From NCBI RefSeq assembly GCF_900177345.1, contig NZ_FWZT01000006.1:124001-188000 (forward strand): a stretch of DNA of 64,000 nt, read 5' to 3'. Below are positions 1-64,000 of the stretch, one piece after another (position 1 is the first letter of the stretch; each line of letters begins with the position of its first letter). The notes under the pieces were generated by a model, which was not told the origin of the DNA, did not search any database, and saw only the letters and a program-made list of their open reading frames with translations. This stretch comes from Pseudobacteriovorax antillogorgiicola (lineage in GTDB: Bacteria > Bdellovibrionota_B > Oligoflexia > Oligoflexales > Oligoflexaceae). Position numbers and translations under genes: made by a program.

Positions 1-544
1 CCGCTTCAACATCAGAAAGAACGAGACCTTCTAGATTTCGAATATCATGTTTATAAAGCATCTGATGCGCAGGCAGGTCCTTTGATGAAAAAGGATCCAC
101 GGAGGGCGTATCAATGCCCACAAGCCTTACACCCCGTTGCCCCAGGGCATCAAGCAAGTCAGGATCAAAGGCTACAAAGTCTTCATTAAAGATCTGAGGG
201 TTTGGAAAGCTCTGGGTTTTAAAAAGCAACCTTTCGGGGCAATTGCCTTCAAGCTGGCGAGCGATCTCCTCAAGGCGAATTAGGCCTCCTATGGGCGGTT
301 CTACAGCAATCACCCGACACGGCCCCATGTAGGGCTCTAAGTCAAGTTGTTCAATGCTAGCACCATCACGATGGAAGTGGGACGGAGCATCGCCATGAGC
401 TCCAACATGGACAGTGCTAGTCAGCGCGGAAAGATCCATATTCGATCCTTCAGCAATCCGACACTGCCACTGACGCTGGAATTGCACATCCCCAGGCCAA
501 ACAGCAATGTTCTCGTCTACAGTCGGTGAAATATCAAAAATCAA
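1..544 (-). CDS. KynB-like cyclase / kynurenine formamidase (partial, 3' end outside window)
   Basis: The reverse strand reads IFDISPTVDENIAVWPGD near the N-terminus and then HVGAHGDAPSHF, the metal-binding HxGTHxDxPxHF signature of the cyclase family that includes kynurenine formamidase KynB. The middle (KTQSFPNP, FVAFDPD, GIDTPSVDPF) also fits KynB, which hydrolyses N-formylkynurenine in tryptophan catabolism. I chose the TTG at 544 because a GAGG lies 8 bases upstream and the protein then begins almost directly at the conserved DIS motif; the frame stays open to a stop at 599-601, so a TTG at 574 is possible. It follows the MMT gene on the same strand after about 80 bp, so they may be co-transcribed. 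No other kyn gene is in view, so the substrate is uncertain. The C-terminus is missing because the window ends. Confidence 0.82.
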   Translation of the reverse strand, partial: MIFDISPTVDENIAVWPGDVQFQRQWQCRIAEGSNMDLSALTSTVHVGAHGDAPSHFHRDGASIEQLDLEPYMGPCRVIAVEPPIGGLIRLEEIARQLEGNCPERLLFKTQSFPNPQIFNEDFVAFDPDLLDALGQRGVRLVGIDTPSVDPFSSKDLPAHQMLYKHDIRNLEGLVLSDVEA

Positions 545-626
545 CGTTGCAACCTCATGAGAATGAATTCCCAAGAAGCTACAATAAGGACCGGCACCTT
601 ACTAGACAGCTACCATTCATATTTCG

Positions 627-3600
627 TCAATTGCATTTTTCGAGCACGCGCTTGTGAAAGCTTCGAAGCCTTGCCAAGCCTTGATCAAAGTCTTCCTGAG
701 TTACGGACAAAACGAATCGACAGTAGCCGTCGATTCCAGTCCACTTGGAATCATTGATCAGAAGATTCTCTGTAAAAAACAGAGATTTCACAAGCTCCAC
801 TCCATCCAGAACAACCTTTTGCTCTTGGCCTGAGTTATCAGTAAAGAGGAACTCCTTACCCATATAGGCATCGGGTTTGGCGATCAGAAAAAGGCCGCCA
901 TCCGGTTCTAGCACGCGCCAGCCGCACTCCCTTAAACACGAACCAAGAATAGCAGCTCGTTCAGCGAGTAAAAGCCTCTGTTGCCCTAAAGACGAAACAA
1001 GCTCAGGGTCACGGGATTGATAGGCTGCAAGTACCTTTTTAATTGCATACTGAATTGTGAAGTGTGGCCCTTCAAACGGGTTTTGATGGAGCCACTGAAT
1101 CAGCTCGGGAACGTCACTTAAGGCATAGCCAAATCGAAGTCCACCTGCAGCAAACAGTTTCGACGCCCCACCGAGAAAAACCCATGGCACGTCTCGCGTC
1201 GCTAAATGCTTCAAGGATATGGGTTCTCGATCACCCTTAAAGTTTAGCCCTCCAAATATACTATCGAAGATTAAGCCACCATCGTGAGCCTCGATAACAT
1301 TGGCGATCTCATCCAATTCGGTGCTGCTGTAGGCTGCACCTGTCGGATTCACCGTCGGGCCGTTGATAAACACCCAAGGCTTTTGGATACCCTGCAAGCA
1401 TTTATGAAGGCCCTTTGGGGTAAGTTTAAATTTATCGGCTTCATAAGTTTCGCAATGGGCCAAGCCAACTCCGAAGAATTGCGCAGCAGCGACGAACTCG
1501 CCATAGGCACCTCTGGGAAATACTAAGGTTCCGCCAATTTGCTTGATATGAATGAGCAATCCTGCAAATAGGGGGGCAACACCAGCACCCAACACAAGTT
1601 GGGATTCATCGAGCCCCGTTATCTGATAGTCCCTCTTTAGATTTGCAAGGATTTCAGGGCTTGGGTCGTATTCGTCGAAGGAGATCTCACGCCTTACATA
1701 GGCCTCATAGATTCCATGGCTCAAGTTTGATGGAATGGCGAGACAGTTTTCACCATAGTCGAGGCGAACAGTACTGGCTGACATAGGAAACTGGTTCCGA
1801 GTGATACACGGGTGGCTGAACGCGAGCCTCGCATTCTTTGCCAAGGGACCGAGCTTAGGATTGGTATTATGATCCACCCTCGCCTCTTTAATGCTTATCA
1901 CCTGAGACTCTCGGGCTTGGGTCATATGAAAGCTAAGGAGATCCCTTAGAATCTTATTGTAGTACTCTTGCATCAAAAACGGCGTGCGACTGTAGCTGAA
2001 CTCGGCAGCAGATACCAATGCTTCGATAACAGACTGATTTTCGGATATCAAGAAGGCAAGCTGCAAATCGGAGTAGACCCGATTCTTTACCAGGCCACAA
2101 ATCAGATGAACGTGATCGGGTAAGGTATGGTGGGACATATACTGAAGAGCTGCGGAACTACCAGGATCACTACTCAAATCAAAGTAATTCGAAATATCAA
2201 GTATCAAGCGACAGTTTTTCTTAGCCGTCACGGCGAATAAGTTGCCGAGTCCAACACCGGATTCGTTTTCAAAATCTGTTAAGCAGGCGATCACCAGCTC
2301 GGGCTCTAAAGTCTCAACCAGGTCTTCTAAAAGCTCTAGGCGGCGTGGCGCTTCTAAAATCTCTGAGCCTAGCCAAAGTCGGCCTTGATAATGAGCCGGT
2401 ATCAAACGATGAACTAAATCTTGGTCCACGAGGACTCGCCGCGGCTGATACAAGCTAATTATATTAGTAACAATATCGGAACGAGACGGGGCTACCAGGA
2501 TTTGCGACATAGCCACAGGGGCTCGATAGAATGTTCGAACGAATCTAGCAATGTTCTCGCGCAACTCAGGAACCCCTTGAGTATCCCCATAGGGAAGGCT
2601 CTGGGTCGTTTGGAAAGTTTCTGCTAGATGAGCAAGAAACCGAACTCTTTCACTGTATACTTGGGGGTCGTTCGACGAAAGATCGAGAGCCTCATGCAGC
2701 TTCTTATTTGCAGGGGTACTGAGATAATCAAGAATCTTAGCCACCTGCTCATGGGATGGTAGAGTTGCTTCGTAAACGCTCAACGAGTGGGCGATTGTTC
2801 CACCCGCAGCGGCATAGGCTTGCGCCGTCTTTGCGGAAATAGATTCCCGGCTGTCAGTACCCATATAAAATTCGAAGCGATGAGGTGAGCTTTCCTCGAT
2901 TTCGACCAAAGCTTGAATGTCGGTATCCCCTGCTTGCACAACCCTAGTGCTCCAGACCTTGTCGATATGGAAGCCTCTCCTCATAAACAGACCTTCAAGT
3001 ACCTTGGTTCCTGGTCTGCCGCCAAGGTTAAAGATGATTGAACCAGATGGTCGAAGGCATGCGACAGACTGCTCCACGGCTTTGGCGATGAGCCCGAGCC
3101 CAAACTGATCTTCAAGATAGCCATGGGCTTCTGTGTAGTTGCTAAGGTCGTAGAGCGCTTGATCGGAGGCTGCCTCGGTAGCCTTGCGGAGCAAAGCTTG
3201 CGGGTCGGGAGAGAGTACCTGGGGAATGCAACCGACCACACGATCAAGTTTTAAGCCTTTCTTTTGGGTGACATGAGATAGGAGGTCGCTTTCTGCAAAT
3301 TCGACCCGATCCCATAAAGCCTGACCCTCCTCATCTAAAATGGCCTCACCATTGTCGCCGACGCTATTGAGATAGAGGTTGATTTCAGCGCAGGTAATGG
3401 CTTTTGGGTTAATGTCGAGGCCAAATATTTTTCGTGGCCGGGTTCGACGGGCTAATGCAATAGTAATCCAGCCGTTGCCACAGCCGAGCTCAGCCACAGT
3501 TTTATCCTCGAAGCTTGCTGGAGAGAAGCGAGATAGGCCCTCGTAGAAGGTGTAAGACCACTCTTCAGGTGCAAAGATACTCGGCAACTGCAGTAGATGG

Positions 3601-3839
3601 ATCACGCCGTGATCGGCGCCTAGGTCAATTTTTGAAAAGGAAAAATGGTACTTCTTTTGAAAATCATCCGCAGACTCCGCTTCGGCAAAACGCTTCTCCA
3701 AGGTTCTTAGAGCCTTTATCGCCTCCATGCGGCCATCGTTGCTTCTTAAGGCAGAAAGCAACTCTTTGAAGTAACTATAGCTTGCACTGCTGGAGGGGGG
3801 ATCTGATAGAAACGTCTCAACCGGTCGAAATGAAGTCAT
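627..3839 (-). CDS. mmt: Plant-type methionine S-methyltransferase (methyltransferase-aminotransferase fusion)
   Basis: A 1070-residue protein, close to the ~1090 residues of plant MMT, which transfers a methyl group from S-adenosylmethionine to methionine to make S-methylmethionine. The N-terminal half has SAM motif I at residues 115-123 (VAELGCGNG), preceded by PSIFAPEEWSYTFYEGL and followed by GLDINPKAI and GCIPQVLSPDP, which I recognise as MMT-type rather than HemK-type (no NPPY). The C-terminal half (about 690-1070) is a fold-type I aminotransferase with GPTVNPTG, GASKLFAAGGLRFG and a late WTGIDGYCRF. Lys894 sits where the PLP lysine belongs; as I recall, plant MMTs have lost that lysine. 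The ATG at 3839 has an AGGGAG ribosome site. S-methylmethionine can serve methyl storage or feed DMSP synthesis, but no DMSP gene is visible here. Downstream lies the KynB-like gene. Confidence 0.88.
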   Translation of the reverse strand: MTSFRPVETFLSDPPSSSASYSYFKELLSALRSNDGRMEAIKALRTLEKRFAEAESADDFQKKYHFSFSKIDLGADHGVIHLLQLPSIFAPEEWSYTFYEGLSRFSPASFEDKTVAELGCGNGWITIALARRTRPRKIFGLDINPKAITCAEINLYLNSVGDNGEAILDEEGQALWDRVEFAESDLLSHVTQKKGLKLDRVVGCIPQVLSPDPQALLRKATEAASDQALYDLSNYTEAHGYLEDQFGLGLIAKAVEQSVACLRPSGSIIFNLGGRPGTKVLEGLFMRRGFHIDKVWSTRVVQAGDTDIQALVEIEESSPHRFEFYMGTDSRESISAKTAQAYAAAGGTIAHSLSVYEATLPSHEQVAKILDYLSTPANKKLHEALDLSSNDPQVYSERVRFLAHLAETFQTTQSLPYGDTQGVPELRENIARFVRTFYRAPVAMSQILVAPSRSDIVTNIISLYQPRRVLVDQDLVHRLIPAHYQGRLWLGSEILEAPRRLELLEDLVETLEPELVIACLTDFENESGVGLGNLFAVTAKKNCRLILDISNYFDLSSDPGSSAALQYMSHHTLPDHVHLICGLVKNRVYSDLQLAFLISENQSVIEALVSAAEFSYSRTPFLMQEYYNKILRDLLSFHMTQARESQVISIKEARVDHNTNPKLGPLAKNARLAFSHPCITRNQFPMSASTVRLDYGENCLAIPSNLSHGIYEAYVRREISFDEYDPSPEILANLKRDYQITGLDESQLVLGAGVAPLFAGLLIHIKQIGGTLVFPRGAYGEFVAAAQFFGVGLAHCETYEADKFKLTPKGLHKCLQGIQKPWVFINGPTVNPTGAAYSSTELDEIANVIEAHDGGLIFDSIFGGLNFKGDREPISLKHLATRDVPWVFLGGASKLFAAGGLRFGYALSDVPELIQWLHQNPFEGPHFTIQYAIKKVLAAYQSRDPELVSSLGQQRLLLAERAAILGSCLRECGWRVLEPDGGLFLIAKPDAYMGKEFLFTDNSGQEQKVVLDGVELVKSLFFTENLLINDSKWTGIDGYCRFVLSVTQEDFDQGLARLRSFHKRVLEKCN

Positions 3840-3875
3840 TATGGCTCCCTAAAGTAAGAACTCCGCTATAGGTGC

Positions 3876-3913
3876 TTGTTGACTTGGTTGTTCTAAATCA
3901 ATTCTGTCAACAA
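3876..3913. promoter_or_regulatory. Inverted repeat upstream of MMT gene (candidate operator)
   Basis: TTGTTGAC at 3876-3883 is the exact reverse complement of GTCAACAA at 3906-3913, with 22 bases between the arms and about 30 bp centre to centre (roughly three helical turns). It lies 37-74 bp upstream of the MMT start codon. On the reverse strand the distal arm also contains TTGACA, a possible -35 element, but I see no convincing -10 at 17 bp. It could bind a dimeric regulator; no adjacent regulator gene is evident. Confidence 0.3.
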
Positions 3914-4002
3914 ACCCTACAATGTTCCTACACTAAATTAGGGAGCAGGTCATCCTTTCAGACACTAAGAGGCAGCGGGGCACACGCCCCCCCTACAGTG
4001 GC

Positions 4003-5028
4003 TTACTCATCGTTCATCTTGAGTTCAAAAAGGCTTATATTCGCCTCTACATCTCCCCTAGAGCTAGGATAGAACGTTCCATCTGTATACTTTTCGATTG
4101 TATTGATGGAGTCGATAAAGTCATCGTCGTCTGTCCAGGCTGAGGAAGGAATCGCATCAATTACCTTCGATAGAACCGAACTGACAGCCTGAACCACTGC
4201 CAGTGTTGTGCCAGTTGGATCTACGAATATAGCTGTGATAGAAGCTGCTGCACCAACCGCTATTTTTGTAATTTCGCTGTAGTTATAACCTGAGTCATGC
4301 TCAAAGAAGGCAATGTCAAGGATCTGGTAGCGATTCACTTCCCAGATATGGATGACCTTGTTCACCCGATAAGTCTTATCTTCATCTTCGACTTCAGGTA
4401 GCTCGATAAGCTGAGTCGCCCCCTTACCGTCCTTACCAATGTAAGTCACAACCATATAGATTTCAGCACTACCTTTAAACCACGGCTCCTCTACATTAGC
4501 AAATCGGATGTCATCCAATTTATGGCTGCCGCGAAGCGCTTCATCGGCAAATGGCTGTATGGTTTCCACTGATTGCGGTACTTCGGCTACTGGCAGTGTT
4601 TCATCATCCGCGATAACTATGACCGTGCGTTCCGGCACCTTCTTTGCGTCGAGCTTTACTTCGTTCCCTTCGGAATCGAAAGCGATCAGCTCGTCGATAT
4701 CATCTTCGTCTTTCTGAGGGACATAAGCGACCAATGGCGACTCGTCATCGTTACCTTTGGTAACCACTTCGACAACCATACCCTCAGTCGCACTAAGCGA
4801 TTCTCTGGTATCATCATCAATGTCATAAGACTGATCGCTAGCAATATCACTGCTCTTGGTAGGCCCCTTGGCTTCCAGATCCGCTTGGACTTCCTTAATC
4901 CCTTGGGATTGAGCTAATTCTCTTGCCGCTTGGTGTCCGCGGCGATCGCGATCGAGACCGCAGGCGCTTGAAATCACAAGTAATACACTTAGCCACAAGC
5001 CTGTAGCCAATGAATTCGTCTTTACCAT
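4003..5028 (-). CDS. Lipoprotein of unknown function
   Basis: 341 residues. The N-terminus MVKTNSLATGLWLSVLLVIS is a lipoprotein signal with the lipobox SSAC, so the mature protein should start at Cys23 and be anchored in the cell envelope. The next ~110 residues are very acidic and low in complexity (many D/E, S and K), like a flexible linker. The C-terminal half contains a beta-rich stretch and one hydrophobic segment (ITKIAVGAAASITAIFV) followed by a DDDDF acidic patch. I do not recognise a family. The start is supported by AGGAG seven bases upstream. It stands alone between the MMT gene and the 5226-6548 gene, both on the same strand, with a strong terminator upstream at 5156-5193, so it probably has its own promoter. 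Confidence 0.7.
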   Translation of the reverse strand: MVKTNSLATGLWLSVLLVISSACGLDRDRRGHQAARELAQSQGIKEVQADLEAKGPTKSSDIASDQSYDIDDDTRESLSATEGMVVEVVTKGNDDESPLVAYVPQKDEDDIDELIAFDSEGNEVKLDAKKVPERTVIVIADDETLPVAEVPQSVETIQPFADEALRGSHKLDDIRFANVEEPWFKGSAEIYMVVTYIGKDGKGATQLIELPEVEDEDKTYRVNKVIHIWEVNRYQILDIAFFEHDSGYNYSEITKIAVGAAASITAIFVDPTGTTLAVVQAVSSVLSKVIDAIPSSAWTDDDDFIDSINTIEKYTDGTFYPSSRGDVEANISLFELKMNDE

Positions 5029-5155
5029 AGTAGTTCTCCTGACGTTATCTGCCGTGTTTTAAGCATTTTTATCTAAATATTAATTAGCTGTCGAGGAAAT
5101 TGTCTTCAACGATATGATTTTTAATAAAATGTCACTGAATATTTAAGAATGTCAC

Positions 5156-5193
5156 AAAAAAGCAACGGCCCACTTTACAAAAGTAGGCCGTTT
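5156..5193 (-). terminator. Rho-independent terminator of the 5226-6548 gene
   Basis: On the reverse strand AAACGGCCTACTTT-loop-AAAGTGGGCCGTT forms a GC-rich hairpin followed closely by a TTTTTT run (A6 at 5156-5161 on the plus strand). It lies just after the stop of the minus-strand gene at 5226. Confidence 0.8.
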
Positions 5194-5225
5194 GAGTGAG
5201 TAAGCAAAGATTATGAAGCTATTCA

Positions 5226-6548
5226 TCAAAAGACAGCTTGAGTCGCGTCGCCGTCTGATTGATTTGAATCACCATTTAACCAAAGCGATCGGAAGAGTGC
5301 TTTATCGATCGTGTTCAGACCATCATCTTCCTCTTGGACTGGTGAGGTATGAAGGGTGTCATAAAAGGGTCTAATCATTTCAAGTTCGTTAAGATTACTT
5401 TCAAAGAGCTTGAAAATATCGATATTGGTGCCCTCGCTCATCTTGAGAGACAAGGATTGGTACTCGCCATGAAAGATAGCTGCCATTTGTTTTTGTCTTT
5501 GTCCCATCCAACGAACGATTCCCGCCAATGCCAAGATCCGATATTCTGCCTCTAAGGATTCGATCACTGGCATAATTTTTCCGATTTTTTTCACTCTTGA
5601 GATCATCGGAATGTGAATGTCATAGCATTCTTCAATGGCAGTCAATACTTTAAAAAGTTTTTTGAACTTCGTGCTGGACGTGTAGCCTTTCAAAAGCCTT
5701 TTGAGTTTACTGACCTTCGGACAAAGCTTATTGAATTCTCGTTTTGGCTGGGCTCTCATCCAGAAGCAGTATTTGAGGTAGGCCTCTGAGTAATCAAGCT
5801 TCTTTCGATTGCGACCAAATAGCAAACGATGGAGTTCTTTGGTTTCGTCGTTGACGATAGCGTTTGTATAAGCTTTCTCCCAAAGTAGGCGATCACTTTC
5901 GCCGTTGTCTTTGATTAAGCGATTGATGATGGCCATGCCCTTATCATGCTGTCCTGATAATCTGAGGGTCTTGATCCGGACTAGATCCAAAAAGTGGCGA
6001 TCCTGTGGCGATGTTAGAGATTGCTCCATGTCATCTAAGATACTACTGACACGAAGTGGAAATCCTCGGTCGATAGTTTGAATCGCTAAATGTAGGTGTT
6101 GAAATGGGAGCACTGGGTTTGCACTTCCCCTTGATAGATACAAACCCAGGCTTGCTTCCCAAAGCGCGCCCCATGTGTCCCCGTCGTTTTTCAATATGGC
6201 AGCTAACCCCTGCTTAAGCTGGCCATGTAAAAAACTCAATTTTGACTTTCCCGCCTTAATATTATTCTTGTCTAATAGTGATTTTGCGATTTTTTCCAGT
6301 TTGAGAACCAAAACACGATACTCAGTGTTCGCTTCTCGTGAAAACGAGATCAAGTTCAAGGCACTGATGATATAGCAGATTGTTACTAGATCACTGTTTG
6401 TGTTAGCCTCGATAGGAAGGATATTTTTCAAACATAGTTCGATTCCCTCCACATACTTTTCATTCTGAACTAATGGTAGTAGCTCGTTTCCAATTTCGTG
6501 TTGAGTCTTCCGAATCGACTCAAGATTCCAACCCCTTTCTTGGCTCAT
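5226..6548 (-). CDS. Helical (TPR-like) cytoplasmic protein of unknown function
   Basis: About 440 residues starting MSQERGWNLESIRKTQ. I prefer the ATG at 6548 to the upstream one at 6587 because a strong AGGAG lies 8 bases before it. There is no signal peptide or membrane segment. The sequence is a succession of amphipathic helices with TPR-like spacing (for example LSGQHDKGMAIINRLIK), and a basic middle (PKVSKLKRLLKGYTSSTKFKK). The C-terminal tail is acidic and polar. I do not recognise a family. It is divergent from the TIGR02147-family gene at 6813, with a 264-bp AT-rich region between that should hold both promoters, so the two may be functionally linked. Confidence 0.65.
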   Translation of the reverse strand: MSQERGWNLESIRKTQHEIGNELLPLVQNEKYVEGIELCLKNILPIEANTNSDLVTICYIISALNLISFSREANTEYRVLVLKLEKIAKSLLDKNNIKAGKSKLSFLHGQLKQGLAAILKNDGDTWGALWEASLGLYLSRGSANPVLPFQHLHLAIQTIDRGFPLRVSSILDDMEQSLTSPQDRHFLDLVRIKTLRLSGQHDKGMAIINRLIKDNGESDRLLWEKAYTNAIVNDETKELHRLLFGRNRKKLDYSEAYLKYCFWMRAQPKREFNKLCPKVSKLKRLLKGYTSSTKFKKLFKVLTAIEECYDIHIPMISRVKKIGKIMPVIESLEAEYRILALAGIVRWMGQRQKQMAAIFHGEYQSLSLKMSEGTNIDIFKLFESNLNELEMIRPFYDTLHTSPVQEEDDGLNTIDKALFRSLWLNGDSNQSDGDATQAVF

Positions 6549-6812
6549 AGCCCCCGCTCCTTTTGTATATCCAATTATCTGATACAAGATCGTCTGGTCA
6601 ATGCTTTAGCTTCTACATTTCCTATCGGTTTTTTTGGATTTTTCTTTAGAAAATTTCGATTAATAATTTATTATCAGGCTTTTATGAGAATCTCTGGATA
6701 TACAAAAAATCACGTTTTTTATGTATGTTTAGTAAATCCAAACATACGTTTAATCGCTTTTCGTTCAAGACGGGGAGAGAATCTTCCGATAAAATATATA
6801 CGAGGTACCAGA

Positions 6813-7691
6813 ATGGGCTATTTGACTAGTAAAAAATTAATTCGCGAGTTTGTTCAGGATTCTCCTGTCACAGGTTATTTGGACTGCATCCAATACCTTG
6901 AAAAGACTTATCATTTTGTCAAAGATCGCAAACCGGGCTATTCCTATATCCAATTCGCAGTCGACTTAGGGTTTTCAGCAACCAACGTCATGCATCAAAT
7001 CATTCGAGGGTACCGTAAACTCACTCTTAAAACAGCGAAGAAGATAGCCCTGGGACTTCACCTAAAAGGGGCTCAAAAGAAGTACTTCGAAACCCTGGTG
7101 GAGTATCGTAACGAAACTTCAGGAATCAAACGGGATGAGATTTTCGGACGTTTGGTAGAAATTAAAAAGGATGTTCTCGCCAAACCCCATGACAAAAAGT
7201 GGCTCGACTTCTTTTCTATCTGGTACCACCCGATTGTTCTTGAAGTCCTGCAGCTTGATCAAACGAAGAACGATCCAAAGTGGGTCGCTGCAAAAGTTCA
7301 CCCCCAGATCACAGAGACCCAAGCCCAGGAAAGCATGGACTTGCTTCAAGAACTCGACTTGATTGAGTGGAATGACGAGCGTCAAGCATTTGAGTCTAAG
7401 GCAGCAAGCATTTCTAGTGGCCACGAAGTCACTGGCATTGGCTTTATTCGCTATCACCAACGAATGATCGAGCTTGCAAAGGATTCGATCACCCGTGTCT
7501 CAGCCGATAACCGGGATATTAGCTCGATTACCTTTAGCTGTGATCAAGAATCCCTAAAGGACGTTAAAAAGATGATCCATGAGTTCAATGAGAATCTACA
7601 GAAACACCTTGAAGCAGTGACTAAGAAGGACAAGGTTGTCCAATTGAACGTTCAACTCTTCCCAGTCAGCACAATGTTTGATAAAACTTAA
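6813..7691 (+). CDS. TIGR02147-family protein
   Basis: 292 residues beginning MGYLTSKKLIREFVQDSP. The open frame extends back to 6498, but GAGG lies 8 bases before the ATG at 6813, and the resulting size matches the family's usual ~270-300 residues. The N-terminal third carries the hallmark pattern of the family, a helix-turn-helix-like DLGFSATNVMHQIIRGYRKL followed by LTLKTAKKIALGLHLKGAQ and a YFETLVEYRN motif. The rest (WHPIVLEVL, then an ITETQAQESMDLL winged-helix-like segment) is also typical. The family is expanded in Bdellovibrio and Fibrobacter; function is not established, though a DNA-binding role is commonly inferred. It is a single gene, divergent from 5226-6548. Confidence 0.82.
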   Translation: MGYLTSKKLIREFVQDSPVTGYLDCIQYLEKTYHFVKDRKPGYSYIQFAVDLGFSATNVMHQIIRGYRKLTLKTAKKIALGLHLKGAQKKYFETLVEYRNETSGIKRDEIFGRLVEIKKDVLAKPHDKKWLDFFSIWYHPIVLEVLQLDQTKNDPKWVAAKVHPQITETQAQESMDLLQELDLIEWNDERQAFESKAASISSGHEVTGIGFIRYHQRMIELAKDSITRVSADNRDISSITFSCDQESLKDVKKMIHEFNENLQKHLEAVTKKDKVVQLNVQLFPVSTMFDKT

Positions 7692-7863
7692 TCACCAACT
7701 CCTCCGCTGCCAAACGACTCATATCAATAGGTAGAAGAACCTAAGCTAGAAAACCCAAATTTAAGCAAAGGTCCTAAATCTGTGAGCTTGCGATTGCCCA
7801 TTTAAATCAGATAGCGCTACAATTCAGAAAGACTCAGATATCAATTGAATGATGAGGATTATC

Positions 7864-8598
7864 GTGAAGCTTTTTGTCTTATACCTCCTTGTTTTAATGC
7901 CTCAACTGGCACAATCGAAAGAACTCAAGCTTGTATTTGGTCTTTCCCTTCCTCCCTATGTGATTTCAGAAAATGAAACTGGCATTGAGATGGATATCAT
8001 TCGCGAGGTTCTGGAAATGGATGGCCATACCCTAAAGCCAATCTTTACGACTTTCGAAAAAGTGCCGATCCTTGCCAGAAAGAAAGGCTTTGCAGGGGCT
8101 GCGACGGTTACCAAGGATCTCGCCAAAAAAAACCTTTTCATCACCGATAGTCATATAAAATATCAGAATTTTGCTATCACACTCAAAAGTTCTAAGACTA
8201 CAATCAACGGACTCAATGATCTTGCTGGCAAGAAGATCGTTGCCTTCCAAAATGCAGACAAGTATTTGGGAAATGAGTTTAAAGAAGCTGTCGGCAAAGC
8301 AGCAAAGTATGAAGAAGTGAGATTTCAAGAGGTGCAGAACCGAGGGCTATTCAACAAGACTTTTGATGTTGTCATCGGAGATATCAATATTTTTAAATAC
8401 TACAATCAAAAAATTAAGGATGTAGATACAAGCCCGGAGGTGACCTATCATGCGATCTTCGAGCCATCGCACTATCACATGGCTTTTCAGAACAAAGAGA
8501 TTGCAGAGCAGTTTAATAAGGGCTTGGCCAAACTCAAATCTGATGGGCGGTATCAGAAAATAATTGATAAATATGTGAAGAGTGATTCAATGCTTTAA
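7864..8598 (+). CDS. Periplasmic solute-binding protein (SBP family 3-like)
   Basis: About 244 residues with a signal peptide ending near LAQSKE, then KLVFGLSLPPYVISENETG and GIEMDIIREVL, the opening of family 3 (amino-acid type) periplasmic binding proteins. LNDLAGKKIVAFQNAD and the closing GLAKLKSDGRYQKIIDKY are the usual second-lobe and C-terminal motifs. The start is ambiguous: ATGs at 7849 and 7852 have no ribosome site, whereas GTG at 7864 has GAGG six bases upstream, and I prefer it. No permease or ATPase is adjacent, so it may serve a distant transporter or act as an orphan sensor or binding protein. The ligand cannot be read from sequence. Confidence 0.78.
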   Translation: MKLFVLYLLVLMPQLAQSKELKLVFGLSLPPYVISENETGIEMDIIREVLEMDGHTLKPIFTTFEKVPILARKKGFAGAATVTKDLAKKNLFITDSHIKYQNFAITLKSSKTTINGLNDLAGKKIVAFQNADKYLGNEFKEAVGKAAKYEEVRFQEVQNRGLFNKTFDVVIGDINIFKYYNQKIKDVDTSPEVTYHAIFEPSHYHMAFQNKEIAEQFNKGLAKLKSDGRYQKIIDKYVKSDSML

Positions 8599-8605
8599 TG
8601 GAAAG

Positions 8606-9457
8606 CTACTGGCTTGCAAAGCTATCAGGACTCAAGCCAGGGCTAAAACGGCTGATGTCGAAGTAAAACCTCCTGCCACGGGCCTCAAATGGCAAGCAGC
8701 CGTTGACGCTAGCGCTAAGATCGAGGTCCTGAGCCACTTTTGCGAAACCAGGAAGTTGTGAAACAGGTTCACGGCCTCGGTCCGCCAAGCTCAACTCTTT
8801 GCCTTGGTCGAAGCCACCCACCAGATTACGATTGAGGTTCCGGAACTGCTCAGGCCCAGAAAGGCTTCTAAAGTCTTTTTCCGCACCGAAGAATAAGAAC
8901 ATTTCAGCGGAATGATAGAGTATCTTGACACCAGGTTCGTTAACAATCAAATCAAAAACAGCTGCATCGTAGGCCTCGTGACCTTCCAGTGCTGACAAGC
9001 GCCGATCAAAAACATCCTTAGGAATATGAAAGTGACCATGGCCGAAATCTGCTAGGAAAATATAGTCTGCATAGCCTTTGGCAAGGGCCTTCTCCACATG
9101 AGCAATCAAAGCTTTCAAAAACCTTTCAGGAACTGCGATCGCTTCGCCATTCTTACCTATAGGCAACATAAACGAACCACGGTTGGAATCAAAATAGAGA
9201 GCTTTGCCGAGTCGCTTGCCACTCCGATATAGCTTTCGGAATAGCTCTGGTATGTCTTTGTATTGGTAACTCCAAGTATAGTCATCATCATAAATCAAGG
9301 GTGTTTCTTGGGGAGCCTTTTCACAGCGCTCTTTCGCCAAGTGAACCAAATGGTCCAGTCTAGCATTCTGAGATAGGCGCAACTCATCCCCAGAAAGGCC
9401 ACAAAAGCCTAGAACTAAACCTAGAATCGCGATTTGCTTCTGCCAGCCTGCCAGCAT
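8606..9457 (-). CDS. Exported protein of unknown function
   Basis: 283 residues with a signal peptide (MLAGWQKQIAILGLVLGFCG). The mature part contains FLADFGHGHFHIPKDVF and ILYHSAEMFLFFGAE; the clustered His residues could bind metal but I do not recognise a family. The ATG has AAGGAG five to seven bases upstream. It converges with the binding-protein gene (8 bp between the two stop codons). The 280 bp upstream is AT-rich with a small GCTGC/GCAGC hairpin near 9620 and separates it from the divergent kinase operon. Confidence 0.65.
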   Translation of the reverse strand: MLAGWQKQIAILGLVLGFCGLSGDELRLSQNARLDHLVHLAKERCEKAPQETPLIYDDDYTWSYQYKDIPELFRKLYRSGKRLGKALYFDSNRGSFMLPIGKNGEAIAVPERFLKALIAHVEKALAKGYADYIFLADFGHGHFHIPKDVFDRRLSALEGHEAYDAAVFDLIVNEPGVKILYHSAEMFLFFGAEKDFRSLSGPEQFRNLNRNLVGGFDQGKELSLADRGREPVSQLPGFAKVAQDLDLSASVNGCLPFEARGRRFYFDISRFSPGLSPDSFASQ

Positions 9458-9736
9458 ATCAGCTCCTTGTAATTACTCAGGTTCATGCACAATTAATACC
9501 TTTTATAACTATTTGATATCGTTATCTTGTTTAATTACCAAATTGCTCAATATTTATACACTTTCTCTCAGAGGCGAGCCGTACAAAATTGTCCAAATGA
9601 GCAAAAACTGAGCAATAAAACGCTGCTATCGCAGCAAAACCCGCTAAACCATGTCATTAAATCTAGTTAACTTACGAAAATTATTGGAATAAGATTTGCT
9701 CACCTAAAGGTGGATCTTGGTAGGAGCTGGAGAACT

Positions 9737-11659
9737 GTGACACATCGAAAGACCATTCAAATTTCCTTGCTTAGCAAGTCGCAAAATCTCTCTGATTTGG
9801 TTCAGTCTGAGATACATGATTTATTTGGAACTCAGATCGAATTGAACATCATTAGCGAAAGACCAGTTGTAGAAGATAATGAACTCCTCCAACCCATTTT
9901 CTTGGCTGATGGTCAGTTGGGTAAAAAAGCTTTGCTAGACTTTTTTGCAAAATCTCCTGATCCATCATTCAAGGTGCTTCTCGCCCAAGAAAGCGACTTT
10001 TCCTTAATCAAAGACATGATGAATACCGATCTTGATATACGTTTGATTGCTGTTCCTTGGGAGCAGGCTGATTTTTATCGCACTGTAAAAGATCTCCTGT
10101 CGGATTACTTTCTGCACCATGCTTTCGATCAAGTGGAATACTACGAAAATCTGGTTTCCCATCGACGGTATCGGCAAGCCTTATATGATAAAGAAACAGA
10201 GCGAGCGTCCCTGGCTAAAAATTTTGAAGAACTAAAAGGTAGTCTCATAGCCCCCCAAAAACATAGCAACCAAGAACTGACGGCAAGCCTTAGAGAAAGT
10301 ATGAATCGGCTCAAATTGGAGCCAACACTTTCTACACTGATCGTTCAGCATCCTGCGGGGACGCAGATCTGTCAGGAGGGCAAACCTCTCGACATCCTCT
10401 GCGTGATACTTTCTGGCACTGTGAGTCATCGCAAGCGTGATCATGACCTTTCCGAAACCGAGGTCATGCGCGAGGGACCAGGCTCTATTTTGGGTTCGAT
10501 GGCTCATTTTTTAGGCAACAAAGCCTACACAAGTATCTTTGCAGAAGAAGACTTGGAGCTACTTCAGTTAAACAGCGAGACCTTGGAACTGATACTCAAT
10601 CACTCCCAAGAGTTTACAGTCCAGTTTATCAACATCCTCCTTAGGCAGATCTCAGGCAGAGTTCGTTTGCACGTCGAAACAAACCTTCAACTACAGAAAG
10701 CATTGGCTGATTTAAAAGCCATCCAGATAAAGCTAGTTGATACCGAAAAAATGGCCACATTAGGACAATTGGTAGCTGGGATCGCTCACGAATTGAACAA
10801 TCCCGTAGCTGCAATCATGAGTTCGATACCTCAGCTGGGTGAGTGCCTTGAGTCGATCGTTAACAGTAATGGACACGAAGGTGATTTTAGGTGGCGAGCG
10901 TTTGAGCAAGGTTATCAGCTAGCGTCCTTATCGAGTCGCGACTTGAGACAGAGGCGCAGGGATTTAGAAAAGATGGGACTACCTGAATCCGCAGCAACGG
11001 AATTTGCAGAAATGTCATTTCACGATAGGGATATTCTAAAAGCAATCTTAAAGGAGTTTGAGACCTATCAGAAGGCTACGGGGATACTTCAATCATACTT
11101 TCAAACAGGCAGATTCTTAAAGACCATAGCAAGCAGTAGCCAACGTCTTGACAACCTAGTACGTAGCCTTCGCAACTATGCCAAGCCAGGCAAGCGAGAA
11201 CGTGAGCCAGTGGACATTCATCAGGGAATTGAAGAAACTCTTCTCATGCTACAGCATCGAATTAAGCTAGTTTCAGTGGTGAAAGACTATGGAACTCTAT
11301 CCCCTGTCATGGGTTATCCTAGCAAGCTCAACCAAGTCTGGACGAATATTATCAACAACGCCCTGGACGCTATGGAAAGCCAAGACACACAAAATATTAG
11401 AATCTCAACCGTTGCCAAAGAAAACTATGTGGAAGTAGCCTTTCACGATAATGGCATTGGGATGAGTGATGTTCAGCTTGAAAAAGCCTTTGACCTGTAT
11501 TTTAGCACGAAAAAGCAGGGCCAAGTAGGAATGGGTTTGGGCTTACCTATTTGCAAAAGCATTGTTATGGAACACGGTGGCGATATTCGTATTGCTTCTA
11601 AGGTGCATCAGGGAACTACTGTAACAGTTCGTATTCCAACGATTGGAGGGCGCTTATGA
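9737..11659 (+). CDS. Cytoplasmic sensor histidine kinase with cNMP-binding domain
   Basis: About 640 residues. The N-terminal ~130 residues are receiver-like in pattern but have no clear phospho-acceptor. At about 207-301 there is a CRP-type cyclic-nucleotide-binding domain (PAGTQICQEGKPLDILCVIL, then GPGSILGSMAHFLG). A coiled linker leads to the HisKA domain with His351 in MATLGQLVAGIAHELNNP, followed by HATPase motifs (NNALDAM, DNGIGM, GMGLGLPICK). An unusual ~100-residue insertion follows the H-box. No transmembrane segment. The frame opens with a GTG at 9710, but the GTG at 9737 has GGAG four bases and AGGAG ten bases upstream, so I prefer it. It overlaps the response regulator gene by 4 bp and is the first gene of a three-gene operon with a DASS transporter, suggesting it controls uptake or senses a metabolite. 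Confidence 0.85.
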   Translation: MTHRKTIQISLLSKSQNLSDLVQSEIHDLFGTQIELNIISERPVVEDNELLQPIFLADGQLGKKALLDFFAKSPDPSFKVLLAQESDFSLIKDMMNTDLDIRLIAVPWEQADFYRTVKDLLSDYFLHHAFDQVEYYENLVSHRRYRQALYDKETERASLAKNFEELKGSLIAPQKHSNQELTASLRESMNRLKLEPTLSTLIVQHPAGTQICQEGKPLDILCVILSGTVSHRKRDHDLSETEVMREGPGSILGSMAHFLGNKAYTSIFAEEDLELLQLNSETLELILNHSQEFTVQFINILLRQISGRVRLHVETNLQLQKALADLKAIQIKLVDTEKMATLGQLVAGIAHELNNPVAAIMSSIPQLGECLESIVNSNGHEGDFRWRAFEQGYQLASLSSRDLRQRRRDLEKMGLPESAATEFAEMSFHDRDILKAILKEFETYQKATGILQSYFQTGRFLKTIASSSQRLDNLVRSLRNYAKPGKREREPVDIHQGIEETLLMLQHRIKLVSVVKDYGTLSPVMGYPSKLNQVWTNIINNALDAMESQDTQNIRISTVAKENYVEVAFHDNGIGMSDVQLEKAFDLYFSTKKQGQVGMGLGLPICKSIVMEHGGDIRIASKVHQGTTVTVRIPTIGGRL

Positions 11660-12141
11660 ACTATCTTATTCTTATTGTTGATGACGACCGCGATGTCTTA
11701 TTTACCGTTAAATCGGAATTACAAGACCTAAGCTCCATGTTCACCCTAGAAACGGCTGAATCAGCCGATGAAGCGCTCGAAGTGATTGAGGAGTTTGAAG
11801 CCGACGAGGGTCAATTAGCACTTATTATTTGCGATCATCTGATGCCAAATAAGTTGGGTGTCGATTTTCTAATCGAACTTGAACACCGATCCATGACTCA
11901 AGCCAGCAAGAAGCTTCTTCTCACCGGCCAGGCTGATCATCAAGATACGATCAAGGCGATCAACCAAGGTGGTTTAGATCACTATATTGCTAAACCTTGG
12001 GACCCTGTTGAGTTTTCTAAGGCTGTGAAAAACTTGCTAACAGACTATGTTATCGCTTTTGATAGCCAACCAGAACGGTTTACCCGAATTCTGAACCAGG
12101 AAAAGATATTTAATTTCATTCATGAACGAGGTGATCTATGA
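11656..12141 (+). CDS. Response regulator, receiver domain only
   Basis: 161 residues. A complete receiver: acidic pair Asp10/Asp11 (LIVDDDRDV), phospho-acceptor Asp60 (IICDHLMP), Thr90 (LLLTGQ) and Lys113 (YIAKPWDP). The remaining ~40 residues form no output domain I recognise; the YIAKPWDPVEF pattern is typical of regulators paired with this kind of kinase. The start overlaps the kinase stop (ATGA) and the stop overlaps the transporter start (ATGATGG), so the three genes are translationally coupled. Confidence 0.88.
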   Translation: MNYLILIVDDDRDVLFTVKSELQDLSSMFTLETAESADEALEVIEEFEADEGQLALIICDHLMPNKLGVDFLIELEHRSMTQASKKLLLTGQADHQDTIKAINQGGLDHYIAKPWDPVEFSKAVKNLLTDYVIAFDSQPERFTRILNQEKIFNFIHERGDL

Positions 12142-13505
12142 TGGCCAAAATAAATATCGCCTCATGGCTTGCAGTATTGTTTTCGGTGATCCTCCTTTTA
12201 TTCCCGAGTCTAAGTTCACTGGAAGCTTACCAGGGCAGAATGCTCGCGATCATGATCCTAGCGGTTGTGCTGTGGATTTCAGAATTGATCCCGGTATATG
12301 CAACTGGCTTACTCATCATATGCTTGCAGCTCATTTTTTTGTCGGATCGTGGCTTGAAGTGGCTTGTCGATGACGGAGCACCACTGGCTTACCAAGATGT
12401 TATGGCTAACTTTGCGTCTCCCATTGTCATTCTTTTTTTAGGGGGATTCAGCTTAGCGTCTGCAGCCAACAAGTATAAGATTGATCGTATCATGGCTCAT
12501 TCACTACTCAAGCCCTTCGGTACCAGACCTCGATTTATTATGCTTGGTATGATGGTGATCACAGCACTATTCTCCATGTTCATGAGCAATACTGCTACCA
12601 CTGCCATGATGCTCGCCATACTGAGTCCAGTTCTAGCTGGCCTACCGGAGGATGAACCATCGCGAAAAGGCTTTCTGCTGTCGGTGCCGCTTGCTGCCAA
12701 TGTTGGTGGAATTGGTACGCCCATCGGCACCCCTCCCAATGCAGTTGCTCTGAAATATCTGAGTGCCAATACACCCATAAGCTTCGGTAGCTGGATGGCC
12801 TTTGGCATTCCTTTGGTCATTCTCTTCTTAACTCTGGGGTGGTGGTGGCTAAATACTTTATATAAGCCAGCAACGCCACGGCTCGAACTCAAGATCGAGC
12901 GCCCCAAAGTCAGGCCACGGGTGGCTATGATCTTCTATGGCACCTTTGCATCGACTATTTTTCTATGGCTTACCAGTGCCTTTCATGGCTTAAATTCCTA
13001 TATTGTCGCGTCCATTCCTTTGACCATTTTCTTTGCAACCGGAATTTTGGATAAGGGAGACATCAAGAAGTTCAATTGGGAAGTACTTTGGCTCATTGCT
13101 GGTGGTATTGCTCTGGGGCAAGGAATGGCTGATTCCGGTTTAAGTCAAAAACTAATCGAACTCATTCCAACAGCTGCCATGTCCATCGCCTTACTGCTGA
13201 TCGTGTTTTCAGCCCTCGCCTATCTAATGGCAAACTTTATTTCCAATACTGCCACAGCTAACCTTCTTTTGCCTTTGGTAGCAACTGTCGTCACTGGATT
13301 TCAGGCTGATGATTCGATGGCCGTTGCTCTCGTTCAGATCGCTTTGGTCTGTTCATTTGGAATGGCGTTTCCTATCAGCACACCGCCCAATGCCTTGGCG
13401 TATTCTACAGGGCTTATCGATTCTCGTGATCTTCTAAAAACAGGTGGCTTCATCAGTGTCTTAGGTTTGATCTTCGTCACTGCCATGGGGTATCTACTGC
13501 TATAA
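12138..13505 (+). CDS. DASS/SLC13-family anion (dicarboxylate or sulfate) sodium symporter
   Basis: 455 residues with about 11-12 hydrophobic segments. The two pseudo-repeats each carry the family's SNT motif (MSNTATTAMM near 149 and ISNTATANLL near 368) and the paired re-entrant hairpins ending in GTPPNA/STPPNA (GTPIGTPPNA near 193, FPISTPPNALA near 412). These form the Na+ and carboxylate sites in VcINDY-type transporters. Substrates in the family are C4-dicarboxylates, citrate, sulfate or phosphate; I cannot choose among them. Ribosome site GAGG is six bases upstream, and the start overlaps the response regulator stop. Being third in a two-component operon suggests regulated uptake or a transporter that takes part in sensing. 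Confidence 0.87.
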   Translation: MMAKINIASWLAVLFSVILLLFPSLSSLEAYQGRMLAIMILAVVLWISELIPVYATGLLIICLQLIFLSDRGLKWLVDDGAPLAYQDVMANFASPIVILFLGGFSLASAANKYKIDRIMAHSLLKPFGTRPRFIMLGMMVITALFSMFMSNTATTAMMLAILSPVLAGLPEDEPSRKGFLLSVPLAANVGGIGTPIGTPPNAVALKYLSANTPISFGSWMAFGIPLVILFLTLGWWWLNTLYKPATPRLELKIERPKVRPRVAMIFYGTFASTIFLWLTSAFHGLNSYIVASIPLTIFFATGILDKGDIKKFNWEVLWLIAGGIALGQGMADSGLSQKLIELIPTAAMSIALLLIVFSALAYLMANFISNTATANLLLPLVATVVTGFQADDSMAVALVQIALVCSFGMAFPISTPPNALAYSTGLIDSRDLLKTGGFISVLGLIFVTAMGYLLL

Positions 13506-13547
13506 CCGTGGGGGATAAAACTCCCCCTGAATCCTAAGATTTATCGC

Positions 13548-13985
13548 TTAGATCGTATTCTCAGTCTTAACTCCTGTAGCCACAAACTCATAAACAGTCT
13601 TATCGTCTTTAATCTTATCTATCTCTTTCTGGCTTGCTCCAGCGTCTTCGAGAAAGTGCTTTTGCTGACCAACTGTTCGAACTTTCTTCTGAAGGATGCC
13701 TTGTGCTCGCACTGTCTGGCCTTCAAGCTTCATAGGCACGAAGAAGCTGTAGCCCTTAAACGTGATACGAATCGCGTCGTGGCCGTCATCTAGGACCATC
13801 CAGCATCCTTTTTTTTGACACACTTTTTTAACCTGCCCTTTTAACTCTATAGGCTTATTAAGATTCTTTAATTTCTCATCTTTTTTAAGGCTGATCTTTG
13901 GCAAGTTCGGCTTCAAAGCCTCGCCATAGTCTTTTGCGAAGCAGGTGCTGGACAAGATGATACAGAGGCTAAGAAGGACTCTCAT
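13548..13985 (-). CDS. DUF4920 exported protein
   Basis: 145 residues from the ATG at 13985, which has GGAG eight bases upstream; an in-frame ATG at 14021 lacks one. A signal peptide ends at about TCFAKDYG. The core ELKGQVKKVCQKKGCWMVL and the ITFKGYSFFVPM strand are the hallmark of DUF4920, a small beta-barrel domain of unknown function with a conserved Cys pair. A basic Lys-rich segment precedes it. It converges with the transporter gene; a short GGGGG/CCCCC hairpin at 13510-13527 between them may act as a weak terminator. Confidence 0.8.
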   Translation of the reverse strand: MRVLLSLCIILSSTCFAKDYGEALKPNLPKISLKKDEKLKNLNKPIELKGQVKKVCQKKGCWMVLDDGHDAIRITFKGYSFFVPMKLEGQTVRAQGILQKKVRTVGQQKHFLEDAGASQKEIDKIKDDKTVYEFVATGVKTENTI

Positions 13986-14192
13986 GACGTATACTCCAAG
14001 GTTTGCAGCTTTTAAAAACACTCAAGTCTACCCAGGATCACCCGAACTGGCAAGGCGCTACTTCACCGCGAAAACCCTTGAAATAAACAGCTTGTGAATA
14101 TTCCTATAAGACTAAGAACCAACTTTTTAATAAGCCTTCATCCTTTACTCCTACGATACAGCCACCACTAGCCTCATGAAAAGGAGACCCAA

Positions 14193-15776
14193 ATGGACCA
14201 CAAAGACCACAGTGAAATGGGTGTAAATCGGCGCTTTCTATTGAAAGGTGGAGCTATCTTAGGCAGCACTGCTTTTATCGGCTCGGGTATCGTTAGAGGA
14301 GATGCCGATCAGTCCTCACCTCAGCCCCTAGGCCCTACACCGCGGATGCCCTACGGAATTCAGTGGGGAGATCTTACCGAAACCGACGTCACCCTCTGGG
14401 CCGCCTGTGATCGCCCCAGCCGGCTTCAAGTTGAAATTTCAAACGATGAAGACTTCTTATATTTTTTTAGGAAGCTCGATGGGCCAGCAGCTTTAGAAGA
14501 CGATGATTACACTGTTAAACTTCTGATTGACAAGCTACCACCAATCGATCGGCTCTATTACAGAGTCTACTTTATCGATCTTGAAACTGGTTCACGGTCA
14601 GACATCATTGAAGGTAGTATTCCTTTGATGAAAAAGGCAAAAGGTATGACCCGATTTCTCTGGTCTGGTGATACGGCAGGCCAAGGCTGGGGAATCAATC
14701 CGGAATGGGGAGGGATGCGAATCTACGAGACAATGCGTCGGATGAAGCCGGATTTTTTCATTCACTCTGGTGATTGTATTTATGCTGATGGGCCACTTCA
14801 GGAGGAAGTTGAGCTGGATGATGGTAGCATCTGGAAAAATATTGTAACTCCAGAAAAACGCAAAGTCGCCGAAACTTTGAAGGAGTTTCGAGGCCAGTAT
14901 CAATACAATCTACTCGACACTAACATCCAAGCATTCAATCGCGAAGTGCCACAGTATTTTCAATGGGACGATCATGAGACTGTCAACAACTGGTATCCTG
15001 GTGAGATACTCAACGATGACCGCTATCGGGTTAAGAGTGTTGACCTATTGGCCGCACGAGCTAAAAAAGCTTTCCTGGAGTTCACCCCTATAGCTCCTCG
15101 ATTTCAAATAAACGAGCGAATCTATCGCAAGTTTCAATATGGAGATGATCTAGAGATCTTCATGATCGATCTCCGCTCTTTCCGAGCTGCTAACAGCCCC
15201 AACACCCAGCTCACTCCATCAGCTGCCACAGATTTTCTCGGTAAAGAGCAGCTCAATTGGCTCAAGTCCTCGCTAGCAAAGTCCGAATCTACTTGGAAAG
15301 TGATTGCAAGTGATATACCCATAGGCCTCTTAGTCCGTGATGGTGATAATTTTGAGAACGGAGCCAATGGTGATGGGCCAGCCTTGGGTCGCGAGCTAGA
15401 GATCGCACAACTTCTCAGCTTTATCTCTGATCAAGATATCAAAAATATTATTTGGCTGACTGCCGATGTACACTATGCAGCTGCTCACTACTATAATCCG
15501 AAGAAAGCTGTGTTTAAGGACTTCAAGCCATTTTGGGAATTTGTGTCTGGGCCCCTTCATGCGGGAACTTTTGGCCCCAATGAATTTGATAATACCTTTG
15601 GCCCAGAGCTTAAATTTCTGAGTATACCGACCAACCTCCCCGCCAACAGACCTCCATCAGATGGTTATCAATTCTTTGGCTGTGTTGATATCGATAGCAA
15701 ATCGAAGAAAATGACAGTGAAACAAATTAATGTGTATGGTGAGGAAAAATACGCCGTCACACTCATCCCTGAGTAA
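14193..15776 (+). CDS. PhoD-type alkaline phosphatase/phosphodiesterase, Tat-exported
   Basis: 527 residues. The N-terminus has a twin-arginine motif, NRRFLLKGG, followed by a hydrophobic stretch, so export of a folded, metal-loaded enzyme is expected. The PhoD metallophosphatase motifs are in order: WSGDTAGQGWG near 156, FIHSGDCIYADGP near 189, YFQWDDHETVNNW near 255 and WLTADVHYAAAHYY near 422. PhoD enzymes use Ca and Fe to hydrolyse phosphomono- and diesters such as teichoic acids or phospholipid headgroups. Start supported by AAGGAG six bases upstream. It is monocistronic; no PHO-box can be confidently seen in the 200-bp upstream region. Confidence 0.87.
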   Translation: MDHKDHSEMGVNRRFLLKGGAILGSTAFIGSGIVRGDADQSSPQPLGPTPRMPYGIQWGDLTETDVTLWAACDRPSRLQVEISNDEDFLYFFRKLDGPAALEDDDYTVKLLIDKLPPIDRLYYRVYFIDLETGSRSDIIEGSIPLMKKAKGMTRFLWSGDTAGQGWGINPEWGGMRIYETMRRMKPDFFIHSGDCIYADGPLQEEVELDDGSIWKNIVTPEKRKVAETLKEFRGQYQYNLLDTNIQAFNREVPQYFQWDDHETVNNWYPGEILNDDRYRVKSVDLLAARAKKAFLEFTPIAPRFQINERIYRKFQYGDDLEIFMIDLRSFRAANSPNTQLTPSAATDFLGKEQLNWLKSSLAKSESTWKVIASDIPIGLLVRDGDNFENGANGDGPALGRELEIAQLLSFISDQDIKNIIWLTADVHYAAAHYYNPKKAVFKDFKPFWEFVSGPLHAGTFGPNEFDNTFGPELKFLSIPTNLPANRPPSDGYQFFGCVDIDSKSKKMTVKQINVYGEEKYAVTLIPE

Positions 15777-15779
15777 TGC

Positions 15780-15815
15780 AAAAAAATTCCCAGGAGTCAT
15801 CAGGCTCTTGGGAAT
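15780..15815 (-). terminator. Terminator of the CBS gene (possibly shared with PhoD)
   Basis: ATTCCCAAGAG and CTCCTGGGAAT pair around a short loop, and on the reverse strand the hairpin runs into TTTTTTT (A7 at 15780-15786). It lies between the convergent PhoD and CBS genes. On the plus strand it is followed only by ATTTG, so it would terminate PhoD less well. Confidence 0.75.
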
Positions 15816-15838
15816 ATTTGACTATATGCACCAGTCGA

Positions 15839-16294
15839 TTAGGGTATCGGCTGAACCGGGGTCATGTTGGCAAACTGAAAGTTCCAGGGAATACGAGGTT
15901 CGTCACTCATCCGACCGGAAGCTAAAAGCTCCAGAAGATCAGTTGAAGTAATCAATCCAACCAATTCCCCTCCCTCCACAATAGGCAAACAATCGATCTT
16001 TCGATCAATCATGATCTTAGCAACCTCTTGCATACTAATATCTTTCGTACATGTCAGAGGGTTGGGCGTCATACACTGCTCTACTGTTTCAATTGAATCA
16101 GCATCTGAAGGGCAGTTTTGGCAAGATAGAAGATCCCGATCGCTAAGGATTCCCACCAATGATCCATCTTGATTGATTACAGGAAGATGACGAAAGTTTG
16201 CTTCTTTCATGATGCGACGAGCAATGTCAGGAGAGGTTTCTGGTCCGATAGTAACAATCTTGCGAGTCATGGAGTGATCTACGTGAAGTGTCAT
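15839..16294 (-). CDS. Two-CBS-domain protein
   Basis: 151 residues built from two tandem CBS domains: SMTRKIVTIGPETSPDIARR with RHLPVINQDGSLVGILSDRD, then CMTPNPLTCTKDISMQEVAK with DCLPIVEGGELVGLITSTDL. Such Bateman modules bind adenine nucleotides and act as energy or ionic sensors. A proline-rich tail (DEPRIPWNF to PVQPIP) follows. No catalytic domain is attached, so it probably regulates a partner encoded elsewhere. Single gene, terminated by the hairpin at 15780-15815. Confidence 0.87.
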   Translation of the reverse strand: MTLHVDHSMTRKIVTIGPETSPDIARRIMKEANFRHLPVINQDGSLVGILSDRDLLSCQNCPSDADSIETVEQCMTPNPLTCTKDISMQEVAKIMIDRKIDCLPIVEGGELVGLITSTDLLELLASGRMSDEPRIPWNFQFANMTPVQPIP

Positions 16295-16630
16295 TGCATT
16301 TGCTCCCTATATGCCTATTTTTCGTTTTACCTAGACTTTGCAGGTAATATGCCAATGGCACTTTCCAATCAAACTAGATACTTAGATATTTCTCGCGGTC
16401 TCTTAACCTGCGGGACAAGGCTCAAATGCGTGGGATGCCTCTGCACGTTACTCAAAGTTTAATATGAAATTTATGCCAGATGTTCAGTTCCCTCAAATGC
16501 CTCAGGGGTAAGCCTCTCGCAGAGAACGATACATATTATAGATCATGCCGCTCAGTAATAATTTCTTGTCATTTGGTATTCAATTGGCTATCTCTTTTTC
16601 TAAATTAAAACTTTGGGAAGGGATTATTGA
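16295..16630. other. Intergenic region between CBS and DUF1036 genes
   Basis: 336 bp between divergent genes. It should contain both promoters. The only candidate I can point to is TTGTCA at 16566-16571 with a 17-base spacer to TATCTC at 16589, for the plus-strand DUF1036 gene; the -10 is poor. No coding sequence, repeat or RNA gene is evident. Confidence 0.3.
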
Positions 16631-17359
16631 ATGAGACTTCTGTTCTTAGGCCTCAGCCTACTGCTGTCATCGTCAGTACTTGGCTTTAAGGTCTGCAACA
16701 ATCTTACTTATAAGCAGTTTGTTGCTGTTGCCTACTACGATCTAGGTTCTTATGTTTCACGAGGCTGGTACTCCGTGGAGCCCACTGAATGTCGCGAGCT
16801 TGCCTTCAACAATCCAAGCCAGCAGTACTACATTTATTTTGAGGACGGGCGCCAGAGTAAGAGCGTTGGCTCCATCCCATTTTGCGTGCAACGACCAGGC
16901 CCGTTCACCATCCAACGGGCCAATCGCTTAGCAGCTGCGAGACGATGCCAGTTCGAGAGATTCGCGCGATTCCAGCTTCCAGGCAATAGCATCTTATGGC
17001 TTGGCAGCAAGGGCACTCCTCCTCAGGACCCTGAGCCGCCGGAGGATAACGATGAGCAAGTATGGGTCGGTGAGGTCTATTTTGAAGGTGGTCTGCTGCG
17101 TAATGAGGTTTTATGGCTCGATGACCTTTATACGATGGATCGAATATTTTTAGACTTAGAAACCTGTCCGACAAACTCAAGCATACTCAGAATTGAAGCT
17201 CGCTATAACGGCCAATGGCTTCGAGCCCAGGCAACTGGAAAACCGGGACTGTATCAGTTCCCCAATCAAATCACCACGAATCAAATTCGCGCATCTCTAA
17301 ATGGGCCAGTGAACCACGATGAGTTGCCTTGCTTTGCCCCTGTTTATGTCTACATTTAG
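16631..17359 (+). CDS. DUF1036 exported protein
   Basis: 242 residues with a signal peptide (MRLLFLGLSLLLSSSVLG). Residues 19-110 match the DUF1036 pattern: KVCNNLTYKQFVAVAYY, GWYSVEPTECRELAF, YYIYFEDGR and a closing CVQRPGPFTI. The rest (PPQDPEPPEDNDEQ linker, then EVYFEGGLLRNEVLWL and a Cys-containing beta-rich domain) is not recognised. Domain function is unknown; the paired cysteines suggest a disulfide-stabilised periplasmic fold. It appears to be transcribed alone. Confidence 0.78.
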   Translation: MRLLFLGLSLLLSSSVLGFKVCNNLTYKQFVAVAYYDLGSYVSRGWYSVEPTECRELAFNNPSQQYYIYFEDGRQSKSVGSIPFCVQRPGPFTIQRANRLAAARRCQFERFARFQLPGNSILWLGSKGTPPQDPEPPEDNDEQVWVGEVYFEGGLLRNEVLWLDDLYTMDRIFLDLETCPTNSSILRIEARYNGQWLRAQATGKPGLYQFPNQITTNQIRASLNGPVNHDELPCFAPVYVYI

Positions 17360-17547
17360 CTTGTAAGAAAAACCGAGCTACCATTGTGTCGTTTTTTCAA
17401 AATCTTCGCGTAGAATAAGGGTCCAGCATTCATGCTTGGGCTCTTCCTCCATGGCGTCTCGTTCCTGTGCTTTGCAATCGATAACGAAACATCTATGATG
17501 AACCTAATCACGTCAAATTTATAATGGTGACAAAGGATAGATGATCT

Positions 17548-18021
17548 ATGATTCCCATAATTTTCGAAGGTTTTATTGATACTCGTTTTAGTGATCTTGA
17601 TATCTATGGCCATGTTAATGCCAAACACTATCTGGACTACGTAAACACCACTAGATTTCGTTACATGGAAGAGCAGATGGGAATGACGAATCGCGAGATC
17701 ATCGACCGCGGGTACATGTTCTTTCTAGCGCAATCCCATATAAACTACCGCAAACCCATCGAGAGCACTTGCCGTATTTATGTGAAGTCCTTTGTCCCCG
17801 AGTGGAAAGGACCACGATTTAATGTTAACTTCGAGATTCAAAGCGAAGATATGAGCATTACCTACTGCCAGGGAGACTTCCAAGTCATCCTTGTTAACAA
17901 CGAAGGTCGCCCAGTGCGGAAGCCACCTCTGTGGCTCCTAGAGCTTTTTCTACGACAAGAAAAGGCATCCCCCCTTCAAATCGATGACAATCATTCTCAA
18001 TCAGAAGAAGGAGCCTTTTAG
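17548..18021 (+). CDS. Hotdog-fold acyl-CoA thioesterase (4HBT family)
   Basis: 157 residues. TRFSDLDIYGHVNAKHYLDY is the classic 4HBT/FadM-type active-site segment, with the conserved Asp and the GHVN turn. The later SHINYRKPIESTCRIYV and VNFEIQSED strands fit the hotdog fold. The enzyme should hydrolyse acyl-CoA or acyl-ACP thioesters. It is followed one base later by the SDR gene and then an acyl-CoA dehydrogenase, making a lipid-metabolism run. Confidence 0.86.
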   Translation: MIPIIFEGFIDTRFSDLDIYGHVNAKHYLDYVNTTRFRYMEEQMGMTNREIIDRGYMFFLAQSHINYRKPIESTCRIYVKSFVPEWKGPRFNVNFEIQSEDMSITYCQGDFQVILVNNEGRPVRKPPLWLLELFLRQEKASPLQIDDNHSQSEEGAF

Positions 18022-18022
18022 T

Positions 18023-19114
18023 ATGAACAAGGCTGATGTCACCAAAGTTCTGGTTACTGGAGGCAGTGGGTATGTTGCATCTTGGATCGTGAGGAAGCTA
18101 CTCGATCGCGGTTACCATGTCACAGCTAGCGTTCGCTCTCTCGCTAACCAAAACAAGGTTAAGCACCTTGTCAAGATGCAAGAGGAGTTTCCAACGACCC
18201 TAGATTTAGTGGAAGCAGACCTTCTTCAGCTGGGCTCATTCGATCCTCATGCTCAAGGCTGTCGCTTCGTATTTCACACTGCATCTCCATTTCAGGTCGA
18301 ATCCATCAAGTCTGCTCAGAAAGAGCTAGTGGACCCTTCTCTTGAAGGGACTCGCAACGTTCTTTCTGCGGTCAGTAAGTCGCAATCTGTGGAGAAAGTC
18401 ATCCTCACCAGTAGTGTCGCCGCAGTGGCCGGTGACAATGCTGATGTTCAAAGCTTGGGCCGCCCAGCAAACGAGGCTGACTGGAACACCACAAGTACCT
18501 TACATCATCAACCCTATGCTTTTTCAAAAACTATCGCCGAGCGGGAAGCATGGCAAGTCTTTAGAAGTCAGGAACAATGGCAGTTGATAACCATGAACCC
18601 TGGTTTAATTCTAGGACCAGCCCTATCCCATCGTATGGATGGCACGAGTACTAAGATCATAAAATCCTACTTTGATGGCCGCTTTAAGGCCGGCGTACCA
18701 CGGCTCAATTTCGGGGTCGTGGATGTCCGGGAAGTCGCAGATGCACATATTGCGGCAGTCGAACGAGATCACGTTGATGGTCGGTATATCTTAGTGTCTG
18801 AAACCAGCTCCATGCTGAGAATGGCGAAGATCATATCACAAAAGTTTAAACACCCGAATCTCCCTAAGAAACCATTACCCAACTTGCTGCTTTATCTATT
18901 TGGCCCGTTTATAGGCATGCCCTGGCGCTATCTCAAGCGAAACCTGGCATACCCAGTGGCCTATAGTAGCGAAAAAAGCATCAACGGACTCGGTGTACAA
19001 TACCGGTCGCTAGAATCAACCCTATGGGATCATACACAGCAACTAATGAGGGACCATGTAATCCCAGATGGGGCAGCACTTGGTCCGTCTAGCATCCAAC
19101 GTGGATTGGCCTAA
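18023..19114 (+). CDS. Extended SDR NAD(P)-dependent reductase/epimerase (dihydroflavonol reductase-like)
   Basis: 363 residues from the ATG at 18023, supported by AAGGAG nine bases upstream and located one base after the thioesterase stop. KVLVTGGSGYVASWIVRKLL is the GxxGxxG nucleotide site; VILTSSVAAV and the catalytic YAFSKTIAE (YxxxK) with the preceding Ser fit the dihydroflavonol-4-reductase/cinnamoyl-CoA-reductase branch. DVREVADAHIAA is the conserved substrate-domain motif. A C-terminal segment (LPNLLLYLFGPFIGMPWRYL) is hydrophobic and may bind an acyl substrate or membrane. The neighbours suggest a fatty-acyl or related substrate. Confidence 0.85.
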   Translation: MNKADVTKVLVTGGSGYVASWIVRKLLDRGYHVTASVRSLANQNKVKHLVKMQEEFPTTLDLVEADLLQLGSFDPHAQGCRFVFHTASPFQVESIKSAQKELVDPSLEGTRNVLSAVSKSQSVEKVILTSSVAAVAGDNADVQSLGRPANEADWNTTSTLHHQPYAFSKTIAEREAWQVFRSQEQWQLITMNPGLILGPALSHRMDGTSTKIIKSYFDGRFKAGVPRLNFGVVDVREVADAHIAAVERDHVDGRYILVSETSSMLRMAKIISQKFKHPNLPKKPLPNLLLYLFGPFIGMPWRYLKRNLAYPVAYSSEKSINGLGVQYRSLESTLWDHTQQLMRDHVIPDGAALGPSSIQRGLA

Positions 19115-19204
19115 AATACCCTGTGAATTTTTTGGATACCAGCTAGACGAAGTCCTGGTTCCAGTCGTATGATACGTTACTCAAAATAACTGAAGAGGCT
19201 ACTT

Positions 19205-21058
19205 ATGGCACAGAAACTCGTTGATACTAGAGACCACCAATTTGTATTTTTAGAACAGCTGAAGGTCCAGGATTTGGTCAAATACGATCGATTTGCAGAT
19301 TTTGATGAAGAGATGTTTAAGGCGATTTGGAGCCTTGGGGAACAAATAGCTGCGGATCAGTTCTACCCTGCAAACCGCTCAGGAGATGAAGTCGGAGCGG
19401 TTTATAATGCAAATGATAAATCTGTAAAAGTCCCCGAAAGCTACCATGGGGCTTTCAAAGCATTTATCGAGGCAGGTTTTCCGGGAATGATCACACCTGC
19501 TGAGCACGGCGGCTCAGGAGTGCCAGAATCTGTTTGGCGAGGTGCACTGGAATATATTTGCGCTGGCTCACTGCCGCTTACTATGTACGGAACCTTGACT
19601 ATGGGAGCTGCAAATATCATCCGTCGCCATGGCGATCAAAATTTAAAAGACCGCTTCCTTGCACCTATGATCGAAGGCCGCTGGGGTGGAACAATGTGTC
19701 TCACGGAGCCAGAGGCAGGCTCTGATGTTGGAGCCCTAAAAACTAAAGCTGTCAAGCAGAGCGACGGCAGCTACCTCCTGAGCGGGAACAAAATATTTAT
19801 CAGCTCCGGTGAAAATGATCTTTACGAAAATATCATTCACCTAGTCTTAGCGAGAACTGAAGGAGCTCCCCAGGGAACCAGAGGAATCTCGATATTTGCC
19901 GTTCCCAAGTTTCACACTTCAGATGGTAATACCTTAGGTGATCGCAACGACGTTTTCTGTGCGAATATAGAGCATAAGATGGGAATCAAAGGCAGCGCTA
20001 CATGCACTCTCAACTATGGTGATCAAAACAAATGTGTTGGTTATCTGATTGGTGAAGAATGCCAAGGTATGAAAATCATGTTTGAGATGATGAATGAAGC
20101 TCGCCTTGACGTAGCGGGCCAAGGCCTTTCGTTAGCCAGTGCCGCCTACCAGCATGCCTTAGCCTATGCTAAAGATAGAGTTCAAGGTTATGACATCCAG
20201 AAAAAGGATCACGTCAGTATCGGCATTACTCAGCATGCAGATGTCAAACGTATGCTGATGTACATGAAGTCCTGCTCGGAAGGCATGCGCGCACTCACCC
20301 ATTATGCGAGTTTGCAGATGGACCTCAAGGAGGTGGAAACAGGTGACAAAGCCAAAGAAGCCTCGGCACTTCTTGATTTCCTTATCCCAATCTTAAAGGC
20401 TGGAGTTACTGACGAGGCTTGGCTAGTGACCTCAGAGGCAATCCAAGTGCACGGCGGCTATGGCTACTGCAGCGAATACCAAGTCGAGCAATATGCTAGG
20501 GATTCGAAAATCTGTGCCATATACGAGGGTACTAACGGCATCCAAGCCACTGACTTGATGCTAAGAAAACTCCTAATGAATCCAGATCAATTTAATTACA
20601 AGATCTATCGCAAGACGGTGAGTCAATCCCTGGCAGAGGCTAAAGGAGTTATCGATGATGCTTATATAGATGCCATCGATTCAGCTCTTAAAGCTATGGA
20701 TCAAATCTGTATGACGTTGGGCAAAGAACTTCAGAGCAAGGGAGTTCATGGGGTCCTAGCCCATGCAGTGCCGCTGTTGAAGTGCTTCACCAACCTAAGC
20801 TTTTCGTGGATGCATATTTGGGCTATGACTCTTGCGAGCCAAAAAATAGATTCTTCTGTAATGAGCCTGACTGGGGACGAGCTACAGAAAAAGTTTGCAT
20901 CTGACCGGGAAGCAAGCTTTTACTATGGAAAAATTCAATCCGCTCGCTATTGGATTCAGCACCAACTGCCCCACATCTATTCTCATATTAAAAGTATTGA
21001 ATCAGGAAGTGATGTAATTTTAGGAGTTGACGAGGCATGCCTGGGGCCATGGCACTGA
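19205..21058 (+). CDS. Acyl-CoA dehydrogenase
   Basis: 617 residues, the long form with a C-terminal extension rather than the ~380-residue form. MCLTEPEAGSDVGALKTKA near 164 is the FAD-binding signature, and IYEGTNGIQATDL near 437 is the second signature with the Glu usually acting as the base. QVHGGYGYCSEYQVEQYARD is also diagnostic. The family oxidises acyl-CoA to enoyl-CoA with an electron-transfer flavoprotein as acceptor. Ribosome site GAGG is seven bases before the ATG. It is 90 bp after the SDR gene and probably in the same operon as the thioesterase and reductase. Confidence 0.9.
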   Translation: MAQKLVDTRDHQFVFLEQLKVQDLVKYDRFADFDEEMFKAIWSLGEQIAADQFYPANRSGDEVGAVYNANDKSVKVPESYHGAFKAFIEAGFPGMITPAEHGGSGVPESVWRGALEYICAGSLPLTMYGTLTMGAANIIRRHGDQNLKDRFLAPMIEGRWGGTMCLTEPEAGSDVGALKTKAVKQSDGSYLLSGNKIFISSGENDLYENIIHLVLARTEGAPQGTRGISIFAVPKFHTSDGNTLGDRNDVFCANIEHKMGIKGSATCTLNYGDQNKCVGYLIGEECQGMKIMFEMMNEARLDVAGQGLSLASAAYQHALAYAKDRVQGYDIQKKDHVSIGITQHADVKRMLMYMKSCSEGMRALTHYASLQMDLKEVETGDKAKEASALLDFLIPILKAGVTDEAWLVTSEAIQVHGGYGYCSEYQVEQYARDSKICAIYEGTNGIQATDLMLRKLLMNPDQFNYKIYRKTVSQSLAEAKGVIDDAYIDAIDSALKAMDQICMTLGKELQSKGVHGVLAHAVPLLKCFTNLSFSWMHIWAMTLASQKIDSSVMSLTGDELQKKFASDREASFYYGKIQSARYWIQHQLPHIYSHIKSIESGSDVILGVDEACLGPWH

Positions 21059-21109
21059 TATAGCTTGAAAAAGATCGGGCTCGGCAAGGTTTGCCTAGGC
21101 TCTGTGTTA

Positions 21110-21147
21110 TCTCCCTCATAGAAGCTCCGATGGCAGAATGAGGGAGA
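21110..21147 (+). promoter_or_regulatory. Perfect 10-bp hairpin enclosing the ribosome site of the 21152 kinase
   Basis: TCTCCCTCAT at 21110-21119 is the exact complement of ATGAGGGAGA at 21138-21147, with an 18-base loop. The right arm contains the GGGAG Shine-Dalgarno sequence, five bases from the ATG at 21152. In mRNA this would hide the ribosome site. It may instead be the 3' hairpin of the preceding gene, though no U-tract follows. Confidence 0.5.
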
Positions 21148-21151
21148 TTCT

Positions 21152-23884
21152 ATGTACTTACTTCGTACATTGCAAATAGCCATCTTCGCCTGGCTTGGTC
21201 TAAGCACCACCAAATCCTACGGACAGGATAACGAGGTTTGGGACCTAACTTCCTATGATTTCAAAACTCAGGCTATCCTCCACCTTGACAAAAATTGGCG
21301 TTTTTACTGGCAAGAACTCATTGATCACCCCGATCAGTTACAAGGCAAACGCTCAGCATCGGTTACCCTTCCTCATGTTTGGCATAATCTCTTGCAAGAT
21401 GGTCCGTACGAACCAGATGGCTATGGAACCTATCACCTTCGTCTCAAGTTGAAACCCCATATTCCCTACACACTTGCTTTGGGCTTTGTGGTTTCTTCCT
21501 ATAAGGTGATTATTGGTTCCTCGATTTTAGAAATGGGGAAAGTCAGTAAGTCGCCAGATAAGATTATTAGAAGTCGCGGCAAGCGAGTCATTACTTTTAC
21601 TACAGGCGATGATCCCTATGTAGATATTTTGATCCAGGTCGCATCTGTGGACTATAAATCAGGAGGTATCTGGCACCCCGTTAAACTCTCCACCCCTGCT
21701 ATCATTCGTGATTTTAAGTTCCGTGAGTATTTAAGTGACGCTGTTCTATTCGGTGCCCTTGTGATCCTGGGTTTTAGTCACTTTATTCTTTTTATCAATA
21801 GGCGTGTAGAACTGGCTCCATTCTATTTTTCCGCTTTCGTATTCCTAGTTGGGTCCCGAATCGCTATCAATGGTAAAGGCAGCCTCCTTTTCAACCTGTT
21901 TCCAAATGCCGATTGGATGATCACCTATAAAATTGAATATGCAACATTCTTCTTTGGCGTTTCCTCATTAATGATGGTAATCCACAACCTTTACCCTAAA
22001 GACTCCGTCTGGAAATTTGATACTCAGGCTAAGTATTTGTTTGTTATTTCAGTCGTCCTACTTATGGTCTTGCCTGTCAAGCATCTGTATAAAACACTTG
22101 TTTTTTATCAGCCCTACACTGTCTTTGCCGGTATTCTAGGGGTCGTTACCACATTCAGAGCAGTCGTTAATAAGCGACCCGGTGCAGGTATATTTTTACT
22201 TGGTATCGGCCTACAGGTCTTTGGCGGCGTCTATGATATTTTTGTGTCGCGAGGAATTATTCATACAGTAGAAATTTCTAAATACACCCTTACTCTATTC
22301 GCATTCTGCCAGTCTTTTCTACTTTCGAGACGTTTTTCTCTTTCCCTAACCCGACTAGAAAAAGCCGAACTATCCATTCGAAAGATTAATGAGAACCTGG
22401 AATCAATCGTGAAAGAGAAAACACGTGCCTTGCGTTCCATTATGTCATCCATAAAGCTAGGTGTCTTGACTATCGAAGATCAAAAAGGCGGGATTGGCCC
22501 TGAGTACTCAACGTTTATGGAGACAATTGCTCCAATGCAAGATTCATCGAACTTCAATTTCTTTAGTGAGATTCTTGATAAATCTCTCCTTTCTGAGGAT
22601 CAGAAATCTCTTGTAAAAAACATCATCCATGCAAGCCTCAAAGAAGATCGGATAAACTTCGATATCAACAATGAAAAGCTGCCAGACTACATTGAATTGA
22701 TGAGTGGAAATAAGAAATCATTTGAGATTGAGTGGGTACCGATGCTTTCTCAAGAAACCGTAGAAAAGATACTGGTAACGATGCGCGATGTTACGGAACT
22801 CAAAGATCTTCAGAGATCTTCGGAGCAAAAAGACCAAGAGTCAAAGCTCATCAAATCCATCATCAAGAACGGTAAAAACTTCTACTTGGACACCATGGAC
22901 TCCATTCGAAAGTTGTTAGAACTCAATGAATCCATCCTATCCGAGAGCATTGACAACAACCGATTTACTTGGCTCAAGCGCAACTATCACACCCTTAAAG
23001 GGCTGAGTCGCCAAGCCAGCTTTTCAACTCTAGCAAATTTGGTGCATCAGATAGAATCGGAGATCGAGGGTCTGACAGCTAGCAGCGACACAAAACTCTT
23101 CTATGATCAAATGCTACGGATAAAAGATCAATTAGTCTACATCGATAGTATCGCCGCCCTACATTTTGGCATTGTCGACCATAGTCGTCTAGTCCAGATG
23201 CAGCAGGACCACTATGAAAAAGTTTTAGACTATATCTTAAACCCTCATCTAGGACTCGACCCGAGGTCCATGACAGCTGCTATCAACCTTTCCGGACGCT
23301 CGTTCTTAAAAGCACTAGAACCCGTGCGACGTGAATTAATCCTAATCGCAAAGGAATTGGGTAAGCCGGAGCCAATAGTCACAGTTGAATCACCTCCCCT
23401 GATTCTTGATGGTTCATACCCTGAACTTATCAATCACATCTTTGGCCATCTCGCGAGGAATTCTATAGATCATGGTATTGAATACCCTGACGAGCGGGCC
23501 AAAACCAACAAACCAGCTTCGGGCCGCATCCTGATTCGGTCGTGGATACAGGAAGGCGAGCTTCACCTGGTCTATGAGGATGATGGGCGAGGACTCGACC
23601 TTCAAGAGATTCGTCAAGCTGCCGCCCAGCAGGGGCTTGAGCCAGAATCGGAAAGCACCGTTGATGTTGCTAGTTTAATATTCATGCCTCAACTCAGCAC
23701 CAAGGTACATGCGAGCGTAGTCTCTGGCAGAGGCATTGGCATGGATGCCGTTGCCGCTAGTATTGAGCAAGTTGGAGGATCGATTACGATTCTTCCCAAT
23801 GAGAAACAACAGCACTACTTAGTCGCTTGCTTCCTAATAAGACTTCCCATAAGAGAAACTCGCAGTCTATACCAAGTGGTATAG
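21152..23884 (+). CDS. 7TM-DISM CheA-like sensor kinase (Hpt + HATPase)
   Basis: 910 residues. Order: signal peptide 1-24; periplasmic galactose-binding-like sensor domain ~25-185 (WRFYWQELIDHPDQL); seven transmembrane segments ~195-395 (7TMR-DISM type); coiled coil ~395-430; PAS-like domain ~435-550; Hpt domain with His613 in NYHTLKG; and a CheA-type HATPase ~755-905 (HLARNSIDHGIEYPDE, EDDGRGLDL, SGRGIGMDAV). There is no HisKA domain, CheW-like P5 domain or receiver. It should autophosphorylate its own Hpt histidine and pass phosphate to an unlinked receiver. Same architecture as the kinase at 37069-39831. Its stop is one base from the stop of the convergent lipoprotein gene. Confidence 0.85.
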   Translation: MYLLRTLQIAIFAWLGLSTTKSYGQDNEVWDLTSYDFKTQAILHLDKNWRFYWQELIDHPDQLQGKRSASVTLPHVWHNLLQDGPYEPDGYGTYHLRLKLKPHIPYTLALGFVVSSYKVIIGSSILEMGKVSKSPDKIIRSRGKRVITFTTGDDPYVDILIQVASVDYKSGGIWHPVKLSTPAIIRDFKFREYLSDAVLFGALVILGFSHFILFINRRVELAPFYFSAFVFLVGSRIAINGKGSLLFNLFPNADWMITYKIEYATFFFGVSSLMMVIHNLYPKDSVWKFDTQAKYLFVISVVLLMVLPVKHLYKTLVFYQPYTVFAGILGVVTTFRAVVNKRPGAGIFLLGIGLQVFGGVYDIFVSRGIIHTVEISKYTLTLFAFCQSFLLSRRFSLSLTRLEKAELSIRKINENLESIVKEKTRALRSIMSSIKLGVLTIEDQKGGIGPEYSTFMETIAPMQDSSNFNFFSEILDKSLLSEDQKSLVKNIIHASLKEDRINFDINNEKLPDYIELMSGNKKSFEIEWVPMLSQETVEKILVTMRDVTELKDLQRSSEQKDQESKLIKSIIKNGKNFYLDTMDSIRKLLELNESILSESIDNNRFTWLKRNYHTLKGLSRQASFSTLANLVHQIESEIEGLTASSDTKLFYDQMLRIKDQLVYIDSIAALHFGIVDHSRLVQMQQDHYEKVLDYILNPHLGLDPRSMTAAINLSGRSFLKALEPVRRELILIAKELGKPEPIVTVESPPLILDGSYPELINHIFGHLARNSIDHGIEYPDERAKTNKPASGRILIRSWIQEGELHLVYEDDGRGLDLQEIRQAAAQQGLEPESESTVDVASLIFMPQLSTKVHASVVSGRGIGMDAVAASIEQVGGSITILPNEKQQHYLVACFLIRLPIRETRSLYQVV

Positions 23885-23885
23885 G

Positions 23886-25022
23886 CTATTTAATCTTCAG
23901 CAGTCGATAGTAATTTTGCTTTGAATAGCGATCGATCACTCGATGAGGCAAGCCCTGATCATCCATGTAGATCCTAGTTTTAAAAAACTTGCTTTTGAAA
24001 TTGAAAAGATTTGGCTTAGGATTGCTCAAAGTCCCATTAATAAAGCGATAAGGAGTATGGTTTGGGTCGTAGAAGCTTGCATGATCGAGCTGCTTGGCAT
24101 TCTGAGCATCCCAGAAGGGTAGCAACGGATAACGTGGCCCTTGAATACGTCTCTGAAAGCTTTGCCCCTTATGAGAGCCAGCCGCTAGGTACATTCCACT
24201 GTCTGTTGGTCCTAGAGCAATTTTATAGACTACTTTATCATTCAATATACTTTGGAAATCTCCCTGAACCAGCTCGCCACTCCCATTCCACTCAAGCCTT
24301 TCGTAGCGATCAAGAATGCGAACCTTCTGCGATGGGCGAAGCACAAACGAAGTTAAGACCTTTTCAGTATAGAATGTGCCAGCAGTTTGCCACAGGTAGT
24401 GTGACTCGAAACCTCTCACAGTTCGCTTGGTCATGAGTTGATAGACTCTTCGGCTGACAAGCTTTTTATGAGGGTATTGAAGCTTAATCCCTTTGGCAAC
24501 CCTCTTCATAAAACCAGCGAAAGAGTCAGGATGCCAATTGCCATTCTGAGCACAGGTTAATACATACTCTCGAAGGAATACGATCCCACGCTTGTCAAAA
24601 GCCAGATTCTGGCCCGATTGATACCGCTGATTGACTATCACCATAGGATGGTGTTCGAATAGGAACGTCACATCTGGGCCAGCGCTACCAGAATATTGGT
24701 TGCGAGCATAGTCGTAATTGCTAGAAATAATCTGACCGGAAAATAGCTGTCTCGGTCGGACAGAGCACATTGCGGGCCCACTCCCCCGGATCGGCACAAT
24801 AACTTCGATCGCCCTTCCATCGGTACTTGTTTGCAACTGATGCTCCTTAGGGACCTCAAATTTCACCTGCCCCAAAAAACCTTCTACCCCAGCCCAAGTT
24901 TGGAAACTAAAGTGCTTTCCAGCCTTAGCCTTAACTGTGTTCACATTATTGTGATCTGAGTTAGAGTTTGTTGCACAAGATTGATTGATAATTAAGAGCA
25001 GCAGCAGTAGAGCTAATCGCAT
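23886..25022 (-). CDS. Lipoprotein of unknown function
   Basis: 378 residues with a short lipoprotein signal (MRLALLLLLLIINQSCATNS) and lipobox NQSC, so mature from Cys16. The rest is beta-rich with many aromatic residues and basic patches (KNYYRLLKIK-like C-terminus). I recognise no family. It converges with the kinase gene with a one-base gap between stop codons. The 422-bp region upstream separates it from a divergent lipoprotein gene. Confidence 0.68.
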   Translation of the reverse strand: MRLALLLLLLIINQSCATNSNSDHNNVNTVKAKAGKHFSFQTWAGVEGFLGQVKFEVPKEHQLQTSTDGRAIEVIVPIRGSGPAMCSVRPRQLFSGQIISSNYDYARNQYSGSAGPDVTFLFEHHPMVIVNQRYQSGQNLAFDKRGIVFLREYVLTCAQNGNWHPDSFAGFMKRVAKGIKLQYPHKKLVSRRVYQLMTKRTVRGFESHYLWQTAGTFYTEKVLTSFVLRPSQKVRILDRYERLEWNGSGELVQGDFQSILNDKVVYKIALGPTDSGMYLAAGSHKGQSFQRRIQGPRYPLLPFWDAQNAKQLDHASFYDPNHTPYRFINGTLSNPKPNLFNFKSKFFKTRIYMDDQGLPHRVIDRYSKQNYYRLLKIK

Positions 25023-25444
25023 GTGTCATCCCCAGGTTCTTTGGTCCTTAACAGATACCTCCGAGCTTCATTGTTTTAATTGCAAGTGTTAAGCCATAAA
25101 AGATTACCAGAAATCAGACTATTGCCGGGTTGGGCTGTCTCAAATCTATTCCTCTGCATATCCAGATTACAAACAAGCTTGTCAAACCCGATTAGCAAAT
25201 CTATTTTATTTTTCATTCTAGCTATATAGAGCTTTCTATAGGGTTGAGCCCGCCGCAAATTAGAGTGAGAGTTCCAACATCTTAATTTTATCTTAACATT
25301 ACCGTTGTTTACACGAGATAACGCTCAATTATTTGTTTTTTATTGCTAGACTCCCGACCACCACTCCCCTGTATTCATAAGCATCTATACTGGCACACAG
25401 ATCGCACTCTATAGCTTGAACAGAACATTTGTAGGGGAAATACA
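25023..25444. other. Intergenic region between two divergent lipoprotein genes
   Basis: 422 bp, AT-rich. No coding sequence is supported. It contains an imperfect palindrome near 25219-25245 (AGCTATATAGAGCTTTCTATAG) and the sigma-54-like element at 25391-25405 described separately. Confidence 0.4.
25391..25405 (+). promoter_or_regulatory. Sigma-54-like -24/-12 promoter
   Basis: TGGCAC-ACAGA-TCGC matches the consensus TGGCAC-N5-TTGC with one change, and the GG and GC are at the required 12-base spacing. It ends 40 bases before the ATG of the lipoprotein at 25445, leaving room for a transcription start near 25417 and the GTAGGGG ribosome site. Confidence 0.45.
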
Positions 25445-26071
25445 ATGAAACAACTTTTCTTATCAACTTTACTTTTTGGCTTTGTAGCCTGTAGTCAGTC
25501 GCCATCTTCTGAAACGAAGCGTAGCTCATTAGATTCCATGGAATCGTCTAGCAGGGTGTCAGAGGATGATGTTGCAGCCATGTTCGAAGAGCTGGATAAA
25601 TCCCAAGTCACCGACACTGCGAGTCAAAAATCGGCGGAGTCAATCGAGGCGACACCTGAGCCAGCAATTCAAGAGCCAGAAATAGAGTCCGATGATTTCA
25701 TGTCGGACATTGAAGCTCAGGTTTTTGAAGCTTTCGCGACTCGAACAAATGACGAGGGACAAACCCTCCCTCCAGAGATGGCGGAGCCTTTGGCTACTCA
25801 GTTTATGTCCGTAATTAAAGCCGCCGAGAGTAGAGACCCAGCAGCGACCTCAGCTGCTTGGAATGAGTTTATAAGCCTTGCGGAGCAAATGAAGGCTGAT
25901 CAGCAGAGCGCGGCTCTAGCCGGAGGGATCATCTCTGATACTATCGACCTAGTTATGGATGCTTTAGCTTTGGTTCTCGATCTTGTCGATGCTGTACTTG
26001 ATCTCGACGTAGCAGGAGTGATCGATGTCGCCCTGGATGCAGTTGACCTAGTAATTGATTTTCTCATTTAA
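25445..26071 (+). CDS. Acidic lipoprotein with a Leu/Val/Asp-rich C-terminal repeat
   Basis: 208 residues. MKQLFLSTLLFGFVACSQSP is a lipoprotein signal with lipobox FVAC. The mature N-terminal half is acidic and Ser/Glu-rich. The last ~45 residues are a striking alternating pattern of Leu/Val/Ile and Asp with a period of about seven (DLVMDALALVLDLVDAVLDL and onward to the end), which would make one face hydrophobic and the other acidic. It could associate with membranes or other copies of itself. I do not recognise a family. Ribosome site AGGGG lies seven to eight bases upstream; a sigma-54-like promoter is 40 bases upstream. Confidence 0.68.
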   Translation: MKQLFLSTLLFGFVACSQSPSSETKRSSLDSMESSSRVSEDDVAAMFEELDKSQVTDTASQKSAESIEATPEPAIQEPEIESDDFMSDIEAQVFEAFATRTNDEGQTLPPEMAEPLATQFMSVIKAAESRDPAATSAAWNEFISLAEQMKADQQSAALAGGIISDTIDLVMDALALVLDLVDAVLDLDVAGVIDVALDAVDLVIDFLI

Positions 26072-26087
26072 GGCTCATTGTGAATGA

Positions 26088-26129
26088 CCAACCCCTGTTT
26101 CGATACAGAAAGTGAATCACAGGGGTTGG
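26088..26129. terminator. Convergent-gene hairpin overlapping the kinase stop codon
   Basis: CCAACCCCTGT at 26088-26098 pairs perfectly over 11 bp with ACAGGGGTTGG at 26119-26129. It lies between the plus-strand lipoprotein and the minus-strand kinase, and its right arm includes the last codons of the kinase. No T-run follows on either strand, so it may be a Rho-assisted terminator or an RNA-stabilising stem. Confidence 0.5.
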
Positions 26130-28699
26130 GACCATGCTACTGTAAGCCTAGTCCCACTGTCGGGATTATTAGCGATTGTGATTCCCGCACCCAAATTATC
26201 AGCTGCACTCACCAAAGCACCGAAACCCAGCCCCTGGCCAGATGTCTTTGAGACATCTCCGCTACTCACAGTGGAAAATTCTGGGTGAGCAAGTATCTGA
26301 TCTAAATTTGATTCGTCAAAATCTAACCCATGTTCGATACATTTCTGTTTGATAACTTCTATGTCGATTCCAGCGCCATTATCGGCTATTTCCAAGACCA
26401 TATTCGCCCCAATACTCCTAATGCTCAATTCAATCTTTGCTTCTCTTGTGGTTAGGGAGTCTTTCATTTTTGGACGAAGAAAACCGTGATCTACGGAATT
26501 CGTGAGCCCATGGAGTATGATCGCCCCAAGACTATCAAGGTCTTCATCCCGCAAGAGGTGCCATTGAATATGCAAATTCGCAGTCATCGTTAGGCCGACG
26601 TTGCTGAGTCGCTTTTGTGATTCGATCAAAATACTATTAATTTGCTGAAGTAAAGTTGGTTTAACGCTGCTTTGATGAAATACTTTCTTGTTTGTCTCTG
26701 AAAGAATACTTGCTTCTTTTTGAAGCTGATCAAGAATAGTTATAGAGTCTCGAATATTACCTGATTTTAACGTAAGTTCCAAGTTATGACATAAATCCTG
26801 AACTTCGTTAAGGTGAACTTGTCGCGCCTCCCCTTTCAGCGTATGAAGAAGGCCTAGCGCGCTGCGACTATCGCTATTCCTGACAAAATCAGCGATCAGA
26901 CCGAGCTTTCTATAAAGCCCACTAATGAAGTAAGATCCTTGCTCCCCAGACTGGATTAGAGCAACTATTCTTTCTTTTTCGTGACGTTCTTCAAGGAGAT
27001 CGTTTTTGAGACTTGCATCACGAATAGCAACCATCACATCGCTTACTTCACCATCGAGGGCAACGCAGTTCCAATAAAGCAAAAATGGTTTCCCGTTGAT
27101 CTGCCCCTCTACAGGAAGGTGGTGCTTATTCATCTCCCATGCCAACTCACCTTCTCCAAAAGCTGCTCTTAAGGAGGCGATACTGCTGCCTACATGATCA
27201 GGGCTCGTACCGAGCATCTCTAATAACTGCTTGGTATTGATTTGATCGGGATTCTGACCTAGGAGTTTCGTCGAAAACTTAGAATAAATAGGGCTGATAG
27301 ATAGATCTCTGTTGATCTTAATAATGCCCTCATCGATGTGATCTAGTATCTGTTGGAGAATATCTTTTTGAATCGATAAATCTTTACTTTGGTCTTTGAT
27401 AACCTTACGAGATCGAGCGACCATAACAAATAACATGGACAAGAGAAATAATGCTAGGAGTAGTACATAGAAAAGCCTTCTTATGGTTTCTCCAAGAGCT
27501 AGCTTTTGATCGCGAATAATAAGTTCGGTCTCTAATCGTGACAGCTCTACCAGTGAAGCTGCCTGTGAGGCACTATCCTTATAAGCTTTCTCAATGCTTT
27601 GCAAGTAGAGATCATAAAAATTCCTGAGTACTGAAACTTCATATTTAGTACCTTCAAATGCTAATATCCGTTTATAAACATCTATTTTTACGGAAACTGG
27701 AACTTCATTATGAAGTTCCAGGCAGGATTTCAGATTTGAAGCACCTTCGATCTTTTTTTTGATCAATTCTCTATAACAAGAAAGATAGCTCCTCTCCACA
27801 GGACTCCTATCATCGTCACTTGGCATTTCTGAAAGATACTTACGAGCTTTCACATTGTCATCTGCATAGGCAGCAGCAAGAGCCGCGAATGTTACAGAGA
27901 ATACCTCCCAAGCCTTATAAGCCCGAGCAGCCTCGAACTCACGGACCGAAGCCTCGTACTCTTGTAGTATCAAATAAGCATTCCCAATATTGTAAGATGC
28001 AATCTGAATATCGCGAACTAGAGAATTCTTTCTTCCTTTCTCAAGGTTATCCTCCTCAATCTTCTTATATGCAATAGATCGAATCTCATTGAGCAGATCA
28101 ATACCCTTTCTTACATAGCTTAGGTTGCCATGCTCGATATATAGTGTGGCAGCATTATGATAAAGATAACTGAAAGACTCGAACTTATCCTTGGGCACGA
28201 TTACGAGAGCTTTTTGATAGCTATCAAAAGAACTGGCGATATCTCCTTCCAAAGATTGATACCACCCCAGGTTTGAATAGGCTGATGCTAGTGCAGAGAT
28301 GTTACCATTCGTTTTAGCTAGACTGATAACTTCGTTTAGTTCGTCCGTGAGTTTAGTGATGGGCAACACACCTTCAGCACTACTAGCACAGTTGATTCGA
28401 GCGTCTAAGTCTTGTGGATCAGGAGGGACCTGTTGACAATACTTGTAGGCTTCAGTGTAATCGCCCCGATCCATAGCTTCGTCCACCTTCACTTGCGAGG
28501 CAAAATAACGACGCACGGTCGTGCTCTCTATATTCACGTCCAACCATTTAAGCTTTTGCTGATAACTTGTTTCGAGGTATTCCTTTGATTTAAGTTTCTC
28601 TGATTCCTTTTGAAAGTCGAAGTCATAGGCTTTCACGAAAGCTAGCAGAACTGGGTCGTAGCTTATTAACAACGCAAATATGTAATAGTAGAGGCTCAT
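26117..28699 (-). CDS. TPR-sensor CheA-like membrane kinase (Hpt + HATPase)
   Basis: 860 residues. The N-terminus MSLYYYIFALLISYDPVLLA is a signal anchor. A periplasmic helical region to about 400 has TPR repeats (LASAYSNLGWYQSLEGDIAS, ASYNIGNAYLILQEYEAS). One transmembrane segment (LFYVLLLALFLLSMLFVMVA) precedes a coiled coil and a PAS-like domain (~435-560). The Hpt domain has His617 in LLHTLKGEARQVHL, and a CheA-type HATPase closes the protein (LTNSVDHGF, EIADNGAGID, SGQGLGFGAL). The G2 box reads GQGLGFGA rather than the GRGVGMDA seen in its relatives. No HisKA, CheW or receiver domain. Start supported by AGGA upstream. Confidence 0.83.
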   Translation of the reverse strand: MSLYYYIFALLISYDPVLLAFVKAYDFDFQKESEKLKSKEYLETSYQQKLKWLDVNIESTTVRRYFASQVKVDEAMDRGDYTEAYKYCQQVPPDPQDLDARINCASSAEGVLPITKLTDELNEVISLAKTNGNISALASAYSNLGWYQSLEGDIASSFDSYQKALVIVPKDKFESFSYLYHNAATLYIEHGNLSYVRKGIDLLNEIRSIAYKKIEEDNLEKGRKNSLVRDIQIASYNIGNAYLILQEYEASVREFEAARAYKAWEVFSVTFAALAAAYADDNVKARKYLSEMPSDDDRSPVERSYLSCYRELIKKKIEGASNLKSCLELHNEVPVSVKIDVYKRILAFEGTKYEVSVLRNFYDLYLQSIEKAYKDSASQAASLVELSRLETELIIRDQKLALGETIRRLFYVLLLALFLLSMLFVMVARSRKVIKDQSKDLSIQKDILQQILDHIDEGIIKINRDLSISPIYSKFSTKLLGQNPDQINTKQLLEMLGTSPDHVGSSIASLRAAFGEGELAWEMNKHHLPVEGQINGKPFLLYWNCVALDGEVSDVMVAIRDASLKNDLLEERHEKERIVALIQSGEQGSYFISGLYRKLGLIADFVRNSDSRSALGLLHTLKGEARQVHLNEVQDLCHNLELTLKSGNIRDSITILDQLQKEASILSETNKKVFHQSSVKPTLLQQINSILIESQKRLSNVGLTMTANLHIQWHLLRDEDLDSLGAIILHGLTNSVDHGFLRPKMKDSLTTREAKIELSIRSIGANMVLEIADNGAGIDIEVIKQKCIEHGLDFDESNLDQILAHPEFSTVSSGDVSKTSGQGLGFGALVSAADNLGAGITIANNPDSGTRLTVAWSQPL

Positions 28700-28919
28700 A
28701 TGGTCCTACTTGCAGCAATGATGCTGATAGGACCATCGGAAAATAGACATAAAACTTTATTATCTTTGATTTTTTTAGCTATTTGAATTCTATAAGGAGG
28801 GAATCAGGAGCTAATGTAGATCGTTGTTGTCGGCCCCTTTCTGCCAGGGGCGACTTAAGCTATAAGCATGATTTAGTTTTGTTTCTAGATCATTTTTAGG
28901 GATATCGATAAACTTGTAG

Positions 28920-30188
28920 CTAACCTCGATTTTCACTGGGGCTTTGCCAACCACGGGGTACGACACCTAGGCGAACTCGTTGTGGATGGTTCCCAACGTC
29001 CACAGACATAATCTTCTCGCCAGATTCGAAATCAATTACAGTCACCACGTCTGTATCACTCTCTGAAATGACACAAGCCTGACCATCGGCGCTTTCTGTC
29101 GCCCAGTAGGGCTTACCAGCCGAAATGATAGGGCCTGTTTCTCCGCTACTTATATCTACGATGGTTGCATACTCATCCATCGTTCCTGCAACACATAACT
29201 TAGTGCCGTCGGAGTTGATCGAAAGTCCATGGTGGCGACTATCGTTCACATAAGATACCCGACTTTTGGGAGCTGCTCCCTCGGGCAAGGGAATGATCCT
29301 CGTAATTGAATCCGTTGCAAAGTCATACTCCACCACACCATTGAAAAATGAAACCTGAAAGTACAGTGTTTTTTCGTCAGGACTGAAGGTGTAAGGGCGA
29401 ATCGAATCCGATAGATCCTTGCGGCCAAAGGCATCAAGGCGATCCCTCATATCAATGTGATTTGTTACAGACTTGCTTTCCCGGTCATAAATCGTAATTT
29501 TCCGGTCACCCTTGGTAAAGTCGAGCCAAGGAGCGTCGAATGGCGTGTTTACGTCGCCTATTGCTGCATTGAACACATAGCGACCGCCGTTGATATACTT
29601 GTTTTCGTGAGGTTTATCACCCGTTTCAAAGCGACCATTCTCTTTACCAGTATAAATATCGAGAAGGTGAACGACATTGCCTGTTGACGCAGAAACAGCA
29701 ACCTCACGGCCGTCAGGAGAAACAGCCATATGGTCTGCACGGTAACCTTCAACTGGGAAGCGCCAATTAATTTTACCAGTTTGAAGAGAGATCGATACTA
29801 CATCCGCAAAGCTCGGGCGAGATATCACCAAAGCCGAGCCATCAGGAGTAGAGTACATGTCATCCACAAATTGATCATTGCCCTCACCGACTGTCGCACG
29901 AATTCCATAGAAAAAGAACATCCTGATCGGACTGCCCTTTATTTCTTTCATACGCTCTTCATAATCCGGAATGGCGTTCATGCGTCCTACATGAGAGTAA
30001 GCACCCTCCGGCTCGATCACCGTCACAGTTCCATCCCAATTGTTCCCTACAAACATCACTTGCTTGGTGTCTGGGTGTTCGCCACCCTTGTCGTAATTAG
30101 CGTAGCCATGTGCAGAAGACATGAATCCTATGCAAAAGGTGCATATAGAAACTATTTTGAGGCAAAGTTCGGCATTTTGAGCTTTCAT
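28920..30188 (-). CDS. Exported YncE/YVTN-type beta-propeller protein
   Basis: About 422 residues from the ATG at 30188, which has GGGG seven bases upstream (an in-frame upstream ATG at 30209 does not). A signal peptide ends near SSAHGYAN. The rest is a set of beta-propeller blades of the YVTN/YncE kind: VMFVGNNWDGTVTVIEPEG, HMAVSPDGREVAVSASTGNV, YTFSPDEKTLYFQVS, LSINSDGTKLCVAGTMDEY and VVTVIDFESGEKIMSVDVGN. Such propellers bind other proteins, DNA or small ligands and often accompany quinoprotein systems; nothing nearby tells which. It appears to be transcribed alone. Confidence 0.8.
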   Translation of the reverse strand: MKAQNAELCLKIVSICTFCIGFMSSAHGYANYDKGGEHPDTKQVMFVGNNWDGTVTVIEPEGAYSHVGRMNAIPDYEERMKEIKGSPIRMFFFYGIRATVGEGNDQFVDDMYSTPDGSALVISRPSFADVVSISLQTGKINWRFPVEGYRADHMAVSPDGREVAVSASTGNVVHLLDIYTGKENGRFETGDKPHENKYINGGRYVFNAAIGDVNTPFDAPWLDFTKGDRKITIYDRESKSVTNHIDMRDRLDAFGRKDLSDSIRPYTFSPDEKTLYFQVSFFNGVVEYDFATDSITRIIPLPEGAAPKSRVSYVNDSRHHGLSINSDGTKLCVAGTMDEYATIVDISSGETGPIISAGKPYWATESADGQACVISESDTDVVTVIDFESGEKIMSVDVGNHPQRVRLGVVPRGWQSPSENRG

Positions 30189-30364
30189 GTAGATCCCCTT
30201 TTTCTGCACATCATTGACTTGCTATTCACAAAAGTCAAACGCTACGTGCTAGAAATCAAGTTAAGAAGAACTAAAGTCTAGCTTAGGACGATGAGTGAGC
30301 TATCGTTTGGGAGCCGGTGGAGCGACCGCCCAACCGCTGGTTGAGCGATCGACTAATCAAAACT

Positions 30365-31183
30365 TTAAGCTTCTGTTGACTGATGATCAACGTCAGTCTC
30401 AGGCTTTTCTTCTACTTCTGGTTCTGCGGGACACTCTTGGTAATCAAGCCCTACAACATCAACTCCTCGCTCGATGAGATCGTTAGCAAGTTCCTGTTGA
30501 GAGCTATCACAGATTCTATTGAAGGCTAGGGTTACTGTTTTAAGATTCTTTAGGTTCGCGATAGGACTTAAGTCAGTTACCTGATTGTCACCAATTGCTA
30601 GAACCTCAAGATTCTCAAGGCTTTCTAAATGAGATAGGTCGCTCACTTGGTTTCTTGCAATCGATAGATAGCTAAGGTTCGTCAATCCCTCGACACCCAC
30701 CAAGCTACTTAGACCATTGTCTCCAGCACGAAGTGAGCTTAGATGACTCAAACGTCTCAATGGGCTCAGGTCAGTAATCCGATTGCGAGAAATATCTAGA
30801 CTTTCAAGCTTATCCATTTCTGACAAAGCGTCGATATTTTCGATTCTATTCTGACTTAGTTTAAGATAGCTAGCACCAGTAAGCCATTGTACTCCTGTTA
30901 AATCAACAAGACCCGTTCTTCGAAGGGACATGGTTTTAGTTTCTTCTAACTTTACTAGCAGTTGACTACAAGCTTCATTGTTGTTTTCCAAAGAAATTCG
31001 GTAGTAGTCAGCAGCAACCTTTAAAAAATGGTCATTTGCTATACCGGCATTCACCATTTCAACACAAGAATCTTGAGCAGATGGTGCCGTTGTAGCACCT
31101 GCTTCACTAGATGATCCAAGCTCTGTAGCAAGGCCTGATTGTCCTAGTAGACAAGAGGCAGAAAGTAGAATTTGTAGCTTCAT
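30365..31183 (-). CDS. Exported leucine-rich-repeat protein
   Basis: 272 residues with a signal peptide (MKLQILLSASCLLGQSGLAT). From about 90 to 235 there are six to seven 22-residue internalin-type LRRs (LESLDISRNRITDLSPLRRL is one unit), closed by a cap NRICDSSQQELANDLIER and VVGLDYQECP. The tail is Glu/Thr-rich. The cap is nearly the same as in the LRR lipoprotein at 31972, so they are paralogues. It is the last gene of a five-gene minus-strand cluster of exported proteins, ending 9 bases after the helical/W-domain gene. LRRs of this kind bind proteins; a role at the cell surface is likely but unproven. Confidence 0.85.
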   Translation of the reverse strand: MKLQILLSASCLLGQSGLATELGSSSEAGATTAPSAQDSCVEMVNAGIANDHFLKVAADYYRISLENNNEACSQLLVKLEETKTMSLRRTGLVDLTGVQWLTGASYLKLSQNRIENIDALSEMDKLESLDISRNRITDLSPLRRLSHLSSLRAGDNGLSSLVGVEGLTNLSYLSIARNQVSDLSHLESLENLEVLAIGDNQVTDLSPIANLKNLKTVTLAFNRICDSSQQELANDLIERGVDVVGLDYQECPAEPEVEEKPETDVDHQSTEA

Positions 31184-31192
31184 TACTTACTC

Positions 31193-31945
31193 CTATTTTA
31201 ATGAACCGTTCCAATGGCCTTTCTTATTCTTTCCAATGCGAGAGCCATTCCCCCATTTTCCTGAAAAGCTTTCACCATCATTATTAAGGTAGAACTGATA
31301 CCAACCAGTCGCACCGTTTTGAAACCTCCAGAGCCCTTCGACTCGCCTGTTATCGTTTTCAAAATCAACTTTAGTAAAACGACCTTTCGATCCACCATCC
31401 GTGCGATATTCAGCATCAGATCCAGAAAACGTCATTGTGCCGTTAATCCACTTGCCAGAAGGGTTCGTATAGCGAATGTCCCAAGCGCCTGCCAACCATG
31501 GATTGATCAAACCTGAGTCTTCAATAATTTTTTCCGCCTCCTCGATTTCAAGCAGCAGTTCATCGAATATGTCTGCTATGGATATATTATTTTGGTTAGC
31601 TAACCAACGACCTTCATATATTAGGGATCGAGCTTCTTTTAGCTCATTCAGACCACTTTGCACGAGAACCCCGGCAGAAGTTGAATCTCTGGCAATCGCT
31701 GCATCGTTGAAAAATTCACCAGCGGCAATGAAACGCTCATCGATGGTCGGAAGAATCTCATTGAATATTCTATCTTCGACATCTGTTAGAGGTGTAGACT
31801 TGACAAAATTGATGTTGATCTTTGATCTAAGGTTTTCTGTAATATCTAACAATCGGTTAGCATCACCCCTGAAGTCTGCCATTGCGGACGAGGCAGTAAG
31901 AACTGTATAGAAGGCGAAAAAAGCCCGGATAATAACTGATTTCAT
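31193..31945 (-). CDS. Exported helical protein with C-terminal Trp/Gly-rich domain
   Basis: About 250 residues from the ATG at 31945 (AGGA six bases upstream). Signal peptide MKSVIIRAFFAFYTVLTASS. The N-terminal ~130 residues are helical and related to the two small proteins upstream: NEILPTIDERFIAAGEFFNDAA and IFDELLLEIEEAEKI match the same places in the 32713 and 33214 products. The C-terminal ~95 residues are a beta-rich Trp/Gly domain (WRFQNGATGWYQFYL, FSGKWGNGS, GHWNGSLK) also found at the end of the RTX protein at 39989. I recognise no named family. Its start lies just inside the 3' end region of the upstream LRR gene. Confidence 0.75.
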   Translation of the reverse strand: MKSVIIRAFFAFYTVLTASSAMADFRGDANRLLDITENLRSKININFVKSTPLTDVEDRIFNEILPTIDERFIAAGEFFNDAAIARDSTSAGVLVQSGLNELKEARSLIYEGRWLANQNNISIADIFDELLLEIEEAEKIIEDSGLINPWLAGAWDIRYTNPSGKWINGTMTFSGSDAEYRTDGGSKGRFTKVDFENDNRRVEGLWRFQNGATGWYQFYLNNDGESFSGKWGNGSRIGKNKKGHWNGSLK

Positions 31946-31971
31946 GATCATTCCTATGCTTAAAGTTTTGA

Positions 31972-32661
31972 CTAACAATTTTGCTTATCAAGCCCGACGA
32001 CCTTGGGCACATGACGTTTTAGTTTTTCTTTTTCTTTCGGATCGCATATACGATTCATTCCGACAGACAGATACTTTATGTTGGGCAAAGATAGGATAGG
32101 CTCAATGCTACTAATCTCATTGCCATGAATTCTTAGTGTCTCTAAACGACTTAATTTTTCTATGCCGTTTAAACTCTTAATCCGGTTATAAGGCGCAGAT
32201 AACCTAATCATCTTTGTAAGTGAAGCTATTGGTTGGAGATTGGAAACTTCATTTTTAAAGAATCGAAGGGATCTCAGATTTGCTAAACCGCGAATGGCTT
32301 CTAGTGATCTGACCTCATTGAAACTGAAATCGAGCTTCTGCAATTGCTCTAAACCTTGAAGCCCTTCTAGAGAAGTTATATTATTGCGACTAACAATAAG
32401 GGCTTTCGTATCTCTAAAGTCACTTAAAAACTGAAGGTTTGTGATGCCAACATCGATTAGCTGAACACCGACATCGTCATGCAGTTGATCAAAAGCCTTC
32501 TGGCACTGCCCTTTACTAAAGTTTTTAACCAGCTGCGACTCTAATAATAGCTGATGGAAACGTTCTTGCTTTGCTTGCGAGCAGTAATCCACAAAATTGT
32601 TGTCCGAGTGGGTGCAAGCACAAACAGTAATGGTAAAAAACCAAAGCAATAACATTCTCAT
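31972..32661 (-). CDS. Leucine-rich-repeat lipoprotein
   Basis: 229 residues. MRMLLLWFFTITVCACTHSD is a lipoprotein signal with lipobox VCAC. After a Cys-containing helical segment (DYCSQAKQERFHQLLLES, KGQCQKAFDQL) there are about five internalin-type 22-residue LRRs (LRSLRFFKNEVSNLQPIASL is one), with the same C-terminal cap as the neighbouring LRR protein (NRICDPKEKEKLKRH, VVGLDKQNC). It is flanked by members of the small helical family in the same operon. Confidence 0.85.
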   Translation of the reverse strand: MRMLLLWFFTITVCACTHSDNNFVDYCSQAKQERFHQLLLESQLVKNFSKGQCQKAFDQLHDDVGVQLIDVGITNLQFLSDFRDTKALIVSRNNITSLEGLQGLEQLQKLDFSFNEVRSLEAIRGLANLRSLRFFKNEVSNLQPIASLTKMIRLSAPYNRIKSLNGIEKLSRLETLRIHGNEISSIEPILSLPNIKYLSVGMNRICDPKEKEKLKRHVPKVVGLDKQNC

Positions 32662-32712
32662 AGTGGCTCCGATCAGTTTGGTTCCAAGAGCATAGCTCTT
32701 GGAACCAAGGTT

Positions 32713-33153
32713 TTAGCAACCCGCAGTTTCACGTGCAAATTCTAGCTCATCTTTAAGCTCATCAAACTCTTCAGCATATGGAGTTAGAATTTTTCCATCA
32801 AGAGACTTGATTCGCGCAGTTCCTACACGGAGAGTTGCCTGTGAAGTTTTGCTACAACCTCTTTGAAACTGTCGGCGGCCTGTGAAAGACTTAGGGTCTT
32901 TGTCAAGCTCGAAAGCCGCTTCGTCGAAGTAGAAAGAAGCATCTTCTAGCCGCTCGTTAATGGCAGGAAGAAGAGTTTCAACAATATATACATCAGTTTC
33001 GTTTTCAACGTTTTGACACTCACCTTCGATTCTTTCAATGCTGCTGCGAACATTATCAGAAGTCACTTTCATTCTCTGAGCATCTCTTTGCGTAGCTGAC
33101 ATAGCAGAAGATGTAAGGCCGATTAAGCTGAACGCGACAAGTAAGTTTCTCAT
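32713..33153 (-). CDS. Small exported helical protein
   Basis: About 146 residues. The ATG at 33153 (MRNLLVAFSLIGLTSSAMSA) is preferred to the one at 33162, because the AAAGG ribosome site abuts the earlier ATG but is 9 bases from this one. After the signal peptide it is helical and has paired cysteines (EGECQNVE, QRGCSK, terminal TAGC). ETLLPAINERLEDASFYFDEAA and EEFDELKDELEFARE align with the 31193 and 33214 products. Function unknown; no named family. Confidence 0.72.
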   Translation of the reverse strand: MRNLLVAFSLIGLTSSAMSATQRDAQRMKVTSDNVRSSIERIEGECQNVENETDVYIVETLLPAINERLEDASFYFDEAAFELDKDPKSFTGRRQFQRGCSKTSQATLRVGTARIKSLDGKILTPYAEEFDELKDELEFARETAGC

Positions 33154-33213
33154 AATTTTCATCCTTTAAATTTAAGAAAAAACTCTAAAAAAGCCGGAAA
33201 TCCGACAAAAAAA

Positions 33214-33678
33214 TTATCTACAAGCTGCATCATCCAATGCAGCTTCTAGTTCTGTAAGTAGTTCTGTGAACTCTTGGGGCGCAAAGAGCTTTGATTTTCC
33301 AGCATAAGATATGGTTCGTTCCACCTTTATATTGGTGCCAATGATTTCTCCGCAGGCACTAAAGAAAAGGTTATACCCTTCATGCTTGGGAATCAGTTGG
33401 GCTGCGTCGGAAAGCTTATTGCCCGCTGAAATCAAAGCGTCTTCAATATCTTCCATCTTAGTTTCTATTTGGGAGTCATAGCGATTGCCGACAAACTTAA
33501 CTGTTGTTGGAAACGGGTTCTCGGAATCTTGATGCACACTACTGGCTACCACCTCGGTTCGGATGCGGCTCAGGGCTCCCAGGCTTTTATTAACACCGTC
33601 TAAAAGACCGAGAGCATCGGCACCGTAGGAGGCACTGGCTGCACCTACCAATTGGGCTACTAGGATTAACTTCTTCAT
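33214..33678 (-). CDS. Small exported helical protein, first gene of the LRR cluster
   Basis: About 154 residues. The start is the ATG at 33678 (MKKLILVAQLVGAASASYGA) with AAGGA eight bases upstream; the codon before it is TTG. The mature protein is helical, with METKMEDIEDAL-type heptads and two or three cysteines. EDIEDALISAGNKLSDAAQL and QEFTELLTELEAALDDAACR match the equivalents in the next two helical proteins, showing a tandem family. Only ~60 bp separate it from the next gene. It is divergent from the 34013 gene. Confidence 0.72.
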   Translation of the reverse strand: MKKLILVAQLVGAASASYGADALGLLDGVNKSLGALSRIRTEVVASSVHQDSENPFPTTVKFVGNRYDSQIETKMEDIEDALISAGNKLSDAAQLIPKHEGYNLFFSACGEIIGTNIKVERTISYAGKSKLFAPQEFTELLTELEAALDDAACR

Positions 33679-34012
33679 CAATTCTGTCCTTCAATCTAAT
33701 TGTCACACCATCGCTTCGTTGGTGCTGAATATGTAACCCAGGAATCTGAAGGAAGAAATTATCTTGAAGGAAATAATTTCGTTGAAGTTCACTAAGTGAT
33801 AACCACAATGGTGTTTCGAACGATTCATGATGATCGCGTCAATAATACACTATATAGGAGAAATAGTCGGCAAGACATAAATAGAATCGGCTGCGCCTAT
33901 ATGCAGTTCTCAGGCATATTACGTCCATGGAAACTACGAATTATCTGTCGTATAATGGAGAGAAGACAATAGTCCGATAATAATAATTAGTAACCTCTTG
34001 GGGGATTCTTCC
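33679..34012. other. Divergent promoter region between the LRR cluster and the pseudo-receiver operon
   Basis: 334 bp, AT-rich. GAAATTAT at 33755-33762 is the exact complement of ATAATTTC at 33773-33780, a candidate operator about 80 bp upstream of the LRR-cluster start. No coding sequence is supported; short open frames here have no ribosome site or family match. Confidence 0.35.
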
Positions 34013-34195
34013 ATGTGTATCATATGTCTCGAATTTAACAAACGTCAGGACTTCGTCGATGCCGACCGCATGATCGAAGCAGCGAGGCGAGAAGCAAACG
34101 CAATATCCGAAGACCATCTGAATCGATTAGAAAAACAGTTAGAGAAGATGAAAGATCAGCCCGGCAAGCCAGATCTATTGCAAATCGACGACTAA
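34013..34195 (+). CDS. Small cysteine-motif protein
   Basis: 60 residues starting MCIICLEFNKRQDF, preceded by GGGGG eight bases upstream; the frame also contains a TTG at 33998 without a ribosome site. The CIIC at the N-terminus may bind a metal or be redox active, and the rest is a charged helix (EDHLNRLEKQLEKMKDQPGK). I do not recognise a named family. It precedes the two degenerate receiver proteins on the same strand, by 82 bp. Confidence 0.55.
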   Translation: MCIICLEFNKRQDFVDADRMIEAARREANAISEDHLNRLEKQLEKMKDQPGKPDLLQIDD

Positions 34196-34277
34196 TCAGC
34201 AAATTCTTACCAAAACGGAACATTATTCACCTCATGGATCTCTCGGGTTCAGTCGAAACCGAAGTTGAGGTGTATAA

Positions 34278-34916
34278 ATGACTAACAAGCTTATTAAAAT
34301 GAAGACAAAAAGCTCTTTCAATCAGGAGTCGCGAAAGGCATTTCTTGAAGAGCTTCACGGTCATCAGGCAGACGAGTCTTGGCAATCAGCAGTCGCTCAG
34401 GATGAACCCTGGGCGCTGACCCACGAAGCCAAACGCCTTTCAAAAAGCTCCCTTCTCGACGAACGTCAACAAGCCGACAGCTTATCGAATAAACTGAAAG
34501 AGCAAGGGTTTGTCAGCCGTGCTGATAAGATTCGTAAGCTCCGAGAAGCCAGACAAAACAGAGCAAAGCTCATGGTTTTAGCATCCACAGAATCGACCGT
34601 AGAGGCTAGTCGCCAGCTAGAAAACTGTGACATTGAAGTCTTCAATAACCCCAAGCTCGCCTTAGAGGCTATCAAGCTTCGAGATTTTTCTGCATACATT
34701 ATCGACTTTGATTTGCCATTGGCCAATGGCCTTCAATTCATGACGAGTATCCATCACCAAGATTTTGAGCATAGAGCCTTAGTGATTTTAGTTGCAAAGG
34801 ACATTACTCCCGAGATGATCAAGCAGGGGCGCACCCTGAGCGTTAATCATTGGCTGATTCCCGATGACCTTGAGAAGAAACTAGCTGGTGCCGTGGCGCA
34901 GTTGAAGGACCCATAA
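34278..34916 (+). CDS. Degenerate receiver-domain protein
   Basis: 212 residues. The first ~90 are helical and highly charged. The C-terminal ~115 have the receiver pattern: KLMVLASTESTVEASRQL, DFSAYIIDFDLPLANGLQF and ALVILVAKDITPEMIKQG. The phospho-acceptor Asp is present (YIID), but the acidic pair that binds Mg in true receivers is replaced by STES, and the KP near the end is replaced by IPDD. Phosphorylation is therefore doubtful. GAGG is eight bases before the ATG. It ends one base before the next gene (TAA C GTG), so the two are coupled. Confidence 0.7.
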   Translation: MTNKLIKMKTKSSFNQESRKAFLEELHGHQADESWQSAVAQDEPWALTHEAKRLSKSSLLDERQQADSLSNKLKEQGFVSRADKIRKLREARQNRAKLMVLASTESTVEASRQLENCDIEVFNNPKLALEAIKLRDFSAYIIDFDLPLANGLQFMTSIHHQDFEHRALVILVAKDITPEMIKQGRTLSVNHWLIPDDLEKKLAGAVAQLKDP

Positions 34917-34917
34917 C

Positions 34918-37059
34918 GTGAATGTAAACATTAATGCTGAAAAGATAATCGATAAATCTGCTATCACATTGGTGGTCGAAGCCAACGTCAACCTCCGTAC
35001 CATGATCACAAACAACCTAAAAAGCTTAGGCTTTGAAAATCTTCATGTATCAAATGACTTCGCGACTGCTATGGGTATTCTAGAGTCGGAGAATATCGAT
35101 TGGGTGGTTAGTTCGCTGCAAACCGAAAGCAAAACAAATGTCTACCATGCACTTGGTCTGTGCACCAAACACGATAGTTTAAAAAACACCCTATTCACTG
35201 TTTTCTTGAACGAACCAGATAAAAAGCACATCCCACACCTTGCGGCCAACGGTGCGTTCTCTTGGTTCAATATTCGTACCACGGACGAATATATAAGAAG
35301 CATATTCAATGAGCTATTTGAACTTATCGAATCCAAAAAGGCCGACCCAGTTCTCATTGCGGCATTCTTCTATCAAAGCTACCTGTTCGACCAGGGGAAG
35401 TATAACGAAGGGATTTACCTCTACCAAAATCTTCTTAATATTTATCCAGGTGATCCAGAGATCCTGCTTGCCACTGCCGAAGCTCAACTACTCGCTGGCC
35501 AAAAGAAGGATGGGACTCTTACCCTGCAACAGCTAACCACGTTAAGCCCGAGCCACCAAGGAGACGCTCAGAAGCTCGCCGATCAATTCTTAGGTGGCAA
35601 ACTTCCAAGCCTAGCTTCTGGATCATCCAAACAAAATCCCTTCGGTATCCGTGAAGCCGTGCTGGTTCGCCTGGATGCACATTCACACTCTGTAGAGGAA
35701 GAAGCCTTTAAAGAGCTACAGGTTCCCTACCAGGTCATGACCACATCAGAAGACGCATTGATTTATCTTCGCGATGCCCAAGAGCCCACAATTATGTTTC
35801 ACGGTTGGTGGCAGGATGGTATCAACGCCGCGGCCTTCCTCCAAGAGTTTCGTGATCTTTGCCCTCACACTGTGTTGACAACGGTTTTTGGCGGACTTGA
35901 TCAAGCAGATTACGCCCTCCTCGACGAATTGAACAGTGCCATGGTGATTAAGCCCCCTTTGGATCGGCAGAAACTCATAGAAAAGACGATTTGGGCCATC
36001 CAGCAAGACAGGCGTCCACTCGAAAAAAAGTTTCTCATGAATCGAATCTTCCAAGCCTTAGAAGATGAGAACATAGATCTGGCGATCAAATTCAAAGAAG
36101 ACTTGGAGCAAAATGCTCTCGCTAACCAAGGCGATATTTATCTTGTTACCGCCGAGATTCTATTGAAACAGGATAAGGCAGGAGACGCTGTAGAGTGTGG
36201 GATCAACGCTCTCAAATACAATGGTGATCCGGTCGCTAGTTTAAATGTTATGGGTAAGGCATTTATGAAGCTTGGCGCTTTTGACAAGGCATTTCAATCT
36301 TTCGATCAAGCTCAGGAACTATCTCCATTGAGTATCAAGCGCTTATGTGTCATGGCTGAAGCACAGTTTGAGATGGGCCAGACCAATGAAGCCAATGAAC
36401 TTCTAGACGAGGCCCGAGGAATCCGGGAAGATAGCCTAGACATCTTGGAAACTGACGCCAAGCAAAAAATTGCTGATGGCGACATCGAGATCGGTAAGGA
36501 TCTACTATCAAAACTTGGCTCCATCAAGGATATTATTGCTTATCTGAACAATAAGGCTGTTACCCTTGCAATTGAAAAAAAGTTCGACGAAGCTATCAAA
36601 CTCTATCAACAAGCCTATGATTCGATTCCTGACGAGCATGTAAAGTTCAAAAGCACGATTAATTTTAATTTAGGTCTACTATTCTTGCGCACAGGTGATA
36701 TGGATAGGGCTGAAACAACATTAAGGCTTTGTACTCCTCAAGAAAACCGAAAAATTGCTGAGAAAGCCAGCAAGATCATCGCATCAATCGAAGAGGCGCG
36801 AACGAAAAGTAAAATCCTAAAGATGAAGGAGAAGGAAGCTCCGCCACCATTCAAACTATCCGATGATTCTGCGAAAAAAATACGACGTAGCATGAGAATT
36901 GTCAAAAGTGAAACAATTATCACCAAGGGCGAGCGCTGCTTATTTCTCATTGTAAGCGCAGATTCGCAACTGAAGTTAGTGACCGAATCGTTGGCTAGCC
37001 TACCTGCTTTCAAAACTAAGCGTGAGACAACTTTGCAGGACAAGAAAGTCTGGGTTTAG
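34918..37059 (+). CDS. TPR protein with two degenerate receiver domains
   Basis: 713 residues beginning with GTG one base after the preceding gene. Residues 15-130 are receiver-like (ITLVVEANVNLRTMITNNLK) but lack the acceptor Asp (DWVVSSLQT). TPRs follow at about 140-200 (GKYNEGIYLYQNLLNIYPGD). A second receiver-like domain at ~245-365 again has no acceptor Asp (PTIMFHGWWQDG) but keeps a KP. A long TPR array fills ~370-640 (LNVMGKAFMKLGAFDKAFQS, DEAIKLYQQAYDSIPDEHVK). It looks like a scaffold with receiver folds used for docking rather than phosphotransfer. It converges with the 7TM kinase at 37069, nine bases away. Confidence 0.75.
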   Translation: MNVNINAEKIIDKSAITLVVEANVNLRTMITNNLKSLGFENLHVSNDFATAMGILESENIDWVVSSLQTESKTNVYHALGLCTKHDSLKNTLFTVFLNEPDKKHIPHLAANGAFSWFNIRTTDEYIRSIFNELFELIESKKADPVLIAAFFYQSYLFDQGKYNEGIYLYQNLLNIYPGDPEILLATAEAQLLAGQKKDGTLTLQQLTTLSPSHQGDAQKLADQFLGGKLPSLASGSSKQNPFGIREAVLVRLDAHSHSVEEEAFKELQVPYQVMTTSEDALIYLRDAQEPTIMFHGWWQDGINAAAFLQEFRDLCPHTVLTTVFGGLDQADYALLDELNSAMVIKPPLDRQKLIEKTIWAIQQDRRPLEKKFLMNRIFQALEDENIDLAIKFKEDLEQNALANQGDIYLVTAEILLKQDKAGDAVECGINALKYNGDPVASLNVMGKAFMKLGAFDKAFQSFDQAQELSPLSIKRLCVMAEAQFEMGQTNEANELLDEARGIREDSLDILETDAKQKIADGDIEIGKDLLSKLGSIKDIIAYLNNKAVTLAIEKKFDEAIKLYQQAYDSIPDEHVKFKSTINFNLGLLFLRTGDMDRAETTLRLCTPQENRKIAEKASKIIASIEEARTKSKILKMKEKEAPPPFKLSDDSAKKIRRSMRIVKSETIITKGERCLFLIVSADSQLKLVTESLASLPAFKTKRETTLQDKKVWV

Positions 37060-37068
37060 TTCCAGAGA

Positions 37069-39831
37069 TCAGGCAGCATCTGCATGGTGTAACCCTGCTG
37101 GGTCCATTTTGCTAAAGTATTTCTTAGGCACCGATATTTCAAACCTCAAACAACGTCTTTCTGGTTCCTCCACATTCTCAAAATCTTCGATTTTTATTGT
37201 TCCTTCTACGGATTCAAGCAGACTTCGTACAGCATCCATACCTACCCCCCGGCCAGATATGTTGTCGACTTTGGTTTTAGTAGAAAAACCGGGATAGAAC
37301 AGCACACTTAATACCGGCTCGCCCTCGTTCAACACGATTCCCAACTGCTTGGCTCGATCCGCAATATCATTTAACAGGACACCCTTGCCATCATCCTGGT
37401 AAGTCAGGGCTATCCGATCGTTATCCACTTTCTGGCTGATTGTGATAGTCCCCCGTTCCGTTTTTCCTTTGGCAATTCTTTCTTGGTTTGACTCAAGGCC
37501 GTGGGAGAGGGAGTTACGGATGAGATGAGTCAGCACTTTTTCAAAAATCTCCGCAGCTTTTGGCTCAAGCCCAAAGCTGTTATTATTGAACTTAAACTTT
37601 GGTATGGGCTTGCTTAACTGGTCGCACATGTTCTTGATTGAGTCGAGCTGGTCAAAGGCAATATCCTCTGGAGTGCGATAGTAGTATTTTTTAAGAAGCA
37701 TCAAGTCTTTATTCAGATCTTTGGGTCGGTCTGAGATCTGCTCAACTGAGTTCAAGACCCGTTGCACTAAAACCCGCGACACAAGAATAAACCGATGATC
37801 TACAACACGACCTAGCTGATTGTTATTAATATCAATGTAGTGATTTAGAGCATCTTTTATGCTACCGTGAAGTTCATTCAACCATGAGAAAGTCATTTCA
37901 CTAAGTGTTTCTTTGCGCCCAGTAACTTCAGACTCCACGGAGTGAATGATTGCACTCAGCTCCGTTAGGTTTAAGGTCCGTGACATACCTTTCAGAGTAT
38001 GATAGGTGACCATCATAAACCGAACCATCTCATCGTTAATATCCCCCTTCTTCAGCATCACATCAACATCAGCAAGCATCTCCAAGCTCACCTTCTGAAA
38101 TTGACCAAATCGTTCTGGCTTTACTTCTATCAGCTGCGAGATCAATTTGATCTCTTTGGACTTGCGATTAATTTCACTTTGCATCTTATTTTTCTCGGTC
38201 ATATCTCTTACTGCAACTAGGATCTTCGTAGTCTTATCGCCATCTACTAGATGATTCCAATCGATTTCCAGCTCTCTCGGCTCTTTATCTTCAGATTTGC
38301 GATAGATTAACTTTTCAGGAAACAGGTGACTATTCATCTCGAAAGCAAGGTCATCCTCACCGAGTATCACATCCAAAGCTGTTTCTAACTGGCCTATCTG
38401 ATCAGAACTCAAGTCACTCCGTCCTTTCAAAAGTTCAACGAGATTTTGGCCCCCAAGGTCGGTTTCATCAAAGATATATTCAAGATACTTGGAATATTCT
38501 CGATCGACACAGTTATCTTGGGTTACTGTGAATATTCCTTGGTTTATGTGCTTTAGAATATCTCTGATTTCTCGGGTTCGCATCTCGACCTTAGCTTCGA
38601 GGTCCTTGTTGATTTCCTGAAGATCATTGTTGAGCTTTTGAATTTTGCGATTGTTCTCACGCTTAATAAAGTTGAAACGACTTCCCAATGCTATAGAAAA
38701 CAAAGATACCTCGATAGCACCACCAGCAAACTGGCTCCAGTAGTTAAACGAGTTCAAATCCCTCAGGCCGATATTGATCATTACCGCCTCTCCTGAGCCT
38801 ATAATATAGGCACCCCAGCCTAGCAGATAGTAGTAGGCGGGGCGGTAGCCTTCGCGAAAACGCAGGATTCCAAGATTAATCATCGTGGCGATGACGATCG
38901 AAGCACCGATGAGCGTGCAGAAGCTCGTCAACTGAACCGATATAAAATGATTAACCAGTAGGTTGAAGGTGCTGAATATGACGTTGAAGCCAAGGATGTA
39001 CTTGGCTTTCCAATACTTAGACTTATCCATGTCTAGATAGTTCCAAGTAAAGAAAATGGCTGATAAAATAATCAGGTCTACAGATACCAGTTGGATATGA
39101 TTGCTGAAGGTTTCGAAAGAGAAGAAGTGATAGGCAAAAAACTGCCCCAGATTGTAGTTACATACCTGGAAAACAAGATTTGAGCCTACGAAGACGATAT
39201 ACATCAAATATAGACTATCTTTCATGGTAATCGCTAGGAAACCATTGTAGAAGATCATCACCAAATGAATTCCGATGAGAAGGCCGAAGACGATGTATTC
39301 CCAGTAGAGGTATAACTGGTAATCCGACTCATCCCAGAGTCGTATAGATAATATGTTTGTTGTCAAACTCTGTGCCCGCATCAAAATAAGTTGACGGCCT
39401 TCAGGTATCTCGATTTGGGTGTTATTGGTGCGTACCTTGAGATAGCGATTCGAAAAGTCTTGTTGATCCCCACCTTGAAAATGGAGTTGCGCCTCTCCGT
39501 TTCTAACAAGAAAAACATCAAAATAATCGATCATTCCATGATTATTTTCTAGGATTAACTTTCGGCTTAGCCCAGAATTTTCCACTTCAAGTATGGCCCA
39601 GTACTCTGCATCGCTATTGCCAAAATTAGGTCTCATTTGCTTCGAATCGTGAAACTCTCCTGCTTGCCACGCCTCCAATGCTTGTTGCGCTGTGATACTT
39701 TGATCTGGAGCTTCATATAATTTAAGGTAGGGTCCAAGAAACGGCCTTTGTGCAATATCGTCAATGGAGAAAATTTTAGCTTCACTAGGGAAAGCTATCA
39801 ACAATAGGCCTATGACAGTCCAGACTTTCAT
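37069..39831 (-). CDS. 7TM-DISM CheA-like sensor kinase (Hpt + HATPase)
   Basis: About 920 residues from the ATG at 39831, whose product starts with a signal peptide (MKVWTVIGLLLIAFPSEAK). The open frame runs on to 39942, but that part is inside the terminator of the upstream gene, so it is not the start. Order: 7TMR-DISM periplasmic domain ~20-170 (APDQSITAQQALEAWQAGEF); seven transmembrane segments ~175-380; coiled coil ~390-430; PAS-like ~430-550; Hpt with His ~610 in TYHTLKGMSRTLNL; CheA-type HATPase ~755-905 (LIRNSLSHGLES, YQDDGKGV, SGRGVGMDAV). No HisKA, CheW or receiver domain. A paralogue of the 21152 kinase. Confidence 0.85.
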   Translation of the reverse strand: MKVWTVIGLLLIAFPSEAKIFSIDDIAQRPFLGPYLKLYEAPDQSITAQQALEAWQAGEFHDSKQMRPNFGNSDAEYWAILEVENSGLSRKLILENNHGMIDYFDVFLVRNGEAQLHFQGGDQQDFSNRYLKVRTNNTQIEIPEGRQLILMRAQSLTTNILSIRLWDESDYQLYLYWEYIVFGLLIGIHLVMIFYNGFLAITMKDSLYLMYIVFVGSNLVFQVCNYNLGQFFAYHFFSFETFSNHIQLVSVDLIILSAIFFTWNYLDMDKSKYWKAKYILGFNVIFSTFNLLVNHFISVQLTSFCTLIGASIVIATMINLGILRFREGYRPAYYYLLGWGAYIIGSGEAVMINIGLRDLNSFNYWSQFAGGAIEVSLFSIALGSRFNFIKRENNRKIQKLNNDLQEINKDLEAKVEMRTREIRDILKHINQGIFTVTQDNCVDREYSKYLEYIFDETDLGGQNLVELLKGRSDLSSDQIGQLETALDVILGEDDLAFEMNSHLFPEKLIYRKSEDKEPRELEIDWNHLVDGDKTTKILVAVRDMTEKNKMQSEINRKSKEIKLISQLIEVKPERFGQFQKVSLEMLADVDVMLKKGDINDEMVRFMMVTYHTLKGMSRTLNLTELSAIIHSVESEVTGRKETLSEMTFSWLNELHGSIKDALNHYIDINNNQLGRVVDHRFILVSRVLVQRVLNSVEQISDRPKDLNKDLMLLKKYYYRTPEDIAFDQLDSIKNMCDQLSKPIPKFKFNNNSFGLEPKAAEIFEKVLTHLIRNSLSHGLESNQERIAKGKTERGTITISQKVDNDRIALTYQDDGKGVLLNDIADRAKQLGIVLNEGEPVLSVLFYPGFSTKTKVDNISGRGVGMDAVRSLLESVEGTIKIEDFENVEEPERRCLRFEISVPKKYFSKMDPAGLHHADAA

Positions 39832-39916
39832 AAAGCTCGTATGCCCCACAAATTGATTCACCGTGATTAAGGCATCGGTCGAAGCTTGCAACACTATCAA
39901 GGCATATTTTGCCGAC

Positions 39917-39952
39917 AAAAAAAGGGAGGGCTGCTGTTTCAAGCACCCTCCC
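39917..39952 (-). terminator. Rho-independent terminator of the RTX gene
   Basis: On the reverse strand GGGAGGGTGCT and AGCAGCCCTCCC form a strong stem, followed by TTTTTTT (A7 at 39917-39923). It lies 37-72 bp after the RTX gene stop and shows that the next minus-strand gene must begin further downstream. Confidence 0.9.
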
Positions 39953-39988
39953 GACTACCAAATTTCACCGGTTAAACCAATGAAACCC

Positions 39989-41137
39989 TTATGGTCTCAC
40001 TTTACCTGTCCAGCGGTCACCGTAGTTAGCGCCGTGAACATTTCCTGTTCCCCACTTACCTTCGAAAGCATCATCTTGATAGTAGTTAAATTCGAACCAA
40101 CCGGACTGCCCTTCCATTGTCCAGCGACCCTTGACTTGTCCCTGCTGATAGGTAATATTCGATAGACTCCCACGACCATAAGAGGTTTGATACCAGCCAT
40201 TGGAGCCGCTGAAAAACATGGTGTTGCGATAGCCACGTCCGCTATTGTAGTAAACGCTATCGTAAGTCTTGTTACCATAGATTTTGGAGTAATCATCGCC
40301 AGGACCTTGATCTTCAAAGCTGCGTAATAGTTTTTGCATTTGGAGAGGCAAGTCTTTCACCTGTGCCTTGCGAGCTGGTGCGACTGTTAAATCAAGGACT
40401 TCGATTTCGCCGCCTTCACGACTCGCACATACCAAATATTCGGTATTCTTAAGGTGGATCGTAACTCTTAAGCCGTTGTCGTCAGACTGGTCTCCAGCTT
40501 CAAAGCTATTTCGAACATTGCGAAGGACAAATCTTACGAGATGATCAACACCAAGTTTCTTAAGTTGCTCACGATCCTCATAGTAAGAACTATCAATAAC
40601 TTCACAGAAGCCTGGTGAGTTTAGGACATCGATGACAGGCAAACCATTCTTGATTAGTGGCTGATCAAAGTTTTGATCCAACTGAACTTGGAACACAGGG
40701 CTGCCACCCTCGTCTAATTCGCCGATGAGACCAAGAAACAAAGCATCGCTATTGCCACTGCCAGCATCAAAGAAATCACTGCCATCTCCAGGAGCCCATA
40801 AGAATGCGTCGTCCCCGGAACCACCGAAAGCGCGGTCACGGTTGAAGGGGTTACCATCTTCAGTACCACCAACAAGTACATCGTCGCCCTGATTTCCGAA
40901 AATGACGTCTGTTCCAAGGCCGCCGAAAATCACATCGCTACCACTACCACCGTACAGAATATCACCAAACTGAAGGCTTTGATCACGCCCACCCCCGGAC
41001 AAAGCCGGGTCTTGAGGCTGTACGAATGGATTATCGAAGTTATTGTTATCTTTGCCAATAATTAGATTTGGCTGACTACCCGCGAATGCTGTTGCCGATA
41101 TCATCAGTAAACTGGATAAGCTAAGAAGTTTTTTCAT
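39989..41137 (-). CDS. Exported RTX-repeat calcium-binding protein with C-terminal Trp/Gly domain
   Basis: 382 residues. Signal peptide MKKLLSLSSLLMISATAFAG. At about 60-130 there are five or more RTX nonapeptides (GGSGSDVIFGG, GGLGTDVIF, GNQGDDVLVGG, GGSGDDAF), which bind Ca2+ in a parallel beta-roll. A Sec signal plus RTX repeats is unusual, since type I RTX proteins carry a C-terminal signal instead. The middle (~140-290) is unrecognised. The last ~75 residues repeat the Trp/Gly domain seen at the end of the 31193 product (GRWTMEGQSGWFEFNY, FEGKWGTGN, DRWTGKV). No catalytic domain is obvious. Terminated by the strong hairpin at 39917-39952. Confidence 0.8.
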   Translation of the reverse strand: MKKLLSLSSLLMISATAFAGSQPNLIIGKDNNNFDNPFVQPQDPALSGGGRDQSLQFGDILYGGSGSDVIFGGLGTDVIFGNQGDDVLVGGTEDGNPFNRDRAFGGSGDDAFLWAPGDGSDFFDAGSGNSDALFLGLIGELDEGGSPVFQVQLDQNFDQPLIKNGLPVIDVLNSPGFCEVIDSSYYEDREQLKKLGVDHLVRFVLRNVRNSFEAGDQSDDNGLRVTIHLKNTEYLVCASREGGEIEVLDLTVAPARKAQVKDLPLQMQKLLRSFEDQGPGDDYSKIYGNKTYDSVYYNSGRGYRNTMFFSGSNGWYQTSYGRGSLSNITYQQGQVKGRWTMEGQSGWFEFNYYQDDAFEGKWGTGNVHGANYGDRWTGKVRP

Positions 41138-41285
41138 GGTCTCTCGCGCCTCATGGTACGTGTTATCGATGGCTTAAAGCTATCGAATCCCATGAGGCTT
41201 GAACAGAAACCCTAACCTCTAATTTTTGATATGATATGATACGAAGTTCGCTCTCTTAACGGGAGCGCAACATTCGGGCCCGCTG

Positions 41286-44075
41286 CTAACCATGGACTCT
41301 CCTAATGTGATCGAGAGCCTTAGAGATGTCTTTAGGTAACACATCAATAAAGTCTTCCTCCGGCTGAGTTCCTGGTCGGTCGGTGCAGAGATAAATAGCT
41401 GCTTGGCTATTGTAGCCTCTTATTTGCTTAGCTAAACTAAGACCATCAAGTGATGAATTATCAAAGTAATAATCAAGTATATAACCTTTCACATCTTGAT
41501 GGCTTTTTGCGTACTCCAAAGCTTGTTCAGGTTCGCTGAAAGTCTTTGGCTGCAATTCAGACTCCTCCCACATTGCAAGAAAAAAAGGATCGTCATCCAC
41601 CACAATCCAAAGGTCGTTTGTTGTTTCCGGGTTTTCTAAGGACGCATAGCAACTTTGAACCATTCTTTCCAGATGTCTACGATTGATGGGCTTAGGGAGA
41701 AAGAGGTCAGCACCACCTCTCAATGCCCGTTTCTGGTAGGTTAAGGCTCCACCATCAGAATGGAGGCAAACGAGGGATTTCCGACCCTGACTTCGAATAT
41801 GAGTCAGCACGTCGAAACCATTACGCTCGTGATCGCCAAAGTCAATATCTACAATCATGAGATTGTAGTGGTTATCCTCTACCATCTTCAATACAGTCGC
41901 GATATCCATCGCAACATCAATCTGGAGAGCCTCGTAGCTAAGGCTAGCTAGTATATCCCTTACAAGCTCAAGGTAGGATTGATCATCATCTGCAAGTAGA
42001 ATTTTGATCTCGCGGCCTGAGTCTCCTTCAATAGGCTGGTACTCCACTCTAACAGCATCCGCTTTGTTCGCTGCGGGAAGCTCAATCCTAAACTCTGTAC
42101 CTTTCGTCTCGTCGGAATAGCAAGATATCCGACCTCCATGACCATCAACAATTTTTTTGGCAATAGCAAGCCCAAGGCCTGTGCCACGCTTTTTACCCTT
42201 GGTATAGAAAGCTTCAAATATCTGTTCTCTCTGCTCTTCAGGAATAAAACTTCCCGTATTTCCTATCGTGATATGGATAGTCTGTTGATCGAGGCGAGTT
42301 TCAACCCAGATTTCGCCACCTTTAGGGCAAGCTTGTTGTGCATTGCCTAAGATATTCGCGAATACACGTTGCAATTTGACTTGATCACCATCAACCATTC
42401 GCTGGTGCTGAATATTCAAACGGACCGTGTGCTCGACTTGCCCTTCCAAGTTAATTGTTTGGGTGAGGCATTCGTCAATAAGCTCGTGTAGAGATATAGG
42501 TTCTTGAATCACCTCTGAATTTGCCCCGATCTCTACGATATCGTAGATCAAGCCATCCACTTCTTTTATGGTTTGGCGGATTCTTGGCAGATGCTTCTGA
42601 GATAGCTGTCGCACTTTTTCGGGGTCATCCAAAGAGCTGATCAAAGACACAAAGCCCTGAATCATGGAAAATGGTTTTTTAACATCATGGGCAAACATCT
42701 GGACAGCAGAGCCAATTGCAGACAAGGCTGCATGCTTGAGCTCGTCATCCTTGGTTTGCTTCACACTTTGCTTCACGTCAACGAATCGAAGATGGCCACT
42801 CTGTCCCATATCGATGATGCGATTGCTAGCAACAATGCATTCAACCTTGACCATAGGTATGAAATAGGCGGTCTGATTCAAGTGATTGACAAAATCCCTG
42901 AATAGCTGGCAGCGCCGGATCAAGTCCACCGCCGTGCTCGCCTTTTTAAGCAATTGTGTGCTGGTATGGTTTGGCAATACACAGCGCCAACGATTAAGAA
43001 GTTTATTGATAATGCTAAATGAGTCCTTGTGGTGAGCTTGACCCAAGCACACCATCACTCCATCACAGCCGCCCAGGTCTCGGGACAATACGCCTTCCTT
43101 GAAGCTAACCTTGACCCCTTGCTCAGCGAATGTATCTTTAAGGAAATTAAGGTATTTGATCGGAAAGTCATTAGGCTCCACCAGAATTGTTAACGAGTCT
43201 GGTACCTGGTGATTCACCCCCTGCTTCCGAACATGAACCGGGCTATAAAGAGGTGAGTGTTCATGGGCTAAGCTTTCAAGGCAGCTTCGCTCCCAATAGC
43301 TCTTTTTCTTAAGAGCCTGCTCCAGTATGCCATGTAGTTTCTGCTTCAAGCCTGAGTTTTCATCTTTTAGAAGCATAAAGGTTGCAAATTGGTATGGTAA
43401 AATGGAGTTAATTTGCTCATGAAGAAAATTGTCTTTCGGCGTTTTTCGCTCAACTCCATGATACAGATGAAGGTATGGCTGACCCGGGTTATGGTTTTCC
43501 CAACACTCAAATGGTCTGATAATCACTCTATCATAAAGTGATAGTGTTCCCTTCCAGTGCTGCTCGTTCCAATGAAGCTCGATTTCTTCATCATCCCAAT
43601 GGTCAAGTTGCCAAGTTCCACTATCGACTACCCCTTTTTTATCTTGGCGAACGATAGACGCGCCAGACATCGCTAGATAATTCATAAAGTCTGGCACCGA
43701 ACGCTGCAATGACACTTCAAGTCGATGTCGAGAGATTTTTTTAAAGTTCTTTTCAAGGTCTTCATAGCGAAGAACTCGGCGAAAGCCCTCACTAGATTGG
43801 CTAGCAAAGTCGATCAGAGACTGAATTACATGACTTGCCTTAATTTCCGTACCATCATGAAAGAAAGCATTTTTCTTGATATGAATACGAAAACTACTCC
43901 CTTCACCGGAAACAGCACAGGTTTCCAAAAGACTGGGCCTTGGTTCCCCGGAGCCATCAAACTCCATCAAGCGATCACTGCAATTGTAGCGGATCAATTC
44001 ATGGATCCAATGTCCAACTTCATCAATCTGTGGCAGTCTTTTGGTATAGACATAAAGGGTTTCACGCTTGGTCAT
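41286..44075 (-). CDS. Cytoplasmic sensor kinase: oligopeptide-binding-like domain + HisKA/HATPase + two receivers
   Basis: 929 residues with no signal peptide or transmembrane segment. Residues ~1-420 resemble SBP family 5 (oligopeptide-binding), with FRIHIKKNAFFHDGTEIKAS matching the family's FHDG signature; similar cytoplasmic domains occur in SgrR. A DHp follows with His463 in MFAHDVKKPFSMIQGF, then HATPase motifs (ILGNAQQAC, TIGNTGSF, GTGLGLAIAKK). Two receivers end the protein: the first with LLADDDQSY and MIVDIDFG, the second with IVVDDDPFF and YILDYYFD. The start overlaps the upstream 44072-44359 gene by 4 bp. It is the third gene of an operon that begins with a sigma-54 activator, and probably senses a cytoplasmic peptide or sugar-phosphate-like ligand. 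Confidence 0.83.
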   Translation of the reverse strand: MTKRETLYVYTKRLPQIDEVGHWIHELIRYNCSDRLMEFDGSGEPRPSLLETCAVSGEGSSFRIHIKKNAFFHDGTEIKASHVIQSLIDFASQSSEGFRRVLRYEDLEKNFKKISRHRLEVSLQRSVPDFMNYLAMSGASIVRQDKKGVVDSGTWQLDHWDDEEIELHWNEQHWKGTLSLYDRVIIRPFECWENHNPGQPYLHLYHGVERKTPKDNFLHEQINSILPYQFATFMLLKDENSGLKQKLHGILEQALKKKSYWERSCLESLAHEHSPLYSPVHVRKQGVNHQVPDSLTILVEPNDFPIKYLNFLKDTFAEQGVKVSFKEGVLSRDLGGCDGVMVCLGQAHHKDSFSIINKLLNRWRCVLPNHTSTQLLKKASTAVDLIRRCQLFRDFVNHLNQTAYFIPMVKVECIVASNRIIDMGQSGHLRFVDVKQSVKQTKDDELKHAALSAIGSAVQMFAHDVKKPFSMIQGFVSLISSLDDPEKVRQLSQKHLPRIRQTIKEVDGLIYDIVEIGANSEVIQEPISLHELIDECLTQTINLEGQVEHTVRLNIQHQRMVDGDQVKLQRVFANILGNAQQACPKGGEIWVETRLDQQTIHITIGNTGSFIPEEQREQIFEAFYTKGKKRGTGLGLAIAKKIVDGHGGRISCYSDETKGTEFRIELPAANKADAVRVEYQPIEGDSGREIKILLADDDQSYLELVRDILASLSYEALQIDVAMDIATVLKMVEDNHYNLMIVDIDFGDHERNGFDVLTHIRSQGRKSLVCLHSDGGALTYQKRALRGGADLFLPKPINRRHLERMVQSCYASLENPETTNDLWIVVDDDPFFLAMWEESELQPKTFSEPEQALEYAKSHQDVKGYILDYYFDNSSLDGLSLAKQIRGYNSQAAIYLCTDRPGTQPEEDFIDVLPKDISKALDHIRRVHG

Positions 44076-44359
44076 GAGTCATCTCCTAAAGCTTCGTAGA
44101 AAGCCAGAAGAGCCTGTAAATCTTTAATATACTGATCGACCATAGCTCTTTTTTTTTGGTTTACAGCGTTTTCATCATCTGGAATAGCTTTTTGAGCGAT
44201 AAAGCGAAAGGTTCTGAGGGCCCCTCGAAGATCGTGCTGAAATTTTAAATCGCTCTCTTTTTCTTCTGAAGACTGAGGTAGTGCGACTATTTTGTAGTGA
44301 CGCCCGTCTTTGATTTCCGACCACAGTTCTTCCACCTGATCGTGACTTAGGATTTGCAT
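44072..44359 (-). CDS. Small H-box-like helical protein
   Basis: 95 residues. The middle reads LKFQHDLRGALRTFRFIAQ, which resembles a histidine-kinase H-box (HDLR.PL), and the C-terminal helix (MVDQYIKDLQALLAFYEALG) could be the second helix of a DHp hairpin. No ATPase domain is attached. It lies between the sigma-54 activator gene (11 bases upstream) and the kinase gene (4-bp overlap), so a role as phosphotransfer intermediate or kinase modulator is an inference. The H-box resemblance is by eye only. Confidence 0.6.
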   Translation of the reverse strand: MQILSHDQVEELWSEIKDGRHYKIVALPQSSEEKESDLKFQHDLRGALRTFRFIAQKAIPDDENAVNQKKRAMVDQYIKDLQALLAFYEALGDDS

Positions 44360-44369
44360 ATCAACCTCC

Positions 44370-45791
44370 TTACATCTTCAGAATCGTTTTCAGTTCAGCA
44401 TCTTCTATATGCCCCTCTTGGACAAGTTTATGCAGGCGATTACCAAGGGTAGAACGGGGAATTGCAATAGCTTGAGAGAGTTGGCGGATACTCATGGCTC
44501 CTTTCTGACTAAAGATGACGCGAATCAATTCTACCAATAGAATCTGACTCAGTTGCTCGTAATCCTGGTGCTCACCGGAATGCAACGGAATTACAATCGT
44601 ATTGTCGTCTTGGCGCTGGGGACGCCCTTGTTCCCCTATAGACTCCCAAATATGCTTCGGTATTGCAGCTGGGGCCAGAATCTTATTCATCGCGCCTTCT
44701 GTCATAGCACGCAGGCAGTTACGCAACTCTCGAATATTGCCGTGGCGCCATGTGTAACGTTTCAGGATGTCCAGGGCACCCGCCGAAATATGAAAGGGTC
44801 CCAGTGTCATAGTCTTACAAAAATGCTGCACCAGAGCATCAAATTCATCCATTCTATCGCGAAGAGGAGCTAGTTCGATGGTGGCCTCACAAAGCCTCTG
44901 CCAAAGGTCCATGCGGAAACGACCTTGTTCAACCAGTTCAGGAAGAGATTCGTTTGTGGCAGATAGTATACGAATGGCAACCGGCTTCTCCTTTGCCGCA
45001 CCCACTGGCCTGATTGTTTGATTATCCAAAACTCGAAGTAAGGCGACTTGGGCAGAACTAGTCAGGGTAGCCACCTCATCAAGGAAAATCCAACCGCCAT
45101 TAGCCTGTTCAATCAATCCGACCTTATTGGCACTTGCTCCGGTGAAAGCCCCTTTCACATGACCAAACAACTCTGACTCTAACAGAGTTGGAGCAATAGC
45201 CCCGCAGTGAATACGATTAAACGGAACCCCTGATGGCAAGGCTTCCTCAAACAATTCACTCACTAACTCCTTGCCCGTGCCCGACTCGCCGAAGATATGT
45301 ACCGAGCTGATAGCCGAGTTGATTATCCTAGGGATGCGGGCTTTGATCTGATCCAAGGTTGAAGAAACAAAGTGTTTTGGCTTGTGATCTTTGTTGCGAT
45401 CGGTCTGAAAAAATGCAAAGGTCGCGGCCAGTCGCTCCACCAGATCACCTTCATCAAGACCCTTAAAAATAAAGTCGTCTGCTCCTAGATCCAAGCAACG
45501 TCGCACAGTTTCTGGATCGTTCATATCGGAGCACATCATGATAATAGCTCGGGGAATCTCTTGCTTCAGCTTCTGCACCAACCGATCCCCTGAAACACTA
45601 CTTTGGCCAATATTGATATCGAGTACAATGAGGCACGGGCCTGTTTCCTCATCAATAGCAGCAAATAGCTCCTCTGCCGTCAGACAAGTCGTTACTTGAA
45701 AAGAGTGCCCCTTAGCCTTAGTCAAAGTCTCACGAAACTCTTCACCATAGAAAGGGTCGTCGTCTAAGTGGTAAATCCGATTTATGGCCAT
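44370..45791 (-). CDS. Sigma-54-dependent response regulator (NtrC type)
   Basis: 473 residues. Receiver ~1-125 with Asp10-Asp12 (HLDDDPF) and acceptor Asp58 (LIVLDINIG). AAA+ domain ~140-375 with Walker A GESGTGKE (168-175), the sigma-54 contact loop GAFTGA (214-219) intact, Walker B GGWIFLDE (232-239) and a conserved RELRNCLRAM. A C-terminal helix-turn-helix (MSIRQLSQAIAIPRSTLGNR) is longer and more winged-helix-like than the usual Fis-type domain. It should activate sigma-54 promoters. One such promoter lies at 45906-45920 in front of the divergent ABC exporter operon. Confidence 0.9.
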   Translation of the reverse strand: MAINRIYHLDDDPFYGEEFRETLTKAKGHSFQVTTCLTAEELFAAIDEETGPCLIVLDINIGQSSVSGDRLVQKLKQEIPRAIIMMCSDMNDPETVRRCLDLGADDFIFKGLDEGDLVERLAATFAFFQTDRNKDHKPKHFVSSTLDQIKARIPRIINSAISSVHIFGESGTGKELVSELFEEALPSGVPFNRIHCGAIAPTLLESELFGHVKGAFTGASANKVGLIEQANGGWIFLDEVATLTSSAQVALLRVLDNQTIRPVGAAKEKPVAIRILSATNESLPELVEQGRFRMDLWQRLCEATIELAPLRDRMDEFDALVQHFCKTMTLGPFHISAGALDILKRYTWRHGNIRELRNCLRAMTEGAMNKILAPAAIPKHIWESIGEQGRPQRQDDNTIVIPLHSGEHQDYEQLSQILLVELIRVIFSQKGAMSIRQLSQAIAIPRSTLGNRLHKLVQEGHIEDAELKTILKM

Positions 45792-45883
45792 TTCTCGTCC
45801 CCCTTTTGAAAAATCCTGGCCAAATATCGGCCATTCGGCCTGAACTTAGCAAGGCATTTCTAGCCGATTGACCATAAATCACT

Positions 45884-45899
45884 AATATTACTATATTAA
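45884..45899. repeat. Short palindrome in the divergent control region
   Basis: TAATAT-TACT-ATATTA, a perfect 6-bp inverted repeat, lies seven bases upstream of the -24 element. It could be an activator-binding half of the sigma-54 promoter region or only AT-rich sequence. Confidence 0.25.
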
Positions 45900-45905
45900 T
45901 AACTA

Positions 45906-45920
45906 TGGCACAGAGCTTGT
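45906..45920 (+). promoter_or_regulatory. Sigma-54 -24/-12 promoter of the ABC exporter operon
   Basis: TGGCAC-AGAGC-TTGT matches TGGCAC-N5-TTGC in all but the last base, with exact GG-to-G spacing. It is 38 bases before the ATG at 45958 and about 115 bp from the start of the divergent sigma-54 activator gene, the usual arrangement for an enhancer-dependent operon next to its activator. Confidence 0.65.
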
Positions 45921-45957
45921 AATAGGTGGTTTGTCGAATCAGCAAGGAGGGCAAACC

Positions 45958-46122
45958 ATGACACTTTTCATCCAACAGCTATTACTTCTGAAGTTCTTCA
46001 AAGAGCTGAAAGAGAAAAAGAAGAAAAGACAATTCGCAGACCTAAACGAAAAGAGAGACTTCGAGCGCACCTCCAATCAGGAAGTCGCTTGCCAGAGACT
46101 CTTCGGGGAGTTCATAGGATGA
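45958..46122 (+). CDS. Small basic protein, first gene of the exporter operon
   Basis: 54 residues starting MTLFIQQLLLLKFFKELKEK, with an ideal AGGAGG seven bases upstream. A short hydrophobic helix is followed by a Lys-rich stretch (EKKKKRQF) and an acidic and polar tail. No family recognised. It could be a membrane-associated leader peptide, a small subunit or the exported substrate of the ABC protein. The stop overlaps the next start (ATGA). Confidence 0.6.
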   Translation: MTLFIQQLLLLKFFKELKEKKKKRQFADLNEKRDFERTSNQEVACQRLFGEFIG

Positions 46123-46547
46123 ATTCGATCACATTGGAGGCGGCTCAGTCGCCTTCCATAAAGCAGCTTTATGAAGTGGTGAACATAGGCTTGCTATCAA
46201 AATTAACAAACTATCAATCACAGCGCGAGGACCGTGTTGCTGTGGAGGTGCCAGAGATGAAGGATCTAAGCATTGATGTGTCTAGGGATTTCATGGCGAC
46301 AATCATCAACGGTTTGCAGGTTCAACCCCGAGCCGAAATCGTTCGTCGCCACTACCTGGAGCATCAACCACCTTCACGAATTGCACAGGACCTTAATCTT
46401 AGCCCGAGCCGAGTCGAGTATCATCTTAAAATATTCCGGCTCCTAATGATAAAATCGCTACGGCAGTTACAGGATGAGAACTGCCTTAAAGGAGACCATC
46501 ATGATCCGTCAGATTCTGCATCGACTGACATTTTCTCAAAGCTCTGA
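46119..46547 (+). CDS. Sigma-factor region-4-like / LuxR-like HTH regulator
   Basis: 142 residues from the ATG at 46119, which overlaps the stop of the small upstream gene and has GGGGAG eight bases away. The N-terminal half is helical and unrecognised. The C-terminal half (PRAEIVRRHYLEHQPPSRIA then LSPSRVEYHLKIFRLLMIKS) is a helix-turn-helix of the sigma-70 region 4 or LuxR type. A region 2 is absent, so it is not a full sigma factor. Its 3' end overlaps the ABC gene start by about 47 bases, indicating translational coupling. It may control the same operon or a target elsewhere. Confidence 0.7.
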   Translation: MNSITLEAAQSPSIKQLYEVVNIGLLSKLTNYQSQREDRVAVEVPEMKDLSIDVSRDFMATIINGLQVQPRAEIVRRHYLEHQPPSRIAQDLNLSPSRVEYHLKIFRLLMIKSLRQLQDENCLKGDHHDPSDSASTDIFSKL

Positions 46548-49500
46548 GCTTGTCAGGCGGGGAACGAATAAGGTACTTGGCGACCATGACCTGCTCGAAC
46601 TTCCCGATGACTTAAAAACCGAGCACTATCCGAAGGGTTTCGATAAGCTAAGGCTTGATCGGCCCTTACACTTTTTTATGGACTGTATCAAAGCTGTAGG
46701 CACCAACGTAAGGCTACAGACGATTCTTATTCTGGCCACTTTGCTGGTCGAGTTGACTATGCCTTATGCAGTTTTCAATATTTTGGAACTGATTCGCGGC
46801 AGCTTTGAAGGCGAGACCCACCTTGCCCACGGCATCATCAGTGTCATCGGTCTGGCGGGCCTCGGTGTTCTTGCGGGCGTCTTGGTGCAGCACATGATTC
46901 ACCAAGCTTTGATGGGCATTATGAAAACCTACAATGGGCTGAATACCATTGTATTTAAAAAGTCTCTAAAGGTATCACGAGATGGTATGAAGCAAAGTTC
47001 CATCGGTGATATCGTGAATCACATGGGTTCTGATTCGGGCCAGGTGAGTGAAGGCATTTGGTGTGTTGTGGAGCTGTTGTATGCGTTTGCAGCCTTTGTC
47101 GGTGTAACTGTTATAGCTTACACCTATCTGGGGCCGGCAGCTCTTGTTGGGGTAGGAACCCTGCTGCTACTAACACCTATTCTTAAGCGAGTTTCAACAC
47201 ACTTTATTCGATCTGAGGAGACTCTGATGGAATACCGTGACCAGCGTGTCAACCTCCTGTCTCAGATTTTTTCAGGGATGAGAGTTGTTAAGTTTTTCGT
47301 TTGGGAATCAAAGCTTCTCCAAGAAGTTATTGGCAAGCGTTCACGAGAGCTTGACTCCCAGAGGGTTCTCGCCCGGGCGATTAGCCTTTCAAACTTACTT
47401 TGCCTTGTTGCGCAGGCACTCACTTGCCTAGCATCATTCGCGACCTTTCACCTGCTAGGTGGCGAGTTGACCGCGAGTATTATTTTCGCATCAATCACGT
47501 TATTTTCTGTATTGGAGCATCCTTTTGGTCGCTTGTCTGATCATATCGCTGGGGTGAGCAATGCGCTGGTTTCTTCCGAAAGATTGATCAAGTTTCTTAA
47601 GCTTCCGGAAAGCCAGGGCACTAGCCAAGCAGAATTAGCCTCAGTGAACGTTGGTCCTGCATTGCAGCTCAACAAAGTGGAAGCTCGGTACCAGGATGAT
47701 GAAAATCTGGCAATCAAGATTGATTCGCTTCAGGTCGATCGCGGTGAAACTGTAGCTGTCATTGGGCCAGTCGGCTCAGGTAAGACGAGTTTATTGCGCA
47801 CGATTCTAGGTGAGATCAACCTAGAAGCCGGTGACGTAGAACTGGATTCAAGTATTAAAAAGGTGTCCTTTGTTTCGCAAGAGTCCTACGTTCTTAACGA
47901 AACACTGGAGGACAATATTCGCTTTGGTCACGATCTGGGCGATGTCGATCGCGCCATCCAATTGTCAGCGCTGAGACAAGACTTGCGCTTTTTCCCCGCT
48001 GGTCTCAAAACAGAAATTGGCGAGAACGGGGTGAACCTTTCGGGGGGACAAAAGCAGCGACTCAGCCTCGCCCGAGCTGTTTACTCTCAGCCAGATCTCG
48101 TTTTGCTAGACGACTCTTTGTCAGCAGTGGACCCTGCTACCGAAGCATACTTGGTGGAGCAGCTCTTGCTTGATGCCTGGCAAGATACAACCTGTGTCTT
48201 AGTCACACATCGACTGAAACACCTAGAAGCATTTGATCGTATCGTTTTTATGAGCGACGGCCAGATACTCGATCAAGGTAGCTTTACGGATCTGTTGGAG
48301 CGTTGCCCGGAGTTTCGAGACTTTTGTCAACATCATGATGAAGAAGAGCAAAAAGCTCCTTCACATAAGCACGACCTGACTCCAAGCCTAGACGATCATT
48401 CCGGAGCGTTTATGGCTCACGAAGATCGCGAGGAAGGCGCAGTAAACCCAAGGGTTTATGGCGACTACTTCAAAGCTATGAGTGGCAAGACTCCTCGGGA
48501 ACGGCGTTTGATTGGTCCGCTTTTGATTGGTACGGCTGTGCTTGGAACCGTGGTACCACTTCTCCAGGGCTTATGGTTAAGCTACTGGGCCGATGGCAAA
48601 ACTGATGCCTTTGCACCTACGTTTGCCAATGTCTGGGGCGATTCTTGGCAACTTGTCATCTATGGGGGCTTGAGTTTAGCACTTGTGACAGTCGCATTCG
48701 CTCAATTTCGACTATGGGCTTTGAGGGCTGTGAGAGCCGGTGAAATTCTTCATGAAGAAGCTCTACAACACGTGATTCGAAGCCCTATTAGCTTCTTCGA
48801 TAAGAATCCCGTGGGTCGAGTATTGAATCGATTTGCAAAAGATATCGATGCGGTGGAAAAAGAGATGCCCTGGGATGTGCAGGAGATGATACGCACCGGG
48901 CTTCAGGCTTTCATGTCTTTTGTTGTCATGGTTGTGGTTGTTCCCGTAACCGCCCTCATCATGATACCAACTATTTGGGTATACCTGAAAGTCCAGAATG
49001 CTTATCGGCACTCAGCCCGTGAAACGAAGCGCTTGTTCTCCATATCTCGATCGCCTCTTTTCGCCCATTTTAAGCAAACCCTGGAAGGGGTCGATACGAT
49101 CAGAGCTTATGGTCAGGAAAAATTGTTTATCAATGGTTTTCATAAGGCCGCCACGCGCAATCAGAAGACTTTTTGGACGATGATTCTTGTCAACCGTTGG
49201 TTTTCAGTCAGAATGCCTGTCATGAGCGGAGTGATTACCTTAGCAGTGGGGATCGCAGTCGTGCTCCTAGCAAAGCAAGGATTGATTGCTGCGGGTCTAG
49301 CTGGCTTAACCTTGCTCTACACGAGAAACTTTGCGTCACAGATGAGCATGGCTGTACGCTGTTTCAGTGAAGTTGAATCACGCCTTACCGCAGTGGAGCG
49401 CTTGAAGTATTACGGTACGCTGGCACAGGAAAGCTCTGAGGGCTGTCGTGAGTGGCACCCCAAAAGTGGCTCCATCGTGTTTGAAAATGTGAGTCTTCGC

Positions 49501-50208
49501 TATGACAAACATTTACCCTTGGTGCTTGATGGAGTGAGCTTTGTGATTCCTCATGGTCAAAATGTGGGGCTCATTGGTCGCACTGGTTCTGGTAAGTCAA
49601 CCCTCTTCCAGAGCTTGTTTCGCTTGGTAGAGATCGAGTCGGGACGTATCTTAATCGATGGTGCGGACCACCGTGATATCGCTCTCGATACCTTGCGAAA
49701 GAAGATTGCGATTATTCCCCAGGACCCAACCCTATTTGTGGGTACGATTCGCTCGAACTTGGATCGCTTCCAAGAGTTTAGCGACGCTGAGATCTGGGAT
49801 GTTCTGGGGAAAGTGCAGCTGCACGATCTTGTGTCAAGCTTTGAGCAAGGCCTGGATGCCGCTGTCGCGGAAAACGGTAGCAACTTTAGTCGCGGGCAGC
49901 GTCAGCTGTTCTGTTTCGCCCGTGCCTTGCTGATGGATACTCCTGTGATTTGCCTCGATGAGGCGACAGCATCGGTTGACGTCATCACCGATCGGGTGAT
50001 CCATACTGTTCTTCACGAGCATTGTCGCGACAAGACTGTATTGATCATCGCCCACCGGCTGGGAACTGTAGCTCACTGCGATCAGGTGATCGAACTTAGA
50101 AATGGTAAAGTTGTTGATATTCGGCGCAAAAAGGCCCCGAAAGAGGTCATTGAAGCTCCAGCACGCGTCCTAGGTGGAGCAAATGCAGAACTTGCCATTG
50201 AAACCTAA
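46501..50208 (+). CDS. Full-length ABCC/MRP-type ABC exporter
   Basis: About 1235 residues from the ATG at 46501 (AAGGAG six bases upstream). Two fused TMD-NBD halves in one chain. NBD1 has Walker A GPVGSGKT at ~422-429 and signature LSGGQKQRLSLARA ~512, with LLDDSLSAVD as in MRP proteins. NBD2 has Walker A GRTGSGKST ~1025 and a variant signature FSRGQRQLFCFARALL ~1128, where SRGQ replaces SGGQ as in the asymmetric MRP pattern (LSVGQRQ). Several hydrophobic segments lie before each NBD; there is no TMD0. The linker between halves is acidic. MRP-type exporters move conjugates, peptides or lipids out. It is the last gene of the sigma-54-controlled operon, and a hairpin follows at 50228-50256. 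Confidence 0.88.
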   Translation: MIRQILHRLTFSQSSELVRRGTNKVLGDHDLLELPDDLKTEHYPKGFDKLRLDRPLHFFMDCIKAVGTNVRLQTILILATLLVELTMPYAVFNILELIRGSFEGETHLAHGIISVIGLAGLGVLAGVLVQHMIHQALMGIMKTYNGLNTIVFKKSLKVSRDGMKQSSIGDIVNHMGSDSGQVSEGIWCVVELLYAFAAFVGVTVIAYTYLGPAALVGVGTLLLLTPILKRVSTHFIRSEETLMEYRDQRVNLLSQIFSGMRVVKFFVWESKLLQEVIGKRSRELDSQRVLARAISLSNLLCLVAQALTCLASFATFHLLGGELTASIIFASITLFSVLEHPFGRLSDHIAGVSNALVSSERLIKFLKLPESQGTSQAELASVNVGPALQLNKVEARYQDDENLAIKIDSLQVDRGETVAVIGPVGSGKTSLLRTILGEINLEAGDVELDSSIKKVSFVSQESYVLNETLEDNIRFGHDLGDVDRAIQLSALRQDLRFFPAGLKTEIGENGVNLSGGQKQRLSLARAVYSQPDLVLLDDSLSAVDPATEAYLVEQLLLDAWQDTTCVLVTHRLKHLEAFDRIVFMSDGQILDQGSFTDLLERCPEFRDFCQHHDEEEQKAPSHKHDLTPSLDDHSGAFMAHEDREEGAVNPRVYGDYFKAMSGKTPRERRLIGPLLIGTAVLGTVVPLLQGLWLSYWADGKTDAFAPTFANVWGDSWQLVIYGGLSLALVTVAFAQFRLWALRAVRAGEILHEEALQHVIRSPISFFDKNPVGRVLNRFAKDIDAVEKEMPWDVQEMIRTGLQAFMSFVVMVVVVPVTALIMIPTIWVYLKVQNAYRHSARETKRLFSISRSPLFAHFKQTLEGVDTIRAYGQEKLFINGFHKAATRNQKTFWTMILVNRWFSVRMPVMSGVITLAVGIAVVLLAKQGLIAAGLAGLTLLYTRNFASQMSMAVRCFSEVESRLTAVERLKYYGTLAQESSEGCREWHPKSGSIVFENVSLRYDKHLPLVLDGVSFVIPHGQNVGLIGRTGSGKSTLFQSLFRLVEIESGRILIDGADHRDIALDTLRKKIAIIPQDPTLFVGTIRSNLDRFQEFSDAEIWDVLGKVQLHDLVSSFEQGLDAAVAENGSNFSRGQRQLFCFARALLMDTPVICLDEATASVDVITDRVIHTVLHEHCRDKTVLIIAHRLGTVAHCDQVIELRNGKVVDIRRKKAPKEVIEAPARVLGGANAELAIET

Positions 50209-50227
50209 TATTCCTTCTAAAGCTCGG

Positions 50228-50256
50228 CATTGATGGGACCCTAGATCCCATCAATG
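50228..50256. terminator. Strong hairpin after the ABC exporter gene
   Basis: CATTGATGGGA (50228-50238) and TCCCATCAATG (50246-50256) pair perfectly over 11 bp with a 7-base loop. It lies 20 bp after the exporter stop. No T-run follows, so it is a likely but not classical terminator. Confidence 0.6.
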
Positions 50257-50353
50257 CTTCACCCCTTCCAAAAGACCTAGGCAGAAAATTCCTTACCGAA
50301 TGCGGGGTCGTAGGCCGAAGACAACTCAGGCGTAATCTCATCGGAAGTAGTCG

Positions 50354-52246
50354 ATGTTCAAGACTCCCCTAACAGCGCTCATCCTAATTTTCCTAAGCAC
50401 CATTGCTTATGGAAAAAAACCTATCGATATTAATGATGAAAAGTTTGAGGGCGCGTGGCTAGGGCCTTATGCATCCGTGTATATTGGCGATGAGACTATC
50501 GATCAGGTGATAGAACCATCCTTTGCAAGCAAGTTTTTCGACAACGACTTTCTCTACATCATATTGCGGAATCCTGGTTCAAGTTTGCGCGCCACCAAAC
50601 CAGTCTGGGTTCGGTTTGATGTCACAAACTCTGGGGACAAAAGCCAAACTTTTGTGCTAGACGCCTTATCCTGGCCATTTGACTTTTCTGAGTTTTATGT
50701 AAATGGTCAACTTCGAGACAGAATGGTTATTGGGGGGCGTCAAGAACGTTTTTTCTCAACTCAGATCGAGCCGCATCAAGAGGCTAGCATTCATATCCGA
50801 ATTGGTGATGGGTTAACAAGCAACCTACTTGTATTTTCTTGGCGCTCAAAAACAAAATACTTCATCAGAGAACTAGAAACCAAGAACTATTACACCATGA
50901 CCTATTCGATTATCGGGATGAGTATCCTATTCAATCTTTTGGTCTTTCTTGCATATAGAGATCGCACCTATTTGTCCTACATCATGTATCTCGTCTTTTT
51001 GGGTCTCTGGAATTATAGTGTCACCAATATAGCTAGACAGATATGGGGTAGCAATGATGGAATCGCTGTGACAGCATCTCTGATGGGTCTTTTTGCACTT
51101 TTATTCTCAATGGAATTTCTCAACCTGAAGCGATATAAAAAACTTTATGCAATTGCCAAGGTCTTGCTAGCTTTCTCAGTGATCAACGTGCTGGTATCTA
51201 TTTTCGATAGCAAGCTTGGTTTTCTAATGGTTCACGTCACATCGATGTTCGGCTCACCATTCTGCTTGCTTTGTGGAATCATCATCTCTCTCCGCGAAAG
51301 GCAGATTCACGCCTATATTTACTCGGTAGCCTTTGGAACCTTCCTCATCGGCGTCTTGATGACTGTTTTATTTAATCAAGGGATGGTAAGCGACCTTGAC
51401 TACCTAGGCGGTATGCAAAGCGGAGCCTTGATTGAAAATATTCTTATGATGGTCGCGATGGGTCAGAAAATCTACCAATCAGAACGGCAGCGGAAGCACA
51501 GCTACGGCCAACTCGCAAAAGTATTCTTTCCCCATCAACTCAAGCAAATGAAAGCTGGGCAAACGTTAGAAAACACCATGCCAGTAGGAGAGAAGGAGGC
51601 CTGTATACTTGCATTTGACGTAATCAACAGTTCCGCTATTGAGGAAGAAAGTTTTGCTCATTCATGGGAAGAGTTTATGTCCCATTGTCGAGCGATTATG
51701 ATGGATGGCTACGATATTGAGAAATTGGCAAGCACTGGTTACATGATCAAAGAGATGGGCGATGGTTTTCTTTGCTCCATTGGCTATCCATTCGACAACA
51801 TCGGGGACAACCTTTCCCAAGACGCTGTCCAACTAGCAGAAAACATGACGTTATTGTTTCATAAATTAATGAATCCCAAAGGCTGTCGGCAAGAGGTGCA
51901 TTGCTCCATCGGCATTGCTAAAGGTACCGTGAGGGGTTACTTCTCAAAGTCTGGCGCAATTCGCCACGATCTTTGGGGGCCAGCTGTGGTTCACGCCACC
52001 CGTTATGAATCCATTCGCAAGAAACTATTCCTCGCTGAAGGTCTCGAAGAAAATCATATCATCACCCTTCAGCAGACAGTCTATCACGGCTTACCCACAG
52101 AGCTGCAAATCAGCTACAAACTGATCGACTTGGAAACCACGAAACTCAAGGTTCGAAACGATCAGCAGGCGACCCACTTAGCCTATAGAATCGGTACTAA
52201 GGCACGGCCCAGAGCACCTCTAATCCAGCAAGTATCAAATATTTAG
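50354..52246 (+). CDS. 7TM-DISM receptor class III nucleotide cyclase
   Basis: 630 residues. Signal peptide 1-20; periplasmic DISM-type domain ~21-180 (TKPVWVRFDVTNSGDKSQTF); seven transmembrane segments ~185-380; then a class III cyclase domain ~412-560 with CILAFDVINSSA (first metal Asp), LASTGYMIKEMGDGFLCSIG (second metal Asp in GDG) and a late GPAVVHATRYE. It should make cAMP or cGMP in response to a periplasmic ligand. The C-terminus carries a TATCAAATATT sequence that resembles the operator of the next gene. A cNMP-binding kinase is encoded at 9737, a possible but unproven consumer. Confidence 0.82.
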   Translation: MFKTPLTALILIFLSTIAYGKKPIDINDEKFEGAWLGPYASVYIGDETIDQVIEPSFASKFFDNDFLYIILRNPGSSLRATKPVWVRFDVTNSGDKSQTFVLDALSWPFDFSEFYVNGQLRDRMVIGGRQERFFSTQIEPHQEASIHIRIGDGLTSNLLVFSWRSKTKYFIRELETKNYYTMTYSIIGMSILFNLLVFLAYRDRTYLSYIMYLVFLGLWNYSVTNIARQIWGSNDGIAVTASLMGLFALLFSMEFLNLKRYKKLYAIAKVLLAFSVINVLVSIFDSKLGFLMVHVTSMFGSPFCLLCGIIISLRERQIHAYIYSVAFGTFLIGVLMTVLFNQGMVSDLDYLGGMQSGALIENILMMVAMGQKIYQSERQRKHSYGQLAKVFFPHQLKQMKAGQTLENTMPVGEKEACILAFDVINSSAIEEESFAHSWEEFMSHCRAIMMDGYDIEKLASTGYMIKEMGDGFLCSIGYPFDNIGDNLSQDAVQLAENMTLLFHKLMNPKGCRQEVHCSIGIAKGTVRGYFSKSGAIRHDLWGPAVVHATRYESIRKKLFLAEGLEENHIITLQQTVYHGLPTELQISYKLIDLETTKLKVRNDQQATHLAYRIGTKARPRAPLIQQVSNI

Positions 52247-52284
52247 ACTTCATAAGTAGATGATATAATTATATATTATTTTTT

Positions 52285-52325
52285 ATATCAAATATTTGAT
52301 ATTTACTGCCGATATATGGTATAAA
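52285..52325 (+). promoter_or_regulatory. Promoter and palindromic operator of the antitoxin gene
   Basis: ATATCAAATATTTGATAT (52285-52302) is a perfect 18-bp palindrome. Its right end contains TTGATA (52296-52301), a -35, with TATAAA at 52320-52325 after an 18-base spacer. A related half site, TATCAAATATTTAG, lies at the end of the cyclase gene. A palindrome covering the -35 is the standard arrangement for autoregulation by an Xre-type antitoxin. Confidence 0.7.
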
Positions 52326-52344
52326 GGGACTAAGGAGGTGCGAA

Positions 52345-52779
52345 ATGCTAACGAACTCTCAAAGACAAAGCAACCGAGCCAAGCTCCAAGCACTGTCGTC
52401 CGAAAATACAGCGACCTTGGGCAAGGTCTTCTGGAGACTTGTGGATGAATATGACCTTAGCAACAAGCAAGTCGCCACAATTCTCGATGTTACCACAGCG
52501 CAGGTTTCCAACTTGAGTCGCACTCGGAAAATACCACAGAAGGCCGAAGCCTATGCCCGTGTCGGTCAGTTGCTTGGCATCAAGAAATGTCTTGAAGTGC
52601 AGTATCCTGTGAACCCCAAAGTCAAATCCAATTGGCTGAAGGTCAAGCGAGAGGCTTTTCAAGGTGCAAGCGCTATCGACTTCATCACCGAAGATATGTT
52701 TCAAACTGGTGTGCGCTTGTTTCAAGTGCGTCGCTTGATGGATCTCTGGCGTGTAGGCAGCATACCGGAATTAATTTAG
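52345..52779 (+). CDS. Xre/MbcA/ParS-type antitoxin
   Basis: 144 residues. The helix-turn-helix half (LSNKQVATILDVTTAQVSNL) matches the Xre domain of this family. The C-terminal half (NWLKVKREAFQGASAIDFIT, then VRRLMDLWRVG) matches the MbcA/ParS toxin-binding DUF2384 region. It should repress its own promoter and bind the RES toxin. AAGGAGG is six to seven bases before the ATG. The RES gene follows after 60 bp. Confidence 0.85.
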   Translation: MLTNSQRQSNRAKLQALSSENTATLGKVFWRLVDEYDLSNKQVATILDVTTAQVSNLSRTRKIPQKAEAYARVGQLLGIKKCLEVQYPVNPKVKSNWLKVKREAFQGASAIDFITEDMFQTGVRLFQVRRLMDLWRVGSIPELI

Positions 52780-52839
52780 CCGACGCGGCTTCGTATCTTT
52801 TGAATCTAATCGAACTTAAGGCACAGATGGGATCTGTAT

Positions 52840-53517
52840 ATGATGATCGAGAAAGCTCCTTACACAACGAGTCATGCCTACCGCAACATTCCTACCAATC
52901 ATCCGAAGCGCCACCTTTATGGCGACGATCTCACGGAAGATGAGATCGAACTGGTTCAGTTTTGGGCTGACCACGGCTCAGGTATCGATCAAGACCAGGC
53001 CTATAAAGACCGTTGGTATGACTACAATGACCCGGAAGATCTTTCGTTCTGCTTTGAAGGAGTGGTGGTTCCACCTTCGCGGTACACAGATGGTAGCTTT
53101 CCTGTTTGGTATGCTGCCATTGATAAAGAAGAGGCTTCCCGCGCAGAAATCATCTACCACCTCTGCCGTCAGGCACGGGTCGATATGGTTCCCGATGAGG
53201 CCTACGTTTGCTATCAGAGAGCCATGTGCAAGGCAGCGGTTGAAAACCCATTGGTAGGAGACCTACGATCATTCACAAGAGATCACTGGCATCTTCACGA
53301 CGACCCACCCTACTTCGAATCTCAAAAAATTGGCCTTCAGTATCAGTCTGAAGGTTATGAGGGACTCCTATACCCATCCAAACGCTACCCTAAAGCAGAC
53401 TGCCTGGCGATATTCAACAAGCAGTCAATTTTATCAAGTAAAGTTGTCAATTTTTTTACTGTTGAAGTCTACCGGGATGCGGTAACTGTCTGCGGCGAAC
53501 CTTGGCAGGAACTCTAA
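52840..53517 (+). CDS. RES-domain toxin
   Basis: 225 residues. RYTDGSFPVWYAAIDKEEAS provides the conserved Arg, and the RES domain Glu lies in the following SRAEIIYHLC. EGYEGLLYPSKRYPKADCLA provides the Ser (GLLYPSxR). RES toxins degrade NAD+. The N-terminal ~60 residues are acidic and have no assigned function. The start is one of two adjacent ATGs (52840 or 52843) with only a weak ribosome site, which may keep toxin synthesis low. It forms a pair with the antitoxin and is convergent with the HEAT-repeat gene. Confidence 0.85.
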   Translation: MMIEKAPYTTSHAYRNIPTNHPKRHLYGDDLTEDEIELVQFWADHGSGIDQDQAYKDRWYDYNDPEDLSFCFEGVVVPPSRYTDGSFPVWYAAIDKEEASRAEIIYHLCRQARVDMVPDEAYVCYQRAMCKAAVENPLVGDLRSFTRDHWHLHDDPPYFESQKIGLQYQSEGYEGLLYPSKRYPKADCLAIFNKQSILSSKVVNFFTVEVYRDAVTVCGEPWQEL

Positions 53518-53541
53518 AGACAGTACCAATCGATCGTTCGT

Positions 53542-55368
53542 CTAAGAAGACATAGTGAGAAGAGTTCTTTGAGCGTGACGCTGCACTTCTTGCGAACGAC
53601 TACCTTCTTGACCTAATGCCTCGACAAAGTCACGGGCTTCTGGGGAGCGAGAACCAGCTAGAACATTTACGATGCGCATCATTAAATGATCAGAAACTTT
53701 CTTTGTCGCAAGGTTGATTAGCTCCCATACCGCACCGTCCTGATCGAGGTGGCCAGCCATAGCGTCGACTGCTGTCTGTAGGACGGCTTCCCGGCTCTCC
53801 CCTTTGAGAATCTTGACCAGAGCCTGATAGGCTTCCCCTTGATTGGTTTGCCCTAGCCCGTACACCGCTTGTGAGGCAACATAGGAATCCTGATCATCTA
53901 TGTATGATAGATTGACTTCTAAGTTATTGCTGTCTCGGCTGTTATTGAGCGCGGCTAAGGCCAGCCCTTTATCGCTCTTATCACGCTCTAATTGTGCCCT
54001 TAAAACAGCGCCCACATTATCGCGATGATGACCTTGTCTACCAAGAACACCTAGAGACAGCATTCCCGTGGATCGGGTATCTAAATCCGGACTTTTGCTC
54101 ATGCTATGGAGATGATCATAGACCTTATCGGAGCTACCTTTAAGCTCAGCAAGTGCGAAGGAGGTCTGTAGCTCAACATCCTTGCGATCGTAGCGCTGGG
54201 CGAAATCAAGTAGAGCCTCTTCAATATCCTTAGCCTCCATCGTCGAGATCGCACCCATAATAAGGCTCAATTGAGCTGAGATATTCTTATCATTCATTCT
54301 CTGGTCTAAGTAATCTAACAAGTCCTTACCATGTTTTGGATGAAGGTATAGGAGGGCCTCAAGTTTGTCGAACGTGTTGCTAACGCGAACATCATGCTCG
54401 TCTTCTAAATCGCCTACAAGAGCTAGGACTTGAGCTTTGCTAGCACCCCCAAGCATATCTTGCATACGCTTCTTTTTATTTTGACTGCCATAGCTTGGTA
54501 GACTGCTAGGCTTTGACACAGCAAACTTCTCTTGACTCTTCAAGGATACATCCCCAATGGGCAAGCCACGATTGATATGAGATAGTTTAAATGCTACCTG
54601 CTGGCGAGCATCCACTTTAAGCATGCTGTCATCGGTTCTGATGCCAAAGTCGAAACGGAACTGCTCAATCATAGAAGCGTTCTTGCTCAGGGTAAATTCC
54701 ACATGACTACCATTGGCTAGCAGTAGGTTCTGATCATTGGCTAGGCCATCATAAGATTTAAGTAACCTCACCTCACCTTGTGGCCCACGGGCACTATAGG
54801 ATATTTGGTATTTACCATTGCTATCAAGTTCGCTGCCCTGCCATAGGAAAGGCAGCGGCTGTGTGGCATGACTCGGGGTCTCGATCTGCATTCTGAGGGC
54901 GATGCTTTTCATAAGACCTTGAAGCATCTCATTGCCGTTTTCTGGGGTATGAATTTCTTCGATCAATCCACCCTGCGAGCGAAAATAGATCGCCTCGGTA
55001 GAGCTAGGTAACGCCCCCTCGATGGTCTGCGCCCCTTTAACCTCTACCTGCAGGGCCCTCATACTCCAGAAGAGCTGATCATCAACAATCTCATGGCTCT
55101 GAAGATGGAGGTCCATGGCTAAGGCAAAGGCTTGAGTCTGCACCGATTGGTTTTGCTCCATCTGAAGCTCAAACTGGATCGAGCCTTCATAAACTCGCTC
55201 CTCACCAGGTTGAAATGGAAAACTGAAGTCGACATGCTCCGCACTTTTCACCTCTTGCTCAGCCGATAGCTCAGGTCGAGGTGATTGCGATGGGTTCCTA
55301 TCTGGCAAAACAATGTAGGCCAGACAAACAGCTATTGCTCCTGCTAGGATCATTGACTTCAGTTTCAT
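53542..55368 (-). CDS. Exported vitellogenin-N/HEAT-repeat-like protein
   Basis: 608 residues with a signal anchor or signal peptide (MKLKSMILAGAIAVCLAYIV). Residues ~45-270 form a beta-rich domain opening FPFQPGEERVYEGSIQFEL; the later IYFRSQGGLIEEIHTPENGN resembles the vitellogenin/MTP N-terminal lipid-binding region. From about 310 to the end there are helical HEAT-type repeats (DSYVASQAVYGLGQTNQGEA, SREAVLQTAVDAMAGHLDQD). This barrel-plus-superhelix order is that of the large lipid transfer proteins. The assignment is by pattern only. It is second in an operon with the 55451 gene, 82 bp downstream of it. Confidence 0.6.
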   Translation of the reverse strand: MKLKSMILAGAIAVCLAYIVLPDRNPSQSPRPELSAEQEVKSAEHVDFSFPFQPGEERVYEGSIQFELQMEQNQSVQTQAFALAMDLHLQSHEIVDDQLFWSMRALQVEVKGAQTIEGALPSSTEAIYFRSQGGLIEEIHTPENGNEMLQGLMKSIALRMQIETPSHATQPLPFLWQGSELDSNGKYQISYSARGPQGEVRLLKSYDGLANDQNLLLANGSHVEFTLSKNASMIEQFRFDFGIRTDDSMLKVDARQQVAFKLSHINRGLPIGDVSLKSQEKFAVSKPSSLPSYGSQNKKKRMQDMLGGASKAQVLALVGDLEDEHDVRVSNTFDKLEALLYLHPKHGKDLLDYLDQRMNDKNISAQLSLIMGAISTMEAKDIEEALLDFAQRYDRKDVELQTSFALAELKGSSDKVYDHLHSMSKSPDLDTRSTGMLSLGVLGRQGHHRDNVGAVLRAQLERDKSDKGLALAALNNSRDSNNLEVNLSYIDDQDSYVASQAVYGLGQTNQGEAYQALVKILKGESREAVLQTAVDAMAGHLDQDGAVWELINLATKKVSDHLMMRIVNVLAGSRSPEARDFVEALGQEGSRSQEVQRHAQRTLLTMSS

Positions 55369-55450
55369 AGTTCTCTCCTTGATCAGATGAAGTGGGTGGG
55401 CTCACCAAGTTACCACCCACCCTTCGTTTGTGTCGATTTCTTCTCTACTG

Positions 55451-56584
55451 CTAAAGCTGGGAGTAGATATTCTGGTTGATCAGTGTTGAGTTTGATCGGA
55501 TACCATTCCAAGAGAATATGTCGTGAGTAAAGGTTTTTGAACCAAAGAGGTAGAAGATCTTAGCGAAAACGGAGACCTTTCCACTCAACAAGTCGTGAGA
55601 CTGAGACACGTTAAGATTACCTGTCAGAAGGCGTGACGAAGCGTTTACTGCGGCTGAAAATCCAGCATTCACGCTCGCATTGATAAATCTAAGAGTTCCT
55701 CGCACTCCCGCACTAACGAACACCAGATTAATACCGGCATCGACTCGGCCACCTGTGTTTACATAGGGGTTGATACCGCCACTAATTGACATGAAGTTAG
55801 TGCTATAGTTGATATTAGCTCCCATAGTTCCAGAAACTCGGCCTCCAACAGAAACAGGAACTCCAACAAAGAATAGCTTCGTCTTGCGATAGCTACGAGA
55901 AACACTAGCGTTGTAGTTCCTAACATATCCGTTCTGAGTCACATAAAACGTCGTGCCCATAGCTTTGACATCGGTTCTTGTTGTTTTGGAGGTCTTTGTG
56001 GATGTCTTACGAGTGGTTTTCGAAATAAGAGACGTTCGCCCACCAAAGACATAGCCATTGACGTCGAAGTTATCAGAGTAATTTACACTGTTGATATTGC
56101 CAGAGGTATTGAAGTTGGCAAGCTGTTGTACGCTGAAGGTTCCGCTATTGCCGAAGTTATTACTCATACTAGTTTGACGGTATCTAGGTGTATTAGCCGG
56201 TTGTGGCCAGAAGACAGGACCAGGGTCAACAGGCATAGTCGTATAGATAGGCTCTGATTGTTCCTTAAGCTTCAGCTGTTGGGCTGGCTCTTGAGGAATC
56301 GTCCACTGCTCGTGTCGTTCGCCATCAGCGAAAACTGTGGGCTGAGCTGTCATCAGTTCGACACCGCTCGTCCTCTGATAGCGCTGATAAGTTTCATTTT
56401 GCCAGGCATCCACTTCATTCCATAGGTCTTGCGCTCTGACAGTACGGGTTCCGATCTGATTGCCGTTGCTATCGTAGCGAGGAAGGTTAATGCTTTGGTT
56501 CGCTGATATTTTACTTCCAGCTGTTGCCAATCCTGCCATACTTCCAGTCGTAGCTACCAATAGTACTAAGGTTGAAATTCTCAC
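55451..56584 (-). CDS. Exported beta-rich protein of unknown function
   Basis: About 377 residues from the GTG at 56584, which has GGAAG six bases upstream and yields a clean signal peptide (VRISTLVLLVATTGSMAGLA); the frame extends to 56692 without a better start. The mature protein has an N-terminal Pro/Gln/Tyr-rich section, Asn/Gly-rich repeats (NNFGNSGTFSVQQLANFNTS), a Lys/Thr/Ser tract at KTTRKTSTKTSKTTRTDVK and a C-terminal beta-rich part (SGTMGANINYSTNFMSISGG). No family recognised. Operon partner of the vitellogenin-like protein. Confidence 0.65.
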   Translation of the reverse strand: MRISTLVLLVATTGSMAGLATAGSKISANQSINLPRYDSNGNQIGTRTVRAQDLWNEVDAWQNETYQRYQRTSGVELMTAQPTVFADGERHEQWTIPQEPAQQLKLKEQSEPIYTTMPVDPGPVFWPQPANTPRYRQTSMSNNFGNSGTFSVQQLANFNTSGNINSVNYSDNFDVNGYVFGGRTSLISKTTRKTSTKTSKTTRTDVKAMGTTFYVTQNGYVRNYNASVSRSYRKTKLFFVGVPVSVGGRVSGTMGANINYSTNFMSISGGINPYVNTGGRVDAGINLVFVSAGVRGTLRFINASVNAGFSAAVNASSRLLTGNLNVSQSHDLLSGKVSVFAKIFYLFGSKTFTHDIFSWNGIRSNSTLINQNIYSQL

Positions 56585-57068
56585 AGTATCTTCCTTACAG
56601 ATAAGTTTCGGATAAGATCTCTCTTCGATAAGAATTTGATTAACTGGCCTGAGCATCAAAATCAATTTTGATAGGGGGACATGGGGGGACATCGTGAATG
56701 AATCCCAAGGCTTGCACTAAAGGTCCTGACACTCCATTTTGCCGGACGGCTGTTTGTCACCCAGCTTCCGATGGCTTTTACCATCAACCTTGAATCACCG
56801 AAATCATTGGCAATTCCATCAAATTTGCGAATTACCGCAGATCAGGTAGGATCAGAAAAGGCGCTTTTTGAAATCTTACTGGTTAATATAGCAATCATCC
56901 ACGAGTAGCTTGCTATTTCGAAAACTATTGCTTATCACATCGCAAACAGCTACTAACTCCAACAGCTAGTGGATTAGCTGATTCTTCCTGTATCATTTCA
57001 GAAGATTGAAAACGAACAAACCTTCTCGCTCAAATTTCTCAGTAAATATTCATCGAAAGGACACTGCC
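56585..57068. other. Intergenic region upstream of the vitellogenin-like pair
   Basis: 484 bp between divergent genes. It contains the palindrome TCAAAATCAATTTTGA (56656-56671), about 72 bp from the minus-strand start, and two nearby copies of GGGGGACAT (56674 and 56685). No coding sequence or RNA gene is evident. Confidence 0.35.
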
Positions 57069-57608
57069 GTGAGAATCGCCATTTCTGGAAGCTTTTGCGT
57101 CGGAAAAACAAGCTTAGTTGAAAGCTTATCGACTGCCTTGAAGGGCTACGAGACTTTTTCAGAACCATATCATTTGATGGAGGAGGATGGACACAGCTTT
57201 TCTCATCCGCCCACCGTTGACGAATATGAAGACCAGTTGAATTATCTAAATTCGCTCATCAGTTCCAGCCCCAGTCTTTCGATATTCGATCGCAGTCCCC
57301 TCGACTTTTTGGCTTTTGCAAAAGCTCAAGGTGAAGACATTGATCCTTCCCATTGGCAAGAGCTTATTACGGAAGAGATCGATGCTCTTGATTACATTTT
57401 CTATATTCCAATAGAGCAGCCTGATAGAATCGAAGTCCCTGACGAGGAAAACCTCGAATTCCGAGGCCAGGTGGACGAAATTCTTCACGAACTCTTCAAT
57501 GATAGTGACGAGCTTCTGGGCAGCGCAAGAGTCGTAGAGATATCGGGAGATATTTCACAGAGGGTTGCGCAGGTATTGGACCATATCGCGCCAGCTAATA
57601 GAAGTTAA
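57069..57608 (+). CDS. P-loop NTPase (AAA/NadR-kinase-like)
   Basis: About 179 residues from a GTG at 57069 with AAGGA eight bases upstream; the product starts VRIAISGSFCVGKTSLVESL with the Walker A GSFCVGKTS. An upstream ATG-less extension to 57006 lacks a ribosome site. SLSIFDRSPLDFLAF is the Walker B-like DRS segment seen in nucleoside/NMN-kinase-type AAA domains. YIFYIPIEQPDRIEVPDEEN supports the small kinase fold, with a C-terminal helix. It could phosphorylate a nucleoside or similar substrate. Apparently a single gene. Confidence 0.72.
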   Translation: MRIAISGSFCVGKTSLVESLSTALKGYETFSEPYHLMEEDGHSFSHPPTVDEYEDQLNYLNSLISSSPSLSIFDRSPLDFLAFAKAQGEDIDPSHWQELITEEIDALDYIFYIPIEQPDRIEVPDEENLEFRGQVDEILHELFNDSDELLGSARVVEISGDISQRVAQVLDHIAPANRS

Positions 57609-57752
57609 GCTGACATGTGTTATATAGAAAACTTACAGTATCCAAGCCTGTTTCCTGAAAAACATTTGCGACTAAAGCAATTCTTACGCGATAGGAGAAA
57701 ACTTTGAGTCTAAAAAATTTGTTTCAGCTCTATACATCCTGTTACTTATGAA

Positions 57753-58088
57753 TTGACAAATGAAAAAACTAGAGAAATCGTCGAGTCGGAACCTGTTATA
57801 GGCGCATCTTTCTTTCCCACAGGTGGAAGAAAGCGAATCCCACTTTTCATCTGCCCAACTCGCTCCGATCAAACTTTTGAATTGAGAGTCATAGATGCAA
57901 ATGATCTGGTTGAGAAAGAAGTACAAGCGGATGGGAACCCTTCCTACAATGAAATCGACTATAAAGAGTCTCCGTACGTAGCGAGTTTTGAATCGCAAGG
58001 GTGTCGAGGGCTTATTAAGGTATCTACGGGGAAGCCGTCAATCTCTCCTGGGCTGCTCACATGTGGTTATATAGACACATATATATAG
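57753..58088 (+). CDS. Hypothetical small protein, start uncertain, possibly a decayed gene
   Basis: 111 residues if started at TTG 57753. No ATG exists in the frame and no ribosome site is near this TTG. The content is ordered enough to look coding (SFFPTGGRKRIPLFICPTRS, then ESQGCRGLIKVSTGKP, cysteines), but I recognise no family. AGGAGAAAACT-TTG at 57693-57706 looks like a real start in another frame, but that frame ends after 15 codons at 57749, so a +1 frameshift could have broken the gene. Low confidence that it is expressed. Confidence 0.35.
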   Translation: MTNEKTREIVESEPVIGASFFPTGGRKRIPLFICPTRSDQTFELRVIDANDLVEKEVQADGNPSYNEIDYKESPYVASFESQGCRGLIKVSTGKPSISPGLLTCGYIDTYI

Positions 58089-58171
58089 TCAGTCTATAAG
58101 CGTAATGATCTGTATATATTAATATATTTTCTGGACTCCCTCTTGCTTACTGAAGGTTAGGAGGATCATCC

Positions 58172-58408
58172 ATGAGACTATTATCAATCATACCTTGGGT
58201 ATTTTTCATCATCCATACTCAACCTGCGCTTGCTGATGCTAGACTGGGGTTTCAGATGGAAGGAGGAATCCTTCAATTTTCCGGGCCTGGATATTACGAC
58301 CGGATGGGTGAAGCAGAAGTTACCATGGGGACGACTCTTTCTGAAACAACATCCATTGATCTAACCATGGGAGCCATTAGCTTTCATAACTCCGACAAAA
58401 GCCATTGA
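58172..58408 (+). CDS. N-terminal half of a frame-disrupted outer-membrane beta-barrel gene
   Basis: 78 residues. Signal peptide MRLLSIIPWVFFIIHTQPAL, then RLGFQMEGGILQFSGPGYYD and EVTMGTTLSETTSIDLTMGA, typical beta-barrel strands. The frame ends at TGA in CATTGACC. The next frame (58405-58860) starts in the same four bases and continues the barrel. AGGAGG lies six to seven bases before the ATG. A weak sigma-54-like element (TGGAC, TTGC at 58132-58146) lies upstream but I do not rely on it. Confidence 0.6.
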   Translation: MRLLSIIPWVFFIIHTQPALADARLGFQMEGGILQFSGPGYYDRMGEAEVTMGTTLSETTSIDLTMGAISFHNSDKSH

Positions 58409-58860
58409 CCAAAGCTGAAAGTGAAGGCTACACCATCGGTACCCGATTCATCTACCATCCGGGGCGATTTCAAACATGGCTAGGGGTAGCTGTAGGCTCA
58501 GCCACCGACTACTTGTATGAGGATGGCTATCTTACAGGGCAAGCAAGCTCGTACTCCCTAGTGAGATATGATTTAGGAATTCAAGGCAACCTCTATCATA
58601 GTGAGAGTCTTAAGCTTGGATTGTTCGCTAGGGCGAAGCACCTTGATATAGGGAGTCATATGATCAAGAACAACCAAGACCTAGTTCTTGCCTATGGACT
58701 CAACCTCACATTTCAAATAAAACCTAGACGACAATGGCAGCACCGCTACGATTATCACCATCATATCAATATTCAACCTAGTTCGCGCTTCCTGTATTAC
58801 GTAGCCAGAGGAGCTGCTGAAATATTTCCTAGGATTCTCATGGCGATCATAAAGAATTGA
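58405..58860 (+). CDS. C-terminal half of a frame-disrupted outer-membrane beta-barrel gene
   Basis: 151 residues if started at TTG 58405. YTIGTRFIYHPGRFQTWLGV, YSLVRYDLGIQGNLYHSESL and VLAYGLNLTFQI are alternating beta-strands that continue the barrel started by the preceding frame. It has no ribosome site of its own. A one-base (-1) change in AAAA at 58397-58400 would join the two frames into one protein of about 228 residues, a normal small barrel. The C-terminal His-rich and hydrophobic tail is unusual for a barrel. Confidence 0.55.
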   Translation: MTKAESEGYTIGTRFIYHPGRFQTWLGVAVGSATDYLYEDGYLTGQASSYSLVRYDLGIQGNLYHSESLKLGLFARAKHLDIGSHMIKNNQDLVLAYGLNLTFQIKPRRQWQHRYDYHHHINIQPSSRFLYYVARGAAEIFPRILMAIIKN

Positions 58861-58998
58861 AGGCATTAGCTTCGTAATTTTGAATGTTACCACATCTGAA
58901 CAATGAATTCTGAAAGGTAAAATTAAGTCTTTCCCTACCCTACCGATCGGGCTAATAGGAATCATCCGGAGATCACACTCAGAGTTATTCGGAACGAT

Positions 58999-61848
58999 AT
59001 GGGAAATTCTGTACTAAAAGATATTGCGGTCGTCATGTTGATCGCAATTGCATACTATCTTCTCGGGACTCTGGGTCTCACCTTTGCCATTCCACCTGGC
59101 TTCGCGACTTCCATCTGGCCACCTTCGGGGTTAGCACTTTCAGCTGGCCTTCTCTGGGGATATAGAGCCATTGGGGGCGTGTTTTTAGGCTCATTTACAC
59201 TTAATTTACTCATCTCTAGCGGCGGCAGCTTTAGTGACGCCATGAACCTCAATACCCTTGTAACAGGAGCATCGATTGCCTTTGGTTCGAGTATCCAGGC
59301 CCTCGTGGCTTTTAAAATCGTCAAAACCGTCACCCAACGAGATCTCGACCTCAAGTCATTTAGTACGGTCGTAAAATTCATGATTATTGGCGGACCTATC
59401 TCATGCTTAATAAGCCCTTCTGTGGGCACAACAACTCTCTACCATCAAGATGCAATCAACTCAGACGGCTTAGCTACTACGTGGCTCACTTGGTGGGTCG
59501 GAAATACCCTCGGAGTCCTGGTTTTCGCCCCCATTACTCTCTGCTTCTTCAACCCTAAAAGCTCCTTATGGAAAAGACGACGACTCACGGTTGTCGTTCC
59601 ACTGACCATAGCATTTTTGGGAGTCGCTTTCTTCTTTCAAAAGGGCCTTGAATGGGAGATCCAACGGGCAAACCTAGTCTTTCAAGAATCAGCTGATGAT
59701 ATCAACCATGCCATAATCCAAAGACTCTCAGAGTATTCGAAGAATGTCACCATCTTTGAGAGTTTCGTGAAACTTCAAGGAAGCATTAATGAAGCCAAAT
59801 TCGCCGAGATAGCCGATCACTTTCTCCGGTTTAATCCGGGGATCCTGGCTCTATCCTGGAATCGAGTTCTTTCCGACGAACAGCGAAAATCTTTCGAAAC
59901 CTGGATGAAAGAAAAAGGTTCAAATACTTTTGAGATCCGCGACAAAACAGCAGAGGGCTTAGTGCCGGCAGATCAGCATTCAAACTATGTAGTAGTAACC
60001 TATATCGAACCTAGGGAAAGAAATATTAAAGCTTTGGGCTTGAATATCTATTCGAACCCTAAGCGGAAGCTAGCCATTGACAGAGCTGTCCAAATAAAAG
60101 GCCCTGTGACAACAGAGATCATTAGTCTCGTTCAAGGCGAAAGAACACATGATGGCATGCTCTTGCTTTATCCAGTATTCAAAAACAGAAATATTGAAGA
60201 ACCAAACCTTACCCGTGTTATGGGCTTTCTGGTAGTCGTCATCGACATCCAAGTCATGGTAGAAACGTCACTACAAAGGCTCAATAAACAAGGAATGGAC
60301 CTCTTCGTCATCGATCGCACACCTAACACATCTGAAATTTTGGTCTACAGTAGTACCAAGGAAAATCATCCTATCTCCTATTATGAGACTCTATCACTTG
60401 ATTCCGAGAATAAATTCTCGACAAGTAGAAAATTCTCTTTCGGTGCGAGAGACTTTGAAATCATCACCAGCTTAAAATCTGAATCCATCATGAGAGATCA
60501 ATCGTGGAAACTGTGGTTCCTATCACTTGTTGGTTTGTTGTTTGTCTCGCTTCTCAATACACTACTTCTTGTAATCAGTGGTCGGGAAGCTGTAGTAGAA
60601 GCTGCCTTTATCCAAAAACAACAAGCTGAGAAGATCTTAGAAAAGAAAGTTGCAGAGAGGACAGCAGACTTGGAAATTGCTAGAGATATCGCTATCAAAA
60701 GTGAAAAGGTGAAATCTAGCTTCCTGGCGAATATGAGCCATGAAATCAGAACGCCCTTGAATGGCATCATTGGCCTCACATCTCTCCTTTCCGAAGAGAG
60801 CTTCTCACCGGAAAAAAAGAGGTATATTGACACCATATCTTCCTGCGCCGACAATCTCATGGTTATAGTCAACGATATTCTCGATTTTTCTAAGATTGAG
60901 TCTGGCAAACTTGAGATTCGAAAAGCCCCTTTTAGGGTTACAGATACAATTGAGAAATGTATAAGTCTATATAAATCTAAAGCCTCCGAAAAAAATATAG
61001 AATTCAAAACGGATCTTTCACAGCTTGATCTTGATGTCTTAGAATCCGACGAATCGAGAGTTTTCCAAATACTATGCAATTTAGTAAACAATGCAATTAA
61101 ATTTAGTGAAGGTCATCCTGTCGCGATTTCAGCCAAAACAACTTCTATAAAAGGTGATCTATATCAACTCGACATCTCCGTTGTAGACTCTGGTATTGGG
61201 ATTCCTAAGAACAAACTCGCAACTATTTTCAGCTCTTTCACACAGGCTGATTCGTCCATAAGTCGTAAATATGGTGGTACTGGGCTAGGCCTTACCATTA
61301 GTAAGCGATTAGCGGAACTCCTTAACGGAGATTTAGCCGTCGTTAGTATTGAAGGGCAAGGCTCGAATTTTACCTTAAGCATTCCTGCAAAGAAGGCCAT
61401 GATTAGTGAGGCGATAGATTCTAAGCAGAGAGCGAATGATTTTTCCAGCCTAGGCTTGAAAGTTTTGGTGGTAGAGGACAATGATCTAAATCGTGAACTA
61501 ATGATGGTTTTTCTAAAAAAGCTGGGCATAGAGGCTGACTATGCGATTAATGGCCAAATAGCTGTGGAAGCCGTTAGCAGTAAGCCTTATGACTTAATTT
61601 TCATGGATATGCAGATGCCAGTTATGGGTGGGATTGAAGCTACGAAAAAAATCCGGCAAATATTCGACTCGGATACTGTGAAAATTGTGGCCATGACAGC
61701 AAATGTTCTACCAGAGCAGAGACACGAATGCACCGAGGCTGGTATGGACGACTTCATTTCCAAGCCAATGAAAAGAAAACAGATTGCTTTAGCGATCGAA
61801 GCACTGTTCCCATCAGATCGCAATGAGCAAGTTGGGAAAACGGTATAG
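58999..61848 (+). CDS. MASE1-CHASE hybrid histidine kinase
   Basis: 949 residues. MASE1 membrane domain ~1-215 (GFATSIWPPSGLALSAGLL); a CHASE-type periplasmic sensor ~225-500 (FLRFNPGILALSWNRVLSDE); one transmembrane segment ~505-525; coiled coil; HisKA with His581 in SFLANMSHEIRTPLNGIIGL; HATPase (LVNNAIKFS, GTGLGLTISKRL); and a C-terminal receiver with acceptor Asp870 (LIFMDMQMPVMGG) and Lys in FISKPMKRKQ. It is a typical hybrid kinase and needs a separate Hpt partner; several Hpt proteins are encoded nearby. A hairpin without a T-run (GGCGCAC/GTGCGCC, 61863-61882) follows. Confidence 0.9.
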   Translation: MGNSVLKDIAVVMLIAIAYYLLGTLGLTFAIPPGFATSIWPPSGLALSAGLLWGYRAIGGVFLGSFTLNLLISSGGSFSDAMNLNTLVTGASIAFGSSIQALVAFKIVKTVTQRDLDLKSFSTVVKFMIIGGPISCLISPSVGTTTLYHQDAINSDGLATTWLTWWVGNTLGVLVFAPITLCFFNPKSSLWKRRRLTVVVPLTIAFLGVAFFFQKGLEWEIQRANLVFQESADDINHAIIQRLSEYSKNVTIFESFVKLQGSINEAKFAEIADHFLRFNPGILALSWNRVLSDEQRKSFETWMKEKGSNTFEIRDKTAEGLVPADQHSNYVVVTYIEPRERNIKALGLNIYSNPKRKLAIDRAVQIKGPVTTEIISLVQGERTHDGMLLLYPVFKNRNIEEPNLTRVMGFLVVVIDIQVMVETSLQRLNKQGMDLFVIDRTPNTSEILVYSSTKENHPISYYETLSLDSENKFSTSRKFSFGARDFEIITSLKSESIMRDQSWKLWFLSLVGLLFVSLLNTLLLVISGREAVVEAAFIQKQQAEKILEKKVAERTADLEIARDIAIKSEKVKSSFLANMSHEIRTPLNGIIGLTSLLSEESFSPEKKRYIDTISSCADNLMVIVNDILDFSKIESGKLEIRKAPFRVTDTIEKCISLYKSKASEKNIEFKTDLSQLDLDVLESDESRVFQILCNLVNNAIKFSEGHPVAISAKTTSIKGDLYQLDISVVDSGIGIPKNKLATIFSSFTQADSSISRKYGGTGLGLTISKRLAELLNGDLAVVSIEGQGSNFTLSIPAKKAMISEAIDSKQRANDFSSLGLKVLVVEDNDLNRELMMVFLKKLGIEADYAINGQIAVEAVSSKPYDLIFMDMQMPVMGGIEATKKIRQIFDSDTVKIVAMTANVLPEQRHECTEAGMDDFISKPMKRKQIALAIEALFPSDRNEQVGKTV

Positions 61849-61862
61849 ATTTACCTATTCGG

Positions 61863-61882
61863 GGCGCACATACAAGTGCGCC
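61863..61882. terminator. Hairpin between convergent kinase and lipoprotein genes
   Basis: GGCGCAC-ATACAA-GTGCGCC, a perfect 7-bp GC-rich stem. No T-run on either strand. It lies between the convergent genes ending at 61848 and 61921. Confidence 0.45.
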
Positions 61883-61920
61883 TGCAACGAAGAAGGACTA
61901 CCTTAAGCCTCTTTCAAAAG

Positions 61921-62514
61921 CTACTTGACGACTTTCTTGAAAACATCCTGATCTTCAACAACCTTCAATGTACCTTTGTCAGCATTGACTTCGATTGTTC
62001 TTTCCAGGGTCTCGGCCTTCTTAAACTGACAGGTCACTGGCTTATTGTAATCCCAATCATCAATTTCATCACCATTACAGGAAATAGAAAGGTTTTGCTC
62101 CAACAGTGCCAATGACTCTGCACTAACATCAGCATCAAAAACGACTTTATCTTCTTGAGTGAAACTAATTTGGAATTTATTCTCGCTATCAGTTGCAGCG
62201 ATAGTTCCAGATTTCACAGACGATGCAAATTTAATTTCACATGCTTCGTCTTCGAATAGAGTTTCCTTGAGTTCTATCGCATTTTCGTTTGTTACCAAGA
62301 TATCATACGTCGAATAGACTTCGTAGCCCTCAAATGGGCCATCTGTAGCTTCTAGCTCACTACAAGGAAGCTGCCATTCACCAACGAGGTTCTTCATAGC
62401 AGACACCGGGGCTTTGGGCTTCTGTGGCACTGGGTCAGGAGTGTTACTGCTTGATTTATCGCCGCAAGAAGTTACTGCTCCAAGCAGAATAAGAGAGACT
62501 GGAAGTTTGTGCAT
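61921..62514 (-). CDS. Lipoprotein of unknown function
   Basis: 197 residues. Lipoprotein signal MHKLPVSLILLGAVTSCGDK with lipobox VTSC. A Pro/Lys linker follows, then a beta-rich domain opening MKNLVGEWQLPCSEL, resembling lipocalin-like 'GxW' openings, with several cysteines that may form disulfides (EDEACEIKF, SISCNGDE, VTCQFKK). No named family. Single gene, convergent with the hybrid kinase. Confidence 0.65.
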   Translation of the reverse strand: MHKLPVSLILLGAVTSCGDKSSSNTPDPVPQKPKAPVSAMKNLVGEWQLPCSELEATDGPFEGYEVYSTYDILVTNENAIELKETLFEDEACEIKFASSVKSGTIAATDSENKFQISFTQEDKVVFDADVSAESLALLEQNLSISCNGDEIDDWDYNKPVTCQFKKAETLERTIEVNADKGTLKVVEDQDVFKKVVK

Positions 62515-62896
62515 TTGCTCGTCCTTTTTGTGAATGCAATGGACCCCTTTTCAAGGGTCTACAAAATTATCTTAGACAGCAGCTATTTTGTCATAGCCAC
62601 TATCATAGGTAACAGATAGTGATGTGGAACGGAGAATGATATTGCAGAATTCTGCTATATTTTTTCATTCTTTGAATATCTAATTGGTCGAACTACGCTA
62701 CAAAAACATACTCATAGTCCAGATAGCCGCAGCATTAGGGATAGCAGTGATAAAGAACTGAGTCTTTGACAGAAGGGTTATGGGCAAAATGAATTTTTAT
62801 GAATGACTTAGAGTCGGACATAAAAATAGCTCAGGTTTACGTCTTTCTATGTCGAGAACTATGGAGCTTTCATGTCTAAGCAAGGAAATCGAATCT
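62515..62896. other. Intergenic region upstream of the GAF-Hpt kinase
   Basis: 382 bp between divergent genes, AT-rich. In-frame ATGs at 62849 and 62861 could extend the downstream kinase by 12-16 residues. Nothing else is supported. Confidence 0.35.
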
Positions 62897-64000
62897 ATGA
62901 TAAAAGCACCCATAGGCCCCAATGAAGCAGAGCGTCAAGCTAGATTAAATACTCTCGATGTTCTAGATTCAGATGCTGAAGCAGCCTATGATGAAATTAC
63001 GAAATTGGCCAGTATAATCTGCGAATCCCCCATATCACTGGTCGCTTTCTTAGACGGAGATAGAAACTGGTTCAAGTCAAAGCACGGCGTTGATCTGATC
63101 GAAGCGCCTCGGGAGGAGTCCTTTTGCGGTCACGCAATTCAGCAAGATGACCTTTTCGAAATTCAAGATGCCAGCCTTGATGAGCGCTTTCATGACAACC
63201 CTATCGTCGTTTCAGCACCTAACATCCGCTTCTACGCAGGCTATCCTCTACCCATTGACGGAGAAAATATTGGAACACTTTGTGTCTTTGATGTTCAACC
63301 AAAAAAACTCTCCGACGAGCAAAAATATGCTATGAAAGCCTTATCTCACGCAGTAGCGAGCCTCCTAAAGCTAAGGAAAGCTGTGAATGATATGGCTGTA
63401 ATATCTGATAACGTTAAAACCGGCTTGATAGCATTCGATCAGGATCTAAATGTCTTGGATGGTTTTAGTAGAGAGTGCACAAAAATATTCCTAGAGAGAA
63501 ACATTACTGGCGAAAAAATCGATCAACTCATGTTCAACGACGATAGCGAGCGACAAGCCTTTGCCATGGGAGTTGAACAAGTTTTCGCAGATTTTATGCC
63601 GGAAGAAGCTACCATCGGCCAACTACCCAGTGATTTTACAATCGGCGATAAAGTCTATCAAGCAAAGTATTCTGTGGTGCGAAACTCAAAAAATGAGATT
63701 GTGAACATTCTTGCAACAATAGAAGAGATAACGGAACTGATTGCCTCGAAGAAAGAAGCGGTTTGGAAAAACGCTCTATTTAGAATCGCAACGGACAAGA
63801 ATAGTTTCGCCCTCTTACTCGCTGAGTTCTCAAGAGATATCAACAGAGCCAAAAGTTTTTTAGAAAAAAATGAGACGTCCGATGTTCGGAAGATACTTCA
63901 CACGTTTAAAGGCAACTTTCTCTCTATTGGCCTGCAAGAATTGGGCGCGATGATCCACGATATCGAAGGGCAATCTACCATCGAACTAAGTCACCTTTCA
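62897..64000 (+). CDS. GAF-PAS-Hpt sensor kinase (partial, 3' end outside window)
   Basis: At least 368 residues from ATG 62897, which has AAGGA ten bases upstream; the product begins MIKAPIGPNEAERQARLNTL, the usual entry to a GAF domain in this kinase class. GAF ~20-155 (SFCGHAIQQDDLFEIQDASL, FYAGYPLPIDGENIGTLCVF); a PAS-like domain ~165-285; then an Hpt start, HTFKGNFLSIGL, with the phospho-acceptor His. The window ends in the Hpt. By analogy with the three kinases above a CheA-type HATPase probably follows, which is inference. No signal peptide or membrane segment. Confidence 0.78.
   Translation, partial: MIKAPIGPNEAERQARLNTLDVLDSDAEAAYDEITKLASIICESPISLVAFLDGDRNWFKSKHGVDLIEAPREESFCGHAIQQDDLFEIQDASLDERFHDNPIVVSAPNIRFYAGYPLPIDGENIGTLCVFDVQPKKLSDEQKYAMKALSHAVASLLKLRKAVNDMAVISDNVKTGLIAFDQDLNVLDGFSRECTKIFLERNITGEKIDQLMFNDDSERQAFAMGVEQVFADFMPEEATIGQLPSDFTIGDKVYQAKYSVVRNSKNEIVNILATIEEITELIASKKEAVWKNALFRIATDKNSFALLLAEFSRDINRAKSFLEKNETSDVRKILHTFKGNFLSIGLQELGAMIHDIEGQSTIELSHLS

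Follow-up and report, generated by a model that had tools for sequence, protein, structure and literature searches.

What does a cytoplasmic sensor kinase encoded next to a sigma-54 promoter control: the export of a compound, or something else? The question is raised by two divergent operons in a 64-kb window (the whole stretch of DNA that was analysed; positions 124001-188000 of its contig, in a 7.3-Mb genome), which an earlier note had read as a closed circuit whereby a compound in the cytoplasm triggers its own export. All six ORFs named in that note are present as described (ORF calls and Pfam). The features of the locus, in window coordinates, are as follows.

41286-44075, minus strand: soluble hybrid sensor kinase, SBP_bac_5 - HisKA - HATPase - REC - REC, 929 aa (Pfam)
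44072-44359, minus strand: stand-alone H-box protein, 95 aa, putative phosphotransferase (invariant His42-Asp43; AF2 helical hairpin)
44370-45791, minus strand: sigma-54-dependent response regulator, REC - AAA+ (GAFTGA) - winged-HTH-like C-terminus, 473 aa (Pfam)
45817-45839, plus strand: putative regulator binding site, TGGCC-N7-GGMC-N3-CSGC (kept in three orthologous loci)
45906-45920, plus strand: sigma-54 -24/-12 promoter, TGGCACAGAGCTTGT (pattern match, conservation, rpoN in genome)
45958-46122, plus strand: small basic protein, 54 aa, conserved, predicted core output of the circuit (homologs in genomes G001 and G002)
46119-46547, plus strand: sigma-70 region-4-only protein, 142 aa, lineage-specific (weak Sigma70_r4_2 match)
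46501-50208, plus strand: full-length ABCC/MRP-type exporter, 1235 aa, lineage-specific addition (Pfam)

The minus-strand operon – regulator, 95-aa H-box gene and hybrid kinase – is tightly packed, with a 4-nt overlap between the H-box and kinase ORFs, and a gene-by-gene Pfam and ORF check agrees with the earlier description of a sigma-54 activator, an H-box-like small protein and a hybrid kinase on this side. Divergent from it on the plus strand lie the 54-aa ORF (preceded by an AAGGAGG ribosome-binding site), the 142-aa ORF and the exporter, overlapping as had been claimed: an ATGA (46119-46122) is common to the stop of the first and the start of the second, and the 142-aa and exporter ORFs share 47 nt. 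The exporter is placed at ATG 46501; because this codon has its own AAGGAG, the longer 46474 start is less likely. In the window genome one transcript probably makes the region-4 protein and the exporter as well as the small protein.

By the earlier note's own test, the two divergent operons should be conserved together. Relatives were compared among 58 genomes of the phylum, two of which, a Pseudobacteriovorax MAG (G001) and an Oligoflexaceae MAG (G002), belong to the window's own family. Of the 58, three carry the SBP kinase, and a scan of 84,980 genomes with strict patterns, by which distant relatives may be missed, returned two relatives only. G001 keeps the gene order regulator - 95 aa - kinase, with identities of 57, 40 (over 45 residues) and 34-35% (kinase, full length); in G002 the order is the same and runs off the contig end, the kinase appearing to continue on another contig. 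The core carriers are three draft genomes, one locus being split by an assembly gap. Upstream of the regulator, both G001 and G002 have a divergent short ORF. Conservation of the two operons thus held in part: the regulator operon, the promoter and the small protein occur together in all three genomes, the region-4 gene and exporter there in one of the three. Judged by gene content, the conserved unit is the regulator operon plus the sigma-54 small protein and not the regulator operon plus the exporter, because the exporter and the region-4 gene are missing from both other loci. The exporter half would have been gained by the window lineage, unless the other two lost it, and the shared target would be the small protein. 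Since the exporter lies outside the conserved module, a compound that switches on its own export is possible only as a lineage-specific add-on.

The promoter claim of the earlier note fared better. The element at 45906-45920 sits 52 nt 5' of the 54-aa ATG and has GG at -24, TTG at -12 and the correct spacing; rpoN is present as one copy in the window genome and was found in all three core-carrying genomes. TGGCAY-N5-TTGYAA has a single match in the 64 kb, against 0.01 expected. The element is kept at -46 and -56 in the two orthologous loci, TGGCAY-N5-KTGKAATA standing ahead of each of the three small ORFs (-46 to -56). The consensus C of TTGC is missing from the -12 element, which in the window has a T in its place; the three loci read TTGT, TTGT and GTGG. 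Uniqueness in 64 kb, conservation in two orthologous loci and the presence of rpoN together support a sigma-54 promoter. Against it count the -12 mismatch and a sigma-70-like promoter (10/12) at 45868-45897, which occurs in the window only: the coding strand in G001 and G002 has nothing comparable.

A second element, TGGCC-N7-GGMC-N3-CSGC, is kept in the three orthologous loci, 87-109 nt ahead of the -24 element. It is the sole exact match genome-wide and among the fetched loci is confined to this locus; the search pattern was built from the same three sites, so that uniqueness in the genome is only supporting, and the case for the site depends mainly on its conservation in three loci that have diverged. 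Matches with 1-2 mismatches number 242 against 152 for a reversed-pattern control, not far above it. A genome-wide regulon was considered and rejected: among the best 20 pattern matches, a close -24/-12 element occurs only at this locus. Both patterns are confined, among all fetched loci, to this locus, save one coding match of the promoter pattern (the fourth -24/-12 match, at L091, dismissed because it falls inside a coding gene). The circuit looks dedicated to this locus, since the motif/promoter pair is found here only; the proposal of a dedicated activator is supported.

The regulator has Pfam matches to Response_reg, Sigma54_activat and the AAA lid, that is, the REC and GAFTGA-bearing AAA+ domains of the NtrC family, and D58, K110 and GAFTGA are invariant in the three orthologs (identity 49-56%). 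A profile search found no Fis-type C-terminal HTH in it, only weak HTH_IclR/MarR-like matches. As in AtoSC, ZraSR and NtrBC, a histidine kinase and a REC-AAA-HTH activator are combined with an upstream site, a -24/-12 promoter and a divergent target; unlike those NtrC-family systems, the locus has a soluble SBP sensor on a hybrid kinase, a stand-alone H-box protein and a non-Fis C-terminal HTH.

Homologous basic proteins of 50-56 aa are encoded at the same place in G001 (L071, 8480-8632, minus strand) and G002 (L073, 2798-2968, plus strand), and a ribosome-binding site precedes each of the three ORFs. The score of the window protein against that of G002 was reached by 0 of 2000 shuffles and 0 of 8424 decoy ORFs, and the score of G001 against G002 by 8 of 2000 shuffles; the direct similarity between window and G001 is not significant (123 of 2000), so that the G001 protein is linked to that of the window through G002. 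Proteins of this size are difficult to align. No further copy was found at E<0.005 in the 58 genomes, and none that was convincing. A DUF1127-like identity was tried and rejected: the three members have no Pfam match even at E<=10.

Might the conserved transcript instead be a regulatory RNA, its ORF secondary, as with SgrS? The resemblance in layout to sgrR-sgrS/sgrT-setA speaks for it. We think it very unlikely, however, given protein similarity (R-x-F and E-x-[RK]-x-[FY]) across the three ORFs, no intrinsic terminator 3' of the ORF in G001 or G002, and no Rfam match in the window. Alternatively, the product could be a toxin or antimicrobial with self-protection, an antibacterial small basic amphipathic protein that the exporter secretes or against which it protects the cell. 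The net charges of +4, +4 and +11 and an amphipathic N-terminus in two of the three proteins are in keeping with this, and the lineage is predatory or competitive; but the charge is not conserved, two of the three loci lack any exporter, and tight control by a cytosolic sensor would be unusual for such a product. We regard this explanation as improbable.

That the small protein might be the exported peptide, as the earlier note suggested, is unlikely because homologues of it occur with no exporter linked to them and no close relative of this one: at E<1e-100 neither G001 nor G002 has an ABCC relative genome-wide. The same observation bears on an autoinducing peptide circuit, in which the small protein would be exported by the ABCC pump, processed, re-imported and sensed by the SBP_bac_5 domain. 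Such a circuit would make sense of an operon that joins small protein and exporter in the window genome, and of an SBP domain that resembles oligopeptide binders; yet the exporter has no peptidase domain (Pfam), and by eye the small proteins have neither a signal peptide nor a double-glycine leader. We give it very little credence. Also a long shot is a loop within the cell, in which the soluble SBP-kinase would read, through the H-box phosphorelay, the very peptide that it induces. If true, this would be peptide signalling within the cytoplasm of a Gram-negative bacterium, and the stand-alone H-box phosphotransferase would belong to a new class.

The lineage-specific genes remain to be placed. 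Domains and motifs mark the exporter as a true ABCC-type protein of full length, with an ABCC-type degenerate site 1: Pfam gives two ABC_membrane and two ABC_tran domains in two TMD-NBD units, among PDB sequences it comes closest to ABCC2, MRP1 and MRP4, an Asp replaces the catalytic Glu of NBD1 (LLDDSLSAVD) and the NBD2 signature is altered (NFSRGQRQ). An Asp in the NBD1 Walker B and an altered NBD2 signature define the degenerate site of ABCC-type transporters (PMC7756269), and the single-chain TMD-NBD-TMD-NBD order is that of MRP4, MRP1 and ABCC2. Unlike these, the exporter is bacterial, has no TMD0 and falls below the cut-off of the NCBIfam MRP equivalog (686 bits against 1470). The 142-aa protein, not present at the G001 and G002 loci, has a weak Sigma70_r4_2 match below cut-off and resembles region 4 of ECF sigma factors. 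Most of its nearest matches are full ECF proteins, and region 2, present in most of these best matches, is absent from it. A second region-4-only, ECF-like protein is encoded in the window genome (L089, about 6630-7196, minus strand), not in a similar module.

Absence from the other two loci would also be expected if the exporter and region-4 genes had inserted behind the small-protein gene as passengers, functionally unlinked to the circuit. ABCC relatives occur in 18 other genomes, and those examined have varied neighbours, none seen to be conserved, which fits the same view. Against it, the ATGA and 47-nt overlaps imply translational coupling of the three genes, there is no intergenic space among them, and the one sigma-70-like match (9/12, 46426-46455) is at chance level. 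A passenger insertion is in our judgement unlikely, though not negligibly so.

We favour, then, a circuit with the small protein as its core output, and turn to its input. The kinase (929 aa) has Pfam matches to SBP_bac_5, HisKA, HATPase_c and two Response_reg domains, with the phospho-acceptor His, HATPase and Asp-bearing REC of a hybrid histidine kinase. It lacks both a signal peptide and any TM-like segment (max KD19 1.17), in line with a cytoplasmic location. SBP_bac_5 is matched by all three kinases at E<=1, in the window with 59 bits against a cut-off of 32.4 and over profile positions 1-156 of 368 only: in the first 440 aa the match is limited to the N-terminal lobe, and the C-terminal half of the domain matches nothing. 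The AF2 model of the domain is poor (pLDDT 49) and was dropped from the fold search. Nearest to the domain are OppA-type binders (E 1.5e-6), then, weakly, SgrR (E 0.0037). The earlier description of an oligopeptide-sensing hybrid kinase therefore stands as to a cytoplasmic SBP_bac_5 kinase, while the oligopeptide is no more than a reasonable guess: the match covers the N-terminal lobe only, and the family takes in nickel, heme and other binders too.

To pass phosphate to a separate response regulator, hybrid kinases generally depend on a His carrier. The 95-aa protein is likely to be this phosphotransfer step. Its His42-Asp43 does not vary among the nine family members whose genes adjoin this regulator family, and the AF2 model is a confident hairpin of helices (pLDDT about 90 within them), so that alignment and model place a conserved acceptor His in a helical hairpin. 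There is no Pfam match, no recognisable Hpt or HisKA profile or fold match, and no significant Foldseek match, known phosphotransferases included; a weak profile match to the kinase DHp aligns the His residues. Spo0B, ChpT and PhyT are histidine phosphotransferases (PMC5898713, PMC3433190), and like them the protein is stand-alone, with an H-box His on a helical hairpin, and would bridge receiver and regulator; unlike them it has about 95 aa, no degenerate ATPase domain and no significant fold or Pfam match. We found no prior description of the family in the open literature.

Relatives of the regulator (E<1e-120) are found in 27 of the 58 genomes, and in nine of those 27, from three families, a protein of 90-107 aa with the invariant His-Asp adjoins the regulator relative. 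A profile built from the nine members finds the H-box family in 21 of the 58 genomes: within the order, in 18 of 19 regulator-positive and 3 of 24 regulator-negative genomes (Fisher p 4e-8, on counts made by hand from the regulator and H-box searches; the statistic ignores phylogeny). In G025, G039 and G041 the H-box gene adjoins a membrane hybrid kinase or a close relative, with other sensors. Because the H-box gene so often adjoins the same regulator family or a hybrid kinase, these data support a putative phosphorelay from kinase through receiver and H-box protein to regulator. Variant modules at L149, L127 and L160 have the H-box gene beside a membrane hybrid kinase, the sigma-54 regulator being adjacent in two of the three. 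In two families of the order the H-box gene stands away from the regulator, in a fixed position ahead of genes that, read from sequence, look like guanylate kinase and spoT (L159-L170).

Taken together, the comparisons make it fairly probable that a dedicated phosphorelay lets a peptide-like cytoplasmic ligand drive the small protein and, in the window genome, export as well. The soluble hybrid kinase would detect the solute through its SBP_bac_5 domain; given the domains present, the invariant residues and the way in which the genes are paired, phosphate is predicted to pass from the kinase His to the receiver(s), to His42 of the 95-aa protein and on to Asp58 of the regulator. The conserved sites suggest that the regulator binds at 45817-45839 and drives sigma-54 polymerase at 45906-45920. 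Much like SgrT with PtsG, though only by analogy, the small basic protein probably works intracellularly, on a transporter or at the membrane. Translational overlap would, in the window genome, have joined the region-4-only regulator and the ABCC exporter downstream, with export as a second output.

The closest parallel is the glucose-phosphate stress locus sgrR-sgrS/sgrT-setA of E. coli, where a regulator with an SBP domain controls a small protein and an efflux pump (PMC4021124, PMC13060122). In both, the gene for a cytoplasmic SBP_bac_5 sensor is divergent from a small-protein gene that is followed by an efflux pump; here the layout has extras, since the 142-aa gene intervenes and the sensor gene is preceded by those for the regulator and the H-box protein. 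In SgrR one HTH-SBP protein is the transcription factor, whereas the SBP domain of this locus is part of a hybrid kinase with a predicted phosphorelay and sigma-54. No homologous SgrR regulator was found at the locus (probability of the SgrR match 9%; no DNA-binding domain in the kinase by Pfam), the sgr small protein and pump are unrelated to those found here, and homology between the two systems stops at the SBP superfamily. A relay that works would be a counterpart to the SgrR-SgrT-SetA stress circuit reached independently, by convergence, and would give a poorly studied lineage a defined small-protein output; in the open literature we found no description of a soluble kinase with a peptide-binder domain that controls one small protein via sigma-54. 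The locus also shows that a conserved promoter and small-protein cassette can gain an exporter by overlap.

Several other genes were noted around the two operons. Directly 3' of the exporter is a 7TMR-DISM receptor fused to a guanylate-cyclase-type domain (50354-52246), and just downstream an Xre-like antitoxin is followed by a RES-domain protein, probably an Xre/RES toxin-antitoxin pair (52345-53517). On the other side lie a 382-aa protein with RTX-type calcium-binding repeats (39989-41137) and another 7TMR-DISM protein, which carries HATPase and an Hpt-like segment (37069-39942); at 9710-13505, overlapping genes encode a cNMP-binding histidine kinase, a receiver protein and a sodium/sulfate (citrate) symporter. 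A large gene that by eye resembles a polyketide synthase begins about 20 kb from the exporter (contig about 195-200 kb; L091, 7114-12003).
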